Positions 1 through 64,000 of a stretch of 64,000 nt of DNA are shown in pieces. How positions within the stretch are numbered: the stretch's first letter is position 1; each line of letters starts with the position of its first letter. A program made the position numbers and the translations under genes. The DNA is taken from positions 1 to 64,000 of the forward strand of contig NZ_JAJUWU010000019.1 in assembly GCF_021390325.1 (NCBI RefSeq). Direction: 5' to 3'. A model generated the notes under the pieces. That model was not told the DNA's origin. It worked only from the letters and a program-made list of their open reading frames with translations, and made no database searches. Source of the DNA: Jiella avicenniae. GTDB lineage: Bacteria > Pseudomonadota > Alphaproteobacteria > Rhizobiales > Rhizobiaceae.

Positions 1-43
1 CCGAGGCTCCATTCCGGTTCTTCCCTTTGCCAAGGAGAACCGA

Positions 44-298
44 ATGCAGACCACAACGGACGATAGGATCATCGCCGAGCTGATGGAATAGCTGATCGAG
101 ACCGGTCCAGACGGCATGGCAGCCACTTTCGCCGCGATGCTCAATCTGGCCATGCGGATCGAACGCGAGCGCCATCTTGGCGCCCGCGCCTATGAGCGCG
201 CACCCGAGTGGACCGGCTATGCCAACGGGACCAGGCCGAAGACGATCGACACGCCTGCCGGCAGGCTGTCCCTCAAGCTCCCCAAGAGCCGCGGCGGC
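44..298 (+). pseudogene. IS256-family transposase, N-terminal fragment (fused to IS30 remnant)
   Basis: The reading frame from the ATG at 44 gives MQTTTDDRIIAELME, then an amber stop at 89-91, then LIETGPDGMAATFAAMLNLA and on to a GYANG...IDTPAG...LPKS stretch. This is the usual start of rhizobial IS256-type (mutator) transposases. A GGAG ribosome-binding site lies just before the ATG. After about codon 76 of this frame the IS256 similarity stops, and the IS256 catalytic domain is absent. The frame continues without a break into IS30-type sequence (next entry). It is a dead fragment: truncated, carrying a nonsense codon, and joined to an unrelated transposase. The amber codon probably replaced CAG or TGG. 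The left terminal repeat, if present, lies outside or right at the window edge and cannot be defined. Confidence 0.7.
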
Positions 299-892
299 AA
301 CCTCGTGCGTCGGCGCAGGACCTGGCGCCCGATGAAGGCGCGGACCTCTCGCGACACGATCAAGGATCGTCGTTCCATTCACGATCGCCCGGCCGAGATC
401 GAGGATCGTCGCCAGGCAGGCCATTGGGAGGCCGATCTCGTCATCTGCCGGAAAGCCCGGCCAGTTCTCGTCCTCCACGAGCGAAAGACGAGGGTAACGC
501 TCGCAACGCGCCTCACCGGGAAGACCGCGGCCGAGACGATTGCCGCGATGACCGCGGTCTTCCGCCACCTCGCGCCCGGTCTGCGATCCTTAATCACCTT
601 CGACAATAATACGGCTTTCGCCCGCCAGGGGCTGCTGGGCGATCTCTTCAGCATGACGACATGGTTCTGCGACGCCTGTGCCTCCTGGCAGAAGGGTGGC
701 GTCGAGAACGCCAATGGCCGATTGCGACGATGGATCCTGAGATCCCTCGATCTCGACATCATCTCGGATGCCGACCTGCAGGACGCTGTAATCACCCTGA
801 ACACGACACCGCGCAAATGCCTCGGCTTCGTTACGCCACTTTAGGCACTCCTCAAGGAGCTTGGCAAAGACGTCCGGATCTGCTTCTCATGA
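299..892 (+). pseudogene. IS30-family transposase, catalytic-domain remnant
   Basis: From roughly residue 62 of the open frame that begins at 116, the protein becomes an IS30-type transposase: IHDRPAEIEDR, GHWEADLVI, TFDNNTAFA, KGGVENANGRLRRW and LNTTPRKCLGF. The three DDE residues are visible as D107, D163 and E197 of that 242-aa frame. The N-terminal helix-turn-helix half of a normal IS30 transposase is missing and is replaced by IS256 sequence. The frame stops at an amber codon at 842-844. Reading through it gives ALLKELGKDVRI and a natural-looking TGA at 890-892, so that stop is probably a CAG-to-TAG mutation. With the upstream amber codon this marks an old, inactive insertion scar. The Asn in TFDNN, where Gly is usual, also points to decay. 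Confidence 0.75.
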
Positions 893-1847
893 AACTGTTG
901 CGCTTCGCGATGGAATCCACCGGCAGTTCCATAACAGCCTATGCCGCTTGAAACAATTGACTCATTCTTCAAATCTTTAAATCGGCTCGGTATTTCGGAG
1001 CTCTTGTCTAGCGAAGATGGCCTTTGCAAAATCGCAGTGGCAAATGTGAGCAACAGCTTGCCGATGGGTACAAAATGGTGGTACACGGAGATGACTGGTT
1101 GACGATTGCGGGTCTATATATATCAATGATTTAATGGTCAATTCTGGCGAATCCCTTCCTCTCCGCCACGTCAGATTACCTCGCGAAATCAACCTTTTTC
1201 GATAATCCGAAATAGGCTGTTGAACGCGGTTTCGCACACGTGTTCCGGGTGGGTGGGCTCGTCGTGGCAGGGGGCGCTCAGGGGAGGCGCAGCCTGAATC
1301 GTTGAAGAGCACGGGCGCCCGGCGACCGTCGGCGCTCGGGTCTCGACAGAGACGGCGGGACCGAGAAACGCCGAGAGCCGTCCGGCACTCGATCAGCTCG
1401 CCTGTGAGGACTATGCCCCTTGAATGCGGCAACGCCGATCGTCGCGGCGAGGGCGTTCAGGGCCCCCGGGTCGTTCTGGGGGAGGCGTGGCTTCGGGGTC
1501 GCCGGCGGTTGCGGCGCGCCGATCCGGTGCTCGGCTAAGAGATCCGTGGCGTCGCGGGTCCCGAAGGTCCGGCGTGGCGCTCGCAGCGTGAGCCGATGAA
1601 GTCGTGGCCGTCGCCGAAAAGCGCGAGGGCGGCGTCGAAGGCGCGAAAATATCGACCGCCGGCAGCCACGTGTCCCGCTCGCGGCGGTTGAAAGCCGCCG
1701 AATGACGCGACGCCGGCGGTTGAGGAGCACATCTCGCCCGGTCGCCTCGGCAACGGGACGCGTGCCCGGTCCAACCCCGCTTCCCGGCCGGTGAGGGCGC
1801 CCCGGCGCTGCAAGGTCTCGTGCCAGACTGTCGGGGGCGAGGAAGGA
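893..1847. other. gene-free stretch next to IS scar
   Basis: About 950 bases with no gene I can support. The first part (about 950-1250) is clearly richer in A and T than its surroundings and has runs such as tatatatat near 1115. The rest is ordinary high-GC DNA whose open frames on either strand show arginine/proline-rich composition, no family motifs and no ribosome-binding sites. The left edge probably contains the right end of the IS30 element. A decayed gene on the minus strand between 1280 and 1850 is possible because two adjacent frames look mildly protein-like, but nothing is recognisable. Confidence 0.5.
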
Positions 1848-2642
1848 TCAACCGCCCCGACCCGTCTCCGGTTCGGCCATCCGGCGGTGCATCTGTGCCA
1901 GAACGGCATCCGGAATGAGGCCGGAGAAGGTCGACTGGACCTTGTTCATGAAGCCGCTGGCGACCTGCCGTCTGCCCTTCTGCATCGCCTCGTAGCCGGT
2001 CTTGGCGACCGCCGCAGGGTCGTCTTTGGAATCGTCCCGACCGATGGAGGTATCGTCCATCTGGGCGCGATGGAAGAACTCCGTGGCGGTCGGCCCCGGC
2101 TCAAGGCAGGTGACCGTGACGCCGGTCTCCTTCAGTTCGTCGGCGAGCGCTTCGGAAAAGGAGTCGAGGAACGCCTTGGTGCCGTTGTAGACCGCCTGGA
2201 ACGAGCCGGGAATGAAGCCGGCGATCGAGCCGGTGATCAGGATGCGGCCGGTATCGCGATCACGCATCTGCCGGCCGACCTTGTGGATCAGCGAGAGGGT
2301 GCCGGTGACGTTGACGTCGACGACATCCTTCGCCTCGCCGAAATCCTGTTCGAGGAAAGCCCCGCCGAGACCGCGGCCGGCATTGGCCATCAAAACGTCG
2401 ACCCGGCGGCCCTCTAGGACCTGCCATAGCGCCGCCACGCCGTGTTCGGTGCCGAGGTCGGCCTTGACCGCCTGGACCCGCGTCCCGATCCGGCCGAGTT
2501 TCCGCCCGGCTTCCTCGATCTCGGCTTCGTCCGCGACGACGACGAGCTCGTAGCCGTCCTCTGCGGCGAGTTTGGCGAGTTCGAAGCCGATGCCGCTGGA
2601 GGCGCCGGTCACGACCGCGAGTTCTCCTTCATGGGCTGCCAT
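1848..2642 (-). CDS. SDR-family NAD(P)-dependent oxidoreductase
   Basis: A 264-aa classical short-chain dehydrogenase/reductase. The Rossmann cofactor motif TGASSGIG is at residues 12-19, the ANAG motif at 87-90 and the structural Asn at 111. The catalytic Ser-Tyr-Lys set is S139, Y152 and K156 in a YNGTK motif. The length is typical and no signal peptide is seen, so it should be a soluble cytoplasmic enzyme reducing or oxidising a carbonyl/alcohol substrate. The acidic residues after the second beta strand (ADEAE) lean towards NAD rather than NADP, but this is weak. It stands alone, with an IS scar downstream and recQ in the same direction upstream, about 330 bases away. The substrate cannot be deduced. 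Confidence 0.9.
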   Translation of the reverse strand: MAAHEGELAVVTGASSGIGFELAKLAAEDGYELVVVADEAEIEEAGRKLGRIGTRVQAVKADLGTEHGVAALWQVLEGRRVDVLMANAGRGLGGAFLEQDFGEAKDVVDVNVTGTLSLIHKVGRQMRDRDTGRILITGSIAGFIPGSFQAVYNGTKAFLDSFSEALADELKETGVTVTCLEPGPTATEFFHRAQMDDTSIGRDDSKDDPAAVAKTGYEAMQKGRRQVASGFMNKVQSTFSGLIPDAVLAQMHRRMAEPETGRGG

Positions 2643-2970
2643 TGTCCAAACTCCTGGCTCGAGTGCGATCGAAGCAATGCGGCGGACGCCGCCGACGATG
2701 GATCAACCGGAACCGGCCGGATTCGTTCGGATCGAAGGGATGGGGAAATGCCTAGGTCGGAAGGAGCCGGAGCGAACGGCAAGGCGTTCGAGCCGGCCGT
2801 GACCGCGATGGACGCTTCGATCCCGTCCCAGATGGGCATCCGGTTCCCGTGAGGTCGGGGATCGGAGAAGACGCCCGATGGGGTGGTCGATCGCGCGCCG
2901 GGGTTCGTCGGGCTTCGCAATCCGCCGAGGCGACGGGGCTTGGGATGCCGCCGTCGAACGACGTGAGCGG
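2643..2970. other. intergenic region between SDR gene and recQ
   Basis: About 330 bases upstream of the SDR gene and downstream of recQ (both on the minus strand). It presumably contains the SDR promoter. I see no convincing small gene, repeat or terminator. Confidence 0.4.
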
Positions 2971-4788
<1,818 letters not shown>

Positions 4789-5034
4789 CGGGAATCACGG
4801 GAGCGCCCTCCATATCAGCTACCGCCCGGCGTCGATCAATGGCCGCGATGTCGGCAAGTCGCCCCGGCCACTCCGGCAAGACCCTCAGACCGTCCCGACC
4901 GTCTGCTTGAATTTCTCGCGCCCACGCCGTCTGATGGCGGCGATCGTCGCGACGCAGCGAGGGACGAGGTGCAGATGCGGGCCTCGCATCCCGAGGCGAA
5001 AAAAAGCGGCGGCATGACAGGGAGGCAGCAGGTC

Positions 5035-6171
5035 ATGGATTTTTCGCTCACCGAGGAGCAGGAGCAGATCTTCCAGATGGCGCGGGACTTCGCCGCCGAG
5101 AAGATGGCGCCCCACGCGGCCACGTGGGAAGAGGAGAAGCGCCTGCCGCGCGAGGTGCTGAACGAACTGGCGGCGCTCGGCATGGCGGCGATCAACGTTC
5201 GCGACGACCACGGCTCGGGCCTGTCGCGTCTCGACACGGTGCTGATCTTCGAGGCGCTGTCCTATGGCGACCCGTCGGTCTCGGCGTTCCTGTCGATCCA
5301 CAACATGGTCGCCTGGATGGTCGACGGTTTCGGGTCCGACGGGCAGCGGGCCGAATGGCTGCCGAAGCTTGCTTCGATGCAGGCTGTCGCCAGCTACTGC
5401 CTGACCGAGCCCGGCGCGGGCTCGGACGCGGCCGCCCTTCGCACCAGCGCGAGACGAGATGGCGACGGCTACGTCCTCAACGGCACCAAGAGCTTCATCT
5501 CGGGTGCCGGCTTTTCCGATCTCTATCTCGTCATGGCGCGAACGGGCGAGGCCGGACCGAAGGGCATTTCCGCCTTTCTTGTCGAAAAGGGGACTCCCGG
5601 CCTCTCCTTCGGCGCACAGGAGAAGAAGATGGGCTGGATCGCCCAGCCGACTGCGGAGGTGCGGCTCGAGGACTGCCGGATCGCGGGCGGGAACCGCCTC
5701 GGCGAGGAGGGCAGCGGCTTCGTCTATGCCATGATGGGGCTCGACGGCGGCCGCTTGAGCATCTCCGCCTGCGCTCTCGGCGCGGCTCAGGCGGCGCTCG
5801 ACAAGTCGGTCGCCTTCATGCGGGACCGGCAGGCCTTCGGAAAGTCGCTGACCGAGTTCCAGGCGCTGCAGTTCCGCCTCGCCGACATGGAGACCGAGCT
5901 GTCCGCCGCCCGGATCTTCCTGCGCCAGGCCGCCTGGAAGCTCGACCGGAAGGCGCCGGACGCGACGAAGTTCTGCGCCATGGCCAAGCGCTTCGTCACC
6001 GACGCGAGCTTTTCGGTCGCCAACATGGCCTTGCAGCTGCACGGCGGATACGGCTACCTCTCGGACTACGGCATCGAAAAGATCGTCCGCGATCTCCGGG
6101 TGCATCAGATTCTCGAGGGCACCAACGAGATCATGCGGACGATCGTGGCGAAGGCGCTTCTGGCGAAATGA
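5035..6171 (+). CDS. acyl-CoA dehydrogenase (isobutyryl-CoA dehydrogenase-like)
   Basis: A 378-aa flavoprotein that oxidises acyl-CoA to enoyl-CoA, passing electrons to ETF. The ATG at 5035 has GGGAGG nine bases upstream; the much longer open frame reaching back over recQ is spurious. Family marks: YCLTEPGAGSDAAALRT (121-137), the FAD-binding ISGAG region, DRQAFGK (264-270), QLHGGYGYL (334-342) and the catalytic Glu in LEGTNEIMR (E361). The glutamate position and the overall sequence fit short/branched-chain members such as isobutyryl-CoA dehydrogenase (valine breakdown). It is not next to other valine genes, so the exact substrate remains an inference. Confidence 0.93.
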   Translation: MDFSLTEEQEQIFQMARDFAAEKMAPHAATWEEEKRLPREVLNELAALGMAAINVRDDHGSGLSRLDTVLIFEALSYGDPSVSAFLSIHNMVAWMVDGFGSDGQRAEWLPKLASMQAVASYCLTEPGAGSDAAALRTSARRDGDGYVLNGTKSFISGAGFSDLYLVMARTGEAGPKGISAFLVEKGTPGLSFGAQEKKMGWIAQPTAEVRLEDCRIAGGNRLGEEGSGFVYAMMGLDGGRLSISACALGAAQAALDKSVAFMRDRQAFGKSLTEFQALQFRLADMETELSAARIFLRQAAWKLDRKAPDATKFCAMAKRFVTDASFSVANMALQLHGGYGYLSDYGIEKIVRDLRVHQILEGTNEIMRTIVAKALLAK

Positions 6172-6368
6172 GCGTGCCGCGCGCCTGCCGTTTCCGCCGA
6201 GCGAACGGCCGGACGTTTCGAAACGACGAGGACGAGCGATAAATTTCGCCCCGGTGGCGATTCTGCAATAGTTTTGCCACATGCTGGCGCAATTCGTAAC
6301 GCTTCGCGACGCAGCGGCCGCAAGGGGAATGGGGCTGCTGCGAAAGCCGAGCTTGGGGGTCGTTCGAC

Positions 6369-7805
6369 TTGAAACGCCAATACTGGATCGTTCCGTCGCT
6401 GGCAGCCGTCCTGGGTGGGATCGGCTACGGGGTTGCGCAGAACCTGCCGCCCCGCGATGCGGCCGATCTTCGCTCGTCCGTGCAGACGGCGCCGGCACCC
6501 GTGCCGGCCGCATCGGCGGACGAAGACTTTACGCCGCCGACGCTGTCGGACCGGGTTTCGCTCGGCTATCGCCGCAAGGGCGACGAGAATTTCGCCGAGG
6601 TGAGGGTGTCGACGGTCGAACCTTTCGTCGACGGCGTCGACCGGCGGCTTGTCGCCTCGGTGGCCGACGGCGCGGTTCCGCCGGTCGCCGCCGCCAGTGC
6701 CGCGCTGGCGCCCACGGCGTCCCGCAATCCGGGCTCGAACGGCGCGACGGCCTTTCTGACGAAGGTCGCTGCGGCCGGGGACGCCGCCGCTGCCGCCGAC
6801 ATGAACGCGGCGGAGACGGCCGATGCGATCTCTCCCGCCTTCGAGGCGACACCGCTGTCCAGCCGGCTTCTCGACGCCGACGAGCCGGCCTGGCAATCGC
6901 GCTTCTTCGCCGACAACCCGCTCGTCGGCGGCATTTTCCAGGGGGATGGCAACCGGGCGGACGCCGCGTCCCTGATCGGCGCCGCCAGGACGGCCCGCTA
7001 CGTTCTTCTCGGCGAGACGCACGACAACCCGGATCATCACCGGCTGCAGAGCGACATCGTCGCCGATCTCGCCGACGCGACGGCGGATCTGTCGCTGGTA
7101 TTCGAGATGATCCCGCCGCGGCTCGGCAGCGCCGTTTCGGCCTTCGGCACGCCGCGCGCCGGCGCCATCGACATGGATTCGCTGGCGGACCGGCTCGAAT
7201 GGTCGGCAAGGGGCTGGCCGGATTTCTCCATGTACCGTCCGATGTTCGAAACGGCCAGGCGCGAGGGTCTCGCGGTCTTTCCCGGCAATCTCGACCGGGA
7301 CGTCGTCAGCTCGATCGCCCAGAGCGGCATTTCGGCGCTTTCGCCCGAGATGCGGACGAGACTGTCGCTCGACGCGCCCGCCGATCCCGAGATCGTTGCC
7401 GATCTGACGGAAGAAGTTCGCAGCGCCCATTGCGGCCTGATGCCCGAGGGGGCGCTGGCGACCATGGCGGATGCCCAGCGCGCCCGCGACGGCGCGATGG
7501 CTGCGGCGATGATCGACGCCGCGCAATCGGGCGACAAGGCGGTTCTGATCGCCGGCTCCGGCCATGTCCGCGACGACCGGGGCGTGCCCTCGATCCTGCA
7601 GCGGACCGATCCCGAGGCCGAGACGATCTCCGTGCGGATGCTGGAAGTCGACGGCAAGGACGGCGACCCCGCCGATTACGGGCTCAAGGCCGAGATGCCG
7701 GCGCCCTACGACTTCACCATCTTCACCCCCCGCGCCGATCGCGACGATCCCTGCGAGGCGCTCCGCGCTCGCATGGAGAAAAAGGCGGGTACGGTCGCGA
7801 ACTAG
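6369..7805 (+). CDS. ChaN-like haem/iron-regulated protein
   Basis: A 478-aa protein starting at TTG 6369, with a GGGGG run about ten bases upstream. A hydrophobic N-terminus (IVPSLAAVLGGIGYGVA) looks like a signal anchor. The first 170 residues are Ala/Pro-rich and probably disordered. The remainder is the ChaN/EreA-like fold: LLGETHDNPDHH (213-224), VFEM, HCGLMP, AQRARDGAMA and LIAGSGHVRDDRGVP. ChaN of Campylobacter is a haem-binding lipoprotein in iron uptake, so an envelope haem-binding role is the family-based guess. It lacks a clear lipobox and has no iron-transport neighbours. The long disordered N-terminus is unusual compared with about 280-aa ChaN proteins. Confidence 0.8.
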   Translation: MKRQYWIVPSLAAVLGGIGYGVAQNLPPRDAADLRSSVQTAPAPVPAASADEDFTPPTLSDRVSLGYRRKGDENFAEVRVSTVEPFVDGVDRRLVASVADGAVPPVAAASAALAPTASRNPGSNGATAFLTKVAAAGDAAAAADMNAAETADAISPAFEATPLSSRLLDADEPAWQSRFFADNPLVGGIFQGDGNRADAASLIGAARTARYVLLGETHDNPDHHRLQSDIVADLADATADLSLVFEMIPPRLGSAVSAFGTPRAGAIDMDSLADRLEWSARGWPDFSMYRPMFETARREGLAVFPGNLDRDVVSSIAQSGISALSPEMRTRLSLDAPADPEIVADLTEEVRSAHCGLMPEGALATMADAQRARDGAMAAAMIDAAQSGDKAVLIAGSGHVRDDRGVPSILQRTDPEAETISVRMLEVDGKDGDPADYGLKAEMPAPYDFTIFTPRADRDDPCEALRARMEKKAGTVAN

Positions 7806-8117
7806 GCCATCGAGCCATCGACCGCCCGCCCATCTTCTTACGTGGTTCTCGCGACGGCGAAGAATCGCGGTCGGGACCGGGTTCCTTCGCTGCCTTCGAA
7901 CGCGCCTCACCGCTACCCCGCGACAGAGCCGGCTCTGCGTTTTCGGGCTTCCATCGGTCCGAACCCCAGGGCCGCGCCTCCAAAAGCGCCTCGTTCGGCA
8001 TTCGATTGACCTTGCAGAGCCCGGCAACTAGGGTCCGCGGCGATCCGGACGGCGGCGTTTTCGAGCGCCGACGGTTCCGAATATTCCCGACCTTTGACTG
8101 ATCAAGGAGCCATGCCG
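7806..8117. other. intergenic region upstream of dapD
   Basis: About 310 bases between the ChaN-like gene and dapD. It must carry the dapD promoter, but I cannot pick out a convincing -35/-10 pair. No small gene, repeat or hairpin terminator is evident. Confidence 0.4.
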
Positions 8118-8972
8118 ATGACCGGGCAGGACCGCGCCGCCCTCGAACTGACGATCGAACGCGCCTTCGACGAGCGGGACGAGGTTTCCCCGACGACGAC
8201 CGGCGAGGTGCGCGAGGCCGTCGATGCGGCGCTGGAGCTGCTCGACAGCGGCGAGGCGCGGGTGGCGAGCCGCGAGGCGGACGGTTCCTGGACGGTCCAT
8301 CAGTGGCTGAAGAAGGCGGTGCTCCTGTCCTTCCGGCTCAACGACATGACGGTGATCGAAGGCGGGCCGGGCGGCGCCACCTGGTGGGACAAGGTGCCGT
8401 CGAAATTCGAGGGCTGGGGCGAGAACCGCTTCCGCGAGGCCGGGCTCCGGGCCGTGCCGAACGCCATCGTCCGCCGTTCCGCCCATATCGGCAAGGGCGT
8501 CGTCCTGATGCCGTCCTTCGTCAATCTCGGCGCCCGTGTCGACGAGGGCACGATGGTCGACACCTGGGCGACGGTCGGCTCCTGCGCGCAGATCGGCAAG
8601 AACGTCCACCTTTCCGGCGGCGTCGGCATCGGCGGCGTGCTGGAGCCGATGCAGGCCGGCCCGACGATCATCGAGGACAACTGCTTCATCGGCGCCCGCT
8701 CGGAGGTCGTCGAAGGCTGCATCGTCCGCGAGGGCTCGGTGCTCGGCATGGGCGTCTTCATCGGCCAGTCCACCAAGATCGTCGACCGCACCACCGGCGA
8801 AGTCCGCTACGGCGAAGTGCCGCCCTATTCGGTGGTCGTCGCCGGCACCATGCCCGGCAAGCCGATGGACAACGGCGCGCCGGGACCGAGCCTCTATTGC
8901 GCCGTCATCGTCAAGCGCGTCGACGAGAAGACGCGGTCGAAGACCTCGATCAACGAGTTGCTGCGGAGCTGA
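8118..8972 (+). CDS. dapD: 2,3,4,5-tetrahydropyridine-2,6-dicarboxylate N-succinyltransferase
   Basis: A 284-aa left-handed beta-helix acyltransferase. It succinylates tetrahydrodipicolinate in the succinylase branch of lysine and meso-diaminopimelate synthesis, and supplies peptidoglycan precursors. The hexapeptide-repeat core is visible ([48 protein letters not shown]), followed by the conserved [11 protein letters not shown] and [10 protein letters not shown] segments. The frame is open from a TTG at 8094 and an ATG at 8112. I chose the ATG at 8118 because AAGGAG lies eight bases before it, and the N-terminus then matches the usual family length. dapE lies 2.3 kb further on, separated by a glycosidase and a lytic transglycosylase. 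Confidence 0.96.
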
Positions 8973-9123
8973 TATTGCCGAGATCCTTGTCTCCTGCAGT
9001 CATGGTCGAGCCCGCAAGTCTGCCCAGCATCGTCGTTGGCGTGCCTCTGTCCGTCTTGATGATTTGTGGGCCCGGCTTCGTCAAATCGAAACATCATGTC
9101 GATCAGACGGAACCTGTCGCAGG

Positions 9124-9912
9124 ATGACGGCTCGGCGGTTCAGATCTCCCAAGCTCTGTTCGATTGTCGCTCTTCCCCTCACCGCCGCCGCCGGCCTGCT
9201 CGGCTGGCTAACCTCCGTTCCCGCTCTGCCGAGCGCCCATGCCGGCCTCTGCCGCACCGAGACCGCGGCCGGCGTGGAATACATCGTCTGCGACGTCGCC
9301 CTCGACCGCTACGACCTCGCGCTGCGGGCGGTCGATAAGGAGGGCAGGCCCTACGAGACCTTCGAGGCGGCGAAGGCTTCGTTGCCCGGCCGTGAAGTCG
9401 CGCTGATCGTGAATGCCGGCATGTATCACGAGGATCGCCGGCCGGTCGGGCTGGCGGTACAGGACGGCAGGGAGCTGCACGGCGCGGTTCTCGGCACCGG
9501 CTCGGGCAATTATTCGCTGCGGCCGAACGGCGTCTTCTTCGTCGAGAACGGCCGGGCGGGGGTGATGGAATCGACCCGTTATCTGGACGGCGGGCACGAT
9601 CCCGACCTCGCGACGCAGTCCGGCCCGATGCTCGTCGTCGACGGCAGGCTGCATCCGCGCTTCATCGAGAACTCCGACAGCCGGCACGTGCGCAACGGCG
9701 TCTGCGCGAGCGAGGACGGGCGGGTCGTCACCCTCGTCCTCTCGCGGTCGCCGGTGAATTTCTGGGATTTCGGCACGTTCTTCAAGGACGGGCTCGGCTG
9801 CAGGAACGCGCTGTTCTTCGACGGCACGGTGTCGAGCCTTTATTATCCGTCCGGCGGCATCGACTATCGCCGCGATCGGCTGGGACCGATGCTGGTCGTC
9901 ACCGAGCAGTGA
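9124..9912 (+). CDS. secreted phosphodiester glycosidase-domain protein (DUF2233/NAGPA family)
   Basis: A 262-aa protein starting at ATG 9124 with a clear Sec signal peptide (positive MTARRFRSPK, a hydrophobic stretch, SAHA cleavage near residue 40). The mature part shows the NAGPA-like pattern NAGMYHEDRRPVGL, LRPNGVFF, QSGPMLVV, R-NGV and LFFDGTVSSLY. Mammalian NAGPA removes N-acetylglucosamine from phosphodiesters. Bacterial YigE-type members are periplasmic with poorly defined substrates, possibly cell-envelope phosphodiester glycans. It follows dapD by 150 bases on the same strand but has its own weak ribosome-binding site, so operon membership is uncertain. Confidence 0.85.
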   Translation: MTARRFRSPKLCSIVALPLTAAAGLLGWLTSVPALPSAHAGLCRTETAAGVEYIVCDVALDRYDLALRAVDKEGRPYETFEAAKASLPGREVALIVNAGMYHEDRRPVGLAVQDGRELHGAVLGTGSGNYSLRPNGVFFVENGRAGVMESTRYLDGGHDPDLATQSGPMLVVDGRLHPRFIENSDSRHVRNGVCASEDGRVVTLVLSRSPVNFWDFGTFFKDGLGCRNALFFDGTVSSLYYPSGGIDYRRDRLGPMLVVTEQ

Positions 9913-10060
9913 CCGGCCATTGCCGGGACCGCGGCTCGCGATTCCGCCAACCTGTGAGCTGGTTCGAAAAGCATGACCGGCCGACAGCCTGGACGGCGGG
10001 TCTCCGTTCTCGACCGCCAACCGACGCGGCCTTTCGCGCGTCACCCGGTGGAAGGTTCGA

Positions 10061-11107
10061 TCAGTCGGCGACCGAGGGGCGCAGGGCAGGTGCCGGGACG
10101 CTCGCATCGTCGTCGCCGAAGCGGGCGGCGAGATTGGCGTCCCGGGCTGTTTCTGCGTCCGTCTCGGCTTCCGGCGTCGTCTTCGCGCCCGCAACGCGGC
10201 CGCCGCGTGCGGCAGCCGCTTCGGACTTGGCCGCCATCTCGCGCATCGTTTTCGGGACGGCGTCGCCCGGGGTCGGGCGGTCGGCCCGCTGCGGGGCGAA
10301 GGCGACCGCCTCGACGATGGCGTCGGAGGCTTCGCGCCGCGGCTCGGCACTTCGTCTCGTCTCGAGCTTCGCCGTCTCGATGGTCGCCGGCACCGCGCGG
10401 CCGGGCGCGCGCCGGCTGAGGTCGAGTTCGGCCATGTGGGCCTTGACCTTCGAGCAGTAGCTGCGGGCCGCGGCGGTCATCCGGGTCGTGCGGTGGCCGC
10501 CCTTGTACTTCATCGCCGTGCCGCAGACGTCGTGGCCGCTCTGCTCCCAGGCGCCCTTCAGATATTTCATCCCGTAGGTGAGGTTGGTGTCGGCATCGAG
10601 GAGATCGCTCGCCGAGCCGGAAAAGCCGAGGCTGCGGGCCGTCGCCGGCTTGATCTGCGACAGGCCGTAGACGCCGCGGCCGCGGGCCCGCGGATTGTAG
10701 CGGCTTTCGACCCGCACGACGGCGAAGGCGAGGGCGGGTGGGATGCCGTTCTCCTCGGCGTGCGCGACGATCATCCTGTCGATCGCGGCGCTGCCGGAAA
10801 TCGTCCCCGTTTCGGCCATCTGAGCGGCCTCGCGCCGGGCGATCGCCCGGTCGGCCTTCTCGACGCCCTTGGACGAGACGGCCACTGCAGCGATGGCCTG
10901 GCCGTCATCATCGCCATCCTGCGGAGCGGAAGCGTCCTCCTTGCCCGCAAAGGCGACGCCGAGCGGCGAACCGCCGGGGCCGTCGGCGATGCAGCCGGAA
11001 ACCACCAGGAGACCGGCCAGGGCGGCGAGCGATGCCCCCCGCTGCAGCCAGGGCGAGCGCGTCCCGCGATCGGCCCTCGAACCTTTCCGCCCAATCAGCA
11101 CAGACAT
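10061..11107 (-). CDS. lytic transglycosylase lipoprotein (SLT domain)
   Basis: A 348-aa protein taking the ATG at 11107 as start; the frame extends to a TTG at 11158, but the ATG start places the signal peptide properly. A hydrophobic stretch ends in the lipobox VSGC (Cys39), predicting an outer-membrane lipoprotein. The transglycosylase domain spans about 105-220, with the catalytic Glu near residue 134 in VVRVESRYNPRARG, then GVYGLSQIKPATA and LTYGMKYLKGAW. These enzymes cleave peptidoglycan glycan strands to 1,6-anhydro products during growth or insertion of envelope machines. The C-terminal 120 residues are charged and low in complexity. It is divergent from dapE, with about 150 bases between the two starts. 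Confidence 0.88.
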   Translation of the reverse strand: MSVLIGRKGSRADRGTRSPWLQRGASLAALAGLLVVSGCIADGPGGSPLGVAFAGKEDASAPQDGDDDGQAIAAVAVSSKGVEKADRAIARREAAQMAETGTISGSAAIDRMIVAHAEENGIPPALAFAVVRVESRYNPRARGRGVYGLSQIKPATARSLGFSGSASDLLDADTNLTYGMKYLKGAWEQSGHDVCGTAMKYKGGHRTTRMTAAARSYCSKVKAHMAELDLSRRAPGRAVPATIETAKLETRRSAEPRREASDAIVEAVAFAPQRADRPTPGDAVPKTMREMAAKSEAAAARGGRVAGAKTTPEAETDAETARDANLAARFGDDDASVPAPALRPSVAD

Positions 11108-11256
11108 CCCCGCTCGAAGTTTCCCCGTCTGCCGATCTCCCGCCCGATCGCGGCGCAATCGTGGCGCTCAGATGGCGGCTGCCTTACTTTCTTAACGAAT
11201 CCTCACCGACCCGGCCGACTGTGGCGGGCCGGCATCAGATCGGCTATCTCCGCGCC

Positions 11257-12516
11257 ATGACCGAAGCACAGCATCCTCGCCCCGAGCCTGCGGCGCTCGC
11301 CGCCACGATCGACCCGACCGACCCGGCCGCAGTATTGGCCGGCCTCATCCGTTGCCCCTCCGTGACGCCGCGGGACGGCGGCGCGCTGGCGCTACTCGAA
11401 GCGCTGTTGGCGGGGCAGGACTTCGCCGTCGATCGACCGGTGTTCTCCGAGGCGGGGACGGAGCCGGTCGAAAACCTCTTCGCAAGGCTGGGCGAGGCCG
11501 GGCCGCATCTGGTCTTTGCCGGGCACACCGACGTGGTGCCGCCGGGCGACGTTGCCGACTGGAGCCAGGATCCGTTCGCCGCCGCGATCGTCGGCGGCGA
11601 GATGATCGGCAGAGGTGCGGTCGACATGAAAGGCGGGATCGCCGCGTTCCTCGCCGCCGTCGCCAGACATCTGCGCAAGCATGGCGCCCCCCGCGGGCGG
11701 CTGTCCTTCCTGATCACCGGCGACGAGGAGGGGCCGGCGGTCAACGGCACGCAGAAGCTGCTCGACTGGGCGAGGGCGCGGGGCGAGCGCTTCGACGCCT
11801 GCCTCGTCGGCGAGCCGACCAATCCCGATGCGCTCGGCGACATGATCAAGATCGGCCGGCGCGGCTCGCTGTCCGGCGAGGTGCGGGTGGCGGGCGTCCA
11901 GGGCCACGTCGCCTATCCGCATCTCGCCGACAATCCGGTCCGCTCCGCCGTCCAGATCGCCGAAGCGCTGATGGCGACGCCCCTCGACGGGGGAACCGGG
12001 GTCTTCCAGCCCTCCAATCTCGAAATCACCGCGATCGAGACCGGCAACGCCTCCGTCAACGTCATCGGCGCCCGCTGCTCGATCTTCTTCAACGTCCGCT
12101 TCAACGATCTGTGGACCGTCGATGGCCTGAAGGCCGAGCTCGCCGAACGGGTTGCCGCAGGCGCGGCCTCCGCGCATCTGCGCCCGGGCCGGGAGGCCGC
12201 CGGCTATGACCTCGTCTGGCGCGAGCGGCCGTCCGAAGCCTTCTCGACCGGCGGCGGGACGGGCACGAAGGGGGCGGCCCTGACCGAGGCGCTGGTCGCC
12301 GCGATCACCGAAAAGACCGGCCGCCGGCCGCAGCTTTCCACCTCTGGCGGAACGTCGGATGCACGATTCATCAAGGATCATTGCCCGGTGATCGAATTCG
12401 GGCTTGTCGGAAAGACCATGCACATGTCCAATGAGCGGGTGGCATTGTCCGACCTCGAAGGACTGACGGAAATCTATGAAGCCTTCATCGCCCGCTGGTT
12501 CGCCGCCAACGCCTGA
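11257..12516 (+). CDS. dapE: succinyl-diaminopimelate desuccinylase
   Basis: A 419-aa M20-family metallohydrolase that hydrolyses N-succinyl-LL-diaminopimelate in lysine/DAP synthesis. Metal ligands and catalytic residues are visible: H90 and D92 in FAGHTDVVPPGD, D123 in GRGAVDMKGG, the catalytic pair E157/E158 in TGDEEG, and the C-terminal His in GKTMHMSNE. The dimerisation domain carries HVAYPHLADNP. The ATG at 11257 gives a slightly long N-terminus (about 20 extra residues); an internal start is possible, but LIRCPSVTP must be included. It is followed four bases later by the Yip1-like gene, with which it probably forms an operon. Confidence 0.96.
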   Translation: MTEAQHPRPEPAALAATIDPTDPAAVLAGLIRCPSVTPRDGGALALLEALLAGQDFAVDRPVFSEAGTEPVENLFARLGEAGPHLVFAGHTDVVPPGDVADWSQDPFAAAIVGGEMIGRGAVDMKGGIAAFLAAVARHLRKHGAPRGRLSFLITGDEEGPAVNGTQKLLDWARARGERFDACLVGEPTNPDALGDMIKIGRRGSLSGEVRVAGVQGHVAYPHLADNPVRSAVQIAEALMATPLDGGTGVFQPSNLEITAIETGNASVNVIGARCSIFFNVRFNDLWTVDGLKAELAERVAAGAASAHLRPGREAAGYDLVWRERPSEAFSTGGGTGTKGAALTEALVAAITEKTGRRPQLSTSGGTSDARFIKDHCPVIEFGLVGKTMHMSNERVALSDLEGLTEIYEAFIARWFAANA

Positions 12517-12520
12517 CCTG

Positions 12521-13111
12521 ATGCCGAGCCTCGACGACGTCGTACGGTTCTTCAACGGCGCCTTCCTGTTGATGGCGGGGAAAGCCGAGGGCCTGAAGCG
12601 GCTGGATCTGTCGGCGGACGGCTTCTGGCAGTCCTTTGCCGCCGTCATCGTCGCTTTGCCGCCGCTCGCCCTGTCCTGGCTCGCCTACGAGCTCGGCGGC
12701 CATCGTGTCCTCGCGGACGAGCGGAGCGGCATCGTCGTCTATGGCGCCCACGCCTTCGCCGACGTCCTCGCCTGGCTCCTGCCGGTGCTGATCCTGATGC
12801 TCGCGGCCAAACGCATCGGCTACTCGAAGAAGATCGTGCCCCTGGTCGTCGCCACCAACTGGGGCGGCGCGCTGCTCGCCTGGGCCGTGACGCCCTACTG
12901 GCTGATCGTCATCCTCTTCGGCGCCAGCGAGGTGACGGCCTTTGCCGGGCTGCTCGTCACCATCGCCACGGTCACCCTCACCATGCGCCTGATCTATTTC
13001 GCGCTCGCCAAGGACTTCGCCGCCGCCGTCGCCATCACCGTGATGATGATCATCGCCTCGCTGTTGAGCTACGGCGCGGTGATGGACGTGACGGGGGTGC
13101 CGCTGGTGTGA
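12521..13111 (+). CDS. Yip1-like multi-pass membrane protein
   Basis: A 196-aa protein beginning at ATG 12521, four bases after the dapE stop. It has about five hydrophobic segments (SFAAVIVALPPLALSWLAY, FADVLAWLLPVLILMLA, WGGALLAWAVTPYWLIVILF, GLLVTIATVTLT, AVAITVMMIIASLLS) and a short N-terminal helix (DDVVRFFNGAFLLMAGK). The pattern resembles the small Yip1/DUF1282-type membrane proteins found next to dapE in rhizobia. Its function is unknown; the tight spacing suggests cotranscription with dapE. Confidence 0.75.
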   Translation: MPSLDDVVRFFNGAFLLMAGKAEGLKRLDLSADGFWQSFAAVIVALPPLALSWLAYELGGHRVLADERSGIVVYGAHAFADVLAWLLPVLILMLAAKRIGYSKKIVPLVVATNWGGALLAWAVTPYWLIVILFGASEVTAFAGLLVTIATVTLTMRLIYFALAKDFAAAVAITVMMIIASLLSYGAVMDVTGVPLV

Positions 13112-13113
13112 GG

Positions 13114-13133
13114 GCCGACCGACTCCGGTCGGC
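13114..13133. terminator. hairpin between convergent genes
   Basis: A perfect 7-bp stem GCCGACC/GGTCGGC with a six-base loop lies three bases after the stop of the Yip1-like gene and 26 bases from the end of the convergent aldo/keto reductase. There is no T-run, so it could be a bidirectional, factor-assisted terminator or an RNA-stabilising hairpin. Confidence 0.45.
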
Positions 13134-13159
13134 GTCACCCGCTTGCGCAGATTTCGACG

Positions 13160-14038
13160 CTAGCCCGCGTCAGCCGTCCCGATGCGATCGAGTTCGGCGA
13201 TCGCCTCGGCTGGCAGTGCGAGATCGGCCGCAGCGAGATTCTCCCGCAGATGCTCGACCGACGACGTTCCCGGGATGAGCAGGATGTTCGGCGAGCGTTG
13301 CAGCAGCCAGGCGAGCGCCACCTGCATCGGCGTCCGCCCGAGCTTCGCCGCAACGGCCGAAAGCGTTTCCGACTGCAGCGGCGAAAAACCGCCGAGCGGG
13401 AAGAACGGCACATAGGCGATGCCGTCTTTCGCCAGATCGTCGATCAGCGCGTCGTCGCTGCGATGGGCGATGTTGTACTGGTTCTGGACGCAGACGATGT
13501 CGGCAATGCCCCGGCCCTCGGCGATCTGCGTCGGGGTGACGTTGGACAGGCCGATATGCTTCACCAGACCGGCGCGCTGCAGCTCCGCGAGGGCGGTCAT
13601 CGGCGCCTCGATCGAGCCCTCGGCGGGGCCGTGGACGTCGAACATGATCCTGAGGTTGACGACGTCCATCGCATCGAGACCGAGATTTCTCAGGTTGTCC
13701 TCGACGGCCCCTCGCAGCTCGGCGGGCGAGTTGGCGAGCTCCCAGGATCCTTCCGGCCCGCGCTTCGCGCCGATCTTGGTCACGATGGTCAGGTCGTCCG
13801 GGTAGGGGGCGAGCGCCTCTCGGATGATCTGGTTGGTGACGTGGGGACCGTAGAAGTCGCTGGTGTCGATGTGATCCACGCCGGCCTCGACCGCTGCGCG
13901 CAGGACGGCGATGGCGCCCGCGCGATCCTTCGGCGGGCCGAAGACGCCCGGTCCGGCGAGCTGCATCGCGCCATAGCCCATGCGCTTCACGGTCCTGTCA
14001 CCGAGCTGGAAGGTTCCTGCTTTGGAAAGGTCGGTCAT
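13160..14038 (-). CDS. aldo/keto reductase, YdbC/PdxI-like
   Basis: A 292-aa TIM-barrel oxidoreductase. A strong ribosome-binding site (AGAGGAG seven bases before the ATG at 14038) fixes the start. Residues D58, Y63 and K88 of the AKR catalytic set are present in HIDTSDFYGP and VTKIG, but the usual His is replaced at DVVNLR (N128). The same pattern and the openings GDRTVKRMGYGAMQLAGPGVFG and NQYNIAHR are characteristic of the E. coli YdbC (PdxI) group, which reduces pyridoxal to pyridoxine with NADPH. That function is inferred from family likeness. It is divergently transcribed from a LysR-type regulator, which probably controls it. Confidence 0.9.
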   Translation of the reverse strand: MTDLSKAGTFQLGDRTVKRMGYGAMQLAGPGVFGPPKDRAGAIAVLRAAVEAGVDHIDTSDFYGPHVTNQIIREALAPYPDDLTIVTKIGAKRGPEGSWELANSPAELRGAVEDNLRNLGLDAMDVVNLRIMFDVHGPAEGSIEAPMTALAELQRAGLVKHIGLSNVTPTQIAEGRGIADIVCVQNQYNIAHRSDDALIDDLAKDGIAYVPFFPLGGFSPLQSETLSAVAAKLGRTPMQVALAWLLQRSPNILLIPGTSSVEHLRENLAAADLALPAEAIAELDRIGTADAG

Positions 14039-14084
14039 TACTGAACTCCTCTGTGGTTCGGCCCGTAGCTAGACCACCGCAAGC

Positions 14085-14112
14085 TGTGCGATAACCGGCT
14101 GAAATCCGCACA
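14085..14112. promoter_or_regulatory. putative LysR-type operator
   Basis: An interrupted inverted repeat TGTGCG-N16-CGCACA lies in the 95-bp divergent region between the aldo/keto reductase and the LysR gene. A third copy of the half-site (GTGCGA) sits at about 14117-14122, near the lysR ribosome-binding site. The placement fits autoregulation plus control of the reductase. No experimental support. Confidence 0.4.
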
Positions 14113-14133
14113 GGTCGTGCGAAAGGACGAACG

Positions 14134-15036
14134 ATGCCCGAACTCGCCGATCTGCCCGAGTTCCTCGCAGTGGTGCGCGCCGGTGGCTTCCGCGACGCGG
14201 CGCGCGTCACCGGAAAGAGCGCGTCGGGCCTGTCGGAGGCGGTCCGCCGGCTGGAGACGCGTCTCGGCGTCCGGCTGCTCAATCGGACGACCCGCAGCGT
14301 CGCGCCGACCGAGGCAGGGCGCCGGCTGATCGAGCGGCTCGGCCCGGCGCTGACGCAGGTCGAGGACGCTCTCGATGTCATCAATACGTTTCGCGATCGC
14401 ACGGCGGGGACGTTGCGGCTCAACGTTCCGGTCTCCGCGGCCCGCCTCGTCCTGCCGAAGATCGTCCCGGATTTCCTCGCCGCCTTTCCCGACATCCGGC
14501 TGGAAGTCATCTGCGAGGACAGCTTCGTCGACGTTCTGGCGGAAGGCTGCGACGCCGGCATCCGCTATGACGAACGCCTCGAACAGGACATGATCGCCGT
14601 GCCGATCGGCCCGCGCGAGCAGAGGATGGCGGCGGCCGCCTCGCCGGCCTATCTCGACCGCGCCGGGCGGCCGGAGCATCCGCGCGACTTGTTGACCCAT
14701 CGCTGCATTCTCGGCCGCTTTCGCGGCGGTGCGCTGACGACGCCCTGGGAGTTCGAAAAGGACGGCGAGATCGTCAAGGTGGAAGCCGGCGGCCCGCTCG
14801 TCACCTCCACCGGCGGCGGCATGGACCTCGCCGTCGAAGCCGCGATCGGGGGCGTCGGCATCCTCGGGCTGTTCGAGGAATGGCTGCGGCCGGCGCTGAG
14901 CGACGGGCGGCTGGAACCGGTGCTGGAAGACTGGTGGCAGAGCTTCTCGGGACCGTTTCTGTATTATCCGGGTCGGAAAAACCTGCCGGCGCCGCTGAGG
15001 GCGTTCGTGGATTTCGCGAAGGGGGTGCGGTGGTGA
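14134..15036 (+). CDS. LysR-family transcriptional regulator
   Basis: A 300-aa protein with an N-terminal winged helix-turn-helix (about residues 1-60; FLAVVRAGGFRDAARVTGKSASGLSEAVRRLETRLGVRLLNRTTRS) and a periplasmic-binding-like effector domain (about 90-295). It belongs to the subgroup typified by LNVPVSAARLVLPKIVPDFLAAFP and YDERLEQDM, often found beside oxidoreductase genes. AAAGGA lies seven bases before the ATG. The divergent aldo/keto reductase is the obvious target. The effector is unknown. Confidence 0.93.
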   Translation: MPELADLPEFLAVVRAGGFRDAARVTGKSASGLSEAVRRLETRLGVRLLNRTTRSVAPTEAGRRLIERLGPALTQVEDALDVINTFRDRTAGTLRLNVPVSAARLVLPKIVPDFLAAFPDIRLEVICEDSFVDVLAEGCDAGIRYDERLEQDMIAVPIGPREQRMAAAASPAYLDRAGRPEHPRDLLTHRCILGRFRGGALTTPWEFEKDGEIVKVEAGGPLVTSTGGGMDLAVEAAIGGVGILGLFEEWLRPALSDGRLEPVLEDWWQSFSGPFLYYPGRKNLPAPLRAFVDFAKGVRW

Positions 15037-15051
15037 GAAGGGGGCGCTCCG

Positions 15052-15831
15052 TTACCCGTCATAGGCCGGCAGCGTCCGCTTCGGGGCGTTGCCGTATTCG
15101 ACCTTCGTCAGATACAGCCCGTCCGGCGGCGCCACCGGACCGCAGCGCGTGCGGTCGTGGCTTTCGAGCGCGGCGACGACGTCGCCCGTCGTCCAGCGAC
15201 CCTCGCCGACGAGCTTCAGCGTCCCGGCGAAGGAGCGGATCTGGTTGTGCAGGAAGGACTGGGCCATCGCGGTGATATGCACCTCCTCGCCGGGGCCCTT
15301 CACGACGGAGAGTTCCTCCAGCGTGCGGATCGGGTTCTTCGCCTGGCAGTGGGTGGAGCGGAAGGTGTTGAAGTCGTGGGTGCCGACGAGGGCCTGGGCG
15401 GCCTCGTGCATCGCCGCGACGTCGAGGTCGCGCGAGACCCACCAGACCCGGCCGCGGTCGATCGCCGGCGGCGCCCGGCGGTTGAAGATGCGGTAGAGAT
15501 ACCAGCGTTTGCGGGCCGAGAAGCGGGCGTCGAAATCGTCCGCCACGCGCTCGGCGGAAACGATCGAGACCGGCTCGTCGCGGATATGGGCGTTGAGCGC
15601 GTCGCGCACCGTGTCCGCCTGCCATTCGCGGGACAGATCGACATGGGCGACTTGGCCGGTGGCGTGAACACCGGCGTCGGTGCGCCCGGCGCCGAACAGC
15701 GTCGGGGCCTCGCCTGTGAAGCCGGCAAGCCCGGTCTCGATCACCTCCTGGACCGACAGGCCGTTCTCCTGCCGCTGCCAGCCGCGATAGGGGCCGCCGT
15801 CATATTCGATGGTGAGCTTGTAGCGGGGCAT
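15052..15831 (-). CDS. truA: tRNA pseudouridine(38-40) synthase
   Basis: A 259-aa enzyme that converts uridines 38, 39 and 40 of the tRNA anticodon arm to pseudouridine. The catalytic Asp is D52 in the signature [11 protein letters not shown]. Other family blocks are [12 protein letters not shown] at the N-terminus, RSTHCQ and [13 protein letters not shown]. The length is typical. It is the last gene of the minus-strand group def-fmt-truA, but a 329-bp spacer with a large inverted repeat separates it from fmt. Confidence 0.96.
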
Positions 15832-15967
15832 CAGGCGGGGGATGCGGGGGGCCGAGCGCAGCGAGGGCGGCGGGCAATTCGCGCAATCCGGAGAGGTGAT
15901 TGTGGCTCCGGCCGAAGATCTCTTCGTACATTCTCGACAGGTCCCGGATGACGGCTCACAGCCCTCA

Positions 15968-16110
15968 CCGCGGCGTCATCCTCGGGCCTGTCCCGAGGAT
16001 CTCCTGTGATCTCCGCGGCAAAATCCTCGGTCGATGAAACCCACCCGTCATATTCCCTCGTCGGCCGACGGCAGTAGATCCTCGGGACAAGCCCGAGGAT
16101 GACGCCGCGG
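15968..16110. repeat. nested intergenic palindrome pair (CCTCGGG...CCCGAGG type)
   Basis: Two 35-base arms, 15968-16002 and 16076-16110, are reverse complements with a single mismatch, separated by 73 bases. Each arm is itself a palindrome of the form ATCCTCGGG-N5-CCCGAGGAT. This is the familiar mobile-looking intergenic repeat of Rhizobiales genomes, which is often misannotated as a small ORF. It fills most of the 329-bp gap between fmt and truA (both on the minus strand). The transcript could fold into a long cruciform-like hairpin and weaken or process the mRNA between the two genes. Confidence 0.85.
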
Positions 16111-16160
16111 GGAGGGCGGTTGCTTGTTTCTGTGGCGGTCGGCCCGGCAGACAGCATTAC

Positions 16161-17156
16161 CTACTCCCCGCCCAAGACAGTTCCCGCCGCGACGGGCGCA
16201 CCGCGCAGCAGCTCGGCCGCCGCCACGCGTTTGCCGCCGGCGCGCTGCAGTTCGAGGAGGCGCACGGCGCCGGAGCCGCAGGCGACGGTGAGGCCGGAGT
16301 CGAGGGTGGTTCCGGGGGACACGGACGCCATGTCGGCATCGGAGACGGCCTGACCGTGATCGCCATCGACCGCGACGGCCCGCAGCAGTTTCACCCGCTC
16401 GGGCGCGCCGGCAAAGGGGATCGTCGTCCAGGCCCCCGGCATCGGCGAAAAGCCGTTGATTCGGCCGGCGACGACCGCCGCCTCGGCCGTCCAGTCGATC
16501 CGGGTCTCGGCCTTGTCGATCTTCTTGGCATAGAGCGGAGCGCGACCGGTTCGCGCCTCGATCGCCGTCTGGTCCTCGAAGGGGAGGGTGCCCGCTTCCA
16601 GCTTCGCAAGGGCCTCGATCATCAGCTCGGCGGAAAGCCGCGACAGTCGCTCCTGAAGATCGCCCGCCGTTTCGTAGGGGGCGATCTCCGTCTCTGCGGT
16701 GAGCGCCACGGGGCCGGTGTCGAGCCCGGCTTCCATCCGCATCACCATCATGCCCGTCATGGCGTCGCCTGCCTCGATCGCCCGCTGGATCGGCGCGGCG
16801 CCCCGCCAGCGCGGCAACAGCGAGCCGTGGCCGTTGAGGCAGCCGAAGCGTGGCGCGTCGAGCACCGCCTGTGGCAGAAGCAGGCCGTAGGCGACGACCA
16901 CCGCGACGTCGGCTTCGAGGGCGGCGAAGGCTTGGATCTCGGCCTGGTCCTTGAAGTTCAGCGGCGAGCGCACCGCGAGCCCGAGCCGCTCCGCTTCCAC
17001 CTCGACCGGCGAGGGCGTCAGCTTCAGCCCGCGGCGGCCGGCCTTGCGCGGCGGCTGGGTGTAGACCGCAGGCACGCGGTGCCCGGCCGCGACGATGGCG
17101 GCGAGCGTCGGCACGGAGAAGGCCGGTGTGCCCATGAAGACGACGGAGAGCGCCAT
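16161..17156 (-). CDS. fmt: methionyl-tRNA formyltransferase
   Basis: A 331-aa enzyme that formylates initiator Met-tRNA using 10-formyl-tetrahydrofolate. The N-terminal Rossmann domain begins [12 protein letters not shown]. The catalytic set N108, H110 and D146 is present ([21 protein letters not shown] and GLDTGP); the family usually has LNVH or LNIH here. The C-terminal OB-like domain includes [12 protein letters not shown] and the [11 protein letters not shown] tail. The def stop codon lies immediately upstream (four bases between the genes), so def-fmt is translationally linked. Confidence 0.96.
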
Positions 17157-17160
17157 CGCC

Positions 17161-17676
17161 TCAGGCCGATTTCAGCCGCGCCTGCTTGGTGAACTTCTTG
17201 ATCACCATGTCGCGCTTCAGCTTCGAGATGTGATCGATGAAGAGAACGCCGTCGAGATGGTCGATCTCGTGCTGCAGGCAGGTGGCGAAGATGCCCTCCG
17301 CCGTCTCCTCGTGCATCGCGCCGTCGAGCCCGAGATAGCGAACGGTCACCGTCGCCGGCCGCTCGACCTCGGCATAGTAGTCCGGGATCGACAGGCAGCC
17401 TTCCTCGTAGAGGCTGCGCTCGTCGGAGCGCGAGACGATCTCCGGGTTGAGAAACACCCGCGGCGCCTTTTCCTCGTCCTCCTTCGACACGTCGAGCACG
17501 AGCATGCGGAGCGGCTCGCCCACCTGGATCGAAGCAAGGCCGATGCCGGGCGCGTCGTACATCGTCTCCAGCATGTCGTCGGCGAATTTCCGCAACGGAT
17601 CGTCGACTCGCTCGATCGGCCGGGAGACCTCGCGGAGCTTGGGATCGGGGAGAATGATGAGCGGCTTGATCGTCAT
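17161..17676 (-). CDS. def: peptide deformylase
   Basis: A 171-aa metalloenzyme that removes the formyl group from new proteins. The ATG at 17676 gives the standard N-terminus [15 protein letters not shown]; the frame is open 15 codons further upstream but those residues do not match the family. Motif 1 is [10 protein letters not shown] (one Ser where Ala is usual), motif 2 EGCLSIP (Cys94 metal ligand) and motif 3 HEIDH (H136, E137, H140). It is the first gene of the def-fmt(-truA) group. Confidence 0.96.
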
Positions 17677-17855
17677 GGCGCGGAGGTAGTGGCTGGCGAT
17701 GAAGCGGTCAATCCGCTTCATGCGCGTGGGAGCGATGCTTTCGTATACTGCCGGCCGGCGCAGGAGCCGCCGGAATCCGGCCGTCTCGAAGTCTGCCGAT
17801 GAATCCGTTCTTCTTTTGGTCCCATCGTTAAGGATTGCCTGCTATCGTCGCGCAC

Positions 17856-19022
17856 ATGATTCTCGACGTCGTCGCCCTTTTGAACCGTCCCGTCGTCGCG
17901 CTCGCCGGCGTCGAGGTGACGGGTCTTGCCGCCGCTCTCGCAGCGCTGTGTTTCGTCCTCGGCTTCGCCTGGCTTCGGGCGGCCGGTCGCGCCAGGAGGG
18001 GACGCGCCGCGCTCGACGCCGCCGAGCAGAACACCGCCCGGCTCGACCAGCTCGTTCGCAGCCAGGCCGAGATGTCCGGGCGCATGCAGACCATGACGGA
18101 GATCTTCGGCGCCCGGCAGGCCGATCTCACACGCTCCTTGTCGGACCGGATGGACGGTCTGACCAGCCGCATCGGCCAGTCGATCCTTTCGACCACCAGG
18201 GACACCAAGGCCTCGCTCTCCGCGCTGGCGGAGCGTCTCGCGGTCATCGATCAGGCGCAGGGCGAGATCCGCAGTCTCACCGGCGAGGTCGTGAGGCTGA
18301 AGGACGTCCTCGCCAACAAGCAGAGCCGCGGCGCCTTCGGCGAGGGGCGGATGCAGGCGATCGTCGCCGACGCCCTGCCGGCCTCCGTCTACGTCTTCCA
18401 GGCGACGCTTTCCAACGGCCGGCGGCCCGACTGCCTGATCAAGATGCCGAACGGCGCCCCCGGCCTCGTCATCGACGCGAAGTTTCCGCTCGAGGCCTAT
18501 TCGGCCCTCGAGACATCGCCGGATGCCGAGGCGAGGGCCGCCGCCGCGTCGCGGCTGCGCCGCGACATGGAGGTGCACGTTCGGGCCGTCTCGGAAAAAT
18601 ACCTGATCCCCGGCGAGACCCAGGACACCGCCTTCCTGTTCGTGCCGTCGGAAAGCATCTTCGCGACGATCCACGAAAGCTTCGACGACGTCGTCCAGAA
18701 GGCCTACCGGGCCGGCGTCGTCATCGTCTCGCCCTCGCTCCTCAACCTGTCGATCCAGGTCGTCCAGGCGGTCCTGAAGGATGCGCGGCTGCGGGCCTCG
18801 GCGGGCCGGATCCAGTCCGAGGTGCGGCTCTTCGCCGAGGACCTGGAGCGCCTCGACGCACGGGTCGCCGCCCTCAAGGGCCACTTCGCCCACGCTTCGC
18901 GGGACATCGACCAGATCTCGCTGTCGAGCGACAAGCTGAAGCGGCGTGGCGACAGGATCGCCGGCATCGAACTCGGCGACGAGGCCGCGCATCCGCCCGC
19001 GGGGTCGCTGGCGCGGGGGTGA
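17856..19022 (+). CDS. rmuC: DNA recombination protein RmuC
   Basis: A 388-aa protein with an N-terminal membrane anchor (VTGLAAALAALCFVLGFAWL), a coiled-coil segment (about 45-140) and the RmuC nuclease-like domain (about 150-360: SRGAFGEGRMQAIVAD, RPDCLIKMP, VIDAKFPLEAY, FLFVPSESIFA, VSPSLL). RmuC limits inversion between short inverted repeats in E. coli. The ATG at 17856 is chosen; an in-frame TTG at 17835 directly follows a TAAGGA sequence but is too close to it. It is divergent from def, a neighbourhood common in rhizobia. Confidence 0.92.
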   Translation: MILDVVALLNRPVVALAGVEVTGLAAALAALCFVLGFAWLRAAGRARRGRAALDAAEQNTARLDQLVRSQAEMSGRMQTMTEIFGARQADLTRSLSDRMDGLTSRIGQSILSTTRDTKASLSALAERLAVIDQAQGEIRSLTGEVVRLKDVLANKQSRGAFGEGRMQAIVADALPASVYVFQATLSNGRRPDCLIKMPNGAPGLVIDAKFPLEAYSALETSPDAEARAAAASRLRRDMEVHVRAVSEKYLIPGETQDTAFLFVPSESIFATIHESFDDVVQKAYRAGVVIVSPSLLNLSIQVVQAVLKDARLRASAGRIQSEVRLFAEDLERLDARVAALKGHFAHASRDIDQISLSSDKLKRRGDRIAGIELGDEAAHPPAGSLARG

Positions 19023-19459
19023 GGACAGCGCAGACGCTTCGAAGCCGGCCGGATAGCGCGATCGCTCGGCGACGAAGTCGAGCCCCTCGGCTCGGTCGAA
19101 CCGATGGCGCGCCCGCAGCCGTCCCGGGGCGACACGCCGCGTGCTCACAAAGTTGTTATCGGATCGTTCGACGCCCGATGATCTGGCACGGTGGGCGCAC
19201 CGTCTGAAAAGGGTCGCTGGCAGCATGGGCTGCTTCGGAGGTGGCGGATGCCGACCAAGGACAGGCTGTGCGGCAGGGCCCGACGGGTGCCAGCCAATGG
19301 CCGACCGGCGTCCCATCAACGCTGCGTGATCCGCTGTACTTTCCGCTGCGTCAGGGGTAAGTGGCGGCAGAAACCTTAAAAAAAGATTTACGCCAGGGCG
19401 GATCGAAAACGCTCGGGCTGCATTGTAGACTGCAGCATTCGGACACGCAGGGGGATCAC
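19023..19459. other. intergenic region before protease gene
   Basis: About 440 bases between rmuC and the trypsin-like protease. It has an A-rich run at about 19378-19390 and ends in a CAGGGGGATC ribosome-binding region. I see no credible gene, tRNA or known riboswitch; a promoter for the protease presumably lies in the last 100 bases. Confidence 0.4.
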
Positions 19460-21046
19460 ATGCGTCGCGGACTGGGGGTCATCATGGCAGCTTGCTTGCT
19501 GGCGGTTTCGCCGGCGGCTGCGCGTGACCTTTCGAGCGGCATCACCCCTATCACGTCTTCGTCGGCCGAACTGTCACTCGCCTACAACACGCAGACGGAC
19601 CTTTCATTCCGGCGCGGATTGCAGATCCGCCTCGCCTGGACGGGCGACTATGCCGGACCGTTCTCCGGTATGATCGCCGCGCCGACCCTGCGCGCCATCC
19701 GCGATTTTCAGGCCCGGCACGGCATGAAGGCCGATGGCGTGATCAGCGAAGCCATGCTGCAGAAGCTGATCGCGATGTCCGACGGTATCCAGTCCGATCT
19801 CGGCGTCGCGATGGTCGACGACGGCGCGACCGGTGCGCGCCTCGCGCTGCCGCTGAAGCTGGTGAGCGATCGCGGTCGGACCGAGGTGGGCAATCTTTGG
19901 CGTGCCGAGGGCAACGGTATCGAGGTCGAGACCGTTCGCATCGCCGAAACCGGCCAGACGCTCGGTGGGCTGTACGCCACCTTGAGCGAGCCCACCGCGC
20001 AGCGCTCGGTCAGCGACGCCCAGAAGGCGGAAGACTGGTTCACCGTCGCCGGCACCGAATCGGGGCGGCGCTACTTCATGCGGTTCTCCGGCTCGGGCTC
20101 CGACCTGCGGGGCTTTTCGATCTCTTACGCGGATGCGGAGGTCGACGCAGCGGAGATCGGCTCCTTCATCACCGTCGCCTCCAATCTGTTCGAGCCTTTC
20201 GCCGGCGAGCCGAATGCTCCGCTGGTCGCCGAAAATGGTGCCAATCCGTTTTCCGCGATGCTGGCGCGACGCCGCTCGACCTCCGACGGCGAGTCGGCCC
20301 GCTACGCGATGGCCGAACGTGGCGACGGCAATGCCCGCTCGCATCTCTTCGAGCTGCCGCGCAGCCGGCGCGGCGGAAGCGGTGCGATGGAGCCGGCACA
20401 AGGGGTGGCCCCCCAGCCGGGCAGCCCCGCTTTCGACATGGCCGGATCGGGCTTCGTCGTCGCCGACGGCTGGCTGCTGACCAATGCCCATGTCGTTCGC
20501 GGCTGCCGCAAGGTCGAGGTCGGCGAAAACGTTTCGACATCGGATATCCGTATCGACGACGGAAACGACCTGGCGCTGGTCCACGTGGATTCGAGCCTCG
20601 GAAAGCCGCTGGCGATTTCTGCCTCCAAGCCCCGGCTCGGCGAGGACGTCCTCGCGCTCGGCTTTCCGCTCCGTTCGATTCTCGCCGATTCGCTCAACGT
20701 CACCCGTGGCAACGTCTCTTCGCTGCTCGGCCTGATGAACGACCCGCGTTACCTGCAGATCTCGGCGCCGGTGCAGCCGGGCAATTCCGGCGGTCCGCTG
20801 GTCGACCTCGCCGGCCGGGTGGTGGGTGTCGTGACCGCAAAGCTCGATGCGGTCGCCGTTGCCGACGCGACCGGGGACATCCCCCAGTCGATCAACTTCG
20901 CCATCCGCCCGGACACGGTCGCAGCGTTCCTGCACAAGAACGAGATCGAGTTCCGCACCGCCGATGCGAAGGCTTCCCTCGAAAGCGTCCCGGACGCCAC
21001 CGCGAGGGTGAAGGATGCGGTCTATCCGGTGGTCTGCACCGACTGA
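19460..21046 (+). CDS. secreted PG-binding-like/trypsin-like serine protease
   Basis: A 528-aa exported protein. The signal peptide MRRGLGVIMAACLLAVSPAAA is followed by a peptidoglycan-binding-1-like segment (about 45-105: FRRGLQIRLAWTGDYAGPFSG, TLRAIRDFQARHGMKADGVI), a unique central region, and a C-terminal HtrA/trypsin-fold protease (about 325-500). The catalytic triad is visible as H344 (LLTNAHVV), D370 (DGNDLALVHV) and S443 (VQPGNSGGPLVD). No PDZ domain follows, unlike DegP. The ATG at 19460 is preceded by AGGGGG. The likely location is periplasmic, perhaps wall-associated; the substrate is unknown. Confidence 0.88.
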   Translation: MRRGLGVIMAACLLAVSPAAARDLSSGITPITSSSAELSLAYNTQTDLSFRRGLQIRLAWTGDYAGPFSGMIAAPTLRAIRDFQARHGMKADGVISEAMLQKLIAMSDGIQSDLGVAMVDDGATGARLALPLKLVSDRGRTEVGNLWRAEGNGIEVETVRIAETGQTLGGLYATLSEPTAQRSVSDAQKAEDWFTVAGTESGRRYFMRFSGSGSDLRGFSISYADAEVDAAEIGSFITVASNLFEPFAGEPNAPLVAENGANPFSAMLARRRSTSDGESARYAMAERGDGNARSHLFELPRSRRGGSGAMEPAQGVAPQPGSPAFDMAGSGFVVADGWLLTNAHVVRGCRKVEVGENVSTSDIRIDDGNDLALVHVDSSLGKPLAISASKPRLGEDVLALGFPLRSILADSLNVTRGNVSSLLGLMNDPRYLQISAPVQPGNSGGPLVDLAGRVVGVVTAKLDAVAVADATGDIPQSINFAIRPDTVAAFLHKNEIEFRTADAKASLESVPDATARVKDAVYPVVCTD

Positions 21047-21286
21047 CCCATCGCACGGGCGGCCCGGCATCGCCTTGCATGAGATGACGGCTCGAGGAAG
21101 GGTTCGAGGCAAGGGCGCAGGGCGCCGTTGCCTCGCTCGCTGTCTCGCCGTCCGTTACGGCCTCCTTCGCTCTGTATCCTCTCCAGTGGCGCGCCCGACA
21201 CTCAGAACGAGCGGCGTTCCTCGCGCCGTCACGCAAATCGGGCGGCGTGGAACAGTCGAATGACGCGGCCTCCGCGTCGCCTGCAA

Positions 21287-21312
21287 GGAACCTCGTTCGA
21301 GCAAACGCCGTT
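21287..21312 (+). promoter_or_regulatory. putative EcfG (general stress response) promoter
   Basis: GGAAC at 21287-21291 and CGTT at 21309-21312 are separated by exactly 17 bases, matching the GGAAC-N16/17-CGTT promoter of alphaproteobacterial EcfG sigma factors. It lies about 95 bases upstream of a small ORF starting at 21409. The rest of the 360-bp gap after the protease gene (21047-21408) shows nothing else I can name. Confidence 0.6.
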
Positions 21313-21408
21313 CGCCTCACTTGGACGCTGCGATGCAAAACGCGATGCAGCCGATCACGACCGCCGCTTCGAAGCGGCCTCGAGCGCAGAGGCCAAGGGG
21401 ATCTTTTC

Positions 21409-21696
21409 ATGCCGGACTTCGACACCGACTCCAAGATGATGCGCGAGCAGCAGAACCGGGATACGCCGGAGGACGTCACCCGCGGCGACGCGCGACCCGA
21501 GGCTGCGGACAGCGACGACGCCAGCAGCCGCGAGCGCCGGGCGGCGATCTCCGGCGGAGGCGACGGCGAGGAGCAGATGGAAGCCATCCTGCGCCAGAAC
21601 CGGCAGGAGACAGGGGCGAGCGAGGGCTCGACGGCAAAGGCCGGGCATCCGAAGAAAGGTCTCGTCCGGCGGGGCCGTTCGCTCCTCGGCGGGTGA
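21409..21696 (+). CDS. small hydrophilic protein of unknown function
   Basis: A 95-aa protein starting at ATG 21409 with AAGGGG eight bases upstream; the frame is open further back, but this is the only start with a good ribosome-binding site. It is strongly charged, rich in D, E, R, Q and G, with no hydrophobic segment, and should be largely disordered: an acidic N-terminal two thirds (TPEDVTRGDARPEAADSDDA) and a basic tail (KKGLVRRGRSLLGG). No family is recognised. The EcfG-like promoter suggests a stress-induced protein, comparable in style to other small disordered general-stress proteins of rhizobia. Confidence 0.6.
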   Translation: MPDFDTDSKMMREQQNRDTPEDVTRGDARPEAADSDDASSRERRAAISGGGDGEEQMEAILRQNRQETGASEGSTAKAGHPKKGLVRRGRSLLGG

Positions 21697-21819
21697 ACCG
21701 CCGTTGCCGCGACGTGCATGGAATGCGGCAACCACGCATGAGGACGCAGGGCTACCGTCGTCCCAGCGAAGCTTGAGGTTTGATGAGGCAGCTTTCGCCC
21801 CGTCCGCTCGCGGGCGGTG

Positions 21820-22578
21820 TCAGCCGATGCTGCGCAGAAAGGTCGCCAGGTCGTCGGTGACGTAGTCGATGTGCTCGCCTTCGCGGCCCTCGTGCTCCCA
21901 CACGTCGCCGAAGGTGTCCTCGAAATTGGCCGGGACGATCAGGATCGTCCGCATGCCGAGCTTCTTCGGCACTTCGAGATTGCGCGCAAGATCCTCGAAC
22001 ATCGCCGCATGGGGGGCGTCGATGCGGTGCAGTCCGAGAAACTTGTCGTAAGTCTCCGCCGCGGGCTTCGGCACCAGGTCGGCCGCGACGAGATCGAAGA
22101 TGTCCTCGAAATGATCGAGAATGCCCAATTGGCGGGCCGCCCGCTCGGCATGATTGCGGTCACCGTTGGTGAAGATGAACTTGCGGCCGGGCAGGTTCGC
22201 GATCACCTCGCCGAGGGCCGGATCGGGATCGATCCAGGAATAGTCGATGTCGTGGACATATTGCAGAAACGCGTCCGGATCGACGGAATGCTCCAGCATC
22301 AGCCCGCGCAGCGTCGTCCCGTGGCGCCGGTAGAAGTCCTTCTGGACGATCCGGGCCTCGTCCTTGGGCAGTTGCAGGAACTGCGCCACGAAGGCGGTCA
22401 TCCGCTGATCGATCTGCGAGAACAGGTTCGTGTGGCGCGGATAGAGCGTGTTGTCGAGATCGAAGACCCAGTCGCGAATACCGGCGAAATCGCCCGGCCG
22501 CACCTCGGCGGTCTTGCGGATGCCGGGTTCGGTGGGGGCGAGCTTTCGCTCTTCGGCTTTTGTCGGTTTCTGAAGCAT
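21820..22578 (-). CDS. HAD-family pyrimidine 5'-nucleotidase
   Basis: A 252-aa haloacid dehalogenase-fold phosphatase. Motif I is VFDLDNTLYP (nucleophile D40, acid D42), motif II FTNGD, the Lys is in PKP, and motif III FEDLARNL. This arrangement is typical of the PpsA/SDT1-like pyrimidine 5'-nucleotidase subfamily, which is almost universal in alphaproteobacteria. The ATG at 22578 is chosen because upstream codons reach into the divergent transporter gene. Only 49 bases separate it from that gene, so the two promoters must overlap. Confidence 0.9.
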   Translation of the reverse strand: MLQKPTKAEERKLAPTEPGIRKTAEVRPGDFAGIRDWVFDLDNTLYPRHTNLFSQIDQRMTAFVAQFLQLPKDEARIVQKDFYRRHGTTLRGLMLEHSVDPDAFLQYVHDIDYSWIDPDPALGEVIANLPGRKFIFTNGDRNHAERAARQLGILDHFEDIFDLVAADLVPKPAAETYDKFLGLHRIDAPHAAMFEDLARNLEVPKKLGMRTILIVPANFEDTFGDVWEHEGREGEHIDYVTDDLATFLRSIG

Positions 22579-22627
22579 CGGGGGATGATAGACGTCGGAC
22601 CTTGCGAAAAACAGGACGATTCGCGAA

Positions 22628-23527
22628 ATGCCCCTCTGGATCCCGATCACGATCGCGGCTGCCTTCTTCCAGAACCTGAGATCGGGGCTGCAGAAACGCC
22701 TCAGGGGCAGCATGGGGACGACCGGCGCGACCTTCGTCAGGTTCGGCTTCGGGTTGCCCTTCGCGCTGATCTACCTTTTCGCGGTCGTGACGATCGGCGG
22801 CGAGCCGATGCCGGCGCTCAACGCCGCGATGATCGTTGCCGCGGTCTGCGGCGGCCTTCTGCAAATCGGGGCGACCTTCCTCCTCGTCTATCTCTTCGGC
22901 CTGCGCAATTTCATGGTCGGGACGGCCTATTCGAAGACGGAGCCGGTGCAGGCGGCGCTGTTCGGTTTCCTGATCCTCGGTGAGACGGTTTCGCCGCTCG
23001 CTTTGCTTGCGGTCGTCGCAGGCGTCGTCGGCGTCGTCCTCATCTCGCTCGGCAATGGCACCAGCCGCAACCTCGTGAATGGGCTCGCCTCCCGCGCCGC
23101 CCTCATCGGGATCGCATCCGGGGCGCTGTTCGGCGCGTCGGCAGTCGGGTTCCGCGCCGCCGCCCTGGCGCTTCCCGAGGGCTCGGCGGCGCTGCGCGCG
23201 GCGCTGACCCTCGTCGTGGCGCTGACGATCCAGACGGCGGCGATGCTCGCCTGGATGGCAGCAAAGGACCGCGCCGAACTCTCTCGCGTCGCCCGCGCCT
23301 GGGCGCCCGGCCTCATCGTCGGCCTTGCCGGCGCCGGCGCCTCGGCCGGCTGGTTCACGGCGATGACCCTGCAGAAGGTCGCCTATGTCCGCGCCCTCGG
23401 CCAGATCGAGCTGGTGTTCACTTTCGCCACCTCGGTCTTCTGGTTCCGCGAGAAGGTCCGCCCTTTGGAACTACTCGGCTCGGCCGTCATCGTCCTGGCG
23501 ATCCTGGCCCTGCTCTCCGGGATGTGA
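22628..23527 (+). CDS. DMT-superfamily (EamA) transporter
   Basis: A 299-aa inner-membrane protein with about ten hydrophobic helices arranged as two EamA repeats (about 5-145 and 155-299). Typical features are YSKTEPVQAALFGFLILGE near the end of the first repeat and ALGQIELVFTFATSVFWFREK in the second. Members export amino acids, nucleosides or other metabolites; the substrate here cannot be deduced. It starts at ATG 22628 and is divergent from the HAD nucleotidase. It ends ten bases from the convergent PycTM-like gene. Confidence 0.88.
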   Translation: MPLWIPITIAAAFFQNLRSGLQKRLRGSMGTTGATFVRFGFGLPFALIYLFAVVTIGGEPMPALNAAMIVAAVCGGLLQIGATFLLVYLFGLRNFMVGTAYSKTEPVQAALFGFLILGETVSPLALLAVVAGVVGVVLISLGNGTSRNLVNGLASRAALIGIASGALFGASAVGFRAAALALPEGSAALRAALTLVVALTIQTAAMLAWMAAKDRAELSRVARAWAPGLIVGLAGAGASAGWFTAMTLQKVAYVRALGQIELVFTFATSVFWFREKVRPLELLGSAVIVLAILALLSGM

Positions 23528-23537
23528 CGGCAAGGCC

Positions 23538-24020
23538 TCATGCCGTCGCGAGCAGGACCAGATAGCTCGCGACGACGACGAGCATGGCGCGGAAGGCGAA
23601 GGCGACGAGCCGGTACTTCGCCTTGCAGATCGCCGCGAGCGTCGCGGTATTCTGCAGATAGTCTTCATAGAGGAAATCGGTGTCCCCGCGTTGCCGGGCA
23701 TCCTCGAGCGTCCGGCTGGCGTCGGGCCATGCACCCCAGAAGAGGATGCTCGTGCCCGGCCGCGAGCGCGGCAGAACCACGCAGATGGCACAGACCAGTG
23801 CGAAGCCGACGGCCAGCATCAGCACCAGACTGGCCACGACGTTGACGATCCCCGCGGAGGCGAGATGCTCCAGCGAGAACGATCGCCGGGTCTCGGCCGA
23901 CCAGACGACCAGCGCCAGGATGAAAGTGAAGATGTAGGCCGCCTTCTGGTCGGCCGTTCTGATCTGATCGGCGAAGATGCGGTTGGCTTCGACGAGATGG
24001 GTGAGATGCCGCTCGGACAT
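23538..24020 (-). CDS. Pycsar-effector-like (DUF5706/PycTM-like) membrane protein
   Basis: A 160-aa protein starting at ATG 24020, with GGAG seven bases upstream. Layout: a short amphipathic N-terminus ending in ADQKAAYIFTF, TM1 (about 27-42), TM2 (about 57-82), a cytoplasmic-looking loop with SILFWGAWPD and DTDFLYEDYLQNTATLAAICKAKYRL (about 91-137), and TM3 (about 137-158). The AD-x-KA helix, the FWG motif after TM2 and the AxxKYRL run before TM3 match my recollection of the Pycsar effector TM domain family (DUF5706). In that family, effectors are activated by cyclic CMP or UMP and disrupt the inner membrane during phage infection. No PycC-type cyclase is directly adjacent, but a class III cyclase gene starts 3.8 kb away. 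Solitary homologues also occur, so a defence role is unproven. Confidence 0.62.
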   Translation of the reverse strand: MSERHLTHLVEANRIFADQIRTADQKAAYIFTFILALVVWSAETRRSFSLEHLASAGIVNVVASLVLMLAVGFALVCAICVVLPRSRPGTSILFWGAWPDASRTLEDARQRGDTDFLYEDYLQNTATLAAICKAKYRLVAFAFRAMLVVVASYLVLLATA

Positions 24021-24164
24021 CGTATGCTCCAGCCTGTGTGGTTCGGAGGAAGGGCCTCGGCGCGGGCGCGATCCGATCGATGCCCGTGCCCCCGGGTCTG
24101 TGGCGGTGCCGACACGGCACCGGGGATTCGACTTGACCCAGCGTCTCAACCGCAGATCCGTCGA

Positions 24165-24170
24165 TTGACA
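24165..24170 (+). promoter_or_regulatory. possible -35 element for FecR-barrel/cyclase operon
   Basis: A perfect TTGACA lies 55 bases upstream of the chosen ATG, in the 205-bp divergent region shared with the PycTM-like gene. The matching -10 (around GATTGAT, 17-18 bases on) is poor, so this is a weak candidate. Confidence 0.3.
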
Positions 24171-24225
24171 GTCGCGTTGCGGCAAATGATTGATGCCCTA
24201 TCGTCATATTCGAAGCCCTCCGTCA

Positions 24226-27200
24226 ATGCGCCAGACGCTTTGCCATCTCACGATTTCCATCTGCTGCGGCCTTTCGACGACGTCGGCCCTCGCTGAGCCG
24301 ATTCCGCGCTCCGCCCCGGCCGCGGGCGCGGTGATCGCGGCCAAGCTCGGCGAGGAGATCGAATTCGTCGAGGCGCCGAGCTGGCGCGGCGTCGAGGTAT
24401 TGCAGGAGGTCAAGACCGGCGACGTCCTGAGGACGAATGCGACGGGCCAGCTCGCCATCCTGTTCTCCGACCAGACCCAGGTGCGCGTCGGTCGCAACTC
24501 GACACTCCTCGTCAAGGAGCGGATCCCCGGCGGCGATACGCGACTGGTGCTTCAGAGCGGCCAGATCTTCGGTCGCGCGGCTCGCGGCGGATCGGGCGTC
24601 TTCGTCGAAACGGCCGCCGCGACGGCGGCCATCCGCGGGACGGACTGGTCGATGCAGGCCGACGGTTCCCGCACGACGCTGACGGTCCTCGACGGCGAGG
24701 TCGAGTTCTCCAACCCGCAGGGTTCGGTGACGGTCCGCCAGGGGGAAGGGGCCGCCGCGACGCTCGGTCAGGCACCGGCAAAGATCGTCATTGTCGCCGA
24801 CGACGTTCACGAGCAGATGCTGGTCAACCTGTCGATCCGGGCGGCGTTCGAGTCTTTTCCCGCCACCTCGCTGCCCAATCGTGCGCTCCTCGGCGAGCGC
24901 GCCCGCCTTTCCCAGCTCCCGCTCGCCTCCCGCGGCGCCGAGGACCGGGTGCTGGCGGCCGAGATCGCCGCCGACCGGGACGGCCGGCAGGCGGCGGAGG
25001 CCGCGATCGGCGAGGCGAGAACCCTCTCGCTGACGCCCGGACAAGCGGCCCGGCTGGATCTGCTCGAAGCCAACATCGCCGCGGGAAGGCAGAACTACCG
25101 GCGTGCCGTCAGCCTCTACGAGGGCGCGCTTCCGCATCTTTCCGGCGAGCAGAAGACCACCGCCACCTATTTCCTCTACTTCGCTCGCTCGCTGGCCGAT
25201 CCGCAGCATGCACCGACCCCTCCGCGGCCGGATCCGAACGACCGCATCTCCGTCGTCGGCGAGGCCTTCGTCGCCGCGATGCTGGACACGCCGCGCGCGG
25301 CGCTGAAGATTTTGAAGGACGCCGAGCCGCGGTTTCGGGACGACCCGCAATATCAGGCGGTGCTTTCCCAGGTCGCGGTGCTTTCCAGCGACTACGAGAC
25401 GGCGCGGCGGGCCGCCGACCGGGCCTATCAGCTCGACCCGAACGATCCCGATGCGCTGTCGGCCCGCGCCTATTACCGGGCGAACGGCATATCCGACGTC
25501 AAAGGCGCGATCGCCGACCTCGAAAAGGCGCTGGCGGTCGCTCCCGGCGATACGGAACTCCTCAACGACTATGCCCTTGCGCTGTCCGACCGAGGCGCCG
25601 ACAAGGAAGCGGAGGCCGCTCTCCTGCGCGCCATCGCGATCGATCCGGAAGAGCCGGTCACCCGGGCCAATCTCGCCATGCTCTACATCTCCCAGGGCCG
25701 AGTCGCCGAAGCCCGGCAGATGACCGACGAGATCTTCAAAGCGGATCCATCCTTCACCCTCGCTCATCTGACCCGCGGTCAGCAGCAGATGCTGGAAGGA
25801 AAGGAAGCCGAGGCGCTCGACAGCCTGCTCAAGGCCTCGACGGCCAATCCGGCCTATTCGGACGGACTGCTCGCGCTCGGCGAAGCCTATGCGGCGACGG
25901 GCGACATCGAACACGCCAAACAGGCCTTCGACGACGCCGATCGGCTCGATCCGAACAGCTCGCTGGCGGCGCAGTATCTGTCGGCGCTGGCGATCGATCA
26001 GTACCAGGCCGACGCCGGCGTCGAATATGCCCGGGAGGCGGTGAAACGCATCCGGGCCAAGGGCGGCGACTATGAATCGATCCATGCGACCCGCGATTCC
26101 GGCTCGGTGCTGTCTGCCGCCTACGGGTTTCTGTCGCTCGATGCGTGGGGCGCCTATTGGAGTGACGTCGTCTTCGATCCGTTCGAGGCGGCCGGATACT
26201 TCGATCGGGCGCTGCAGGGCAGTGCCGCACCCTTCTATCTCAGCCGCGACGACGAGATCGTCGGGCCTGATCCGGTCGTCGACGGGCGCGGTCTCTCGCT
26301 CCTGACGAAGGGCATTCTGGGAGATGCCCTGAGCCTTGCCGGCTCGAACCTCCGCCCGTCCTTCGTGACGACGCCCTTCAGCGAAGTCTCGCTGACCGGC
26401 GGGTTTCTCAACGCGGGCGGCGAGTTCGGCGGCAGCTTCGGCGCCTCGTTCCAGTCGCTCGGCTACGACCCGCTGCCCTATTCGATGCTCATCCAGGCGA
26501 GTGGCGAGACCGTCTCGCCGGACTATGCCAGTCAGGAAGAGGAGAACTATCAGGTCATCGGCGGCTTCGGCCTGCAGGTCACCCCCTACGACCGGCTGGC
26601 CGGGTTCGTCACGGTGAACCGCTCGACGGGCGGGCTGAGCGTGGAGTCTATCCCCTTCACGCGCTTCGACAACACGCGCGATGACTCTTTCACGGGTGTC
26701 CTCGGTCTGTCCCACACCTTCGGCTACGAGAACGTCCTCAACGTCGCCGTCTTCGGATCGCAGAACGATGGCACGCAGGAGAGCGTGCCGCTGGAGTTCC
26801 TCATCAGCGACGTCTTCGGCGCCTACTCCGCCAAGGCGAGACAGGATAGTTTCAAGGCGAGCGCCTCGCACATCGTCGGATTCGAGCCGCTGACCATCGA
26901 GTACGGCGGCGAGTATGGGAGCCTGCGTTCAAGGGCCGACAGCGAACTCTACGCCGTCTATCCCAATGGACCGGTCCAGGTCGCGCAGAACGACTCGGAC
27001 AGCCGCTCGAGCTTTGGCCGCGCCTGGATCGACGCGACCTTCGAGGCGACCGAGGAACTGCGCTTCGAGGCCGGACTGTTCGGCACGACAACCGAAGGCG
27101 AGGGCGCCGACGACGACCTCCTGGCGCCGCGCTTCGGTGCCGCCTTCATGCCGGTCGACGGCCAATGGCTGCGGGCGGCCTTCATGCGAGAGCGGCCGGA

Positions 27201-27819
27201 GGAGGACGCCTACACGCTGGCGCCCATCGGAGTCCTCGGCCTCAGATCCAGCTCGGTCGCCGCCGACGTCGACCACGTCGATACCACCATCGTCCGTCTC
27301 GACAGCGAATGGTCCCGCCGGTTCTTCACCTCGCTGGATTATCAGCATCAGGACTTCGACGCCCTCAGCTACGCGATCCCCGGCTACATCGACGGCGTCG
27401 GCGTCGACGACGCCAGGCTCGATCGTCTCGCTTTGACCGCCAATCTCTGGCTCGGCGGCGGCCTCGGCGCCTCGGCGACGGTGGCGCGCTCATGGTCGAA
27501 GGGGACGATCGACGAGGAGACGGGCGATTTGCCCTATGTTCCTAACTGGAGCGGACAGTTCGCCCTGACCTACGTCGATCCGAGCCGGGTGAAGGTGACC
27601 GCGCGGGAAACCTATCTCGGCAGCCGCGGCTCCCATCTGGATGGTTACCGCCTCGAAGACGCCTTCGTCACCGACGTGTTCGGAAGCTGGGAAAGCGAGG
27701 ATCGGCACCTCGCGGTCGATGCCGGCGTCTACAACCTCTTCGACGACACCGTCGAGGTCGCGCCGCTGGTCCCGACGGCGCAGCGGACCATCCGCGTGAG
27801 CATGCAGGCGCGGTTCTAG
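24226..27819 (+). CDS. FecR-TPR-outer-membrane beta-barrel fusion protein
   Basis: A 1197-aa exported protein; a TTG at 24190 is an alternative start. The signal peptide ends near SALA (residue 23). A FecR domain follows (about 50-190: VKTGDVLRTNATGQLAILFSD, ETAAATAAIRGTDW, LDGEVEFSNPQGSV), then tetratricopeptide repeats (about 380-580: AADRAYQLDPNDPDAL, LEKALAVAPGDTELLNDYALAL, LLRAIAIDPEEPVTRANLAMLY). From about residue 700 to the end, alternating amphipathic strands rich in Gly, Tyr and Phe end in a terminal Phe, as in outer-membrane barrels or TonB-dependent receptors. The barrel would sit in the outer membrane with FecR and TPR parts in the periplasm. The stop codon abuts the cyclase ATG, so the two are coexpressed. 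Whether the barrel transports anything is unknown; no plug domain or TonB box is apparent. Confidence 0.82.
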   Translation: MRQTLCHLTISICCGLSTTSALAEPIPRSAPAAGAVIAAKLGEEIEFVEAPSWRGVEVLQEVKTGDVLRTNATGQLAILFSDQTQVRVGRNSTLLVKERIPGGDTRLVLQSGQIFGRAARGGSGVFVETAAATAAIRGTDWSMQADGSRTTLTVLDGEVEFSNPQGSVTVRQGEGAAATLGQAPAKIVIVADDVHEQMLVNLSIRAAFESFPATSLPNRALLGERARLSQLPLASRGAEDRVLAAEIAADRDGRQAAEAAIGEARTLSLTPGQAARLDLLEANIAAGRQNYRRAVSLYEGALPHLSGEQKTTATYFLYFARSLADPQHAPTPPRPDPNDRISVVGEAFVAAMLDTPRAALKILKDAEPRFRDDPQYQAVLSQVAVLSSDYETARRAADRAYQLDPNDPDALSARAYYRANGISDVKGAIADLEKALAVAPGDTELLNDYALALSDRGADKEAEAALLRAIAIDPEEPVTRANLAMLYISQGRVAEARQMTDEIFKADPSFTLAHLTRGQQQMLEGKEAEALDSLLKASTANPAYSDGLLALGEAYAATGDIEHAKQAFDDADRLDPNSSLAAQYLSALAIDQYQADAGVEYAREAVKRIRAKGGDYESIHATRDSGSVLSAAYGFLSLDAWGAYWSDVVFDPFEAAGYFDRALQGSAAPFYLSRDDEIVGPDPVVDGRGLSLLTKGILGDALSLAGSNLRPSFVTTPFSEVSLTGGFLNAGGEFGGSFGASFQSLGYDPLPYSMLIQASGETVSPDYASQEEENYQVIGGFGLQVTPYDRLAGFVTVNRSTGGLSVESIPFTRFDNTRDDSFTGVLGLSHTFGYENVLNVAVFGSQNDGTQESVPLEFLISDVFGAYSAKARQDSFKASASHIVGFEPLTIEYGGEYGSLRSRADSELYAVYPNGPVQVAQNDSDSRSSFGRAWIDATFEATEELRFEAGLFGTTTEGEGADDDLLAPRFGAAFMPVDGQWLRAAFMRERPEEDAYTLAPIGVLGLRSSSVAADVDHVDTTIVRLDSEWSRRFFTSLDYQHQDFDALSYAIPGYIDGVGVDDARLDRLALTANLWLGGGLGASATVARSWSKGTIDEETGDLPYVPNWSGQFALTYVDPSRVKVTARETYLGSRGSHLDGYRLEDAFVTDVFGSWESEDRHLAVDAGVYNLFDDTVEVAPLVPTAQRTIRVSMQARF

Positions 27820-29814
27820 ATGGAGCGAGCGAAGCGACGTCGCCTGGCCGAGACGGCGCTCTGCGTCGCCGCGGCGATCATGCTCGGTCTCGCCTTGTCG
27901 ACGTGGCAGCCGTTTCGGCTGGCCGAAGCGCGTGTCTTCGATTTTCTCGCAACCCTGTCTCCGCCTCCGATGCAGTCCCTGGCGGAAGCCGACGGCGGCA
28001 TCGTCGTGGTGGCGATCGACGAACCCTCCTTTGCCGAGATCGGCCTGCAATGGCCCTGGCCGCGCACTCTCCACGCCGAACTGGTGGCGGCGCTGAGGAA
28101 GGCCGGGGTGAAGGCGATCGGCCTCGATCTCGTCTTCGCCGAACCGTCCAGCCCGGTTGCGGACCAGGCCCTCGCTGCGGCCCTCGGACCAGACGTGGTG
28201 CTCGCGGCCGACGAGAGCCTCATCGAGACGCCGCATATGAGCCAGCTGATCCGGACCGAACCGCTGCCGGAATTCATCGAGGCGGGTGCGCGGGTCGGGC
28301 TCGCCTCGGTCACGCTCGACGCCGACAACGTGCTGCGACGGATGCCGACGGCGCCGGACATCTTCGCCGCCGAGCTTCTCGAGGCGGCCGGCGGCGGAGA
28401 TCGCGGCGAGAAACCGGAAGAGGCTGCGGCCGGCCGGCTGATCGCGCCGATGGGTCCGGCCAGGACATATCCGACCGTATCCTACTATCAGGCGCTCGAT
28501 CCGGAAAACTTCCTTCCGCCGGGTTATCTCAAAGGCAAGATCGCCGTCGTCGGCCGCAGCCTGCAGATGGCGATCCCTGCGGAGACCGGGGGCGCAGACA
28601 GTTTCGCCACCGCCTTCACCGCGTCGACGGGCCTGCTGGTGCCGGGCGTCGAGATCCAGGCGACGATCGCCGACAATCTGCGCCACGCCCTGTCGTCGCG
28701 ATGGGCGGGCCTGCCGCTGCTCGGTCTTGCGGTCGCCGCCGCAGCGCTCCTCGCCGGCGTCGCCGCCTTCCGGCCGGCGGGCCTGTGGACGCTCGGCGCG
28801 GGCCTCGGGCTCGTGGCGCTGATCCTTGCAGTCAGTGCCGTATCGTTCTTTTTCCTCCGGATGTTCCTGCCGCCGATCGCGCCGTCGCTCGCCGTCACCG
28901 CGGTGCTGGTGCCGCTCGCCGCCCGCGACATCACCCAGGAGCGGGCGATGCGGCGCGAAGTGACCAGAGCCTTCGGCCATTATCTCGCGCCGGCTCTCGT
29001 CGAGCGGCTGGCGCGGGACCCGTCGGCCCTGAAATTGGGGGGCGAACGGCGCGAACTGACGATCCTCTTCAGCGACATCCGCAACTTCACCACCTTGGCG
29101 GAATCGATGAAGGACGAGCCGGAACGGCTGACCCAGCTGATCAACCGGCTGCTGACGCCGCTGTCGGCCGCGGTGCTGGAGCGGGGCGGGACGATCGACA
29201 AGTTCATCGGCGACTGCATCATGGCGTTCTGGAACGCGCCGCTCGACGATCCGGACCATGCCGTCCACGCCGTCGAGGCCGGCCTTGCGATGCTGGCAGC
29301 CGTCGACGCCTTGAACGAGGAGCTTCGCGCCGAACTCGGCGAGACGGCGCCGAAGCTCGCGGTCGGCGTCGGCATCAACACCGGCGCCTGCGTCGTCGGC
29401 AACATGGGCTCGGCGACGCGCTTCGACTATTCGGTGCTGGGCGATGCGGTGAACTACGCCTCCCGCCTCGAAGGGGCGTCGAAGGAATGCCGCGTGCCGC
29501 TGCTGCTCGGTGCCGGGACGGCGGCGAAGATCGGAGGCAGGCTGGGGCCGCTGCTCGTGGCTCGAATTGCAGTGAAGGGTCGCAGCGGTGTTTCGCCGGT
29601 CTATACGGTCGCCTCCATCGAGCCGGTCGAGGAAGCAACGCGCAAACGCTTCGACGCGGCGGTGGAGGGCCTTCTCGTCGGCGCCGAACCGGTGGCCGCC
29701 TCCTTCGAGGTGCCTGCGCTCGAGCACCTCTACGCCACCATCGCGGCGCGCGAGGCGCACAGGCATCCGAGCCCGATCCCCGGCGCGAGCGAGGTGCGGG
29801 CGGAAACCGTCTGA
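27820..29814 (+). CDS. CHASE2-domain class III adenylate/guanylate cyclase
   Basis: A 664-aa membrane enzyme. After an N-terminal TM (about 12-28) comes a periplasmic CHASE2 sensor (about 35-290: VVVAIDEPSFAEIGLQWPWPR, GLDLVFAEPS, GYLKGKIAVVG, PGVEIQATIADNL), three TM segments (about 297-368) and the catalytic domain (about 405-560). Metal-binding D419 (LFSDIRNFT) and D465 (FIGDCIMAFW), adenine-selecting K461 and D536 (FDYSVLGDAVNYASRLE), and transition-state N545 and R549 are all present, so the enzyme looks active and ATP-specific. Its ATG directly follows the stop of the FecR-barrel gene. FecR/CHASE2-cyclase pairs are a recurring arrangement. A cyclic-nucleotide-binding antiporter is encoded convergently just downstream. 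Confidence 0.93.
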   Translation: MERAKRRRLAETALCVAAAIMLGLALSTWQPFRLAEARVFDFLATLSPPPMQSLAEADGGIVVVAIDEPSFAEIGLQWPWPRTLHAELVAALRKAGVKAIGLDLVFAEPSSPVADQALAAALGPDVVLAADESLIETPHMSQLIRTEPLPEFIEAGARVGLASVTLDADNVLRRMPTAPDIFAAELLEAAGGGDRGEKPEEAAAGRLIAPMGPARTYPTVSYYQALDPENFLPPGYLKGKIAVVGRSLQMAIPAETGGADSFATAFTASTGLLVPGVEIQATIADNLRHALSSRWAGLPLLGLAVAAAALLAGVAAFRPAGLWTLGAGLGLVALILAVSAVSFFFLRMFLPPIAPSLAVTAVLVPLAARDITQERAMRREVTRAFGHYLAPALVERLARDPSALKLGGERRELTILFSDIRNFTTLAESMKDEPERLTQLINRLLTPLSAAVLERGGTIDKFIGDCIMAFWNAPLDDPDHAVHAVEAGLAMLAAVDALNEELRAELGETAPKLAVGVGINTGACVVGNMGSATRFDYSVLGDAVNYASRLEGASKECRVPLLLGAGTAAKIGGRLGPLLVARIAVKGRSGVSPVYTVASIEPVEEATRKRFDAAVEGLLVGAEPVAASFEVPALEHLYATIAAREAHRHPSPIPGASEVRAETV

Positions 29815-29937
29815 ACGACCCGCCGTCCGGTGGTCGACTTGCGCGACCGGCCACACCTTGGCGCGTCGCGCATTCCGAAGTCCGCCGCGCCGGACGGCGT
29901 CATCGCGACGTAAACGCGAAAATCTGCGTCGGCCGCC

Positions 29938-32445
29938 TCAGACCGTCTCTCTGCCGACGGAGGCGACCTCGGGGCCGGTCATCTGGTTCTCGTCCATCCG
30001 CGCCCGGGCGACCGCCTCGATCTTGGCCCGCAGATCCGGGTGGCGGGCGAGGAACTGGGCGAAATCCTGGGCCGAAAGACGCAAGAGCGACGAATAGGCG
30101 ATGGCCCGGACGTCCGCCTGCCGGCGGATGTCGAAGATCAGCGCCAGTTCGCCGAAGATGTCGCCGCTGCCGAGCCGCACCTTCACCGCTCCGCGTTCGA
30201 CTTCCACCGCGCCCGAAGCGATGAAATAGGCGGCGTCGCCGATCTGGCCGGTCCTGATCAGGGGCATGCCCGGCGGCGCGAAATGCGGCCTCAGATGCCG
30301 GGCCAGCTCGGCCTTGTTGCGATCGTCGAGATCGGCGAAGAGGTCGCAGCGGGCGATGAGGCTCGTGGTGTCGAGCCCGAGGTCGAGCTCGGGGCGCACC
30401 GTTTCGGCCGCTCGCCGTCGGTCGAGCCCTTTCAGGACGTGGCTTTCGACCTCGGCGTTGATGACGCCCGAGCTGCGCAGCCGCTCGATCTCGCTTGCCT
30501 TGAAGGCATGGATCGAGCGGGCGATGATCGTTCGCTCCAGCCTGGCGACATAGGCGGGATATTGCAGCCGGATCGCCGCGATCTCCCGCTCGACGATGCT
30601 CTGGCGATCCTTCAGCGCGGCGATCGCCTCGTCGGTGGGGTGCGCGCCGAGCACCGGCCGCAACTCGGCTTCGGCGAAGGGGATCAGCCGGTCGATGACG
30701 AGAGAAATCTCCGCCAGCCGCTCGAACCGGTCGGCGAGGCGCTTCGACAGGAGACGGCTGGAGCCGAGCCTGCGCTGCAGGAAGAGGCTGAGCCGGTCGA
30801 GCCGGTCAAAACCGACCTCGGCCCTGTTGGCCTGCGCATAGCCGGCTCTGCCGTCGGCGCGGATCAGGTCGAGCCGCCGCCGCGCCTCCGCCGCCAGTTC
30901 GCGGGCGATCGCCGGGGAAATCTTGCCCTCGGTGAAATGGGCGAGCACGATCTCCCGCTGGCGGTTCGACAGGGTGATCAGCGCCAGTCGCAGCTTTTCC
31001 TCCTCGACGAGGTTCGACGTCGAGGTGACCGGGTCGACTGCGAGTTCCAGGCCGTCGTCGATGCCTTCCTTCTGCGCTGCCGTGCGGAAGCGGCGCGCCA
31101 TCGAATGGGCGAGCCTCTGGACCTTCTCGGACGTCGCCGACAGGGCGAGATCGCGGATCGCCCGATCGACGCGGGAGAGGACGTCGAGCCGCAGCCGTTG
31201 GATGAGCGGTCGTAGGGTGGTGCCCTGAACGAACAGCGTCATCAGCGTGTAGCCCGTCGCGATCGTCGCGACGAAGGCTGCGACCGGCCGCGGGATCGCC
31301 GGGTTCTCGGTCACCGCGAGGGCGAGAGCGAGCGTCATCGAGCCGCGCAGACCGCCCCAGATCATCACCACCGCATAAGAGCGCGAGACACCGTCATAGA
31401 GCCCGAACCGCGCGAGCAGCGGGAAGCAACCGAAGATCACGACGGCGCGTGCCACCAGCGTCGCGACGAAGACGACGAGGAGCAGCAAGAGGTCGTAGGG
31501 CGTCGCATCGGCGACGAGGCGCGGCACCAGGAGCGACGTCATCACGAAGATGAGGATCGCCGAGCAGGAGGCGAGCTGTTCCCAGGTGTCGTTGAGGTGC
31601 CGCCAGGTGCCGCCGGCGATCCGCCCGGGGGCAAAGGTCGCCAGCGTCACGCCCGCCGAGACGACGGCGATGACACCGGAGACCTCGAAGGCTTCCTCGG
31701 CCAGCCAGTAGGCGAGATAGGGCACGGCGAGGCTGAGCGAGACGAAGGCGATGCGGTCGTCGGCCAGGGATCGGGACAAGGCCAGAAAGGCCTGCGCCAC
31801 CAGCCAGCCGACGACCGCGCCGCCGAGCGGCAGGAGGACGAGGCTGGCGGCGATGCCGAAAGCCGACAGCGAGCCGGGAGCCGTCAGCGCCATGGTGAAG
31901 ATCAGGAACAGCGAGATCGCCGCCGCGTCGTTGAACAGGCTTTCGCCCTCGACGAGCCTCGTCAGCCGCTCCGGCGCGCCGACTTCGCGGAAGATCGCGA
32001 TGACGGCGACGGGGTCGGTCGTCGCGATCAGCGAGGCGACGAGCAGGCAGGCCAGCAGCGGCATGCCGGCGAGCGGCCAGAGCGCCAGAGCGGCGCCGAA
32101 GGTGGCGACGACGACGGCGCCGAGGGCGAGGATGAGGATCGGGACGAAATCCTCCCGGATCCGATGCATGTCGACGCCGAGGGAGCCCTGAAAAATCAGC
32201 GTCGGCAGGAAGACGTAGAGGAAGAGATGCGAGCCGATCGGGAGATTGAGCACCTGCTCGGAGAATTCTTCCGGAAACAGCGAGCCGGGATTGGCGAGCG
32301 AGTAGAGGCAGAGGCTGCCGAGCGCCAGGCCGCCACCGGCGAGCACGATCGACATCGGCAATCGCAGCCAGCGCGCGACCGGCCGGGCGAGCGATCCGAG
32401 GGCGATGACGATCGCGACGAGCGCGACGATGGTGGTAATCGACAT
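29938..32445 (-). CDS. CPA1-type Na+/H+ antiporter with C-terminal cyclic-nucleotide-binding domain
   Basis: An 835-aa inner-membrane protein. The first 410 residues form a 12-13 helix NhaP-like exchanger with TTDPVAVIAIF and the ion-site motif EGESLFNDA. A long cytoplasmic, partly helical linker (about 415-690) leads to a cyclic-nucleotide-binding domain (about 690-810) whose phosphate-binding cassette is visible as FGELAL (764-769) followed by R775 and A777. This layout resembles sperm NHE (SLC9C1) without the voltage sensor, and predicts an exchanger gated by cAMP or cGMP. The gene converges on the CHASE2 cyclase, with 123 bases between the stops, making the cyclase product the obvious ligand. 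Confidence 0.9.
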   Translation of the reverse strand: MSITTIVALVAIVIALGSLARPVARWLRLPMSIVLAGGGLALGSLCLYSLANPGSLFPEEFSEQVLNLPIGSHLFLYVFLPTLIFQGSLGVDMHRIREDFVPILILALGAVVVATFGAALALWPLAGMPLLACLLVASLIATTDPVAVIAIFREVGAPERLTRLVEGESLFNDAAAISLFLIFTMALTAPGSLSAFGIAASLVLLPLGGAVVGWLVAQAFLALSRSLADDRIAFVSLSLAVPYLAYWLAEEAFEVSGVIAVVSAGVTLATFAPGRIAGGTWRHLNDTWEQLASCSAILIFVMTSLLVPRLVADATPYDLLLLLVVFVATLVARAVVIFGCFPLLARFGLYDGVSRSYAVVMIWGGLRGSMTLALALAVTENPAIPRPVAAFVATIATGYTLMTLFVQGTTLRPLIQRLRLDVLSRVDRAIRDLALSATSEKVQRLAHSMARRFRTAAQKEGIDDGLELAVDPVTSTSNLVEEEKLRLALITLSNRQREIVLAHFTEGKISPAIARELAAEARRRLDLIRADGRAGYAQANRAEVGFDRLDRLSLFLQRRLGSSRLLSKRLADRFERLAEISLVIDRLIPFAEAELRPVLGAHPTDEAIAALKDRQSIVEREIAAIRLQYPAYVARLERTIIARSIHAFKASEIERLRSSGVINAEVESHVLKGLDRRRAAETVRPELDLGLDTTSLIARCDLFADLDDRNKAELARHLRPHFAPPGMPLIRTGQIGDAAYFIASGAVEVERGAVKVRLGSGDIFGELALIFDIRRQADVRAIAYSSLLRLSAQDFAQFLARHPDLRAKIEAVARARMDENQMTGPEVASVGRETV

Positions 32446-32560
32446 GGCAACGACGCTTCAGACGGGCACGATCACCTGCTTTGGCGGGAAGTCGGCCGAA
32501 AGACAATGCTTCGTCGGCATGAGTTTGAAGCAAAAGCCATGCAGGGCGCCCGAAGGTCGG

Positions 32561-33571
32561 TCAGTCGTCGGGAGCGCTCCAGACCGGCAGCAGGTCTCCC
32601 GGCTCTGACCTTGCGGCATGAACGCCCCGGGCGATCGCCCGCGCCACGACCGCGGCGGCGGCGGCCCCGAGATCGATCGCGTCCGGGCCGGCCGGATCGA
32701 CGGCGACGCCGGAACGGCCCGTCGCGACGGCGAAGACGAGGTCGCCGTCGAAATTGGTGTGCGACGGCCAGATCGCCCGAGCGAACCCGTCATGGCCGGC
32801 GACGGCGAGGCGTCTGGCCGCCGCCTTGTCGACGACCGCGTCGGTGGCGACGATGCCGATCGTGGTGTTCGTCCCGGGCTTGGGGCCCAATTTCGTCTTC
32901 GGCTGGCTCGCGTCGGCGGGCAAAGGCGAGGGCAGGCCGAGGCCGCCGAATTCGCCGTCGATTTCGAAGGGCGCCGCCCAGAAATGCCGGGTATCGCCGA
33001 TCGTGACCGAACCGACGGCGTTGACGGCGACCAGCGCCCCGACGGTGACGCCGTTTTCGAGCCGGACCGAGGCCGAGCCGATGCCGCCCTTCAGCGTCGC
33101 CGTCGTGCAGCCGATCCCGGCGCCGGCGGTGCCGAGGGCGAAGTCTTCCGCGGCGGCCTCCGCGGCCGCGAAGCCGAAGTCGCGATAGGGCGGGTGCAGC
33201 CCCCAGTCCTTGTCGCCGCCATTGGCGAGGTCGAAGAGGATCGCGGCCGGAACGATCGGCACGGCGAAGCCCGCGACGGCAAAGCCCCGACCTTGGCGGC
33301 GCAGGAAGGACTGGACGCCGGACGCCGCATCGAGGCCGAAGGCCGAGCCGCCGGAGAGGACGAGCGCGTCGACGCCGGAAACGAGCCTGTCGGGCGCGAG
33401 AAGATCCGTCTCGCGCGTGCCCGGCGCGCCGCCGAGGACCGCGACGGAGGCCGTCGACGCTTCGTCCAGGAGAAGGACGGTCGCGCCGCTCTTCAGCTTC
33501 GCATCACCGGCATGACCGACCTTGACGCCGCCAACGTCGGTGATGAGGTTTCGCGGTCCAGGGCGCGACAT
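32561..33571 (-). CDS. P1-family peptidase (DmpA/L-aminopeptidase-like)
   Basis: A 336-aa member of the peptidase S58 (DmpA) family, which self-cleaves to expose an N-terminal nucleophile and hydrolyses N-terminal residues or beta-peptides. Typical elements: ITDVGGVKVGHA at the start, DALVLSGGSAFGLDAASGVQSFL, GSASVRLENGVTVGALVAVNAVGSV, and the processing region GTNTTIGIVATDA containing the probable nucleophilic Thr. The ATG at 33571 is chosen (a GTG lies two codons upstream). It ends 115 bases before the antiporter start and is only ten bases from the stop of the following binding-protein gene in the same orientation, so those two may be cotranscribed. Confidence 0.87.
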   Translation of the reverse strand: MSRPGPRNLITDVGGVKVGHAGDAKLKSGATVLLLDEASTASVAVLGGAPGTRETDLLAPDRLVSGVDALVLSGGSAFGLDAASGVQSFLRRQGRGFAVAGFAVPIVPAAILFDLANGGDKDWGLHPPYRDFGFAAAEAAAEDFALGTAGAGIGCTTATLKGGIGSASVRLENGVTVGALVAVNAVGSVTIGDTRHFWAAPFEIDGEFGGLGLPSPLPADASQPKTKLGPKPGTNTTIGIVATDAVVDKAAARRLAVAGHDGFARAIWPSHTNFDGDLVFAVATGRSGVAVDPAGPDAIDLGAAAAAVVARAIARGVHAARSEPGDLLPVWSAPDD

Positions 33572-33581
33572 CGTCACCGGC

Positions 33582-34697
33582 TCAGCCGCCGGTCTCGTCG
33601 ACGAATTCGTCGCCGCGCCACTCGTAGACGCGGAAGAGGTCGAGGTCCCCGTCGCCCTCGGCGTCGAACGTCACCGGTCCGAGGCCGGTCTGGAAGGTCG
33701 TCGTGGAGAGGACCTGGCCGAGCGGCTCGCCCGTCTGCTTCGCGTCGTCGATCGCGGTGGCGGCGATCTGGCCCGCCACATAGGCCGCGCCGAAATGGCC
33801 TTGCGGCGGCAGATGACCCGCGTCCGCGTCGCCTTCCTTTCCCTCGGCCGGCGGACCTTGCGGCTCGAGTTCGGGAAAGCTCGTCTTCGGGCCGATGGCG
33901 ACGATCCCTGCCGGCAGCGGTGCGTCGGTGCTGGCTTCGTCGAACAGCGTTTCCGAGCCGACGATCGAAAGGTCGAGGCCGAGTTCCCTGGCGTCCCGGG
34001 CGATGATCGCGATGTCCGGCCGGTCGCCGGCGATGAAGAAGCGGGTGACGCCGGTGCGCTCGAGCCGCCTTGCGAGGCCGAACTGCTTTTCCTCGGCCGG
34101 TCGGAAGTTGTCGGCGGTCTGGGGCTGCAGCCCCTCGTCGCCGAGCCGGCGGCGCACGGCGTCCGTCAGGCCGCGCGCGGCGATCGTGCCGTCGTCGACG
34201 AGACCGAAGGGCTGGTCGGCCCAGCGGGCGGCGATGTAGAGCGCGACGGCCGCCGCCTCGGCCTCCGATCGCGGCGCCAGCCGGTAGACCAGAAAGCCCG
34301 TGCGCTCCTTGTCGTCGGTGAGGCGACTGGCCCTGACGCCGACGTCGATCGTCGGGATGTTCGCGTCCTTCAGGATCGGCAGGGCGGCTTCGATCGCCTC
34401 GACGCAGAGAAAGCCGACCACCACGTTTGCCTTCTCGGCGACGAACTTCTGCGCTGCCGCCGCACCCCCCTCGGCCGAACAGGACGTGTCGGAGAGGACG
34501 GTTCTCGGCGCACCGTTTCGCTCGCCGAGCGCCGCGGCGATACCATCGGCCACCTGCCGACCGAGGATCTCCTGAGAATCCGACAGCGGCGCGGCGATGC
34601 CGATCACCGGTTCCGCCGTCGGGGCGGGTGCGCCATCCTGCGCCATGGCCGGCAGGGCTGCGAGAAGGAGCGGGGCGAAGACTGCGAGTGCGCGCAT
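33582..34697 (-). CDS. periplasmic ligand-binding protein (branched-chain amino acid ABC type)
   Basis: A 371-aa protein with a Sec signal peptide (MRALAVFAPLLLAALPAMA) and a Peripla_BP_6 fold: IGIAAPLSDSQEILGRQVADGIAAAL, VVVGFLCVEAIEAALPILKDANIP, RFFIAGDRPDIAIIARDARELGL and GAAYVAGQIAATAIDDAKQ. The frame is open far upstream, but the ATG at 34697 precedes a perfect signal peptide. No permease or ATPase genes adjoin it, so it is an orphan binding protein that may serve a transporter elsewhere or act as a sensor. Confidence 0.85.
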   Translation of the reverse strand: MRALAVFAPLLLAALPAMAQDGAPAPTAEPVIGIAAPLSDSQEILGRQVADGIAAALGERNGAPRTVLSDTSCSAEGGAAAAQKFVAEKANVVVGFLCVEAIEAALPILKDANIPTIDVGVRASRLTDDKERTGFLVYRLAPRSEAEAAAVALYIAARWADQPFGLVDDGTIAARGLTDAVRRRLGDEGLQPQTADNFRPAEEKQFGLARRLERTGVTRFFIAGDRPDIAIIARDARELGLDLSIVGSETLFDEASTDAPLPAGIVAIGPKTSFPELEPQGPPAEGKEGDADAGHLPPQGHFGAAYVAGQIAATAIDDAKQTGEPLGQVLSTTTFQTGLGPVTFDAEGDGDLDLFRVYEWRGDEFVDETGG

Positions 34698-34857
34698 GGC
34701 GGTCTCATAACGATTTCGTTCGAGGTTGGAAATGATGCCGCGGCCGTGCCAGACTTCAAACGAGCGACTCCCTCCGGCGGGCGGTCCACCGGATTGCCTT
34801 TCGATCTGCGAAGAGCCGAGGCTGCGCTCCGGCGGCATCCACCCTATGTATCGGCCC

Positions 34858-35406
34858 ATGAACTTCAACCGTGCCCTTCCGATGACCGAGGATCGACGAT
34901 CGTTGCAGTCCGGCCGGACCGACCCCGGCGCGTTTCGCGAGGCGATGACGCGCTTTGCCGCCGCGGTGAACGTGGTCACGACCGACGGCGCGTCCGGCCG
35001 GCGCGGCGTGACGGTGACGTCCGCCTGTTCGGTCTCCGACGATCCGGCGACCCTGCTCGTCTGCCTCAACCTGTCGAGCCCGGACAATGCCTGGTTCGAG
35101 GAGAACGGCGTGTTTGCCGTCAATCTGCTTTCGGCCGGCGACGAGGCGCTGGCGCGGGCGTTTGCCGGCGAAGACAAGCTCTCGCAGCCCGAGCGCTTCG
35201 CCCGCGGCGAATGGTCGAAGGGCGAGACCGGCGCGCCGCTGCTCGATACGGCCCTCGTCAGCTTCGACTGCCGGCTGATCGACGCCCGGGTGATCGCCAC
35301 CCACAAGGTGCTGATCGGCGAGGTTGCCGGCTTGAGGGCCAGCGACGCGGGCTCGGGGCTGATTTATCTCGGCCGCGGTTTCCGCACGCTCGGCGGCGGA
35401 GAGTAA
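34858..35406 (+). CDS. flavin reductase-like domain protein
   Basis: A 182-aa (start uncertain) FMN-binding split-barrel protein of the flavin reductase/RutF family. It shows FREAMTRFAAAVNVVTTDG, RRGVTVTSACSVSDDPATLLVCLN, FAVNLLSAGDEALARAFAG and HKVLIGEVAGLRASDAGSGLIYLGRGF. Such proteins reduce FMN with NAD(P)H to supply monooxygenases. ATGs at 34846, 34858 and 34882 are all possible and none has a clear ribosome-binding site. It is divergent from the orphan binding protein and ends 32 bases before the CoxD-like gene, so it might belong to that operon. Confidence 0.88.
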   Translation: MNFNRALPMTEDRRSLQSGRTDPGAFREAMTRFAAAVNVVTTDGASGRRGVTVTSACSVSDDPATLLVCLNLSSPDNAWFEENGVFAVNLLSAGDEALARAFAGEDKLSQPERFARGEWSKGETGAPLLDTALVSFDCRLIDARVIATHKVLIGEVAGLRASDAGSGLIYLGRGFRTLGGGE

Positions 35407-35438
35407 GCCGGTGCGATTGCCAGCGTGAAAGGACGACC

Positions 35439-36353
35439 GTGACGAAACTTCCTGCCTCGATCGACGAGACGGCAACGCTTCTCGACCGCGCCGACTATCT
35501 GGCGGACCGGCCGTTGGCGACCGTGCTGTTCCTCGCGCTCAAGATGGGGCGGCCTCTGTTCCTCGAGGGCGAGGCCGGCGTCGGCAAGACGGAGATCGCC
35601 AAGGTCCTTGCGCAGGCCCTCGACCGGCCGTTGATCCGCCTGCAGTGTTACGAGGGGCTCGACGTCTCCTCGGCACTCTACGAATGGAACTATGCGGCGC
35701 AGATGATCGAGATCCGCCTCGCCGAGGCGAGCGGCGATACGGCGCGCGACGCCATGCGCTCGGAGATCTTCTCCGAACGCTTCCTGATCCGCCGGCCGAT
35801 CCTCCAGGCGCTGGAGGCCGTGCCCGGCCGCACGCCGGTGCTGCTGATCGACGAACTCGACCGCACCGACGAAGCCTTCGAGGCGTTTCTTCTGGAGATT
35901 CTCTCGGACAACCAGGTGACGATCCCCGAACTCGGCACGGTCAAGGCCGAGGAGCCGCCGATCGTCATCATCACCACCAACCGCACGCGCGAGATCCACG
36001 ACGCCTTGAAACGCCGCTGCCTCTATCACTGGGTGGACTATCCGAAAGCGGAGCGCGAACTCGCCATCGTCCGGCGCAAGGCGCCGCGCGCCAACGAAGA
36101 CCTCGCGGCCGAGCTCGTCGGCTTCGTCCAGAAGCTTCGGTCGATCGACCTCTTCAAGGCGCCGGGCGTCGCCGAGACGATCGACTGGGCGAATGCCCTG
36201 ACCGAACTCAATGCCGTCGCCCTCGACCCGGCCCATATTTCCGACACGCTCGGCGTTCTGCTGAAATATCAGGACGACATCGAGCGGCTGCAGACCGGCG
36301 AGAGCAAGAAGATCCTCGACGAGGTGAAGCGTGAGCTTCGCGCGGCCGGCTGA
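35439..36353 (+). CDS. CoxD-like MoxR-type AAA+ ATPase
   Basis: A 304-aa AAA+ ATPase starting at GTG 35439 (AAAGGA five bases upstream); the very long open frame before it is spurious. Walker A GEAGVGKT (44-51), Walker B LLIDELD (135-141), sensor 1 IVIITTNRTREIHDALKRRCLYHW. This pattern and the following VWA gene match CoxD of Oligotropha carboxidovorans, which with CoxE helps mature the copper/molybdenum centre of carbon monoxide dehydrogenase. No coxMSL genes lie in this window, so it may serve another molybdenum hydroxylase. Confidence 0.92.
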   Translation: MTKLPASIDETATLLDRADYLADRPLATVLFLALKMGRPLFLEGEAGVGKTEIAKVLAQALDRPLIRLQCYEGLDVSSALYEWNYAAQMIEIRLAEASGDTARDAMRSEIFSERFLIRRPILQALEAVPGRTPVLLIDELDRTDEAFEAFLLEILSDNQVTIPELGTVKAEEPPIVIITTNRTREIHDALKRRCLYHWVDYPKAERELAIVRRKAPRANEDLAAELVGFVQKLRSIDLFKAPGVAETIDWANALTELNAVALDPAHISDTLGVLLKYQDDIERLQTGESKKILDEVKRELRAAG

Positions 36354-37617
36354 ACCGATGGCGGGCGACGTCGAGGCACCGGCGAAGGCCGACCCGCAGG
36401 GGCGGCTCGCCGACAACATCGCCTATTTCGCGCGGGCGCTGCGCCGCGCCGGGCTGAAGCTCGGCCCCTCCGCCACCCTCGACGCCATCGCCGCGGTGAA
36501 GGTCGCCGGACTGACTTCCCGCGACGACTTCTACTGGACGCTGCATGCGACGCTCGTCTCGCGGCGCGAGGACGAGGCGGTGTTTGCCGAGGCCTTCCGG
36601 CTGTTCTGGCGCTCGCGCGAACTGATCGAGAAGATGATCGCGATGTTCTCGCCGACGGCGCCGCCGCGCGAGAGCGAGCGGGAGAAGAAACGGGCCGGCG
36701 AGGACCGGGCGGCCGAGGGCCTGTTCGAAGGCGCCGGAAACCGCGTGACGCGGCAGGAGCGGCCGATCGTCGAGATCGACGCGAGCCTGACGGTTTCCGG
36801 CGACGAGGTGTTCCGGCAGAAGGATTTCGCCCAGATGTCGGTCGCCGAGCTCGCCGAGGCGAGGCGCGCCATCGCCGCGCTCCGGCTTCCCCAGGACGAG
36901 GTGAAGACCCGCCGCTTCAGGCTCGATGCCCGCGGCCGAAGGATCGACGCGCGCGCGACCATGCGGGCCTCGATGAGGACCGGCGGCGATCTCGTCCTGC
37001 CGAAGTTCTCCTCGCCGAGAACGCGTCACCCGCCGGTGGTGGTGATCGCCGACATTTCCGGCTCGATGAGCCAGTACACGCGGATATTTTTGCACTTTCT
37101 GCACGCGCTGACCGACGAACGGCGGCGGGTGCACACGTTTCTCTTCGGGACGCGGCTGACCAACGTCACCCGGCAGATGCGCCGCAAGGACCCGGACGAA
37201 GCGCTGGAGGAATGCGCCGGCGCGGTGAAGGACTGGTCCGGCGGCACCCGCATCGGCGAGGCGATCGGCGCCTTCAACCGGGTCTGGTCTCGGCGGGTGC
37301 TCGGGCAGGGGGCGATCGTCATCCTCATCACCGACGGGCTGGAGCGCGACAGCGTCGAGGATCTCGAAAAGCAGATGGAGCGGCTGCACAAATCCTGCCG
37401 CCGGCTGGTCTGGCTGAATCCGCTGCTGCGCTACGATGGATTTTCGGCCAAGGCGCGGGGTGTCCGGGCGATGCTGCCCCATGTCGACGAGTTCCGCTCC
37501 GTCCATTCCCTGGATGCGATGCGGGCGCTCTGCGAGGCGCTTTCCAGCGCCCGTCCGGCGGCCGAAACCGACCCGCGGCTCTGGCTGAAGGACGATCGGA
37601 TCGTCGCGGCGGCGTGA
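36331..37617 (+). CDS. CoxE-like VWA-domain protein
   Basis: A 428-aa protein overlapping the end of the AAA+ gene by 23 bases (GTG start with GAGG upstream). The C-terminal half is a von Willebrand A domain with an intact MIDAS (DISGSMS, 241-247) and ILITDGLERD. The N-terminal part, with the linker rich in Glu, Arg and Lys, is typical of CoxE. MoxR/VWA pairs act as metal-insertion or remodelling chaperones. The overlap indicates translational coupling with the CoxD-like ATPase. Confidence 0.9.
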   Translation: MSFARPAEPMAGDVEAPAKADPQGRLADNIAYFARALRRAGLKLGPSATLDAIAAVKVAGLTSRDDFYWTLHATLVSRREDEAVFAEAFRLFWRSRELIEKMIAMFSPTAPPRESEREKKRAGEDRAAEGLFEGAGNRVTRQERPIVEIDASLTVSGDEVFRQKDFAQMSVAELAEARRAIAALRLPQDEVKTRRFRLDARGRRIDARATMRASMRTGGDLVLPKFSSPRTRHPPVVVIADISGSMSQYTRIFLHFLHALTDERRRVHTFLFGTRLTNVTRQMRRKDPDEALEECAGAVKDWSGGTRIGEAIGAFNRVWSRRVLGQGAIVILITDGLERDSVEDLEKQMERLHKSCRRLVWLNPLLRYDGFSAKARGVRAMLPHVDEFRSVHSLDAMRALCEALSSARPAAETDPRLWLKDDRIVAAA

Positions 37618-37690
37618 GGCCTTGCCGAGGCCGGGGCTGGGGGCGACATATGGGCTGAATGGGAGCGCCCCGTCGACCCCCCTCTGCCTG

Positions 37691-37821
37691 CCGGCATCTC
37701 CCCCACAAGGGGGGAGATCGATTATCGGAGCCGTCCTCGCCTTCTTTGTCGTTGACCGATCAAAGACTGGCGGCGTCGTTGAACAAGTTCCGATCTCCCC
37801 CCTTGTGGGGGAGATGTCCGG
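37691..37821. repeat. nested intergenic palindrome pair (ATCTCCCCC...GGGGGAGAT type)
   Basis: Two near-identical inverted arms, 37691-37720 and 37791-37821, differ by one inserted base. Each arm contains ATCTCCCCC-N5-GGGGGAGAT. A second class of rhizobial intergenic repeat, distinct in sequence from the one at 15968. It occupies the gap between the CoxE-like and XdhC-like genes and could form a strong transcript hairpin inside the operon. Confidence 0.8.
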
Positions 37822-37892
37822 TAGGACAGAGGGGGCGCGAAGGGCGCAGAGCGTACCGAGCGATACGCCGCAACGAGATTGCGAGGATTGCC

Positions 37893-38222
37893 ATGTCCGA
37901 AACTGTCACCGAACTCGACGTCCTGAAGACGGCTGAACGCTGGGCAGGCGAGGGCCGCTCGATGGCGCTCGCCACCGTCGTGGAAACCTGGGGTTCGGCC
38001 CCGCGCCCGACCGGCAGCCACCTCGTCATCGACGCGGAGGGGAACTTCGAAGGCTCGGTCTCCGGCGGCTGTGTCGAGGGGGCGGTCGTGTCCGAGGCGA
38101 TCGACGTCATCGAGGCCGGCGAGCCACGGATGCTAGAATTCGGCGTCGCCGACGAGACGGCCTGGCGGGTGGGGCTTTCCTGCGGCGGGCGCATCCGCGT
38201 CTATGTCGAAAAGGTGAACTGA
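37893..38222 (+). CDS. XdhC/CoxI-family protein, N-terminal domain only
   Basis: A 109-aa protein starting at ATG 37893 with GAGG seven bases upstream. It consists solely of the XdhC_CoxI domain: ALATVVETWGSAPRPTGSHLVID, EGSVSGGCVEGAVVSEA and GLSCGGRIRVYVE. The Cys in GGCVE is the conserved residue thought to help sulfuration of the molybdenum cofactor. The Rossmann half is encoded separately by the next gene, whose ATG overlaps this stop by one base. Split XdhC pairs are common in cox-type clusters. Confidence 0.9.
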   Translation: MSETVTELDVLKTAERWAGEGRSMALATVVETWGSAPRPTGSHLVIDAEGNFEGSVSGGCVEGAVVSEAIDVIEAGEPRMLEFGVADETAWRVGLSCGGRIRVYVEKVN

Positions 38223-38938
38223 TGGACCGCAGCCTTCTCGCCGCGCTGAACGCGGAGCGGGCCGCCCGCCGCGCGGCCGTGGTGGTGACCGACTTCGCCT
38301 CCGGCCGGCAGCGTCTGGTGCGCGAGGCCGAGGTCGGCGCCGATCCGCTGGCCGCCGAGGTGGAAAAGGCGATCCGCTCCGGCAAGTCCGGCATCGCCGC
38401 GACGAGCGAGGGCGAAGTCTTTCTCAACGCCCATCTGCCGCCGGCCCGGATCGTCTCGATCGGCGCCGTCCACATCAGCCAGGCACTGGCGCCGATGGCG
38501 AAGATCGCCGGCTTCGACTTCGAGATCATCGACCCGCGCACGGCTTTCGCCAGCGAGGAGCGCTTTCCGGGCGCGATCCTTCATGCCGAGTGGCCCGAGA
38601 CCGTCCTGACGGCGCGACCCTTCGATCCCTACACCGCCGTCTGCGTCATCACCCACGACCCGAAGATCGACGACTTTCCGCTGATCTCGGCCCTGAAGAC
38701 GGGGTGCTTCTACGTCGGCGCGCTCGGCAGCCGGAAGACCCATGCGAAGCGGGTCGAGCGGCTGCAGGAGGCCGGCATTCCGCAATCGTCGATCGACCGG
38801 ATCGAGGCACCGATCGGCGCCGACATCGGCGCGGCGACGCCGGGCGAGATCGCCGTCGCCATCCTCGCCTCGGTGATCGCCGCCTTCCGCAAGCGCAAGA
38901 TGTTCGCCGATCGTCGCGGAGAGACGGAGCCTTCATGA
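38222..38938 (+). CDS. XdhC-family protein, Rossmann (C-terminal) domain
   Basis: A 238-aa protein. The N-terminal 85 residues are a degenerate XdhC-like region. The rest is the XdhC Rossmann domain (IVSIGAVHISQALAPMAKIAGFDFEIIDPRTAFASEERFPGA, CVITHDPKIDDFPLISALKT, YVGALGSRKTHAKRVERL, PIGADIGAATPGEIAVAILASV). XdhC proteins bind molybdenum cofactor and deliver the sulfurated form to xanthine-oxidase-family enzymes. It overlaps both neighbours (one-base overlap before, ATGA overlap after). Confidence 0.91.
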   Translation: MDRSLLAALNAERAARRAAVVVTDFASGRQRLVREAEVGADPLAAEVEKAIRSGKSGIAATSEGEVFLNAHLPPARIVSIGAVHISQALAPMAKIAGFDFEIIDPRTAFASEERFPGAILHAEWPETVLTARPFDPYTAVCVITHDPKIDDFPLISALKTGCFYVGALGSRKTHAKRVERLQEAGIPQSSIDRIEAPIGADIGAATPGEIAVAILASVIAAFRKRKMFADRRGETEPS

Positions 38939-40545
38939 GATTTGGCGCGGTTCCGACGAGGGAAGCAGAAGGGACGCTGCTCGCCCATTCCAAGAGTGTC
39001 GAGGGCGGCAAGATCGCCAAGGGCACCAGGCTGACGCGTGACGAGGTCGCGGCGCTGCTCGCGGCCGGCGTCGAGGAACTCGTCGTCGCCCGCCTCGACG
39101 CCGGCGATCTCACCGAGGACGAGGCGGCCGCCCGGATCGGCGGGGGGCTGGGCGGCTCGCATCTCGTCGTCGCCGACGCCGCAACCGGGCGCGTCAACGT
39201 CTTCGGCGGAGCCGCCGGGCTCTTCGTGCCCGATCGCGAGACGATCGACCGGGTGAACGCCGTCGACCCGGCGATCACGCTGGCGACCCTCGGTGAGTTC
39301 GAGCCGGTGGCGGGGGGCCGGATGGTCGCGACGGTGAAGATCATTCCGCTCGCCGTTGCGGGTGCCTCGGTGGAGAGGGTGCTCGCGATCCTCGCCGAGA
39401 AGCCGGCCTTTCGCCTGTCGCCGTTCCGTCCGCGCAAGGTCGCGCTGATCCAGACCGAACTTCCCGGCACGCGCTCCAAGATGCTGGACAAGACCCGGCG
39501 GGTGACCGAGGCGCGGCTCGCCCCGACGGGATCGGAACTCGCCGCCGAGATGCGCTGCCCGCACGAGGCGGCGGCGCTGGCCGAAGCGCTCGGCAAGACC
39601 GGCGAGGACGATCTCGTGCTGGTTTTCGGCGCCTCCGCCGTGATCGACGGAGACGACGTCATTCCCGCCGCGATCCGGATGGCCGGCGGTACGGTGGATC
39701 ATCTCGGCATGCCGGTCGATCCGGGCAATCTCCTGCTGCTCGGCCGGCTGAACGGGCGGCCCGTGCTCGGTGCACCGGGCTGCGCCAGAAGTCCGAAGGA
39801 GAACGGTTTCGACTGGGTTCTCAATCGCCTGCTCGCAGATCTCGACGTATCGGGTGAAGACATCCGCAAGATGGGGGTGGGCGGGTTGTTGATGGAGATC
39901 GCTTCGCGGCCGCGGCCCCGAGAAGGCAAGCGCGACGATGCGGACGGCGACGAGCTTTCCGTCGACGTCGTGGTGCTCGCCGCCGGCCGGTCGAGCCGCA
40001 TGGGCGGTCCGAACAAGCTGCTCGCCGAATTCGACGGCAAGCCGTTGATCCGCCGGACGGTGGAGACGGCGCTCGGCGCACGCAACGCCGATGCGGTCCG
40101 CGTCGTCGTCGGACACATGCGGGCGGACGTCATCGCAGCGCTGGATGGTCTGGACGTGGAGATCGTCGGAAATCCGCATTACACGGAAGGTCTCTCGTCC
40201 TCGCTGAAGGCGGGGTTCATCGCCTCGAAGGAGGCCGACGGCGTCCTCGTCATGCTGGCCGACCAGCCGCAGTTGACCTCGCAGGACGTCGACCGCCTCA
40301 TCGCCTCGTTCACCGGCGAGGGCAAGGGCGCCATCGTCGCCGCCTGCGACCGGGGCGAACGCCGCAATCCCGTCGTCCTGGCAAGCCACTTCGCCCCGGC
40401 GATCGAGGCGCTGATCGGCGACGTCGGTGCGGCGCGGATCATCGCCGCCAATCCGGAGGCCCTGGTCGAGGTCGAGATCGGCTCCGCGGCGAGCCTCGAC
40501 GTCGATACGCCCGAAGCGCTGGAGGCCGCGGGCGGACGGATCTGA
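38935..40545 (+). CDS. molybdopterin-binding/MocA-like nucleotidyltransferase fusion
   Basis: A 536-aa two-domain protein starting in an ATGA overlap at 38935. The N-terminal 340 residues are a MoeA/MogA-type molybdopterin-binding protein (LAHSKSVEGGKIAKGTRL, VFGASAVIDGDDVIPAAIR, GMPVDPGNLLLLG, PVLGAPGCARSPKENGFDW). The C-terminal 190 residues are a MobA/MocA nucleotidyltransferase (VVLAAGRSSRMGGPNKLLAEFDGKPLIR, VMLADQPQLTSQDVDRLI, DVDTPEAL). MocA makes the CMP-dinucleotide form of Moco used by xanthine-dehydrogenase-family enzymes. It fits the CoxDE/XdhC genes upstream. Confidence 0.92.
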   Translation: MRFGAVPTREAEGTLLAHSKSVEGGKIAKGTRLTRDEVAALLAAGVEELVVARLDAGDLTEDEAAARIGGGLGGSHLVVADAATGRVNVFGGAAGLFVPDRETIDRVNAVDPAITLATLGEFEPVAGGRMVATVKIIPLAVAGASVERVLAILAEKPAFRLSPFRPRKVALIQTELPGTRSKMLDKTRRVTEARLAPTGSELAAEMRCPHEAAALAEALGKTGEDDLVLVFGASAVIDGDDVIPAAIRMAGGTVDHLGMPVDPGNLLLLGRLNGRPVLGAPGCARSPKENGFDWVLNRLLADLDVSGEDIRKMGVGGLLMEIASRPRPREGKRDDADGDELSVDVVVLAAGRSSRMGGPNKLLAEFDGKPLIRRTVETALGARNADAVRVVVGHMRADVIAALDGLDVEIVGNPHYTEGLSSSLKAGFIASKEADGVLVMLADQPQLTSQDVDRLIASFTGEGKGAIVAACDRGERRNPVVLASHFAPAIEALIGDVGAARIIAANPEALVEVEIGSAASLDVDTPEALEAAGGRI

Positions 40546-40727
40546 GCCGCCTGACGATGCTGCCGATCGCGGGTGCGAGCGGCGGCCCGCCGGCGGCGGC
40601 GCGGCCGCGTTGTTCCGATCGCCCGGTCTCGATCATTCGAGAGGGAACGATGTCGCGGGGCATCGCCTTGTCGAAACGCGTCGGCTGACCGGCGCGAGGT
40701 GACAGTCGAAATGAGGAAAGCGACCCG

Positions 40728-41363
40728 ATGGACGAATTCGTCCGCATCGTCATGGACAATCTCGGCGTGTTCGGCATCGGCCTTCTGATGCTGCTCGAAA
40801 ACGTCTTTCCGCCGATCCCGTCCGAGCTGATCATGCCGCTCGCCGGCTACGAGGCCTCGACCGGGCGGATGTCGCTGTTCGCGGTCATCGCGTCCGGCAC
40901 CGTCGGCTCGCTGCTCGGCGTCGTCCCCTGGTACTATGCGGGCCACTATCTCGGGGAGCGGCGGATGAAGCGGCTGGCCCTGCGATACGGGCGCTGGCTG
41001 ACGCTTTCCCCCGCCGACGTCGACAAGGCCAATTCCTGGTTCCGTCGTCGTGGCGCCAGCGCCGTCCTGCTCGGTCGACTCGTGCCGACCGTGCGAACGT
41101 TGATTTCCGTACCGGCGGGGATCGCTCACATGCCGATGCCGACGTTTCTCCTGTATTCGGCCATTGGCGGGGCGATCTGGACGGCGCTCCTGACCATCGT
41201 CGGCTTTCTGCTCGGCCAGCAGTACGAACTGGTGGAGGGCTACGTCGGACCCGTCTCCAACGCCATCATCATCGCCATCGCCGCCTTCTATGTCTATCGT
41301 GTCGCGACCTTCGACACCGGCCGTCTCGAGGAGCAGCGCCGGGCGATGGAAGAAGACGGCTGA
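40728..41363 (+). CDS. DedA-family membrane protein
   Basis: A 211-aa inner-membrane protein with SNARE-associated/DedA marks: LLMLLENVFPPIPSELIMPLAGY, GSLLGVVPWYYAGHYLGE, FRRRGASAVLLGRLVPTVRTLISVPAGIAHM and a C-terminal helix pair. DedA proteins include lipid scramblases for undecaprenyl phosphate or phospholipid and are linked to membrane potential and drug tolerance. It is preceded by a 182-bp gap, with GAGGAAA ahead of the ATG, so it may be a separate unit from the molybdenum operon. Confidence 0.92.
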   Translation: MDEFVRIVMDNLGVFGIGLLMLLENVFPPIPSELIMPLAGYEASTGRMSLFAVIASGTVGSLLGVVPWYYAGHYLGERRMKRLALRYGRWLTLSPADVDKANSWFRRRGASAVLLGRLVPTVRTLISVPAGIAHMPMPTFLLYSAIGGAIWTALLTIVGFLLGQQYELVEGYVGPVSNAIIIAIAAFYVYRVATFDTGRLEEQRRAMEEDG

Positions 41364-41442
41364 CGAGGCAGATCTCCGGCCGGACTTGTTCCTTTCGGCC
41401 GCATCGGCGAAAGATTTCATCGCCTTCACCTGGAGACGCTCC

Positions 41443-42054
41443 ATGAGCCAGACGACGCTGCCCTTCTTCGAACTGCCGGCGATGACACGGGCAAGGCGGC
41501 TGGAGGGGCGGATCGGCGGGCTCTTTCGCACCCGGGGCGAGGACTTCGAGACGGTGCGCGTGGAAAGCCTCGACCTCGGCTTCGACGGCATCGCCGGGGA
41601 TCGCCACGGCGGCTTCACGCGCCGCTCCGGCGGTCGCGAGCCCTGGTACGAGCGGGGAACGGAGATGCGCAACGAGCGCCAGCTGTCGCTGCTCGCCTCC
41701 GACGAACTGGCTGCCGTCGCCGCTGCCATGGACATCGCCGAGATCAGGCCCGAATGGATCGGCGGCAATCTGCTGGTCGAGGGTATCGCCCAGCTCTCGC
41801 TGCTGCCGCCGCGAACGCTGCTGTTCTTCCGGGGCGGCGTGACGCTGAAGGTCGACGGCGACAACGCGCCCTGCCGCTTCGCCGGCCGCTCGATCGCCGA
41901 GAAGGTCGGTGGCGGCACCGACGTCGAACTCGGTTTCGTGCGGGCGGCGAGGAAGCGGCGCGGCCTGGTCGCATGGGTGGAAAAGCCCGGGACGATCGGA
42001 GAGGGCGAGGGCTTCGAGGCCCACATTCCCGAACAATGGATCTATCCGGCGTGA
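41443..42054 (+). CDS. MOSC-domain protein
   Basis: A 203-aa protein. The ATG at 41443 has GGAG eight bases upstream; the frame is open further back into dedA. MOSC (molybdenum cofactor sulfurase C-terminal) features: GIAGDRHGGFTRRSGGREPWY, RNERQLSLLASDELAAVAA, IRPEWIGGNLLVEGI, DGDNAPCRFAGRSI (conserved Cys) and RGLVAWVEKPGTI. MOSC proteins bind Moco or persulfide sulfur, which suits the nearby XdhC/MocA genes. It overlaps the next gene by 19 bases. Confidence 0.9.
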   Translation: MSQTTLPFFELPAMTRARRLEGRIGGLFRTRGEDFETVRVESLDLGFDGIAGDRHGGFTRRSGGREPWYERGTEMRNERQLSLLASDELAAVAAAMDIAEIRPEWIGGNLLVEGIAQLSLLPPRTLLFFRGGVTLKVDGDNAPCRFAGRSIAEKVGGGTDVELGFVRAARKRRGLVAWVEKPGTIGEGEGFEAHIPEQWIYPA

Positions 42055-43109
42055 AAGCGCCGGCCCGGCCGAACTCTGGGCCGCCGGGCGAACCGGACGG
42101 AAGGAGCGGCGCCAAGCCCACGGCGTCGCGGCGTTTCGCCGAGGTGGTGCGGGGCACCGTCCGGGTTTCGGGGGAACCGATGCCGTGGCTTTCGGTGGCG
42201 GCGACCCTCGCTGCGGCTGCGCTTCCGCCCGTCGTCTGCGGATTTTTCTTCGGCAAGCTCGCCATCGCCGCCCTGATCGCGGCGATGTCGGCGCATCTCG
42301 CCTCGAAGGACGTGCGCTCCGGCACGGCCGGGCTGATCGTCTTTTCGACCGGACTTGCCGGTTTCGTCTGCCTCGGCAGACCGGACATGACGCTGCTCGT
42401 CGCGCCGATGGTCGGGATCGCTGCGGCCACGGCCGGGCATTACGGCTTTGCCCGCCCGGTGGTTCGCGGGCTGATCTTCTGGACGATCTTCACGAGTTCC
42501 CTGATGCCGGCCGACCGGCCCGAGGCGCTGTTTCTCGTCTATTGCCTGTCGATGATCTGGAGCCTCCTGGTCACACGTTTTGCCGGCCTCGCCGCGACGC
42601 TGCCGCCGGAAGAGGCGGCGTCGAGCCAGTATTCGGCGGTATTCGGCGCGGTTTTCGCGGTCGGCCTGGCGATCTCGGTCTATGTCGGCCAACGCCACTT
42701 CGGTGCTCACGGTTTCTGGTTTCCGCTGACCTTCGTGGCGCTCTGCCTGCCGCCGCACGGCCAGTTGTTCTCGCGCACCTTCCAGCGCGGCGTCGGGACC
42801 GTCGTCGGGACGCTGCTGCTGTTCGGCCTCGGGCAGTTGACGGCCGAGCCCTGGTGGCTCGCCCCGATCGGCGCCGTCGCGCTGCCGCTCGGCTTCCGCA
42901 TCCTGCCGCAGAGCTATACCGGCTTCATCACCTGCCTGACGATCACCGTGCTGGCTTTCCTGAACATCGCCACCGACATCGACACGCTGGCCTTCGAACG
43001 GCTGGCGACGATGGCAGCGGCGGCGGTGATGATGGCTCCGCTCGCGGCGCTCGGTGCCCTGGCGCTGTGGCTGATCAAGCCGGAGGCGTTGCGGGCGCTG
43101 CAGGACTGA
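42036..43109 (+). CDS. FUSC-family integral membrane protein
   Basis: A 357-aa protein, start at ATG 42036 overlapping the MOSC gene (GTG 42051 is an alternative). It has about ten hydrophobic segments in two groups, with PPHGQLFSRTFQRGVGTVVGTLLLFGLGQL matching the fusaric-acid-resistance-like (FUSC/YccS) motif RxxxxxxGxxxG. The long soluble domain of full-size FUSC pumps is absent. Probable efflux or membrane-stress role, substrate unknown. Confidence 0.82.
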   Translation: MDLSGVKAPARPNSGPPGEPDGRSGAKPTASRRFAEVVRGTVRVSGEPMPWLSVAATLAAAALPPVVCGFFFGKLAIAALIAAMSAHLASKDVRSGTAGLIVFSTGLAGFVCLGRPDMTLLVAPMVGIAAATAGHYGFARPVVRGLIFWTIFTSSLMPADRPEALFLVYCLSMIWSLLVTRFAGLAATLPPEEAASSQYSAVFGAVFAVGLAISVYVGQRHFGAHGFWFPLTFVALCLPPHGQLFSRTFQRGVGTVVGTLLLFGLGQLTAEPWWLAPIGAVALPLGFRILPQSYTGFITCLTITVLAFLNIATDIDTLAFERLATMAAAAVMMAPLAALGALALWLIKPEALRALQD

Positions 43110-43136
43110 GGGTCCCGGGAGGCCTCGCCTCGGGCG

Positions 43137-44699
43137 TCAGCTCGTCGCGGCGACGGCGTCGCCCCAGGGCGAGGACGGCTCGCTCGCGCCGGAATTCACC
43201 GTGCCCTCGCGCATCACTCCGGCCGGGCAGGCGAAGGCGTAAGGAAAGGGCAGGCGCTCGGCGGTGCGGACCCGAAACTTCGCCGCAAGATGCCCCAGCG
43301 CCTCGCCCGGCACTGCCTCGTCGGCGATGATCGCCGCGCCGCCGGAGACGTCGATCCGCGGCGCATGGAAGGCGGTGTCGATGTCGTCGCCGAGCGCCAG
43401 CAGCCGGTGGGACAACTGCGCGACGGCGGGCAGGATCTTGCGCCCGCCCGACGCCCCGACCGCAAAGCGCCGGTCGCCGACCTCGCCGATCACCGGGCAG
43501 ACGTTCATCAGGCAGCGGCTGCCGGGCCGGAGCGAATTCGGCCGCCCCTGTTCGGGGTCGAACCACATGATGCCGTTGTTGAGGAGAAGGCCGGTCGAGG
43601 GCGACACCACCTTCGAGCCGAAGACCGACAGGAGCGTCTGGGTCATCGCCACCATGTTGCCGTCCCGGTCGACGATCGAGAAATGGGTGGTCGAGCCGGG
43701 GGCCGCCGGGCTTTCGTGATCGCCCATCCGGACGAGGCGGTTCGCATAGGCGCCGGACAGCGCGGTCGCCATGGCGACGAGGCGCTCGCCTTCGCCGTCC
43801 GCCGGGCCGAGCGCTTCCAGGCGGGAAAACGTGTCGGCGAAGGTGGGGCCGGCGGTCAGCGTCGGGGTGACGTGGAATCGGCCGCCGAAGGCGCTGAAGG
43901 ACAGCGGTTCGTCGATGGTCGCGCGATAGGCGGAGAGATCCTCGTGGCGGAGCGATCCGCCCTTGGCGGCGACGTCGGCGGCCAGCGCGCGGGCGACGTC
44001 GCCGTCATGCATTTCGCGCGGACCGTTGGCCGCGATCATCTCCAGCGTGTCGGCCATGCGGGCAAAGGGCAGCCGGACCTCGGTGAGCGCCGTCCAGGCG
44101 CCGACCGGCGGCCAGACGCCATCCTCCAGGAACAGCGCCGCCGCATCCGGATCGCGGGCGAGCGAGCGGGCCGCGGAGGCGATGACGAGGCCGGCATACC
44201 AGTCGACGGAAAGTCCCTCGCGGGCGAGGGCGGCAGCCGGCCGAACCAGGTCACGCCAGGGCATGCGTCCCCACCGTTCGTGCGCAATGCCGATGCCGTC
44301 GACGAGGCCGGGGACGGCGACGGCGGTGGCGCCTTCGAGATTGCGGTCCTCCACCACCCGCTTCCATGGAAAGAGGTCGCCGGCGACGCCATCGCCGGAC
44401 AGCGGAAAGTCGTTCGGGTCGAGGGCCTGCGGCGCCCGCATGCCGTAGGAGACCGCGTAGGGCCGGGCTTCCTCCGCCCGCCAGACCATCATCGCCCCGC
44501 CGCCGGCCGGCCCGCTCATCCAGGGTTCGAGAACCCCGATGGCGAAGGAGACGGCCGTCGCGGCATCGAGAGCGTCACCACCGGCTGCCAGCACCTCGGC
44601 GCCGATCTCGGCGGCGCGGCGATGCTGCGCCGCGACGATGCCGTGCTTCGAGATCGCGGCAGGTTTGCGAACGGTCCGGGCTTTGGAAAAATTGCTCAA
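43137..44699 (-). CDS. gamma-glutamyltransferase family protein, no signal peptide
   Basis: A 520-aa N-terminal nucleophile hydrolase that hydrolyses or transfers gamma-glutamyl groups. It has AAEIGAEVLAAGGDALDAATAVSF near the start, EPWMSGPAGGGAMM (58-71), the autocleavage site STTHFSIVDRDGNMVAMTQTL with nucleophile Thr337, GLLLNNGIMWF, and the MNVCPV and VGASGGRKI segments. Unlike E. coli Ggt, the N-terminus (MSNFSKARTVRKPAAISKHG) is not a signal peptide, so the enzyme should be cytoplasmic, like the YwrD type. It lies 76 bases downstream of the iclR-type gene and opposite a peptide ABC operon, suggesting use on imported gamma-glutamyl peptides. Confidence 0.9.
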   Translation of the reverse strand: MSNFSKARTVRKPAAISKHGIVAAQHRRAAEIGAEVLAAGGDALDAATAVSFAIGVLEPWMSGPAGGGAMMVWRAEEARPYAVSYGMRAPQALDPNDFPLSGDGVAGDLFPWKRVVEDRNLEGATAVAVPGLVDGIGIAHERWGRMPWRDLVRPAAALAREGLSVDWYAGLVIASAARSLARDPDAAALFLEDGVWPPVGAWTALTEVRLPFARMADTLEMIAANGPREMHDGDVARALAADVAAKGGSLRHEDLSAYRATIDEPLSFSAFGGRFHVTPTLTAGPTFADTFSRLEALGPADGEGERLVAMATALSGAYANRLVRMGDHESPAAPGSTTHFSIVDRDGNMVAMTQTLLSVFGSKVVSPSTGLLLNNGIMWFDPEQGRPNSLRPGSRCLMNVCPVIGEVGDRRFAVGASGGRKILPAVAQLSHRLLALGDDIDTAFHAPRIDVSGGAAIIADEAVPGEALGHLAAKFRVRTAERLPFPYAFACPAGVMREGTVNSGASEPSSPWGDAVAATS

Positions 44700-44775
44700 G
44701 GCAGGCGCTCTTCGCTCGATGGTTTCGGATGGAGCAGTTCGCTCGCGGCGGTGCCTTGCGGATCGGGACGGCGGC

Positions 44776-45537
44776 TCATCCGATGCCGTTGGCAGCGTCG
44801 CGCAGCCGCGGGATCACCTCTCGTTTCAGCCGGTCGCGGCTCCACAGGGTGGCGCTCACCGAGCAGTGAATGGCCCCCTCGCCGGAGCGGTCGACCGCCA
44901 CGGCGACGGCGAGTTCGTTCATCTGAAGTTCGTTCTCGGCGATCGAATAGCCGGTCTCGGCGGCCTCTTCGACGAGGTCGCGCACCGTGTCGCGGCACAT
45001 CACGGTATCGGGGGTGAATCTCTGCATCGGCCACTCGCGAATGCAGGCGAGCCGCTCTTCCGGGCCGCGCTGGGCGAGCATCACCCGGCCGCTCGAGGTG
45101 TTCAAAGCCGGCACCCGGCGGCCGGCGATCATCGCCGCGTAGCTCGTGCGGGCGCTCGGCAGGCGGACGGTGTAGACGATGTCGGAGCCGCTGAGGCGCG
45201 AGAAGTTGATCGTCTCGCCCAGGGTCTGCCGGAGATCGATCAGCCGGGCCATCGCCCGCTGCACGAGTTCGTCGGACCACAGATAGGCGTTGGCGAGTTC
45301 GGTCATGCGGATCGACGGGCTGAAGCGGCGCGTCGCGGAATCCTTGTCGAGATAGCCGAGCCGGTGAAAGGTCGTGGTCACCCGCTGGACGCTGCTGCGA
45401 TCGAGGCCCGTCGCATGGGCGAGTTCGGTCAGTCCCATGCGCGGCCGCTCCGAGCCGAACGCCTCCAGGACCCGCATCGCCTTTTCCAGCGACGCGACGA
45501 AATGGGTGTCGCTTCGCTTGCTCGTTTCAGCCGCCAT
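44776..45537 (-). CDS. IclR-family transcriptional regulator
   Basis: A 253-aa regulator (start at ATG 45537; a GTG four codons upstream is possible). The N-terminal winged helix-turn-helix covers about 15-80 (VASLEKAMRVLEAFG, MGLTELAHATGLDRSSVQRVTTTFHRLGYL), and the IclR effector domain follows (ETINFSRLSGSDIVYTVRLPS, VPALNTSSGRVMLA, GYSIAENELQMNELAVAVAV). It is first in the minus-strand unit with the gamma-glutamyltransferase and divergent from the peptide transporter operon, which it probably represses in the absence of ligand. Confidence 0.93.
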   Translation of the reverse strand: MAAETSKRSDTHFVASLEKAMRVLEAFGSERPRMGLTELAHATGLDRSSVQRVTTTFHRLGYLDKDSATRRFSPSIRMTELANAYLWSDELVQRAMARLIDLRQTLGETINFSRLSGSDIVYTVRLPSARTSYAAMIAGRRVPALNTSSGRVMLAQRGPEERLACIREWPMQRFTPDTVMCRDTVRDLVEEAAETGYSIAENELQMNELAVAVAVDRSGEGAIHCSVSATLWSRDRLKREVIPRLRDAANGIG

Positions 45538-45571
45538 TTCGTACTGCACACTATTTGGTCATTCAAAACGG

Positions 45572-45601
45572 TTGACTGAATCCTAGTCGTGTTCCTACCA
45601 T
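45572..45601 (+). promoter_or_regulatory. putative sigma-70 promoter for peptide ABC operon
   Basis: TTGACT at 45572-45577 and TACCAT at 45596-45601 with an 18-base spacer lie upstream of the substrate-binding protein gene, in the 151-bp divergent region with iclR. Predicted transcription start near 45608. Confidence 0.5.
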
Positions 45602-45615
45602 ATCTCAATCCACAA

Positions 45616-45640
45616 ATGATGAGCGCAATGCGCTAATCAT
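45616..45640. promoter_or_regulatory. 25-bp palindrome, likely IclR operator
   Basis: Two 12-base arms (45616-45627, ATGATGAGCGCA; 45629-45640, TGCGCTAATCAT) around a single central A are reverse complements with one mismatch. It lies just downstream of the predicted start site of the peptide ABC operon, a position suited to repression. It is the most symmetric element in the divergent region. Confidence 0.6.
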
Positions 45641-45688
45641 CGCCGCTTCTTCCTGGAGCCCTTCGCTCGCTCAACCGGAGACGCTTGC

Positions 45689-47305
45689 ATGTCCTTCCTT
45701 GCCAATGCCGCCGCCTTCCGACCGTCCCGGCTCGTCCGATCGGCCCTGCTCGCTTCCGTGGTCGCCCTGTCCGGCTTCGCCGCCGCGCCGGTCGACGCGC
45801 AGGAGATCCGCGCCGTCATGCATTCGGGCATCCGTGTGCTCGATCCGGTGATCACCACGGCGCACATCACCCGCAACCACGGCTACATGATCTACGACAC
45901 GCTGCTCGGCATGGACGAGAACCTGAAGCCGCAGCCGCAGATGGCGTCGTGGGAGGTGTCCGACGACGGCCTCACCTACACCTTCACGCTGCGCGACGGG
46001 CTGAAGTGGCATGATGGCGCGCCGGTCACCTCCGCCGATGCGGTCGCCTCGCTGAAGCGCTGGGGCGAGCGCGACGGTGGCGCGCAGATGATGTTCAAGT
46101 CGGTGGAGAGTCTCGAGCCGAAGGACGACAAGACCTTCGTCCTGAAGCTGAAGGAGCCGTTCTCCTACGTGCTCGAACTGATGGCCAAGCCCTCCGGGCT
46201 TCCGACCTTCATCATGCCGGAGCGCGTCGCCAAAACGCCGGCGGGGGAGTCGATCACCGACTACACCGGTTCCGGTCCGTTCAAGTTCGTCGAGGCCGAA
46301 TTCGAGCCGGGCGTGCGGGCCGTCTACGAAAAGAACGAGGACTACGTGCCGCGCGACGAGCCGCCGAGCTGGACCGCCGGCGGCAAGGTGGTCAACGTCG
46401 ACCGCGTGACCTGGGTCGTCATGCCCGACATCCAGACCGCCGTGAACGCCATCAATGGCGGCGAGATCGACTTCCTCGAACAGACGCCGATCGACCTGTT
46501 GCCGCTGCTCCAGGCCAATCCGGATCTGACGGTCGAGGTCCTCAGCCCGCTCGGCTACCAGACCATGGCGCGGCTCAACTGGCTGAACCCGCCCTTCGAC
46601 GACGTCAAGATCCGCCAGGCCGCGATGACCGCCCTCGGCCAGGAGCCGATCCTCGCAGCCCTCGTCGGCAATCCGGAATACATGAAGAGCTGCGGCTCGA
46701 TGTATGGCTGCGGGACGCCCTTCGCGACCGATGCCGGCTCCGAGCCGATCATGTCCGGCCCGCAGCCCGAGAAGGCCAAGGCGATGCTGGAGGAAGCCGG
46801 CTACGACGGCACGCCGATCGTCCTGATGCAGCCGACCGACGTGCCTTCGATCGCCCCGCAGCCGGTCGTTGGGGCGCAGCTTCTCCGCCAGGCCGGATTC
46901 TCCGTCGACATGCAGCCGATGGACTGGCAGACGCTCGTCACCCGCCGCGCCAGTCAGGCGCCGGTCAAGGACGGCGGCTGGAACATGTTCTTCACCAACT
47001 GGATCATTCCCGAGGTCTGGAGCCCGATCAACAATCCGATGCTCAACGGCGGCGGCAAGGAAGCGGCGTGGTTCGGCTGGCCGGACGATCCGGAACTCGA
47101 CGAGATGCGCACGAAGTTCGCCCAGGCAAGCGACGACGAGACGCGCAAAGAGATCGCCGCCGACATCCAGGCCCATGCCTTCGAGGTGGTGAACTACATT
47201 CCGGTCGGCGAGTACACGATCCCTTCGACCTCCCGCAAATCGCTGAGCGGCATGCTGAAAATGCCGGTGCCGGTGTTCTGGAACGTCGAGAAGGCGGCCG
47301 ACTGA
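45689..47305 (+). CDS. oligopeptide ABC transporter substrate-binding protein (SBP_bac_5)
   Basis: A 538-aa periplasmic binding protein with a signal peptide cleaved near VDAQ (residue 37). It has the family-5 pattern: IYDTLLGMDENLKPQPQMASWEVSDDGLTYTFTLRDGLKWHDGAPVTSADAVASLKRW, TGSGPFKFVE, YEKNEDYVPR. GGAG eight bases before the ATG fixes the start. It is the first gene of an ABC operon whose parts resemble DppABCDF or GsiABCD. With the cytoplasmic gamma-glutamyltransferase opposite, glutathione-like or gamma-glutamyl peptides are a reasonable ligand guess. Confidence 0.93.
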   Translation: MSFLANAAAFRPSRLVRSALLASVVALSGFAAAPVDAQEIRAVMHSGIRVLDPVITTAHITRNHGYMIYDTLLGMDENLKPQPQMASWEVSDDGLTYTFTLRDGLKWHDGAPVTSADAVASLKRWGERDGGAQMMFKSVESLEPKDDKTFVLKLKEPFSYVLELMAKPSGLPTFIMPERVAKTPAGESITDYTGSGPFKFVEAEFEPGVRAVYEKNEDYVPRDEPPSWTAGGKVVNVDRVTWVVMPDIQTAVNAINGGEIDFLEQTPIDLLPLLQANPDLTVEVLSPLGYQTMARLNWLNPPFDDVKIRQAAMTALGQEPILAALVGNPEYMKSCGSMYGCGTPFATDAGSEPIMSGPQPEKAKAMLEEAGYDGTPIVLMQPTDVPSIAPQPVVGAQLLRQAGFSVDMQPMDWQTLVTRRASQAPVKDGGWNMFFTNWIIPEVWSPINNPMLNGGGKEAAWFGWPDDPELDEMRTKFAQASDDETRKEIAADIQAHAFEVVNYIPVGEYTIPSTSRKSLSGMLKMPVPVFWNVEKAAD

Positions 47306-47397
47306 CCGCCCGCGCCTGACCTTCGCCTCGGCCGTCCGGCGGCCGGGGCGCCTTTCCGTCGGCGCCGTGCCGACACGCCTGCCGCGAGGCTCGACCC

Positions 47398-48339
47398 ATG
47401 CTCGCCTACATCGCACGCCGCATCCTCGCCTCGATCCCCGTGATGATCGTCGTCGCGCTCTTCGTCTTCCTGCTGTTGCGGCTGACGCCCGGCGACCCGG
47501 CGGCGATCATCGCCGGCGACATGGCGACCCCCGCGCAGCTCGATCAGATCCGCCAGAGCCTCGGCCTCAACGAGCCGCTCGTCACCCAGTTCGTCACCTG
47601 GAGCGGGCAGCTCCTCAGTGGCGACTTCGGCCGCTCGCTGATCTCGAAGACCCCGGTCCTCAGGCTGATCGGCCAGCGGCTCGAGCCGACGCTGAGCCTC
47701 GCCATCGTCACCATGCTGATCACCCTTCTCCTGTCGATCCCGATGGGCGTCCTCGCCGCCTGGCGTCACGGCAGCCTGACCGACAGCGCGGTGATGGCGA
47801 TCTCGGTCCTCGGCTTCTCGATCCCGGTCTTCGTCACCGGCTACATCTTCATCCAGATCTTCGCCATCGATCTCAGGATCTTCCCGGTGCAGGGCTTCAA
47901 GAGCATCGGGGAGGGGTTCTGGCCGTTCTTCTCGCGCATCTTCCTGCCGGCCCTGACGCTGGCGACGATCTACATCGCGCTGATCGCCCGCATGACCCGG
48001 GCCGCCATGCTCGACGTTCTCGGCGAGGACTACGTGCGCACGGCCCGCGCCAAGGGCCTGTCCGAGCGCGTCGTCCTGTTCCGCCACGCGTTGCGCAACG
48101 CCGCGGTGCCGATCCTCACCGTCGTCGGCACGGGCTTCGCGCTGATGATCTCCGGCGTCGTCGTCACCGAGAGCGTCTTCAACATTCCCGGCCTCGGGCG
48201 GCTGACCGTCGACGCGATCCTGGCGCGCGACTACCCCGTCATCCAGGCCCTCATCCTTTTGACCAGCGGCATCTACGTCGTCATCAACCTGCTGATCGAC
48301 ATTTCCTACGCCTTCATGGACCCGAGGATCCGCTACTGA
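47398..48339 (+). CDS. peptide ABC transporter permease (DppB/GsiC type)
   Basis: A 313-aa inner-membrane permease. It opens with MLAYIARRILASIPVMIVVALFVFLLLRLTPGDPA, the standard DppB start, and has about six TM segments and the ATPase-contact EAA loop DYVRTARAKGLSERVVLFRHALRNAAVPILT. It is separated from the binding-protein gene by about 90 bases. Its stop overlaps the next permease start by one base. Confidence 0.95.
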   Translation: MLAYIARRILASIPVMIVVALFVFLLLRLTPGDPAAIIAGDMATPAQLDQIRQSLGLNEPLVTQFVTWSGQLLSGDFGRSLISKTPVLRLIGQRLEPTLSLAIVTMLITLLLSIPMGVLAAWRHGSLTDSAVMAISVLGFSIPVFVTGYIFIQIFAIDLRIFPVQGFKSIGEGFWPFFSRIFLPALTLATIYIALIARMTRAAMLDVLGEDYVRTARAKGLSERVVLFRHALRNAAVPILTVVGTGFALMISGVVVTESVFNIPGLGRLTVDAILARDYPVIQALILLTSGIYVVINLLIDISYAFMDPRIRY

Positions 48340-49229
48340 TGGCCGACAAAGCGACCCTTGCTTCGGCCGAACCGGTCATCCGGCGGAGGTTCCTGCCGCA
48401 GATCGCGGTCTCGCGCCTGCGCTTTGCGCCGACGCTGGCGGCGATCTGCCTCGCCCTCATCGTCGTCGCCGCGGTCTTCGCGCCGCTGATCGCGCCCTAC
48501 GATCCGATCGCGATGAACCCGATGGAGCGGCTGGCGCCGGCGAGCTGGGCGCATCCCTTCGGCACCGATCCTTACGGCCGGGACGTCTTCTCGCGGACGC
48601 TTTACGGCGCGCAGATCTCGTTGATCGTCGGGCTCGGGGCGGCCTTCGTCGCCGTCCTCGTCGGCCTGCCGCTCGGGCTTCTCGCCGGTTTCTTCCGCTG
48701 GATCGACGCGGTGCTGATGCGGATCATGGACGGGCTGATGGCGATCCCGTCGATCCTCCTCGCCATCGCCATCGTCTCGCTCGCCGGCTCCAGCCTCTGG
48801 ACCGTCCTCGTCGCCATCACCATTCCGGAGATCCCGCGGGTGGTCCGGCTGGTGCGCTCCGTCGTCCTGTCGGCGCGCGAGGAGCCCTATGTGGAGGCGG
48901 CGATCGCCGTCGGCTCCAGCCTTTTCAAGATCATGTGGCGGCATCTGACGCCGAACACCATCGCACCGCTGATCGTCCAGGGCACCTATGTCTGCGCCTC
49001 GGCGATCCTGACGGAGGCGATCCTGTCCTTCCTCGGTGCCGGCATCGGCACCGAGACGCCGTCCTGGGGCAACATCATGTCCGAGGGGCGGCTCTACTTC
49101 CAGCTGAAGCCCGGCCTCGTCTTCTGGCCCGGCCTGTTCCTGTCGCTCTGCATCCTGTCGATCAACATCCTCGGCGACACGGCGCGCGACGTCATGGACC
49201 CGCGGCTCGGCAAGGGGAGGGCCGGCTGA
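48339..49229 (+). CDS. peptide ABC transporter permease (DppC/GsiD type)
   Basis: A 296-aa permease beginning at ATG 48339. The N-terminal OppC-like segment (APTLAAICLALIVVAAVFAPLIAPYDP) is followed by HPFGTDPYGRDVFSRTLYGAQISLIVGLG, and the EAA loop is EPYVEAAIAVGSSLFKIMWRHLTPNTIAPLIV, with ILSFLGAGIGTETPSWGNIMSEG after it. About six TM helices; pairs with the upstream permease. It overlaps the ATPase gene start by one base. Confidence 0.95.
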   Translation: MADKATLASAEPVIRRRFLPQIAVSRLRFAPTLAAICLALIVVAAVFAPLIAPYDPIAMNPMERLAPASWAHPFGTDPYGRDVFSRTLYGAQISLIVGLGAAFVAVLVGLPLGLLAGFFRWIDAVLMRIMDGLMAIPSILLAIAIVSLAGSSLWTVLVAITIPEIPRVVRLVRSVVLSAREEPYVEAAIAVGSSLFKIMWRHLTPNTIAPLIVQGTYVCASAILTEAILSFLGAGIGTETPSWGNIMSEGRLYFQLKPGLVFWPGLFLSLCILSINILGDTARDVMDPRLGKGRAG

Positions 49230-50914
49230 TGGACGCATCGAGAATGCCCGAGGCGAAGACCGAGGACGTCCTCGTCGTCGAAGATCTCGTCGTCGAGACG
49301 GCGGGCCGCAATTCGGCGAAGATCCTCTCCGGCGTATCGCTGCGCGTGGCGCCCGGCGAGACGGTGTGCCTCGTCGGCGAGAGCGGCTCCGGCAAGTCGG
49401 TGACCTCGCTCGCGACGATGGGGCTGTTGCCCAAAGGCGCGCTCATGGCGCGGTCGGGCCGCATCCTGGTCGAGGGCGAGGACGTCCTGACCGCCAGGCC
49501 GGCTCGGCTCCGGCAGCTGCGGGCGACGCGCATGTCGATGATCTTCCAGGAGCCGATGACCGCCCTGAACCCCGTTCTGACGATCGAGCGGCAATTGGAG
49601 GAGGTTCTGAGCGCCCATTCGCAGATGAGCGCGAAGGAGCGGCGGGACCGGATCCGCGGCATTCTGGAACTCGTCCGCCTGCCCGACGTCGAGCGCATGT
49701 GCCGGTCCCATCCGCACCAGCTTTCCGGCGGCCAGCGCCAGCGGGTGATGATCGCCATGGCCCTCGTGCTCGAACCGAAGCTCCTCATCGCCGACGAGCC
49801 GACGACGGCGCTCGACGTCACCACCCAGAAGGAGATCCTGAGGCTCATCGCCGAGATCCAGGAGAGGCTCGGCACCTCGGTCCTGTTCATCACCCACGAC
49901 ATGGGCGTCGTCGCCGACATCGCGACGCGGGTCTATGTCATGCGCCACGGCGCGATCGTCGAGGAGGGGCCGATCCAGCGGATTCTCGAAAAGCCGGAAC
50001 GGGACTACACCCGCGATCTCCTCGCCGCGGTGCCGGCGCTGCATCCGCGCGAGGGGCGGGCGGCGGCCTCCCGCGAGGTGGTCCTGTCGACTTCGGAACT
50101 CGGCATGGTCTATCGCCAGCCGTCGCTGTTTCGGAAGCGTCAGGGCACCGTCGCGGCCAAGGACGTCAACATCAAGCTCAAGCGCGGGCGCACCCTCGGG
50201 GTCGTCGGCGAGAGCGGCTCCGGCAAGTCTACGGTGGCGCGCTGCGTGATGCGGCTGATCGATCCGACCGAGGGATCGATCCGCCTGCGCGGCGAGGAGA
50301 TCGTCGGGCTTTCACGCGGGGCGCTGCGGCCGATGCGCAAGCGCATCCAGATGATCTTCCAGGATCCGAACCGCTCGCTCAATCCGCGCCTCACCGTCGG
50401 CGACAGCATCACCGAGGGCCCGATCAACTACGGCAGCGAGCCGAGGGCGGCGCGGGAGCGGGCGATGGAACTGCTCGAACTCGTCGGCCTGCCCGCCGAC
50501 GCCGTCGACCGCCATCCGCATCAGTTCTCCGGCGGCCAGCGCCAACGCATTGCCATCGCCCGGGCGCTCGCGATGGAGCCGGACGTCCTCGTCGCCGACG
50601 AGGCGGTCTCGGCCCTCGACGTCTCGGTGCAGGCACAGGTGCTCGACCTCCTCGACGAGATCCAGACGCGACTCGGCATCGCGCTGCTCTTCATCACCCA
50701 CGATCTCAGGGTCGCCGCCCAGATCTGCGACGAGGTGGTGGTGATGCAGAACGGCCGGGTGGTCGAATACGGGCCGACCGCCGAGGTGCTCGGCAATCCG
50801 CGCGAAGCCTATACGCGTCAGCTGATCGAGGCGGCGCCCGGCCGGCACTGGGATTTCCCGAATTTCCGGCCGCTCGCTCCCGGCGGTCCCGGCAGCATCG
50901 AGGCGACGGCATGA
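49229..50914 (+). CDS. duplicated peptide ABC ATPase (GsiA-like, two NBDs)
   Basis: A 561-aa protein carrying two complete nucleotide-binding domains, equivalent to DppD and DppF fused. Walker A GESGSGKS occurs at 50-57 and near 328-335; signature motifs HQLSGGQRQRV and HQFSGGQRQRI; Walker B LLIADEPTTALD and LVADEAVSALD (Ala for Pro/Gly after DE in the second). Oligopeptide C-terminal helices follow the first domain (RDYTRDLLAAVPALHP). A fused ATPase is typical of the glutathione importer GsiA. It overlaps the preceding permease (one base) and the following metallopeptidase (ATGA). Confidence 0.94.
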   Translation: MDASRMPEAKTEDVLVVEDLVVETAGRNSAKILSGVSLRVAPGETVCLVGESGSGKSVTSLATMGLLPKGALMARSGRILVEGEDVLTARPARLRQLRATRMSMIFQEPMTALNPVLTIERQLEEVLSAHSQMSAKERRDRIRGILELVRLPDVERMCRSHPHQLSGGQRQRVMIAMALVLEPKLLIADEPTTALDVTTQKEILRLIAEIQERLGTSVLFITHDMGVVADIATRVYVMRHGAIVEEGPIQRILEKPERDYTRDLLAAVPALHPREGRAAASREVVLSTSELGMVYRQPSLFRKRQGTVAAKDVNIKLKRGRTLGVVGESGSGKSTVARCVMRLIDPTEGSIRLRGEEIVGLSRGALRPMRKRIQMIFQDPNRSLNPRLTVGDSITEGPINYGSEPRAARERAMELLELVGLPADAVDRHPHQFSGGQRQRIAIARALAMEPDVLVADEAVSALDVSVQAQVLDLLDEIQTRLGIALLFITHDLRVAAQICDEVVVMQNGRVVEYGPTAEVLGNPREAYTRQLIEAAPGRHWDFPNFRPLAPGGPGSIEATA

Positions 50915-52431
50915 CGGATATCGTCGAACGCGAAGGTGCGCCGCGCATCGCGGTGGGCGGCTTCATGCACGAAACCAACACCTTCGCCCCGACCAAGGCG
51001 GCGCTCGACGCCTTCCGGCAAGGCGGCGGCTGGCCGGCGCTCGTGGAAGGGCCCGCCGTCTTCGGGGCGCTGCGAAACGTCAACATGGGCCTTTGCGGTT
51101 TCATCGAGGAAGCCGAGCGGCGGGGCTGGGCGCTCCAGCCGACGCTCTGGTGCGCGGCGAGCCCTTCGGCCCACGTCACCGAGGAGGCCTTCGAGACGAT
51201 TTCGGCCCGCATCCTCGAAGCGATCGAGGCCGCGCTTCCCCTCGACGGCGTCTATCTCGACCTCCACGGCGCGATGGTCACGGAGCATTGCGACGACGGG
51301 GAGGGCGAACTGCTGCAAAGGGTGCGAGACCTTATCGGCCCCGACGTGCCGCTGGTCGCCAGCCTCGATCTGCACGGCAACGTCACCGCCCGGATGGTCG
51401 AGGCGGCCGACGCCCTCGTCGCCTATCGGACATACCCCCATGTCGACATGGCCGAGACCGGCCGGCGCACGGCGGTCCATCTCGAAAGGCTCCTGTCCGG
51501 CGAACGCCACGCGAAAGCCTTCCGTCAGATCCCGTTCCTGATCCCGATCGCCTGGCAGTCGACGGTCATGGAACCGAAGCGTTCGATCTATGCCGAGATC
51601 GGAGCGGCCGAGACTGGCCCGGTCGCCTCGCTGTCGTTTCTCTGCGGCTTTCCGGCCGCCGACATCGCCGACTGCGGCCCCTCCGTCCTCGCCTATGGCG
51701 AGACGCAGGCGGCCGCCGACAGGGCCGCCGACGACATCGTCCGGCGGATCGAGGCGGCGCGGCCGGCTTTCGCCGGCAAGTCCTACGAGCCGCGCGATGC
51801 GGTGCGCGAGGCGATGCGGATTTCAGCCGGTGCCACGAAACCCGTGGTCATCGCCGACACCCAGGACAATCCCGGCGCCGGCGGCGATTCCGACACGACC
51901 GGCATGCTGCGGGCATTGGTCGAGGCAGGGGCGGAGCGCGCCGCGATCGGCGTCATCGTCGATCCGGCCGCCGCGAAGGCCGCGCATGAGGCAGGAACCG
52001 GCGCTCGCCTGCGGCTGAAACTCGGCGGCGGCTCGCATATCCCCGGCGACGCGCCCTTCGAAGGCGAGTTCGAGGTCGCCGCCCTCTCGGAGGGCGCCTT
52101 CGTCGCGCCCGGCGCCTTCTATGGCGGCGCGCGCATGCGGCTGGGGCTGTCGGCCTGCCTGAAGATCGGCGGCGTCCGCGTCGTCGTCGCCTCGCAGAAG
52201 GCGCAGATGGCCGATCGCGAAATGTTCCGCTTCGTCGGCATCGAGCCCGAAGCCCAGGCGGTTCTCGTGGTCAAGAGTTCGGTGCATTTCCGCGCCGACT
52301 TCGCGCCGATCGCCGAGACGATCCTGGTGGCGACGGCGCCGGGGCCGATGCCGCTGTCTCCCGCATCCCTCCCATTCACGAAGCTTAGGCGAGGTGTCGC
52401 CCTCAGCCCCGACGGGCCGGCCCTCCCTTGA
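50911..52431 (+). CDS. M81-family metallopeptidase (MlrC-like)
   Basis: A 506-aa protein homologous to microcystinase C. Family motifs: GGFMHETNTFAP (residues 16-27), DGVYLDLHGAMVTEH, PLVASLDLHGNVTARM, RTYPHVDMAETG, and DTQDNPGAGGDSDTTGML with metal-binding and conserved residues. MlrC completes cleavage of linearised microcystin, but M81 proteins are widespread next to peptide transporters in rhizobia and probably hydrolyse small peptides or amides. It starts in an ATGA overlap with the ATPase, so it is part of the same operon. A soluble cytoplasmic enzyme. Confidence 0.9.
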   Translation: MTDIVEREGAPRIAVGGFMHETNTFAPTKAALDAFRQGGGWPALVEGPAVFGALRNVNMGLCGFIEEAERRGWALQPTLWCAASPSAHVTEEAFETISARILEAIEAALPLDGVYLDLHGAMVTEHCDDGEGELLQRVRDLIGPDVPLVASLDLHGNVTARMVEAADALVAYRTYPHVDMAETGRRTAVHLERLLSGERHAKAFRQIPFLIPIAWQSTVMEPKRSIYAEIGAAETGPVASLSFLCGFPAADIADCGPSVLAYGETQAAADRAADDIVRRIEAARPAFAGKSYEPRDAVREAMRISAGATKPVVIADTQDNPGAGGDSDTTGMLRALVEAGAERAAIGVIVDPAAAKAAHEAGTGARLRLKLGGGSHIPGDAPFEGEFEVAALSEGAFVAPGAFYGGARMRLGLSACLKIGGVRVVVASQKAQMADREMFRFVGIEPEAQAVLVVKSSVHFRADFAPIAETILVATAPGPMPLSPASLPFTKLRRGVALSPDGPALP

Positions 52432-52486
52432 ACTCATCCGATCGACCGATAACGATGCCGGGCGCGGCGCCCGCAAGGAGACCATG

Positions 52487-53653
52487 ATGACCATCATTCC
52501 CGAGATCGCGAGCTTCGCCACCGACCTGACGGCGATCCGCCGCGATCTCCATGCCCATCCGGAGATCGGCTTCGAGGAGGTCCGCACCGCCGGCATCGTC
52601 GCCGAGGCGCTGCAATCCTACGGCTTCGACGAGGTCCATACGGGCGTCGGCGGGACCGGCGTCGTCGGCATCCTGAAGGGGACCGGCGGGCAGGGCCGGA
52701 CGATCGGCCTTCGGGCCGACATGGACGCCCTGCCGATGGACGAGCTGACGAACCTTCCCTACCGCTCGACCAATGCCGGGCGCTTCCATGGCTGCGGCCA
52801 TGACGGGCACACGACGATGCTCCTCGGTGCGGCGCGGTATCTGGCGGCAAAGCGCGATTTCAAGGGTACGGTGACCTTCGTGTTCCAGCCGGCGGAGGAG
52901 GGGCTCGGCGGCGCCCGGGCGATGATCGCCGACCGGCTGTTCGAGCGCTTCCCCTGCGACGAGATCTACGGCATCCACAACAGTCCGATGCTCGCTCTCG
53001 GCGAGGTCGGGATCTTTCCGGGCAAGGCGATGGCCGGCGCCAGCTTCTTCGATATCACCGTCAAGGGCCGCGGCAGTCACGGCGCACGGCCGCACGACTC
53101 GAAAGACCCGATCGTCATCGCGACGTCGCTGTCCCAGAGTCTGCAGAGCATCGTCAGCCGCAATGTCGATCCGATGCTCCCCGCCGTTCTGTCGATCACC
53201 AAGATCCATGCCGGCTCGGCCTACAATGTCGTGCCGGAAAGCGCCGAACTCGGCGGTACCGTCCGGTTCTTCGACGATGCGGTCGGCGACCTCGTCGCCC
53301 GCCGCATGCGCGAGATCTGCGCCGGTGCCGCGGCGATGTATCAGTGCGAGATCGACATCGACATCCGCAACGTCTTTTCGGTGCTCGAGAACCACCCGGC
53401 CGAGACGGAGGCCATGCGCCTTGCCGCCGTCGACGTCGTCGGCGACGCAGGCGTCCTGACCGAGCCCGCTCCGATGATGGGCAGCGAGGACTTCGCCGAC
53501 ATGCTGCAGGCCGTGCCGGGCGCCTATTGCTGGGTCGGCCACGGCGGGACGATGCCGCTGCACAATCCCGGCTTCATCCTCGACGACGAGATCCTGCCCA
53601 TCGGCGCCAGCCTGCTCGCCCGGGTGGCCGAGATGCGGCTGGCGGCGGGATGA
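52487..53653 (+). CDS. M20-family aminoacylase/amidohydrolase
   Basis: A 388-aa metallohydrolase of the hippuricase/IAA-amino-acid hydrolase group. RRDLHAHPEIGFEE (18-31), GLRADMDALPM, HGCGHDGHTTMLLG (metal ligands in HGCGHD, 101-106), FQPAEEGLGGA (catalytic Glu pair at 137-138), SHGARPHDSKDP and MMGSEDFADM. Tandem ATGs at 52484 and 52487 follow AAGGAG; the second has the better spacing. It follows the M81 gene by 55 bases and probably removes acyl groups from, or splits, imported peptides. Confidence 0.93.
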   Translation: MTIIPEIASFATDLTAIRRDLHAHPEIGFEEVRTAGIVAEALQSYGFDEVHTGVGGTGVVGILKGTGGQGRTIGLRADMDALPMDELTNLPYRSTNAGRFHGCGHDGHTTMLLGAARYLAAKRDFKGTVTFVFQPAEEGLGGARAMIADRLFERFPCDEIYGIHNSPMLALGEVGIFPGKAMAGASFFDITVKGRGSHGARPHDSKDPIVIATSLSQSLQSIVSRNVDPMLPAVLSITKIHAGSAYNVVPESAELGGTVRFFDDAVGDLVARRMREICAGAAAMYQCEIDIDIRNVFSVLENHPAETEAMRLAAVDVVGDAGVLTEPAPMMGSEDFADMLQAVPGAYCWVGHGGTMPLHNPGFILDDEILPIGASLLARVAEMRLAAG

Positions 53654-53711
53654 GAGAGCCGGAGCCTTGCGAATGCACCCATCCGTGGAAGCGTGGCGCG
53701 AAGTGACCAGT

Positions 53712-53760
53712 CCCCCTCATCCTGAGGTGCCGCCAAAGGTGGCCTCGAAGGGCGAGGGGG
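53712..53760. repeat. short imperfect intergenic palindrome
   Basis: CCCCCTC (53712-53718) pairs with GAGGGGG (53754-53760), with further partial pairing inside. It resembles the alphaproteobacterial intergenic repeat containing TCATCCTGAGGTGCC. It lies 60 bases after the M20 gene stop and may act in termination or mRNA stability. Confidence 0.5.
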
Positions 53761-53892
53761 CCGCGCGGACGGGAACATGCGGCCGGTGGGGTGACAGTAC
53801 CACACCTAGTCCGGTTTGGCCTGCAGTCGCATGTCACCGACCCCGGTGTGTCACCGCCCCCGGCGTGGAAGAACGCTCGCGGAAATCGAAGC

Positions 53893-54038
53893 TTCGTCAT
53901 CCCGGCCCCCGAGCCGGGATCTATTCCAAATCGTCGAACCGGTTTTTCACCGTAGAGGAAACCGGCGTGTTGCCAACGCTTGGCTACAACGATTTCAACG
54001 GTTTGGAATGGATCCCGGGTCAAGCCCGGGATGACGAA
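53893..54038. repeat. nested intergenic palindrome pair (TCATCCCGG...CCGGGATGA type)
   Basis: Arms 53893-53930 and 54002-54038 are imperfect reverse complements (few mismatches and a one-base length difference). Each contains a CCCGG...CCGGG core next to a CATC/GATG end. This is a third repeat class of the type scattered between genes in Rhizobiales. With the element at 53712 it fills most of the 490-bp gap between the two M20-family genes, and may separate two transcription units. Confidence 0.75.
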
Positions 54039-54144
54039 GGCTTGATGCTGGCGCCCATTCTGCAGCGTCGATACCCGCTTCGACCCGCGAGATCGCACCC
54101 CACACCTTGCACAGCCGGCCTGAATCGACGAAACGAGGACCGAA

Positions 54145-55284
54145 ATGACGATCGACGTGAATGCCGTGCCGCTCGATGCGGAGGCGATGCTGAATGGCCT
54201 GAAGCGCTGGGTCGAGCTGGAGAGCCCGACCTACGACAAGCCGTCAGTGGACAAGATGACGGCGATGGCGGCGCAGGACATGGAGGATCTCGGCTTTTCG
54301 GTCGAGATGATCCCTGGACCAGAGGGTCTTGGCGATTGCGCCAGAGCCGCCTTTCCGCATGAAAACTCTGGCGAGCCCGGCGTTCTGATCATCGGTCATC
54401 TCGACACGGTGCATCCGCTGGGAACGCTGGAGAAGCTGCCGTTCCGGCGCGAGGGCAATCGCTGTTGGGGGCCGGGCATCTGCGACATGAAGGGCGGCAA
54501 CTACGCCGCGATCGGCGCGGTGAAGGCGCTGGCCGACATGGGGGTGAAGACGCCGCTGCCGGTGCACGTGCTTTTGACCTCCGACGAGGAGATCGGCACG
54601 CCCGGCACGAGGGCGCTGATCGAGGCGGAAGCGGCCAAGCACAAATACGTCCTCGTTCCCGAACCCGCCTGGGGCCGCAACACCGTCGTCACCGGCCGCT
54701 ATGCCATCGCCCGCTACCACCTCACCGCCATGGGCCGGCCGAGCCATGCCGGTGCGGCGCTGAAAGCCGGGCAGTCGGCGGTGAAGATGATGGCGAAGGA
54801 ACTCCTCGCCATCGAGGACATGACCGACGACGACTGCACCTTCTCCGTCTCGGTCGTCCATGGCGGGCAGTGGGTGAACTGCGTGCCGACGGTCTGCCGG
54901 GCCGAATGCCTGTCGATGGCCAAGCGCCAGGACGATCTCGACCGCGGCGCGGCGCGGCTGATGGCCTTCGACCGGAGAGAGGCGGACGGCACCGGCTTCT
55001 TCGTCGAAAAGAGCGTCGTTCGGCCGGTCTGGGAGGCGAGCGCAGGGACGATGGATCTGTTCGAACGGGCAAAACGCATCGCCGGCGATCTCGGCTTTCC
55101 GCTCGCCCATGCTTCGGAGGGCGGCGGCTCGGACGGAAACTTCACCGGCGCGATGGGCCTGCCGACCCTCGACGGCCTCGGCGTCGTCGGCGCCGACGTC
55201 CATACGCTGAACGAGCACATCGAGGTGGGCAGCCTCGCCTCGCGCGGCCGGCTGATCGCCGGGCTTCTGGCGGAGCTCGACTGA
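54145..55284 (+). CDS. M20-family peptidase (glutamate carboxypeptidase-like)
   Basis: A 379-aa enzyme with GAGGA five bases before the ATG. Metal and catalytic residues: H85 and D87 in IIGHLDTVHPLGT, D114 in GPGICDMKGG, E148/E149 in TSDEEIG, and the lid-domain segment MGRPSHAGAALKAGQSA. The arrangement resembles carboxypeptidase G2/CPDG2-like enzymes that release C-terminal glutamate. It has no signal peptide. It lies downstream of the peptide operon across a repeat-rich spacer and is followed by an amidase 34 bases later. Confidence 0.92.
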   Translation: MTIDVNAVPLDAEAMLNGLKRWVELESPTYDKPSVDKMTAMAAQDMEDLGFSVEMIPGPEGLGDCARAAFPHENSGEPGVLIIGHLDTVHPLGTLEKLPFRREGNRCWGPGICDMKGGNYAAIGAVKALADMGVKTPLPVHVLLTSDEEIGTPGTRALIEAEAAKHKYVLVPEPAWGRNTVVTGRYAIARYHLTAMGRPSHAGAALKAGQSAVKMMAKELLAIEDMTDDDCTFSVSVVHGGQWVNCVPTVCRAECLSMAKRQDDLDRGAARLMAFDRREADGTGFFVEKSVVRPVWEASAGTMDLFERAKRIAGDLGFPLAHASEGGGSDGNFTGAMGLPTLDGLGVVGADVHTLNEHIEVGSLASRGRLIAGLLAELD

Positions 55285-55318
55285 TGGGCGCTCTTCCTCT
55301 CCTCGCCGGGGCGCGGCC

Positions 55319-56812
55319 GTGACGCTTCCGGGCGGCACGTCGGAGGAGAACGCAGCGAAGGGCGGCGTCGTGTCGCCCTTCGCTGCCGCTCATTCGCTGC
55401 GGGCGCCGGAGGGCGACATCCCCGCCCTCTGCGCGATGTCCGCCGGCGACCTCGTCGGCGCGATCACGGCAGGGGAGGTTTCGGTCGTCGAGGTCGTTAC
55501 GGCCTTTCTCGACCGGATCGACGCGATCAACCCCGTCCACAACGCCATCGTCTCCCTCCGACCGCGGGCGGAAGTTCTCGCGGACGCGGCGCGCAAGGAC
55601 GCCGTGCGCGGAGCGGGGGCCGAAATCGGCCCGCTCTTCGGCCTGCCCGTCGCGATCAAGGACCTCGCCCCGACGAAGGGGCTGACGACCACCTTCGGCT
55701 CGCCGATCTTCCGCGACCACGTGCCGGACGAGGACGGGATCTCCACGGCCCGCATCCGCGCTGCCGGCGCGATCGTCATCGGCAAGACCAACACGCCGGA
55801 ATTCGGTCTCGGCTCCCACACCTTCAACGAGGTGTTCGGCGCGACGGGCAACGCCTTCGACCCGAGCCGCTCGGCCGGCGGATCGAGCGGCGGGGCCGCT
55901 GTGGCGCTGGCGACGCGCATGGTGCCCATCGCCGACGGCTCGGACATGGGCGGATCTTTGCGCAATCCCGCCGCCTTCAACAACGTCTACGGCCTGCGCC
56001 CCTCCTTCGGGCGGGTGCCGAGCCTGCCGGCCGGCAACGTCTTCGAGGCGCAGCTGGCGACCGACGGCCCGATGGCGCGGAGCGCCGAGGATCTTGCCCT
56101 CCTGCTTTCGGTGCAGTCCGGCGCCGATCCGCGCCAGCCGCTGTCTTCTCGCCTCGAAAGCCTGGGCACTTCGCGCTTTTCGCAGGACCGGCCGGTACGC
56201 ATCGGCTGGCTCGGCGATCTCGGCGGCCATCTCGCCATGGAAGACGGCATCACCGACACCGGCCTCGCAGCTCTCGCGCGGCTACAGGGTGCCGAGACGA
56301 TGCCATGCGACCTCGGCTTCGACCCCGAGCGGCTGTGGCAGGGCTTCGTCGTCCAGCGGCAGGCGGCGCTCGCCATGCGCTACGGGCCGCTCTTCGACGA
56401 CCCGACAAAGCGCGACCTGCTGAAGCCCGAGATGCAGTGGGAGATCGAGAATGGTCGCACCCGGTCCGCCCTCGACCTGCACCATGCATTCGAGACCCGC
56501 ACGGTCCTGCATCTGCGGCTGCTCGATCTGTTCCGCCGCTTCGACGTCCTGGCTCTGCCCGCAGCACAGGTCTGGCCGTTCCCGGTCGACTGGCGTTGGC
56601 CGCAGGAGATAGCCGGCCGGAAGATGGACAGCTATCACCGCTGGATGGAATGCGTCGCCTTGGGAACCCTGTCCGGCTGCCCGGTCCTGGCCCTTCCTGC
56701 CGGCTTTCGCGACGGGCTCTCCACCGGCGTGCAGATCATCGCGCCGCTCGGCCGCGAGGCGGATCTGATCGACCTCGCCCGGGCCTACGAGGGCCGATCG
56801 CCGGCAGTGTGA
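55319..56812 (+). CDS. amidase (amidase signature family)
   Basis: A 497-aa amidase-signature enzyme with the Ser-cisSer-Lys triad visible: K114 in PVAIKDLAPTKG, the GGSSGG loop (187-192), and nucleophile S213 in DMGGSLRNPAAF. The reported start is a GTG; an internal ATG at codon 40 (MSAGDLVGAITAGEVS) matches the usual family start and may be the true one. It hydrolyses an unknown amide to acid and ammonia. It is likely cotranscribed with the preceding M20 peptidase. Confidence 0.91.
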   Translation: MTLPGGTSEENAAKGGVVSPFAAAHSLRAPEGDIPALCAMSAGDLVGAITAGEVSVVEVVTAFLDRIDAINPVHNAIVSLRPRAEVLADAARKDAVRGAGAEIGPLFGLPVAIKDLAPTKGLTTTFGSPIFRDHVPDEDGISTARIRAAGAIVIGKTNTPEFGLGSHTFNEVFGATGNAFDPSRSAGGSSGGAAVALATRMVPIADGSDMGGSLRNPAAFNNVYGLRPSFGRVPSLPAGNVFEAQLATDGPMARSAEDLALLLSVQSGADPRQPLSSRLESLGTSRFSQDRPVRIGWLGDLGGHLAMEDGITDTGLAALARLQGAETMPCDLGFDPERLWQGFVVQRQAALAMRYGPLFDDPTKRDLLKPEMQWEIENGRTRSALDLHHAFETRTVLHLRLLDLFRRFDVLALPAAQVWPFPVDWRWPQEIAGRKMDSYHRWMECVALGTLSGCPVLALPAGFRDGLSTGVQIIAPLGREADLIDLARAYEGRSPAV

Positions 56813-56969
56813 CGTCCTCCGGAGCGGTCTTTCGCCCTGGCGGCTCGTTTCGCCTCGCGTCCTGGTGTTTGCCGGCTTTTTCCTCGCAATGCCGCAGTTT
56901 TGAGCATCTTCGCTCGAAATAGGGCGGCCGGCATTGCGGAGAAATGCGGCACCGCCCGGTCTTCGCGAG

Positions 56970-56986
56970 TTGGCACGGCCGTTGCA
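56970..56986 (+). promoter_or_regulatory. sigma-54 (RpoN) promoter
   Basis: TGGCAC (56971-56976), five bases, then TTGCA (56982-56986), preceded by T, is a full match to the -24/-12 consensus TGGCAC-N5-TTGCW. The predicted start is near 56997, about 27 bases before the TTG start of the ABC operon. It implies activation by an NtrC-type enhancer-binding protein and probable nitrogen control of the operon from 57024 onward. The rest of the 210-bp gap shows nothing else I can name. Confidence 0.8.
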
Positions 56987-57023
56987 TTGATCGGCGCGTA
57001 ACGCCTCATGCGAAAGTCATGCC

Positions 57024-58016
57024 TTGCCGAACCAAGCCGCCGATCTCGAACTTGCCGCCGTCACCAAGGCCTATGGCGAGACGGTCGCCGTCGACGCCGT
57101 CTCCCTGAAGATTCCCGCCGGCACCTATTGCTGCCTGCTCGGGCCGTCCGGTTGCGGCAAGTCCTCGACGCTGCGGATGATCGCCGGCCACGAATTCATC
57201 TCCGACGGCGACGTGATGATCGGCGACACGGTGGTCAACGACCTGCCGCCGGCCAAGCGCGGCACGGCGATGATGTTTCAGAACTACGCGCTGTTTCCGC
57301 ACCTGTCGGTGCGCGAGAACGTCGCCTTCTCGCTGAAGATGGCGGGCGTCGGCAAGACCGAGCGGTTGCGCCGGGCCGACGAACTGCTCGACCTCGTCGA
57401 CATGACGAAATACGGAGGCCGGCTGCCGAGCCAGCTCTCCGGCGGACAGCAGCAGCGCGTCGCTCTGGCGCGGGCGCTGGTCACCAACCCCACGGTGCTG
57501 CTGCTCGACGAGCCGCTGTCCGCGCTCGACCCGTTCCTCAGGATCCGCATGCGGGCCGAGCTGAAGCGCTACCAGCGCGAGTTCGGCATTTCCTTCATCC
57601 ACGTCACCCACAGCCAGGAGGAGGCGATGGCGCTCGCCGACATGGTGGTGGTGATGAACGACGGCCGGATCGAGCAGGTCGGATCGCCGCGCGAGGTCTT
57701 CAACGCGCCGAAGACGACCTTCGTCGCCAAGTTCATGGGCGGCCACAACGTCGTGCCGGAGGGCGGCCGGAAATACGCCGTCAGAGCCGATCGCCTGAAG
57801 CTCGCCGCTCCGGCGTCCGCCGGGGCCGCCGACACCGCGACGGTCACCGACGTCGAATATCAGGGCATGACCGTCCATGTGGCGATGACCCGCAGGGACG
57901 GCACCGAACTTCTGGCGACCCTGCCGGAAAGCGAATTCGACCGCGCGCCGGTCAAGGTCGGCGACGAGGTCCATGTCGCCTGGCAGCCGTCCGACAGGCA
58001 CGAACTGGCCGCCTGA
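57024..58016 (+). CDS. polyamine-type ABC transporter ATP-binding protein (PotA-like)
   Basis: A 330-aa ATPase. Walker A GPSGCGKS (40-47), MFQNYALFPHLSVRENVAF, signature LSGGQQQR, Walker B LLLDEPLSALD, switch HVTHSQEEAMALAD and a C-terminal TOBE-like domain (about 245-330). It starts at TTG 57024; nearby ATGs at 57008 and 57019 are in other frames. It drives uptake through the two permeases encoded downstream and is the first gene after the sigma-54 promoter. Confidence 0.93.
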   Translation: MPNQAADLELAAVTKAYGETVAVDAVSLKIPAGTYCCLLGPSGCGKSSTLRMIAGHEFISDGDVMIGDTVVNDLPPAKRGTAMMFQNYALFPHLSVRENVAFSLKMAGVGKTERLRRADELLDLVDMTKYGGRLPSQLSGGQQQRVALARALVTNPTVLLLDEPLSALDPFLRIRMRAELKRYQREFGISFIHVTHSQEEAMALADMVVVMNDGRIEQVGSPREVFNAPKTTFVAKFMGGHNVVPEGGRKYAVRADRLKLAAPASAGAADTATVTDVEYQGMTVHVAMTRRDGTELLATLPESEFDRAPVKVGDEVHVAWQPSDRHELAA

Positions 58017-58066
58017 CCTTCATCCCCTCCCAGTTTTCCAACCATCAGACGGAGTAACCCCGAATC

Positions 58067-59350
58067 ATGACTATCCTGAAGGAAACCCGTGGCGGCATCA
58101 CCCGCCGGTCGATCCTGAAAGCCTCGGCGGCGCTCGCCGGGGCCGGGGTCGTCACCAAGGTCACCGGCTTTCCGGCGATCGCCCAGGAGAAGGTGACGCT
58201 GCGCTATCTGTCGACGGCGGTGAACCAGTCGCCGGCCATCGCCGCGAAGGCCGGCGAGGATCTCGGCATCAACATCGAATACATCGCGGTGACGACGGAC
58301 GACGTCGCCAAGCGCGTCATCACCCAGCCGAACTCCTTCGATCTCGTCGACACCGAATATTTCGCCCTGCCGAAGCTGCTTCCCTCCGGCAACATCATGG
58401 GTCTCGACGCCTCGAAGATCAAACTGTCCGACAAGATCGCCTCGGTGATCCGCAACGGCACTGTCGACGGCAAGAAGGTCGGCCTCGACGGCACGGCGCC
58501 GACGGAGGTGCTGTATCTGCCGGACGAGGAGGCGACCGAGTTCGCCGGCGAGGAGACCGGCTTCCTCACCCTCATCCCGACCACCTACAACGCCGATACG
58601 CTCGGCATTCGGCCCGATCTCATCGACGGACCGGTCGACAGCTGGGCGGCGCTGCTGGATCCGAAGTTCAAGGGCAAGGCGGCGACGCTGAACATTCCCT
58701 CGATCGGCATCATGGACGCGGCGATGGCGATCGAAGCCCGCGGCGACATGAAATACGGCGACAAGGGCAACATGACCCGCGAGGAGATCGACAAGACCAT
58801 CGCGGTCCTGATCGAGGCCAAGCGCAACGGCCAGTTCCGGGCCTTCTGGACCGACTTCAACGAGAGCGTCAACCTGATGGCCTCCGGCGAGGTGGTCATC
58901 CAGTCGATGTGGTCGCCGGCGGTGACGGCCGTGCGCACGCAAGGGATCGAGTGCAAGTACCAGCCGCTGAAGGAAGGGTATCGCGCCTGGGCGTCCGGCT
59001 TCGGCCTGCCGGTGGCGATCGGCGACCGCGAGAAGGACGCCGCCTACGAGTTCATCAACTGGTTCCTCTCCGGCTGGGCCGGCGCCCATCTCGCCAAGCA
59101 GGGCTACTACACCGCCGTCCTCGAGACCACGAAGGAGGCGATGGAGCCTTATGAGTGGGCCTATTGGTTCGAGGGCAAGCCGGCCGAGAAGGACATCATG
59201 AGCCCCGACGGCAAGCTTCTCGAAAAGGCCGGCGCCACCCGCGACGGCGGCTCCTACGACGAGCGCATGGGCGCCGTCGCCTGCTGGAACGCCGTCATGG
59301 ACGAGAACATCTACATGATCCGCAAGTGGAACGAGTTCATTGCCGCCTGA
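58067..59350 (+). CDS. ABC substrate-binding protein, polyamine/PotD-like, Tat-exported
   Basis: A 427-aa periplasmic binding protein. Its leader has a twin-arginine motif (ITRRSILKASAALAGAG), predicting Tat export and cleavage near AIAQ (residue 40). The body is of the extracellular solute-binding family 1/6 type (TYNADTLGIRPDLIDGPVDSWAALLDPKFKGKAATLN, FWTDFNESVNLMASGEVVIQSMWSPAV, EFINWFLSGWAGA). Ligands of this group are polyamines and related amines; the neighbouring racemase and amidohydrolase suggest a nitrogen-rich ring compound instead. Confidence 0.9.
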   Translation: MTILKETRGGITRRSILKASAALAGAGVVTKVTGFPAIAQEKVTLRYLSTAVNQSPAIAAKAGEDLGINIEYIAVTTDDVAKRVITQPNSFDLVDTEYFALPKLLPSGNIMGLDASKIKLSDKIASVIRNGTVDGKKVGLDGTAPTEVLYLPDEEATEFAGEETGFLTLIPTTYNADTLGIRPDLIDGPVDSWAALLDPKFKGKAATLNIPSIGIMDAAMAIEARGDMKYGDKGNMTREEIDKTIAVLIEAKRNGQFRAFWTDFNESVNLMASGEVVIQSMWSPAVTAVRTQGIECKYQPLKEGYRAWASGFGLPVAIGDREKDAAYEFINWFLSGWAGAHLAKQGYYTAVLETTKEAMEPYEWAYWFEGKPAEKDIMSPDGKLLEKAGATRDGGSYDERMGAVACWNAVMDENIYMIRKWNEFIAA

Positions 59351-59354
59351 GGTC

Positions 59355-60317
59355 ATGACCGACACGATGGACGCCTCGACCCGGGTCGGGGCGTCCAATG
59401 CCGAAAAAGGCATTTCGAGCGGCGCGAGGAAGCGCCGCACGAGCTGGACTCCTGCCTGGGTGCCCTATGCCCAGGCGGCGCCGCTGGCGCTCGTCTTCTT
59501 CCTGTTCTTCATCCTGCCGCTGGTCGCGACCTTCGTCGTGTCCTTTTGGAACTACACCGAATATTCGATCGAGCCGGCCTTCGTCCTGTCGAACTACCAG
59601 GACGTGTTCTATGGCTGCTTCTCGGGTTCTCCGGCCCTCTGCACCACCTTCGCGACCTATCTCTCGACGTTGAAATTCGTCGCCATCGTCTGGGTGGCGA
59701 CGCTTCTGATCGGCTTTACGGTGGCCTATTTCCTGGCCTTCCACATCCGCACCCTGCCGATGCAGATCGCTCTCTTCATGGTCTGCACCATCCCGTTCTG
59801 GACCTCGAACGTCATCCGGATGATCTCCTGGATTCCGCTTCTCGGCCGCAACGGCCTCGTCAACGAGATGCTGACCTCGATCGGTCTCGTCGATGCGCCG
59901 ATCGAGTGGCTGCTCTATTCGGACTTCGCCGTCGCGCTCGCCCTCGTCCACCTCTACACGCTGTTCATGGTGGTGCCGATCTTCAACTCGATGATGCGCA
60001 TCGACCGCTCGCTGATCGAGGCGGCCTACGACGCCGGCGCCTCCGGCTGGCAGACGCTGACCAACGTCATCATCCCGCTGGTCAAGCCGGGCATCCTGAT
60101 CGGCTCGATCTTCGTCGTCACCATCGTGACCGGCGACTATCTGACCATCGGCATCATGGGCGGCCAGCAGATCGCCTCGGTCGGCAAGACCATCCAGACC
60201 CAGATCAACTTCCTGCAGTTCCCCATCGCTGCCGCCAACGCCATCGTGCTCCTCGCCGTGGTGCTTCTGACGATCTGGGGCATGCTGCGGCTCGTCGACA
60301 TCCGCAAGGAGCTCTAG
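59355..60317 (+). CDS. ABC transporter permease (PotB-like)
   Basis: A 320-aa inner-membrane permease starting at ATG 59355 five bases after the binding-protein stop. It has a basic cytoplasmic N-terminus, then six TM helices (first AAPLALVFFLFFILPLVATFVVSFW) and the EAA loop IDRSLIEAAYDAGASGWQTLTNVIIPLVKPGI. It resembles PotB/PotH in length and layout. Confidence 0.94.
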   Translation: MTDTMDASTRVGASNAEKGISSGARKRRTSWTPAWVPYAQAAPLALVFFLFFILPLVATFVVSFWNYTEYSIEPAFVLSNYQDVFYGCFSGSPALCTTFATYLSTLKFVAIVWVATLLIGFTVAYFLAFHIRTLPMQIALFMVCTIPFWTSNVIRMISWIPLLGRNGLVNEMLTSIGLVDAPIEWLLYSDFAVALALVHLYTLFMVVPIFNSMMRIDRSLIEAAYDAGASGWQTLTNVIIPLVKPGILIGSIFVVTIVTGDYLTIGIMGGQQIASVGKTIQTQINFLQFPIAAANAIVLLAVVLLTIWGMLRLVDIRKEL

Positions 60318-60321
60318 AGAG

Positions 60322-61221
60322 ATGACTGCGGGATCCGCTTACCGCGAGGAGAGAAGGCCGCGCTCGTTCTATGCGCTGGCGGTGTTCTTCGCACTCTTCG
60401 TGGTCTTCCTCTACGGGCCGGTGGTGACGATCCTCACCCTGTCCTTCCAGGGGCCCTCGGGCGGGCTGACCTTCCCGATGAACGGCTTTTCCTTCTACTG
60501 GTTCGAGCGCCTGTGGAGCGGGCGGGGCACGGTCGACATCGGCAGCGCCTTCGAGCGCTCGCTGATGCTGGGGCTGACGGTGATGGTGCTGACCGTCGTC
60601 GTCTCGGTGCTGGCGGGGCTCGCCTTTCGCAAGAAGTTCGTCGGCGCGACGCCGCTCTTCTATGTCGCGATTGCCAGTCTCATCGTTCCCTCGATCGTCG
60701 TTTCGCTCGGCATCGCGCTGGAATTCCGCATTCTCGACGACGTCTTCCGGCCGGTCCTCGCCTCGATCGGCCTGGTCTCCCGGCGCGGCAATTCGCTCGG
60801 CCTGTTCACCTCCGGCCTCGGCGCGCATCTGTCCTGGACGCTGCCCTTCGGCCTGCTGATCATGTTCGCGGTCTTCAACCGGCTGGACAAGAGCTACGAA
60901 GAGGCGGCGCGCGATCTCGGCGCCTCGAACTGGCAGAGCTTTTGCCATGTCATCCTGCCGATGATCGCGCCGTTCCTGATCGGCATCTCGCTCTTCGGCT
61001 TCACGCTGTCCTGGGACGAGATCGCCCGGTCCAGTCAGGCCATGGGCTCGACGAACACGCTGCCGCTCGAACTGGCGGCGCTGACGACGACGGTGACCAC
61101 CCCGGAAATCTATGCTCTCGGAACGTCCGTCACCGCGGTGTCCTTCACCGTCATCTTCGGGACGCTCGCCGCCTTCGTGCTTTTGCAGAGGCGCAGACGG
61201 CTGCGCGCGCTCGCCGAATGA
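60322..61221 (+). CDS. ABC transporter permease (PotC-like)
   Basis: A 299-aa permease starting four bases after the previous stop, preceded by AGAGAG. Six TM helices (FYALAVFFALFVVFLYGPVVTILTLSF first) and the EAA loop DKSYEEAARDLGASNWQSFCHVILPMIAPFLI. Pairs with the PotB-like permease. A 160-bp gap follows before the racemase gene. Confidence 0.94.
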   Translation: MTAGSAYREERRPRSFYALAVFFALFVVFLYGPVVTILTLSFQGPSGGLTFPMNGFSFYWFERLWSGRGTVDIGSAFERSLMLGLTVMVLTVVVSVLAGLAFRKKFVGATPLFYVAIASLIVPSIVVSLGIALEFRILDDVFRPVLASIGLVSRRGNSLGLFTSGLGAHLSWTLPFGLLIMFAVFNRLDKSYEEAARDLGASNWQSFCHVILPMIAPFLIGISLFGFTLSWDEIARSSQAMGSTNTLPLELAALTTTVTTPEIYALGTSVTAVSFTVIFGTLAAFVLLQRRRRLRALAE

Positions 61222-61384
61222 GCGTGCGACCGGGTCTTTGCGAAATCGGATCGCCCGCGTGACAAATTCGCCGCCCCGAAATCGTGCGGATGCCGTATGA
61301 GTTTCCTCGTCGCGACTTGCCGGCGGGCCTAACGCCTTGGCGGCGAAGGTCGGACTGGGACCATCAGCCATCTGAGGAGGCCCC

Positions 61385-62137
61385 TTGCGGATCTCGATCG
61401 TCAATCCGAACTCCACCCGGTCGATGACCGAGACGATCGCCCTCGCGGCGCGCCAAGCGGCGGCGCGGGGCACTGAAATCCTCGCCTATCAGAACGACGC
61501 CGGGCCTGTCTCGATCGAAGGCCACGTCGACGGCGCGCTCGCCGTACCGGGGCTCCTCCACGCCCTCGCCATCGCCGAGCGGGACGGGGCCGACGCCCAT
61601 ATCATCGCCTGTTTCGACGACACCGGCCTCGAGGCGGCACGCTCGGTGCTCGAATGCCCGGTGATCGGCATCGGCGAGGCGGCGGCGCGGATGGCGACGC
61701 TGGTGGCCCGGCGCTTCTCGGTGGTCACCACCCTGTCGGTCTCCGTGCCGATCCTCGAAGACAACCTCGTTCGAGCCGGCCTCGCCTCCCTCTGCGCCAG
61801 CGTGCGCGCATCGGAACTCCCGGTGCTCGCCCTCGAAGCCGATCCCGGGGCGGCGATGGCGAAGATTTCCGAGGAGATCGCCCTCGCCATCACCGAGGAT
61901 GGCGCGGAGGCGATCGTGCTCGGCTGTGCCGGAATGGCGGACTTCGCCGAAGCCTTGTCGCGGGAGCATGGCGTGCCGGTGGTCGAGGGCGTTTCGGCCG
62001 CGGTCAAGCTCATGGAGGGGGCGGCGGCCCTCGGCCTGAAGACCGCCAAGCGCGGCGGCTACGGCGCGCCACGCGAAAAGCACCAGGGATTCGCCTATCC
62101 GGAAGGCATGGTCGCGCAGGCGAGGGAGCCCGCATGA
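61385..62137 (+). CDS. Asp/Glu/hydantoin racemase family protein
   Basis: A 250-aa cofactor-independent racemase. A very good ribosome-binding site (GAGGAGG) supports the TTG start at 61385. The opening ISIVNPNSTRSMTETI and the two catalytic cysteines, C76 (IIACFDD) and C181 (IVLGCAGMADFA), fall at the positions reported for hydantoin racemases of rhizobia; allantoin racemase is in the same family. It probably racemises a 5-substituted hydantoin or allantoin-like compound before ring opening. It is followed by an ATGA-overlapping GNAT gene. Confidence 0.9.
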   Translation: MRISIVNPNSTRSMTETIALAARQAAARGTEILAYQNDAGPVSIEGHVDGALAVPGLLHALAIAERDGADAHIIACFDDTGLEAARSVLECPVIGIGEAAARMATLVARRFSVVTTLSVSVPILEDNLVRAGLASLCASVRASELPVLALEADPGAAMAKISEEIALAITEDGAEAIVLGCAGMADFAEALSREHGVPVVEGVSAAVKLMEGAAALGLKTAKRGGYGAPREKHQGFAYPEGMVAQAREPA

Positions 62138-63003
62138 GAGCGGTCGAAGCGGGCTCGCCCCGCCTCGACGTCCGCGTCATGAGCGAGGCCGAGGTGGCGC
62201 TCGCGGTGGAATGGGCCGCCGCCGAGGGATGGAACCCCGGCCTCTGCGACGCCGAAGCCTTCCGCGCCGCCGATCCCGACGGGTTCCTGATGGCTTTCCT
62301 CGACGGCCAGCCGACCGCCGCGATCTCCGTCGTGGCCTATGGCGAAACCCATGGCTTCCTCGGCTTTTTCATCGTCCGTCCGGAGCTACGCGGTCGCGGC
62401 ATCGGCTTTTCGCTCTGGCAGGCGGGCATGGCGCGGCTGGCCGGACGCTCCGTCGGTCTCGACGGCGTCGTCGACCAGCAGGCGAATTACGCAAGATCGG
62501 GCTTCGTCTTCCGGCATCGGAACGTCCGATACGAAGGCCCGGTGCCGCGTGCCGTCGAGGCGCCCGATGATACGCGGCCGGTGACGCAGGACGATTTCGA
62601 GCGACTGGCGCACTTCGACGCCGCTCGTTTCGGCACCGAGCGCCCGCAGTTTCTGGCGGCCTGGCTCGCCGCTCCCGGCCACGTCGCCAGGATCGTCGAG
62701 CGACCGGATGGCGCGTCGGCCGGCTATGGCGTCATCCGTCCATGCCGTGTGGGTTTCAAGATCGGGCCGCTCTTCGCAGAGACGCCCGAAATCGCCTCCA
62801 GCCTCTTCGATGCGCTGGTGCGCAGCGTCCCGCCCGACGAGGCGGTCGTCCTCGACGTTCCCGAGCCGAACGGCGCCGCCGTCGCCTTGGCGGAGACACG
62901 CGGCCTTGCACCGGTCTTCGAGACGGCCCGCATGGTCAGGGGCGCGGCGCCGTCCCTGCCGCTCGACGAGATCTTCGGCGTCACCAGTTTTGAGCTCGGC
63001 TGA
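62134..63003 (+). CDS. GNAT-family acetyltransferase
   Basis: A 289-aa protein starting in the ATGA overlap at 62134. The N-terminal GNAT domain (about 10-130) shows the acetyl-CoA loop RPELRGRGIGFSLWQ (83-97) and FLGFFIV. The C-terminal half (about 140-285) resembles the second domain found in YitH/HolE-type GNAT proteins (GYGVIRPCRVGFKIGPLFAETPEIASSLFDAL). The substrate is unknown; membership in the operon suggests acetylation of an amine produced by, or imported for, this pathway. Confidence 0.85.
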   Translation: MRAVEAGSPRLDVRVMSEAEVALAVEWAAAEGWNPGLCDAEAFRAADPDGFLMAFLDGQPTAAISVVAYGETHGFLGFFIVRPELRGRGIGFSLWQAGMARLAGRSVGLDGVVDQQANYARSGFVFRHRNVRYEGPVPRAVEAPDDTRPVTQDDFERLAHFDAARFGTERPQFLAAWLAAPGHVARIVERPDGASAGYGVIRPCRVGFKIGPLFAETPEIASSLFDALVRSVPPDEAVVLDVPEPNGAAVALAETRGLAPVFETARMVRGAAPSLPLDEIFGVTSFELG

Positions 63004-63028
63004 GCGTCCGGCGGGCCAGGCGGAGAGA

Positions 63029-64000
63029 ATGGCGACGTTCGACTTCATCCTCAGAAAGGCCCGGATCGGCGGACGCGACGAGCCGGTCGACATCGGCGTC
63101 GCGAAAGGCCGGATCGCCGCGATCGAGACGGCCCTGCCGCAGGGCGCGCCGGAGCGCCCGGCGAACGGACGGTTCGTCTGCACGGGCCTCGTCGACGCCC
63201 ACATCCATCTCGACAAGGCCGGGATTCTCGGCCGCTGCCCGATCTGCGACGGGACGCTGAAGGAGGCGGTGTCGCTCACCGCCGAAGCCAAGGCCGATTT
63301 CACGCCGCAGGACGTCTACGCGCGGGCCGAGACGGTCCTCGAAGCGGCGATCGTCAACGGCACCGTGGCGATGCGCAGCTTCGTCGAGACCGATCCGCGC
63401 GTCGGCCTCGCCTCCTTCGAAGCGCTCGTCCAGCTGAAGCGCGACCATGCCGCGATGATCGACCTCGACCTCTGTGCCTTCGCGCAGGAGGGGCTCACCC
63501 AGGAGATGGCGACCCACGACCTGCTGATCGCCGCGCTGGAGCAAGGGGCGTCGAGCGTCGGCGGCTGCCCCTATACCGATCCCGATCCGGTCCGGCACAT
63601 CGATCTGATCCTCGACCTCGCCGAGCGGTTCGACGTGCCGGCGGACTTTCACATCGACTTCGATCTCGATCCGGACGGTTCGGACCTTCCGAGCCTGATC
63701 GCGGCGACCCGCCGGCGAGGTCTTCAGGGCCGCGTCTCGATCGGCCATGCCAGCAAGCTGTCGGCGATGGCGCCGGACGAGTTCCAAGACCTCGCGGAGC
63801 AACTCGCCGGGGCGGATATCGGCGTCGTCGTCCTGCCGGCGACGGATCTCTATCTGATGGGTCGCGGCGCCGACCGCCTCGCCCCCCGGGGCATGGCGCG
63901 CGCGGATCTCCTCGCCGCCGCAGGCGTCCGCACCGCGGTCGCCACCAACAACGTCCTCAACCCCTTCACGCCCTTCGGCGACGCCTCGCTGATCCGCATG
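63029..64000 (+). CDS. cytosine deaminase-like amidohydrolase (3' truncated by window end)
   Basis: The reading frame from ATG 63029 stays open for 324 codons to the last base, so the C-terminus lies outside. It is an amidohydrolase-superfamily TIM barrel: VDAHIHLDKAG (metal His pair, about 58-60), FHIDFDLDPDG (about 207), IGHASKLSAM (about 238) and TNNVLNPFTPFGD (about 305). Compared with E. coli CodA, the Glu of HCDEIDDE is replaced by Phe (HIDFDLD), and the metal-ligand Asp region GHDDVFDP is TNNVLNP. The His ligands are retained. It is the likely catabolic enzyme of the racemase/GNAT operon; the reaction is not certain. Confidence 0.85.
   Translation, partial: MATFDFILRKARIGGRDEPVDIGVAKGRIAAIETALPQGAPERPANGRFVCTGLVDAHIHLDKAGILGRCPICDGTLKEAVSLTAEAKADFTPQDVYARAETVLEAAIVNGTVAMRSFVETDPRVGLASFEALVQLKRDHAAMIDLDLCAFAQEGLTQEMATHDLLIAALEQGASSVGGCPYTDPDPVRHIDLILDLAERFDVPADFHIDFDLDPDGSDLPSLIAATRRRGLQGRVSIGHASKLSAMAPDEFQDLAEQLAGADIGVVVLPATDLYLMGRGADRLAPRGMARADLLAAAGVRTAVATNNVLNPFTPFGDASLIRM

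Follow-up and report, generated by a model that had tools for sequence, protein, structure and literature searches.

Pycsar systems use PycTM proteins as membrane effectors that are activated by cyclic pyrimidines. A report on Pycsar PycTM describes a response to cCMP and not to cAMP (PMC12489823). In S. meliloti, cAMP signalling by uL2, which was purified, requires both NsrA and CyaK, and lysates of E. coli, yeast or S. meliloti set off CyaK signalling in an NsrA-overproducing reporter (PMC7529298). The available parts of the literature also assign S. meliloti NsrA-CyaK a role in symbiosis and equate CyaK with SMb20776; nsrA is presumably SMb20775. Neither nsrA nor cyaK is mentioned in the main text of the pSymB minimisation paper, and the word Pycsar is absent among the rhizobial-literature matches listed. 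The locus described here lies in a 64,000-nucleotide stretch of Jiella avicenniae (contig NZ_JAJUWU010000019.1, hereafter the window). We read it, with a probability of roughly 0.6, as a putative trans-envelope, envelope-sensing cAMP module of the NsrA-CyaK kind, with a PycTM-family protein and, in some lineages, an antiporter as candidate local outputs.

Gene content of the locus

The first-pass annotation had proposed four genes, and all four are present (Table 1). GC3 marks each as a better coding frame than the overlapping frames with which it was compared, and Pfam confirmed the DUF5706 and cNMP domains that had been named from the letters alone.

Table 1. Features of the PycTM, receptor, cyclase and antiporter locus
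Feature	Position	Strand	Basis
PycTM-family (PF18967/DUF5706) membrane protein, 160 aa	23538..24020	-	Pfam, PADLOC, start and alignment, hydropathy
Divergent intergenic region, PycTM / receptor	24021..24225	.	Upstream-box analysis: no Clr-type box enrichment 5' of PycTM genes
NsrA-like receptor: signal peptide (by eye), FecR, TPR, putative C-terminal outer-membrane barrel, last residue Phe	24226..27819	+	Pfam, NsrA identity
Receptor FecR domain	24421..24705	+	Pfam
CyaK-like CHASE2 class III adenylate cyclase	27820..29814	+	Pfam, CyaK identity, active-site residues
Cyclase catalytic domain (Guanylate_cyc)	29053..29496	+	Pfam
CPA1 Na+/H+-type antiporter with C-terminal cyclic-nucleotide-binding domain (CNBD), convergent to cyclase	29938..32445	-	Pfam, NCBIfam
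Antiporter CNBD, phosphate cassette GELALIFDIRRQADV, Glu and Arg kept	30040..30279	-	Pfam, residue check

The receptor reading frame spans 24190-27819 on the plus strand. Its most likely start is the ATG at 24226, because the N-terminus from there resembles a signal peptide and relatives start similarly. Pfam detects FecR (7e-14) and TPR domains, a C-terminal barrel is predicted, and the protein is 41% identical to S. meliloti NsrA over its full length (1197 aligned positions). The C-terminal Phe is found in all 68 receptor relatives (68/68). The cyclase ATG (27820) comes directly after the receptor stop (27817-27819). The cyclase has CHASE2 (7e-41) and Guanylate_cyc (3e-20) domains, intact catalytic residues, and 54% identity to S. 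meliloti CyaK, a CHASE2 adenylate cyclase. Adenylate-type residues (Lys, Ser/Thr, Arg) occur in 74/74 cyclases compared with PycC controls. Since the pair is homologous to NsrA and CyaK, the messenger of the module is most probably cAMP. This homology had been missed by the first-pass annotation.

The minus-strand PycTM gene matches PF18967 (3.8e-12, 47 bits against a cut-off of 27.2) and the PADLOC PycTM model (8e-15). Translation most likely begins at the ATG at 24020, since an ATG at that place is kept in nine of nine aligned genus members; a start at 24185 was set aside in its favor. Hydropathy indicates three hydrophobic segments, at about residues 27-43, 58-83, and 139-158, and the alignment shows a conserved DQKAAY near the first segment and a conserved loop, W95..W98. 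A profile search of solved structures returned two chance-level rows only (E up to 1). On S. meliloti pSymB, a DUF5706/PycTM gene, nsrA, and cyaK lie in a row; the first is divergent from nsrA, its product is 46% identical to the window PycTM, and we infer from the numbering that it is SMb20774. A literature search found no papers with DUF5706 or SMb20774.

The antiporter combines Na_H_Exchanger (9e-56) and cNMP_binding (2e-15) domains, and a Pfam scan detected no voltage-sensor domain in it. Its nearest solved relatives are NHE7/SOS1/SLC9C1 for the exchanger part and HCN/SthK CNBDs for the CNBD. The Glu and Arg of the phosphate-binding cassette, a mark of functional cNMP-binding domains, are intact in the window antiporter and in all unsplit copies that were inspected.

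Linkage across genomes

Of 317 genomes in the window's family, 59 carry PycTM and 74 carry the receptor; counts for both, PycTM alone, receptor alone, and neither are 56/3/18/240, with kinship ignored. PycTM and receptor are divergent neighbors in 49 of the 59 PycTM genomes (gap 196-269 bp), and in three more PycTM adjoins the cyclase alone. In an 81-genome set, a PycTM ortholog is beside the receptor and cyclase in 15/15 genomes bearing PycTM. A class-wide search of 289 genomes returned the window and one weak match, nothing more. We also compared 80 named loci, the best 80 of 146 relatives, which represent 79 genomes, L143 and L159 being in the same record. Beside PycTM lies the cyclase in 74/80 of these loci and the receptor in 68/80.

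Gene order varies, being divergent, co-directional (as in f192), or altered by loss or relocation of the receptor, and the partners mostly remain together. Six Shinella loci have PycTM and cyclase with the receptor gone, and in L130 the receptor has moved while PycTM is still with the cyclase. PycTM is apart from the cyclase in 6/80 named loci and likewise in G465, G421, and G524, and two genomes of 99% completeness (G402, G610) have an intact PycTM with NsrA/CyaK undetected. PycTM is absent from 18 of the 74 receptor genomes and is therefore dispensable. A quick tree of 52 receptors selected by us (34 beside PycTM, 18 not) gives at least seven changes of state. PycTM divergence is correlated with receptor divergence over 68 loci (Mantel r about 0.9), a pattern that shared descent also gives. 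Regulation of PycTM by Clr was rejected as a general rule, as the core box is upstream in 8 of 79 stretches versus 7.6 expected from shuffling; these stretches come from 78 named loci, some without a receptor, and the window.

Three lineages (the Jiella group, Chthonobacter, and one more) retain the convergent cNMP-domain antiporter, which adjoins only 9/80 named loci. The first-pass annotation had described one cyclic-nucleotide neighborhood with two candidate cNMP-responsive membrane proteins, and this description is supported. It had also stated that a lack of conservation of the four-gene neighborhood in relatives would refute its proposal. That refutation fails, as many genera retain PycTM, receptor, and cyclase together and three lineages retain the four-gene block.

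Candidate roles of PycTM and the antiporter

We propose that the FecR-TPR-barrel receptor, predicted to be in the outer membrane, would sense an extracellular cue, and that its periplasmic FecR/TPR part would activate the CHASE2 domain of the inner-membrane cyclase. The activated cyclase would produce cAMP; these receptor and cyclase roles are known for S. meliloti and are presumed to hold in Jiella. The PycTM-family protein would be the partner dedicated to the module in the inner membrane; its most likely role is that of a local effector that responds to cAMP by altering membrane permeability or potential. The cNMP-domain Na+/H+ antiporter may be a second local effector in the three lineages that keep it. 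The sequences themselves show the gene identities, the conserved linkage, the rearrangements that leave the partners adjacent, and the intact catalytic and CNBD residues, whereas the ligand of PycTM, the direction of signalling, and the physiological effect are what we infer here. Several observations count against this reading: the cCMP response reported for Pycsar PycTM, the receptor genomes and loci in which PycTM is missing or away from the cyclase, the two genomes that have PycTM with NsrA/CyaK undetected, the lack of Clr-box enrichment, and an antiporter that adjoins few named loci and is on a separate contig in G007. The presence of the module beside PycTM and a cAMP-type antiporter suggests an unrecognised output of the NsrA/CyaK pathway.

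It is possible, but in our view doubtful, that PycTM serves the cyclase as a regulator or as a structural partner, binding to CyaK in the inner membrane so as to tune or insulate it, and is not an effector. In favor of this role, PycTM still pairs with CyaK at loci where the receptor is lost or moved, and NsrA-CyaK persists where PycTM is missing. However, PF18967 members elsewhere adjoin PycC cyclases as effectors, and one genome (G898) has a Pycsar-type PycTM in the slot before NsrA-CyaK. Because of this occupant, a nucleotide sensor fits the slot better than a specific cyclase contact. The G898 protein was grouped with Pycsar PycTM on PADLOC scores and weak tree support (75/84), and no PycC was found in the three neighboring proteins scanned.

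The first reading had raised osmotic or ionic sensing as one candidate function and a Pycsar-like envelope-sensing defence as another. In such a defence, phage damage to the envelope would switch on the cyclase, and PycTM would then kill the cell. The PF18967 and PADLOC PycTM matches and the G898 occupant are in line with a defence role, and PADLOC PycC models match the window cyclase domain (best 2.3e-27). However, those PycC matches are partial, and the window cyclase has the Lys, Ser/Thr, and Arg of adenylate cyclases. At the last two of these sites, five PycC from four Pycsar-type loci in the same order instead carry Val (4) or Leu (1) followed by Lys (5). The first Lys is shared by one of the five PycC controls. 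Among these controls, L206 matches PycC less strongly (3.6e-21) than the rest do, and L204 is a long cyclase that aligns poorly at one metal site. Receptor-linked PycTM proteins also form a clade separate from Pycsar PycTM (support 95/98, in a tree with long branches). The base of this whole-PF18967 tree is weak, several branches are very long, and only that clade was relied on; one row (L213) ends at a stop and has 32 residues only. Set A2 holds the window and 50 of the 80 named PycTM proteins, with L159 (stops in its N-terminal part) excluded and the rest dropped to thin near-copies. The correlated receptor divergence and the symbiosis role of NsrA-CyaK also argue against defence. Nine other window proteins gave a single PADLOC match, over a trypsin domain only, and no convincing defence gene. 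With no PycC-type cyclase, membership of the module in Pycsar is not supported, and the defence proposal is very unlikely.

Least probable of all, and already disfavored for PycTM, is that PycTM and antiporter accompany the NsrA-CyaK operon by synteny, with no functional link: further neighbors are conserved too within Jiella and the antiporter is on a separate contig in G007, but outside the genus the flanks are mostly unrelated while the trio persists, the partners stay together despite changes of order and orientation, and PycTM co-occurs with the receptor (kinship ignored).

A bolder, speculative form of the cAMP-module reading, which we hold to be unlikely as a whole, is that PycTM is a purine (cAMP) sensor, a Pycsar-family effector domesticated as a fast non-transcriptional output of NsrA-CyaK. 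The module may then be a bacterial danger sensor, because lysates signal via CyaK and uL2 needs NsrA and CyaK in S. meliloti (PMC7529298). The ribosomal protein of lysed neighbors would be read at the outer membrane, and cAMP would reset permeability through PycTM and ion/proton exchange through the antiporter before the threat arrives.

Comparison with known systems

The new point is the link of PycTM with NsrA-CyaK, a pathway that is genetically tractable in S. meliloti. It connects a distinct PycTM clade with an adenylate cyclase that has a receptor at the cell surface. Should PycTM respond to cAMP, NsrA-CyaK would act directly on the membrane as well as through the transcription factor Clr, and a family of defence effectors would have a second life in signalling.

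Campylobacterota have clusters of CHASE2 cyclase, FecR, TPR, and phosphodiesterase genes, in which FecR and TPR belong to different proteins. The phosphodiesterase is a further difference from the window module, and PycTM is not mentioned for these clusters in the available portions of the report (PMC9239204). Sperm sNHE (SLC9C1) with soluble adenylyl cyclase resembles the locus in having a CNBD-bearing Na+/H+ exchanger beside a class III cyclase, and the nearest solved relatives of the window exchanger part include SLC9C1. However, SLC9C1-like gated exchangers consist of exchanger, voltage sensor, and CNBD, whereas Pfam finds exchanger and CNBD only in the window, where the counterparts are separate bacterial genes and cNMP gating is a candidate property only.

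Pycsar (PycC and PycTM) shares with the locus the PycTM family and a cyclase and membrane protein side by side. The window differs by its CHASE2 adenylate-type cyclase, its outer-membrane receptor, and its own PycTM clade; a pair of PycTM and class III cyclase need not be a Pycsar system. NsrA-CyaK, which acts in autoregulation of infection in S. meliloti, differs in that no such antiporter lies in the 15.5 kb around nsrA of S. meliloti ml28, whereas the window has one. The literature on it, in the parts available, names NsrA, CyaK, CyaD1/D2, and Clr, with PycTM unmentioned. The likeness is otherwise close: both have a FecR/TPR/outer-membrane receptor with a CHASE2 adenylate cyclase directly after it, and S. 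meliloti too has a DUF5706/PycTM gene divergent upstream.

Gene content and homology to NsrA-CyaK

The first-pass annotation had proposed a cyclic-nucleotide island of four genes, and all four are present in the sequence, each as the better coding frame by GC3. The PycTM start at 24020 is retained across nine aligned members of the genus. The neighboring window genes in the Pfam scan are ordinary (e.g., peptide deformylase, gamma-glutamyltranspeptidase, and CoxE/XdhC-like genes), and PADLOC matched only one of nine other window proteins, solely across a trypsin domain.

Island genes and one neighboring gene in the window
Feature	Position	Strand	Evidence
Trypsin-like peptidase with peptidoglycan-binding domain	19361-21046		PADLOC RT-Protease_XI match confined to the peptidase part
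PycTM-family protein, 160 residues	23538-24020	-	Pfam PF18967 3.8e-12; PADLOC PycTM 8e-15
Receptor: signal-peptide-like start, FecR domain, TPR repeats, long C-terminal part with terminal Phe	24226-27819	+	
Cyclase: CHASE2 and class III cyclase, beginning immediately after the receptor stop	27820-29814	+	
CPA1-type Na+/H+ antiporter with C-terminal cNMP-binding domain (CNBD)	29938-32445	-	Pfam

The receptor-cyclase pair (NsrA-CyaK) and the PycTM family are already known. One source (PMC7529298) reports that NsrA and CyaK are both required for the activity of nodule signal 1 and of purified E. coli or Medicago uL2, and that, in a reporter strain overproducing NsrA, crude E. coli, S. meliloti, and yeast extracts showed CyaK-dependent activity. 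In plasmid searches, the window receptor aligned full length with Sinorhizobium meliloti NsrA (41% identity across about 1200 residues); identity is 54% between the window cyclase and CyaK and 46% between the window PycTM and its S. meliloti counterpart. The annotated order on pSymB of S. meliloti ml28 is a DUF5706 gene (-), nsrA (+), and cyaK (+), and the strain 1021 matches to PycTM and receptor (rows H19 and H70) adjoin in the same divergent order. Judged from these identities and the shared gene order, the window encodes a receptor-cyclase pair homologous to NsrA-CyaK. A literature search for DUF5706 or SMb20774 found no paper, and the text available linked PycTM to neither NsrA nor CyaK; an earlier remark may stand in the 2018 NsrA or 2021 Pycsar papers.

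Conservation and loss of the PycTM link

Among 81 genomes (the window's and 80 relatives), PycTM is present in 15 and the receptor in 18, and PycTM lies divergent beside receptor and cyclase in all 15. Flanks outside the genus mostly differ; three additional families reappear, in 2-3 of 18 regions apiece and at no constant position. Across 317 genomes of the family, PycTM occurs in 59 and the receptor in 74 (both 56, PycTM only 3, receptor only 18, neither 240; Fisher p = 2e-42, kinship ignored). They are divergent neighbors in 49 of the 59, with 196-269 bp between matches. In three of the remaining ten (G408, G390, G644) PycTM is directly divergent from the cyclase; in G465 it lies 45 kb from the operon on the same contig, in G421 and G524 the operon is on a different contig, and in G419 the contigs are also separate, possibly through an assembly break. 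Neither receptor nor cyclase was detected at the thresholds used in G402, G610, and G563. PycTM is intact in the first two; in the third (G563:C13:412-880) it forms two overlapping pieces in different frames, which looks like decay following partner loss.

In the best 80 of 146 PycTM loci, all from named genomes, the cyclase adjoins in 74 and the receptor in 68, and the commonest neighbor family besides this trio is present in 18. Divergence within the trio is correlated across 68 loci (Mantel r 0.89-0.91), as co-inheritance predicts, a result that alone cannot separate function from shared descent. The first-pass annotation had staked its proposal partly on conservation of the neighborhood: the trio is retained widely, and the four-gene block in three lineages.

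Exceptions among the named loci are varied. Six Shinella loci retain PycTM and cyclase with no receptor between them, the receptor being elsewhere in the one genome checked (L122), and at L130 the receptor lies on the opposite side of the cyclase, directed towards it. Six loci have neither partner nearby: L098 (Fulvimarina manganoxydans), four Inquilinus-like contigs (L108, L110, L120, L154; two of them short), and L159, a PycTM copy interrupted by stops in the N-terminal region. In the four of these genomes that were checked (L098, L108, L110, L159), a receptor is encoded elsewhere; that of L110 comes as two pieces at the starts of contigs, and that of L159 lies at coordinates coinciding with a second PycTM locus (L143). 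The loci labeled Arenimonas MAG (L118) and Mycobacterium sp. KBS0706 (L108) look alphaproteobacterial, and these record labels may be wrong.

Ensifer-type genomes without PycTM (L234 and the like) have a GntR-type regulator adjoining the receptor. This gene (L234 4105-5259) is 90% identical to the one flanking PycTM in S. meliloti (L172 4515-5941), and only in S. meliloti, not in L234, does PycTM lie between it and nsrA. The genes bordering this site are thus conserved, and PycTM was either lost or gained between them. In f192, a different family of this order, PycTM is co-directional with and upstream of receptor and cyclase in five genomes of one genus, and a sixth genome has PycTM alone. 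In a genome of the sister genus (G898), the slot holds a PycTM much nearer to defense-type models (PADLOC 2TM effector 1e-35, PycTM 2e-27) than to the Jiella type; three neighboring proteins scanned there matched no PADLOC model. Because the receptors from the two genera group in a single clade (SH-aLRT 99, quick tree of 52 receptors), the PycTM partner was probably exchanged while the receptor stayed, as seen in one genome whose PycTM is weakly placed (75/84). On the receptor tree, PycTM presence or position changed 9 times (lost, gained, or separated), at least 7 of them forced.

The antiporter

The antiporter is convergent with the cyclase at 7 of the 8 named trio loci from the Jiella group, as it is in the two Chthonobacter genomes and the five trio-bearing f192 genomes. 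The exception, J. mangrovi (L096), has no adjacent antiporter; it is on another contig in G007. In J. pelagia (L091/L072) the antiporter is split into two open frames, the CNBD end separate from the exchanger. These three lineages have no neighbor common in the same position beyond the four genes, though a few families recur elsewhere. Receptors of antiporter-bearing loci are all confined to one side of the receptor tree (support 99, 17 rows), so the arrangement of four genes may be an early state in this group. Overall, the antiporter lies beside 9 of the 80 named loci and at none from Rhizobium, Sinorhizobium, Shinella, or Paracoccus, and homologues occur in receptor-less genomes (G031, G052, G061, G065). 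For the exchanger part the closest solved structures are NHE7/SOS1 and SLC9C1, and for the CNBD they are HCN/SthK; the CNBD cassette has Glu and Arg intact in all unsplit copies examined.

Proposed signaling and comparison with Pycsar

We propose that the outer-membrane NsrA-like receptor would bind a cue, its periplasmic FecR/TPR part would contact the cyclase CHASE2, and the cyclase would produce cAMP at the inner membrane, to which PycTM, plus the antiporter where present, would respond locally. The hydropathy profile of PycTM has three hydrophobic segments, and the protein also carries a charged loop some 55 residues long. Its invariant residues (D24, Q25, K26, W95, W98, Y121, K135, R144) lie near the presumed cytosolic face and are a candidate binding or gating site. 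The main alternative is that PycTM regulates the cyclase. PycTM rarely occurs in a genome without NsrA/CyaK, which more often occur without PycTM, and this asymmetry fits an optional downstream output of NsrA-CyaK. Counted against a PycTM output are the lack of Clr box enrichment upstream of PycTM genes (Clr being the transcription factor of this pathway in S. meliloti), the repeated loss, gain, or separation of PycTM, and the two genomes with intact PycTM and no detected partners.

Lys with Thr/Ser marks class IIIb adenylate cyclases. In the CyaK-type cyclases of the named loci (74/74), both metal-binding Asp residues are present along with the Lys, the Asn, and the Arg, and the second base site is occupied by Ser (72/74) or Thr (2/74). 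The five PycCs taken as controls, which come from four Pycsar-type loci in the same order (identified via PF18967 and typed with PADLOC), have Val (4/5) or Leu (1/5) at this site, Ala (1), Asp (3), or Lys (1) at the first base site, and Lys replacing Arg in 5/5. Locus L204 (G917 region, 5198-9941) is a compound Pycsar locus: a pair of PycC-type cyclases, one PycTM, and one PycTIR-type protein are encoded within 5 kb. The best-scoring solved cyclase domain is 3r5g, a protein named CyaB. Adenylate-type residues and the published CyaK role make cAMP the probable product of the island cyclase. This enzyme need not be the only source of cAMP, since the Jiella avicenniae genome has six class III cyclase genes above the Pfam cut-off.

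The Pycsar-like defense also raised at first pass is not borne out: the cyclase residues set the island apart from Pycsar, and the context gives it no support. With cAMP the probable product, a PycTM reading the island cyclase should respond to cAMP, whereas the PycTM of Pycsar is reported to respond to cCMP (PMC12489823).
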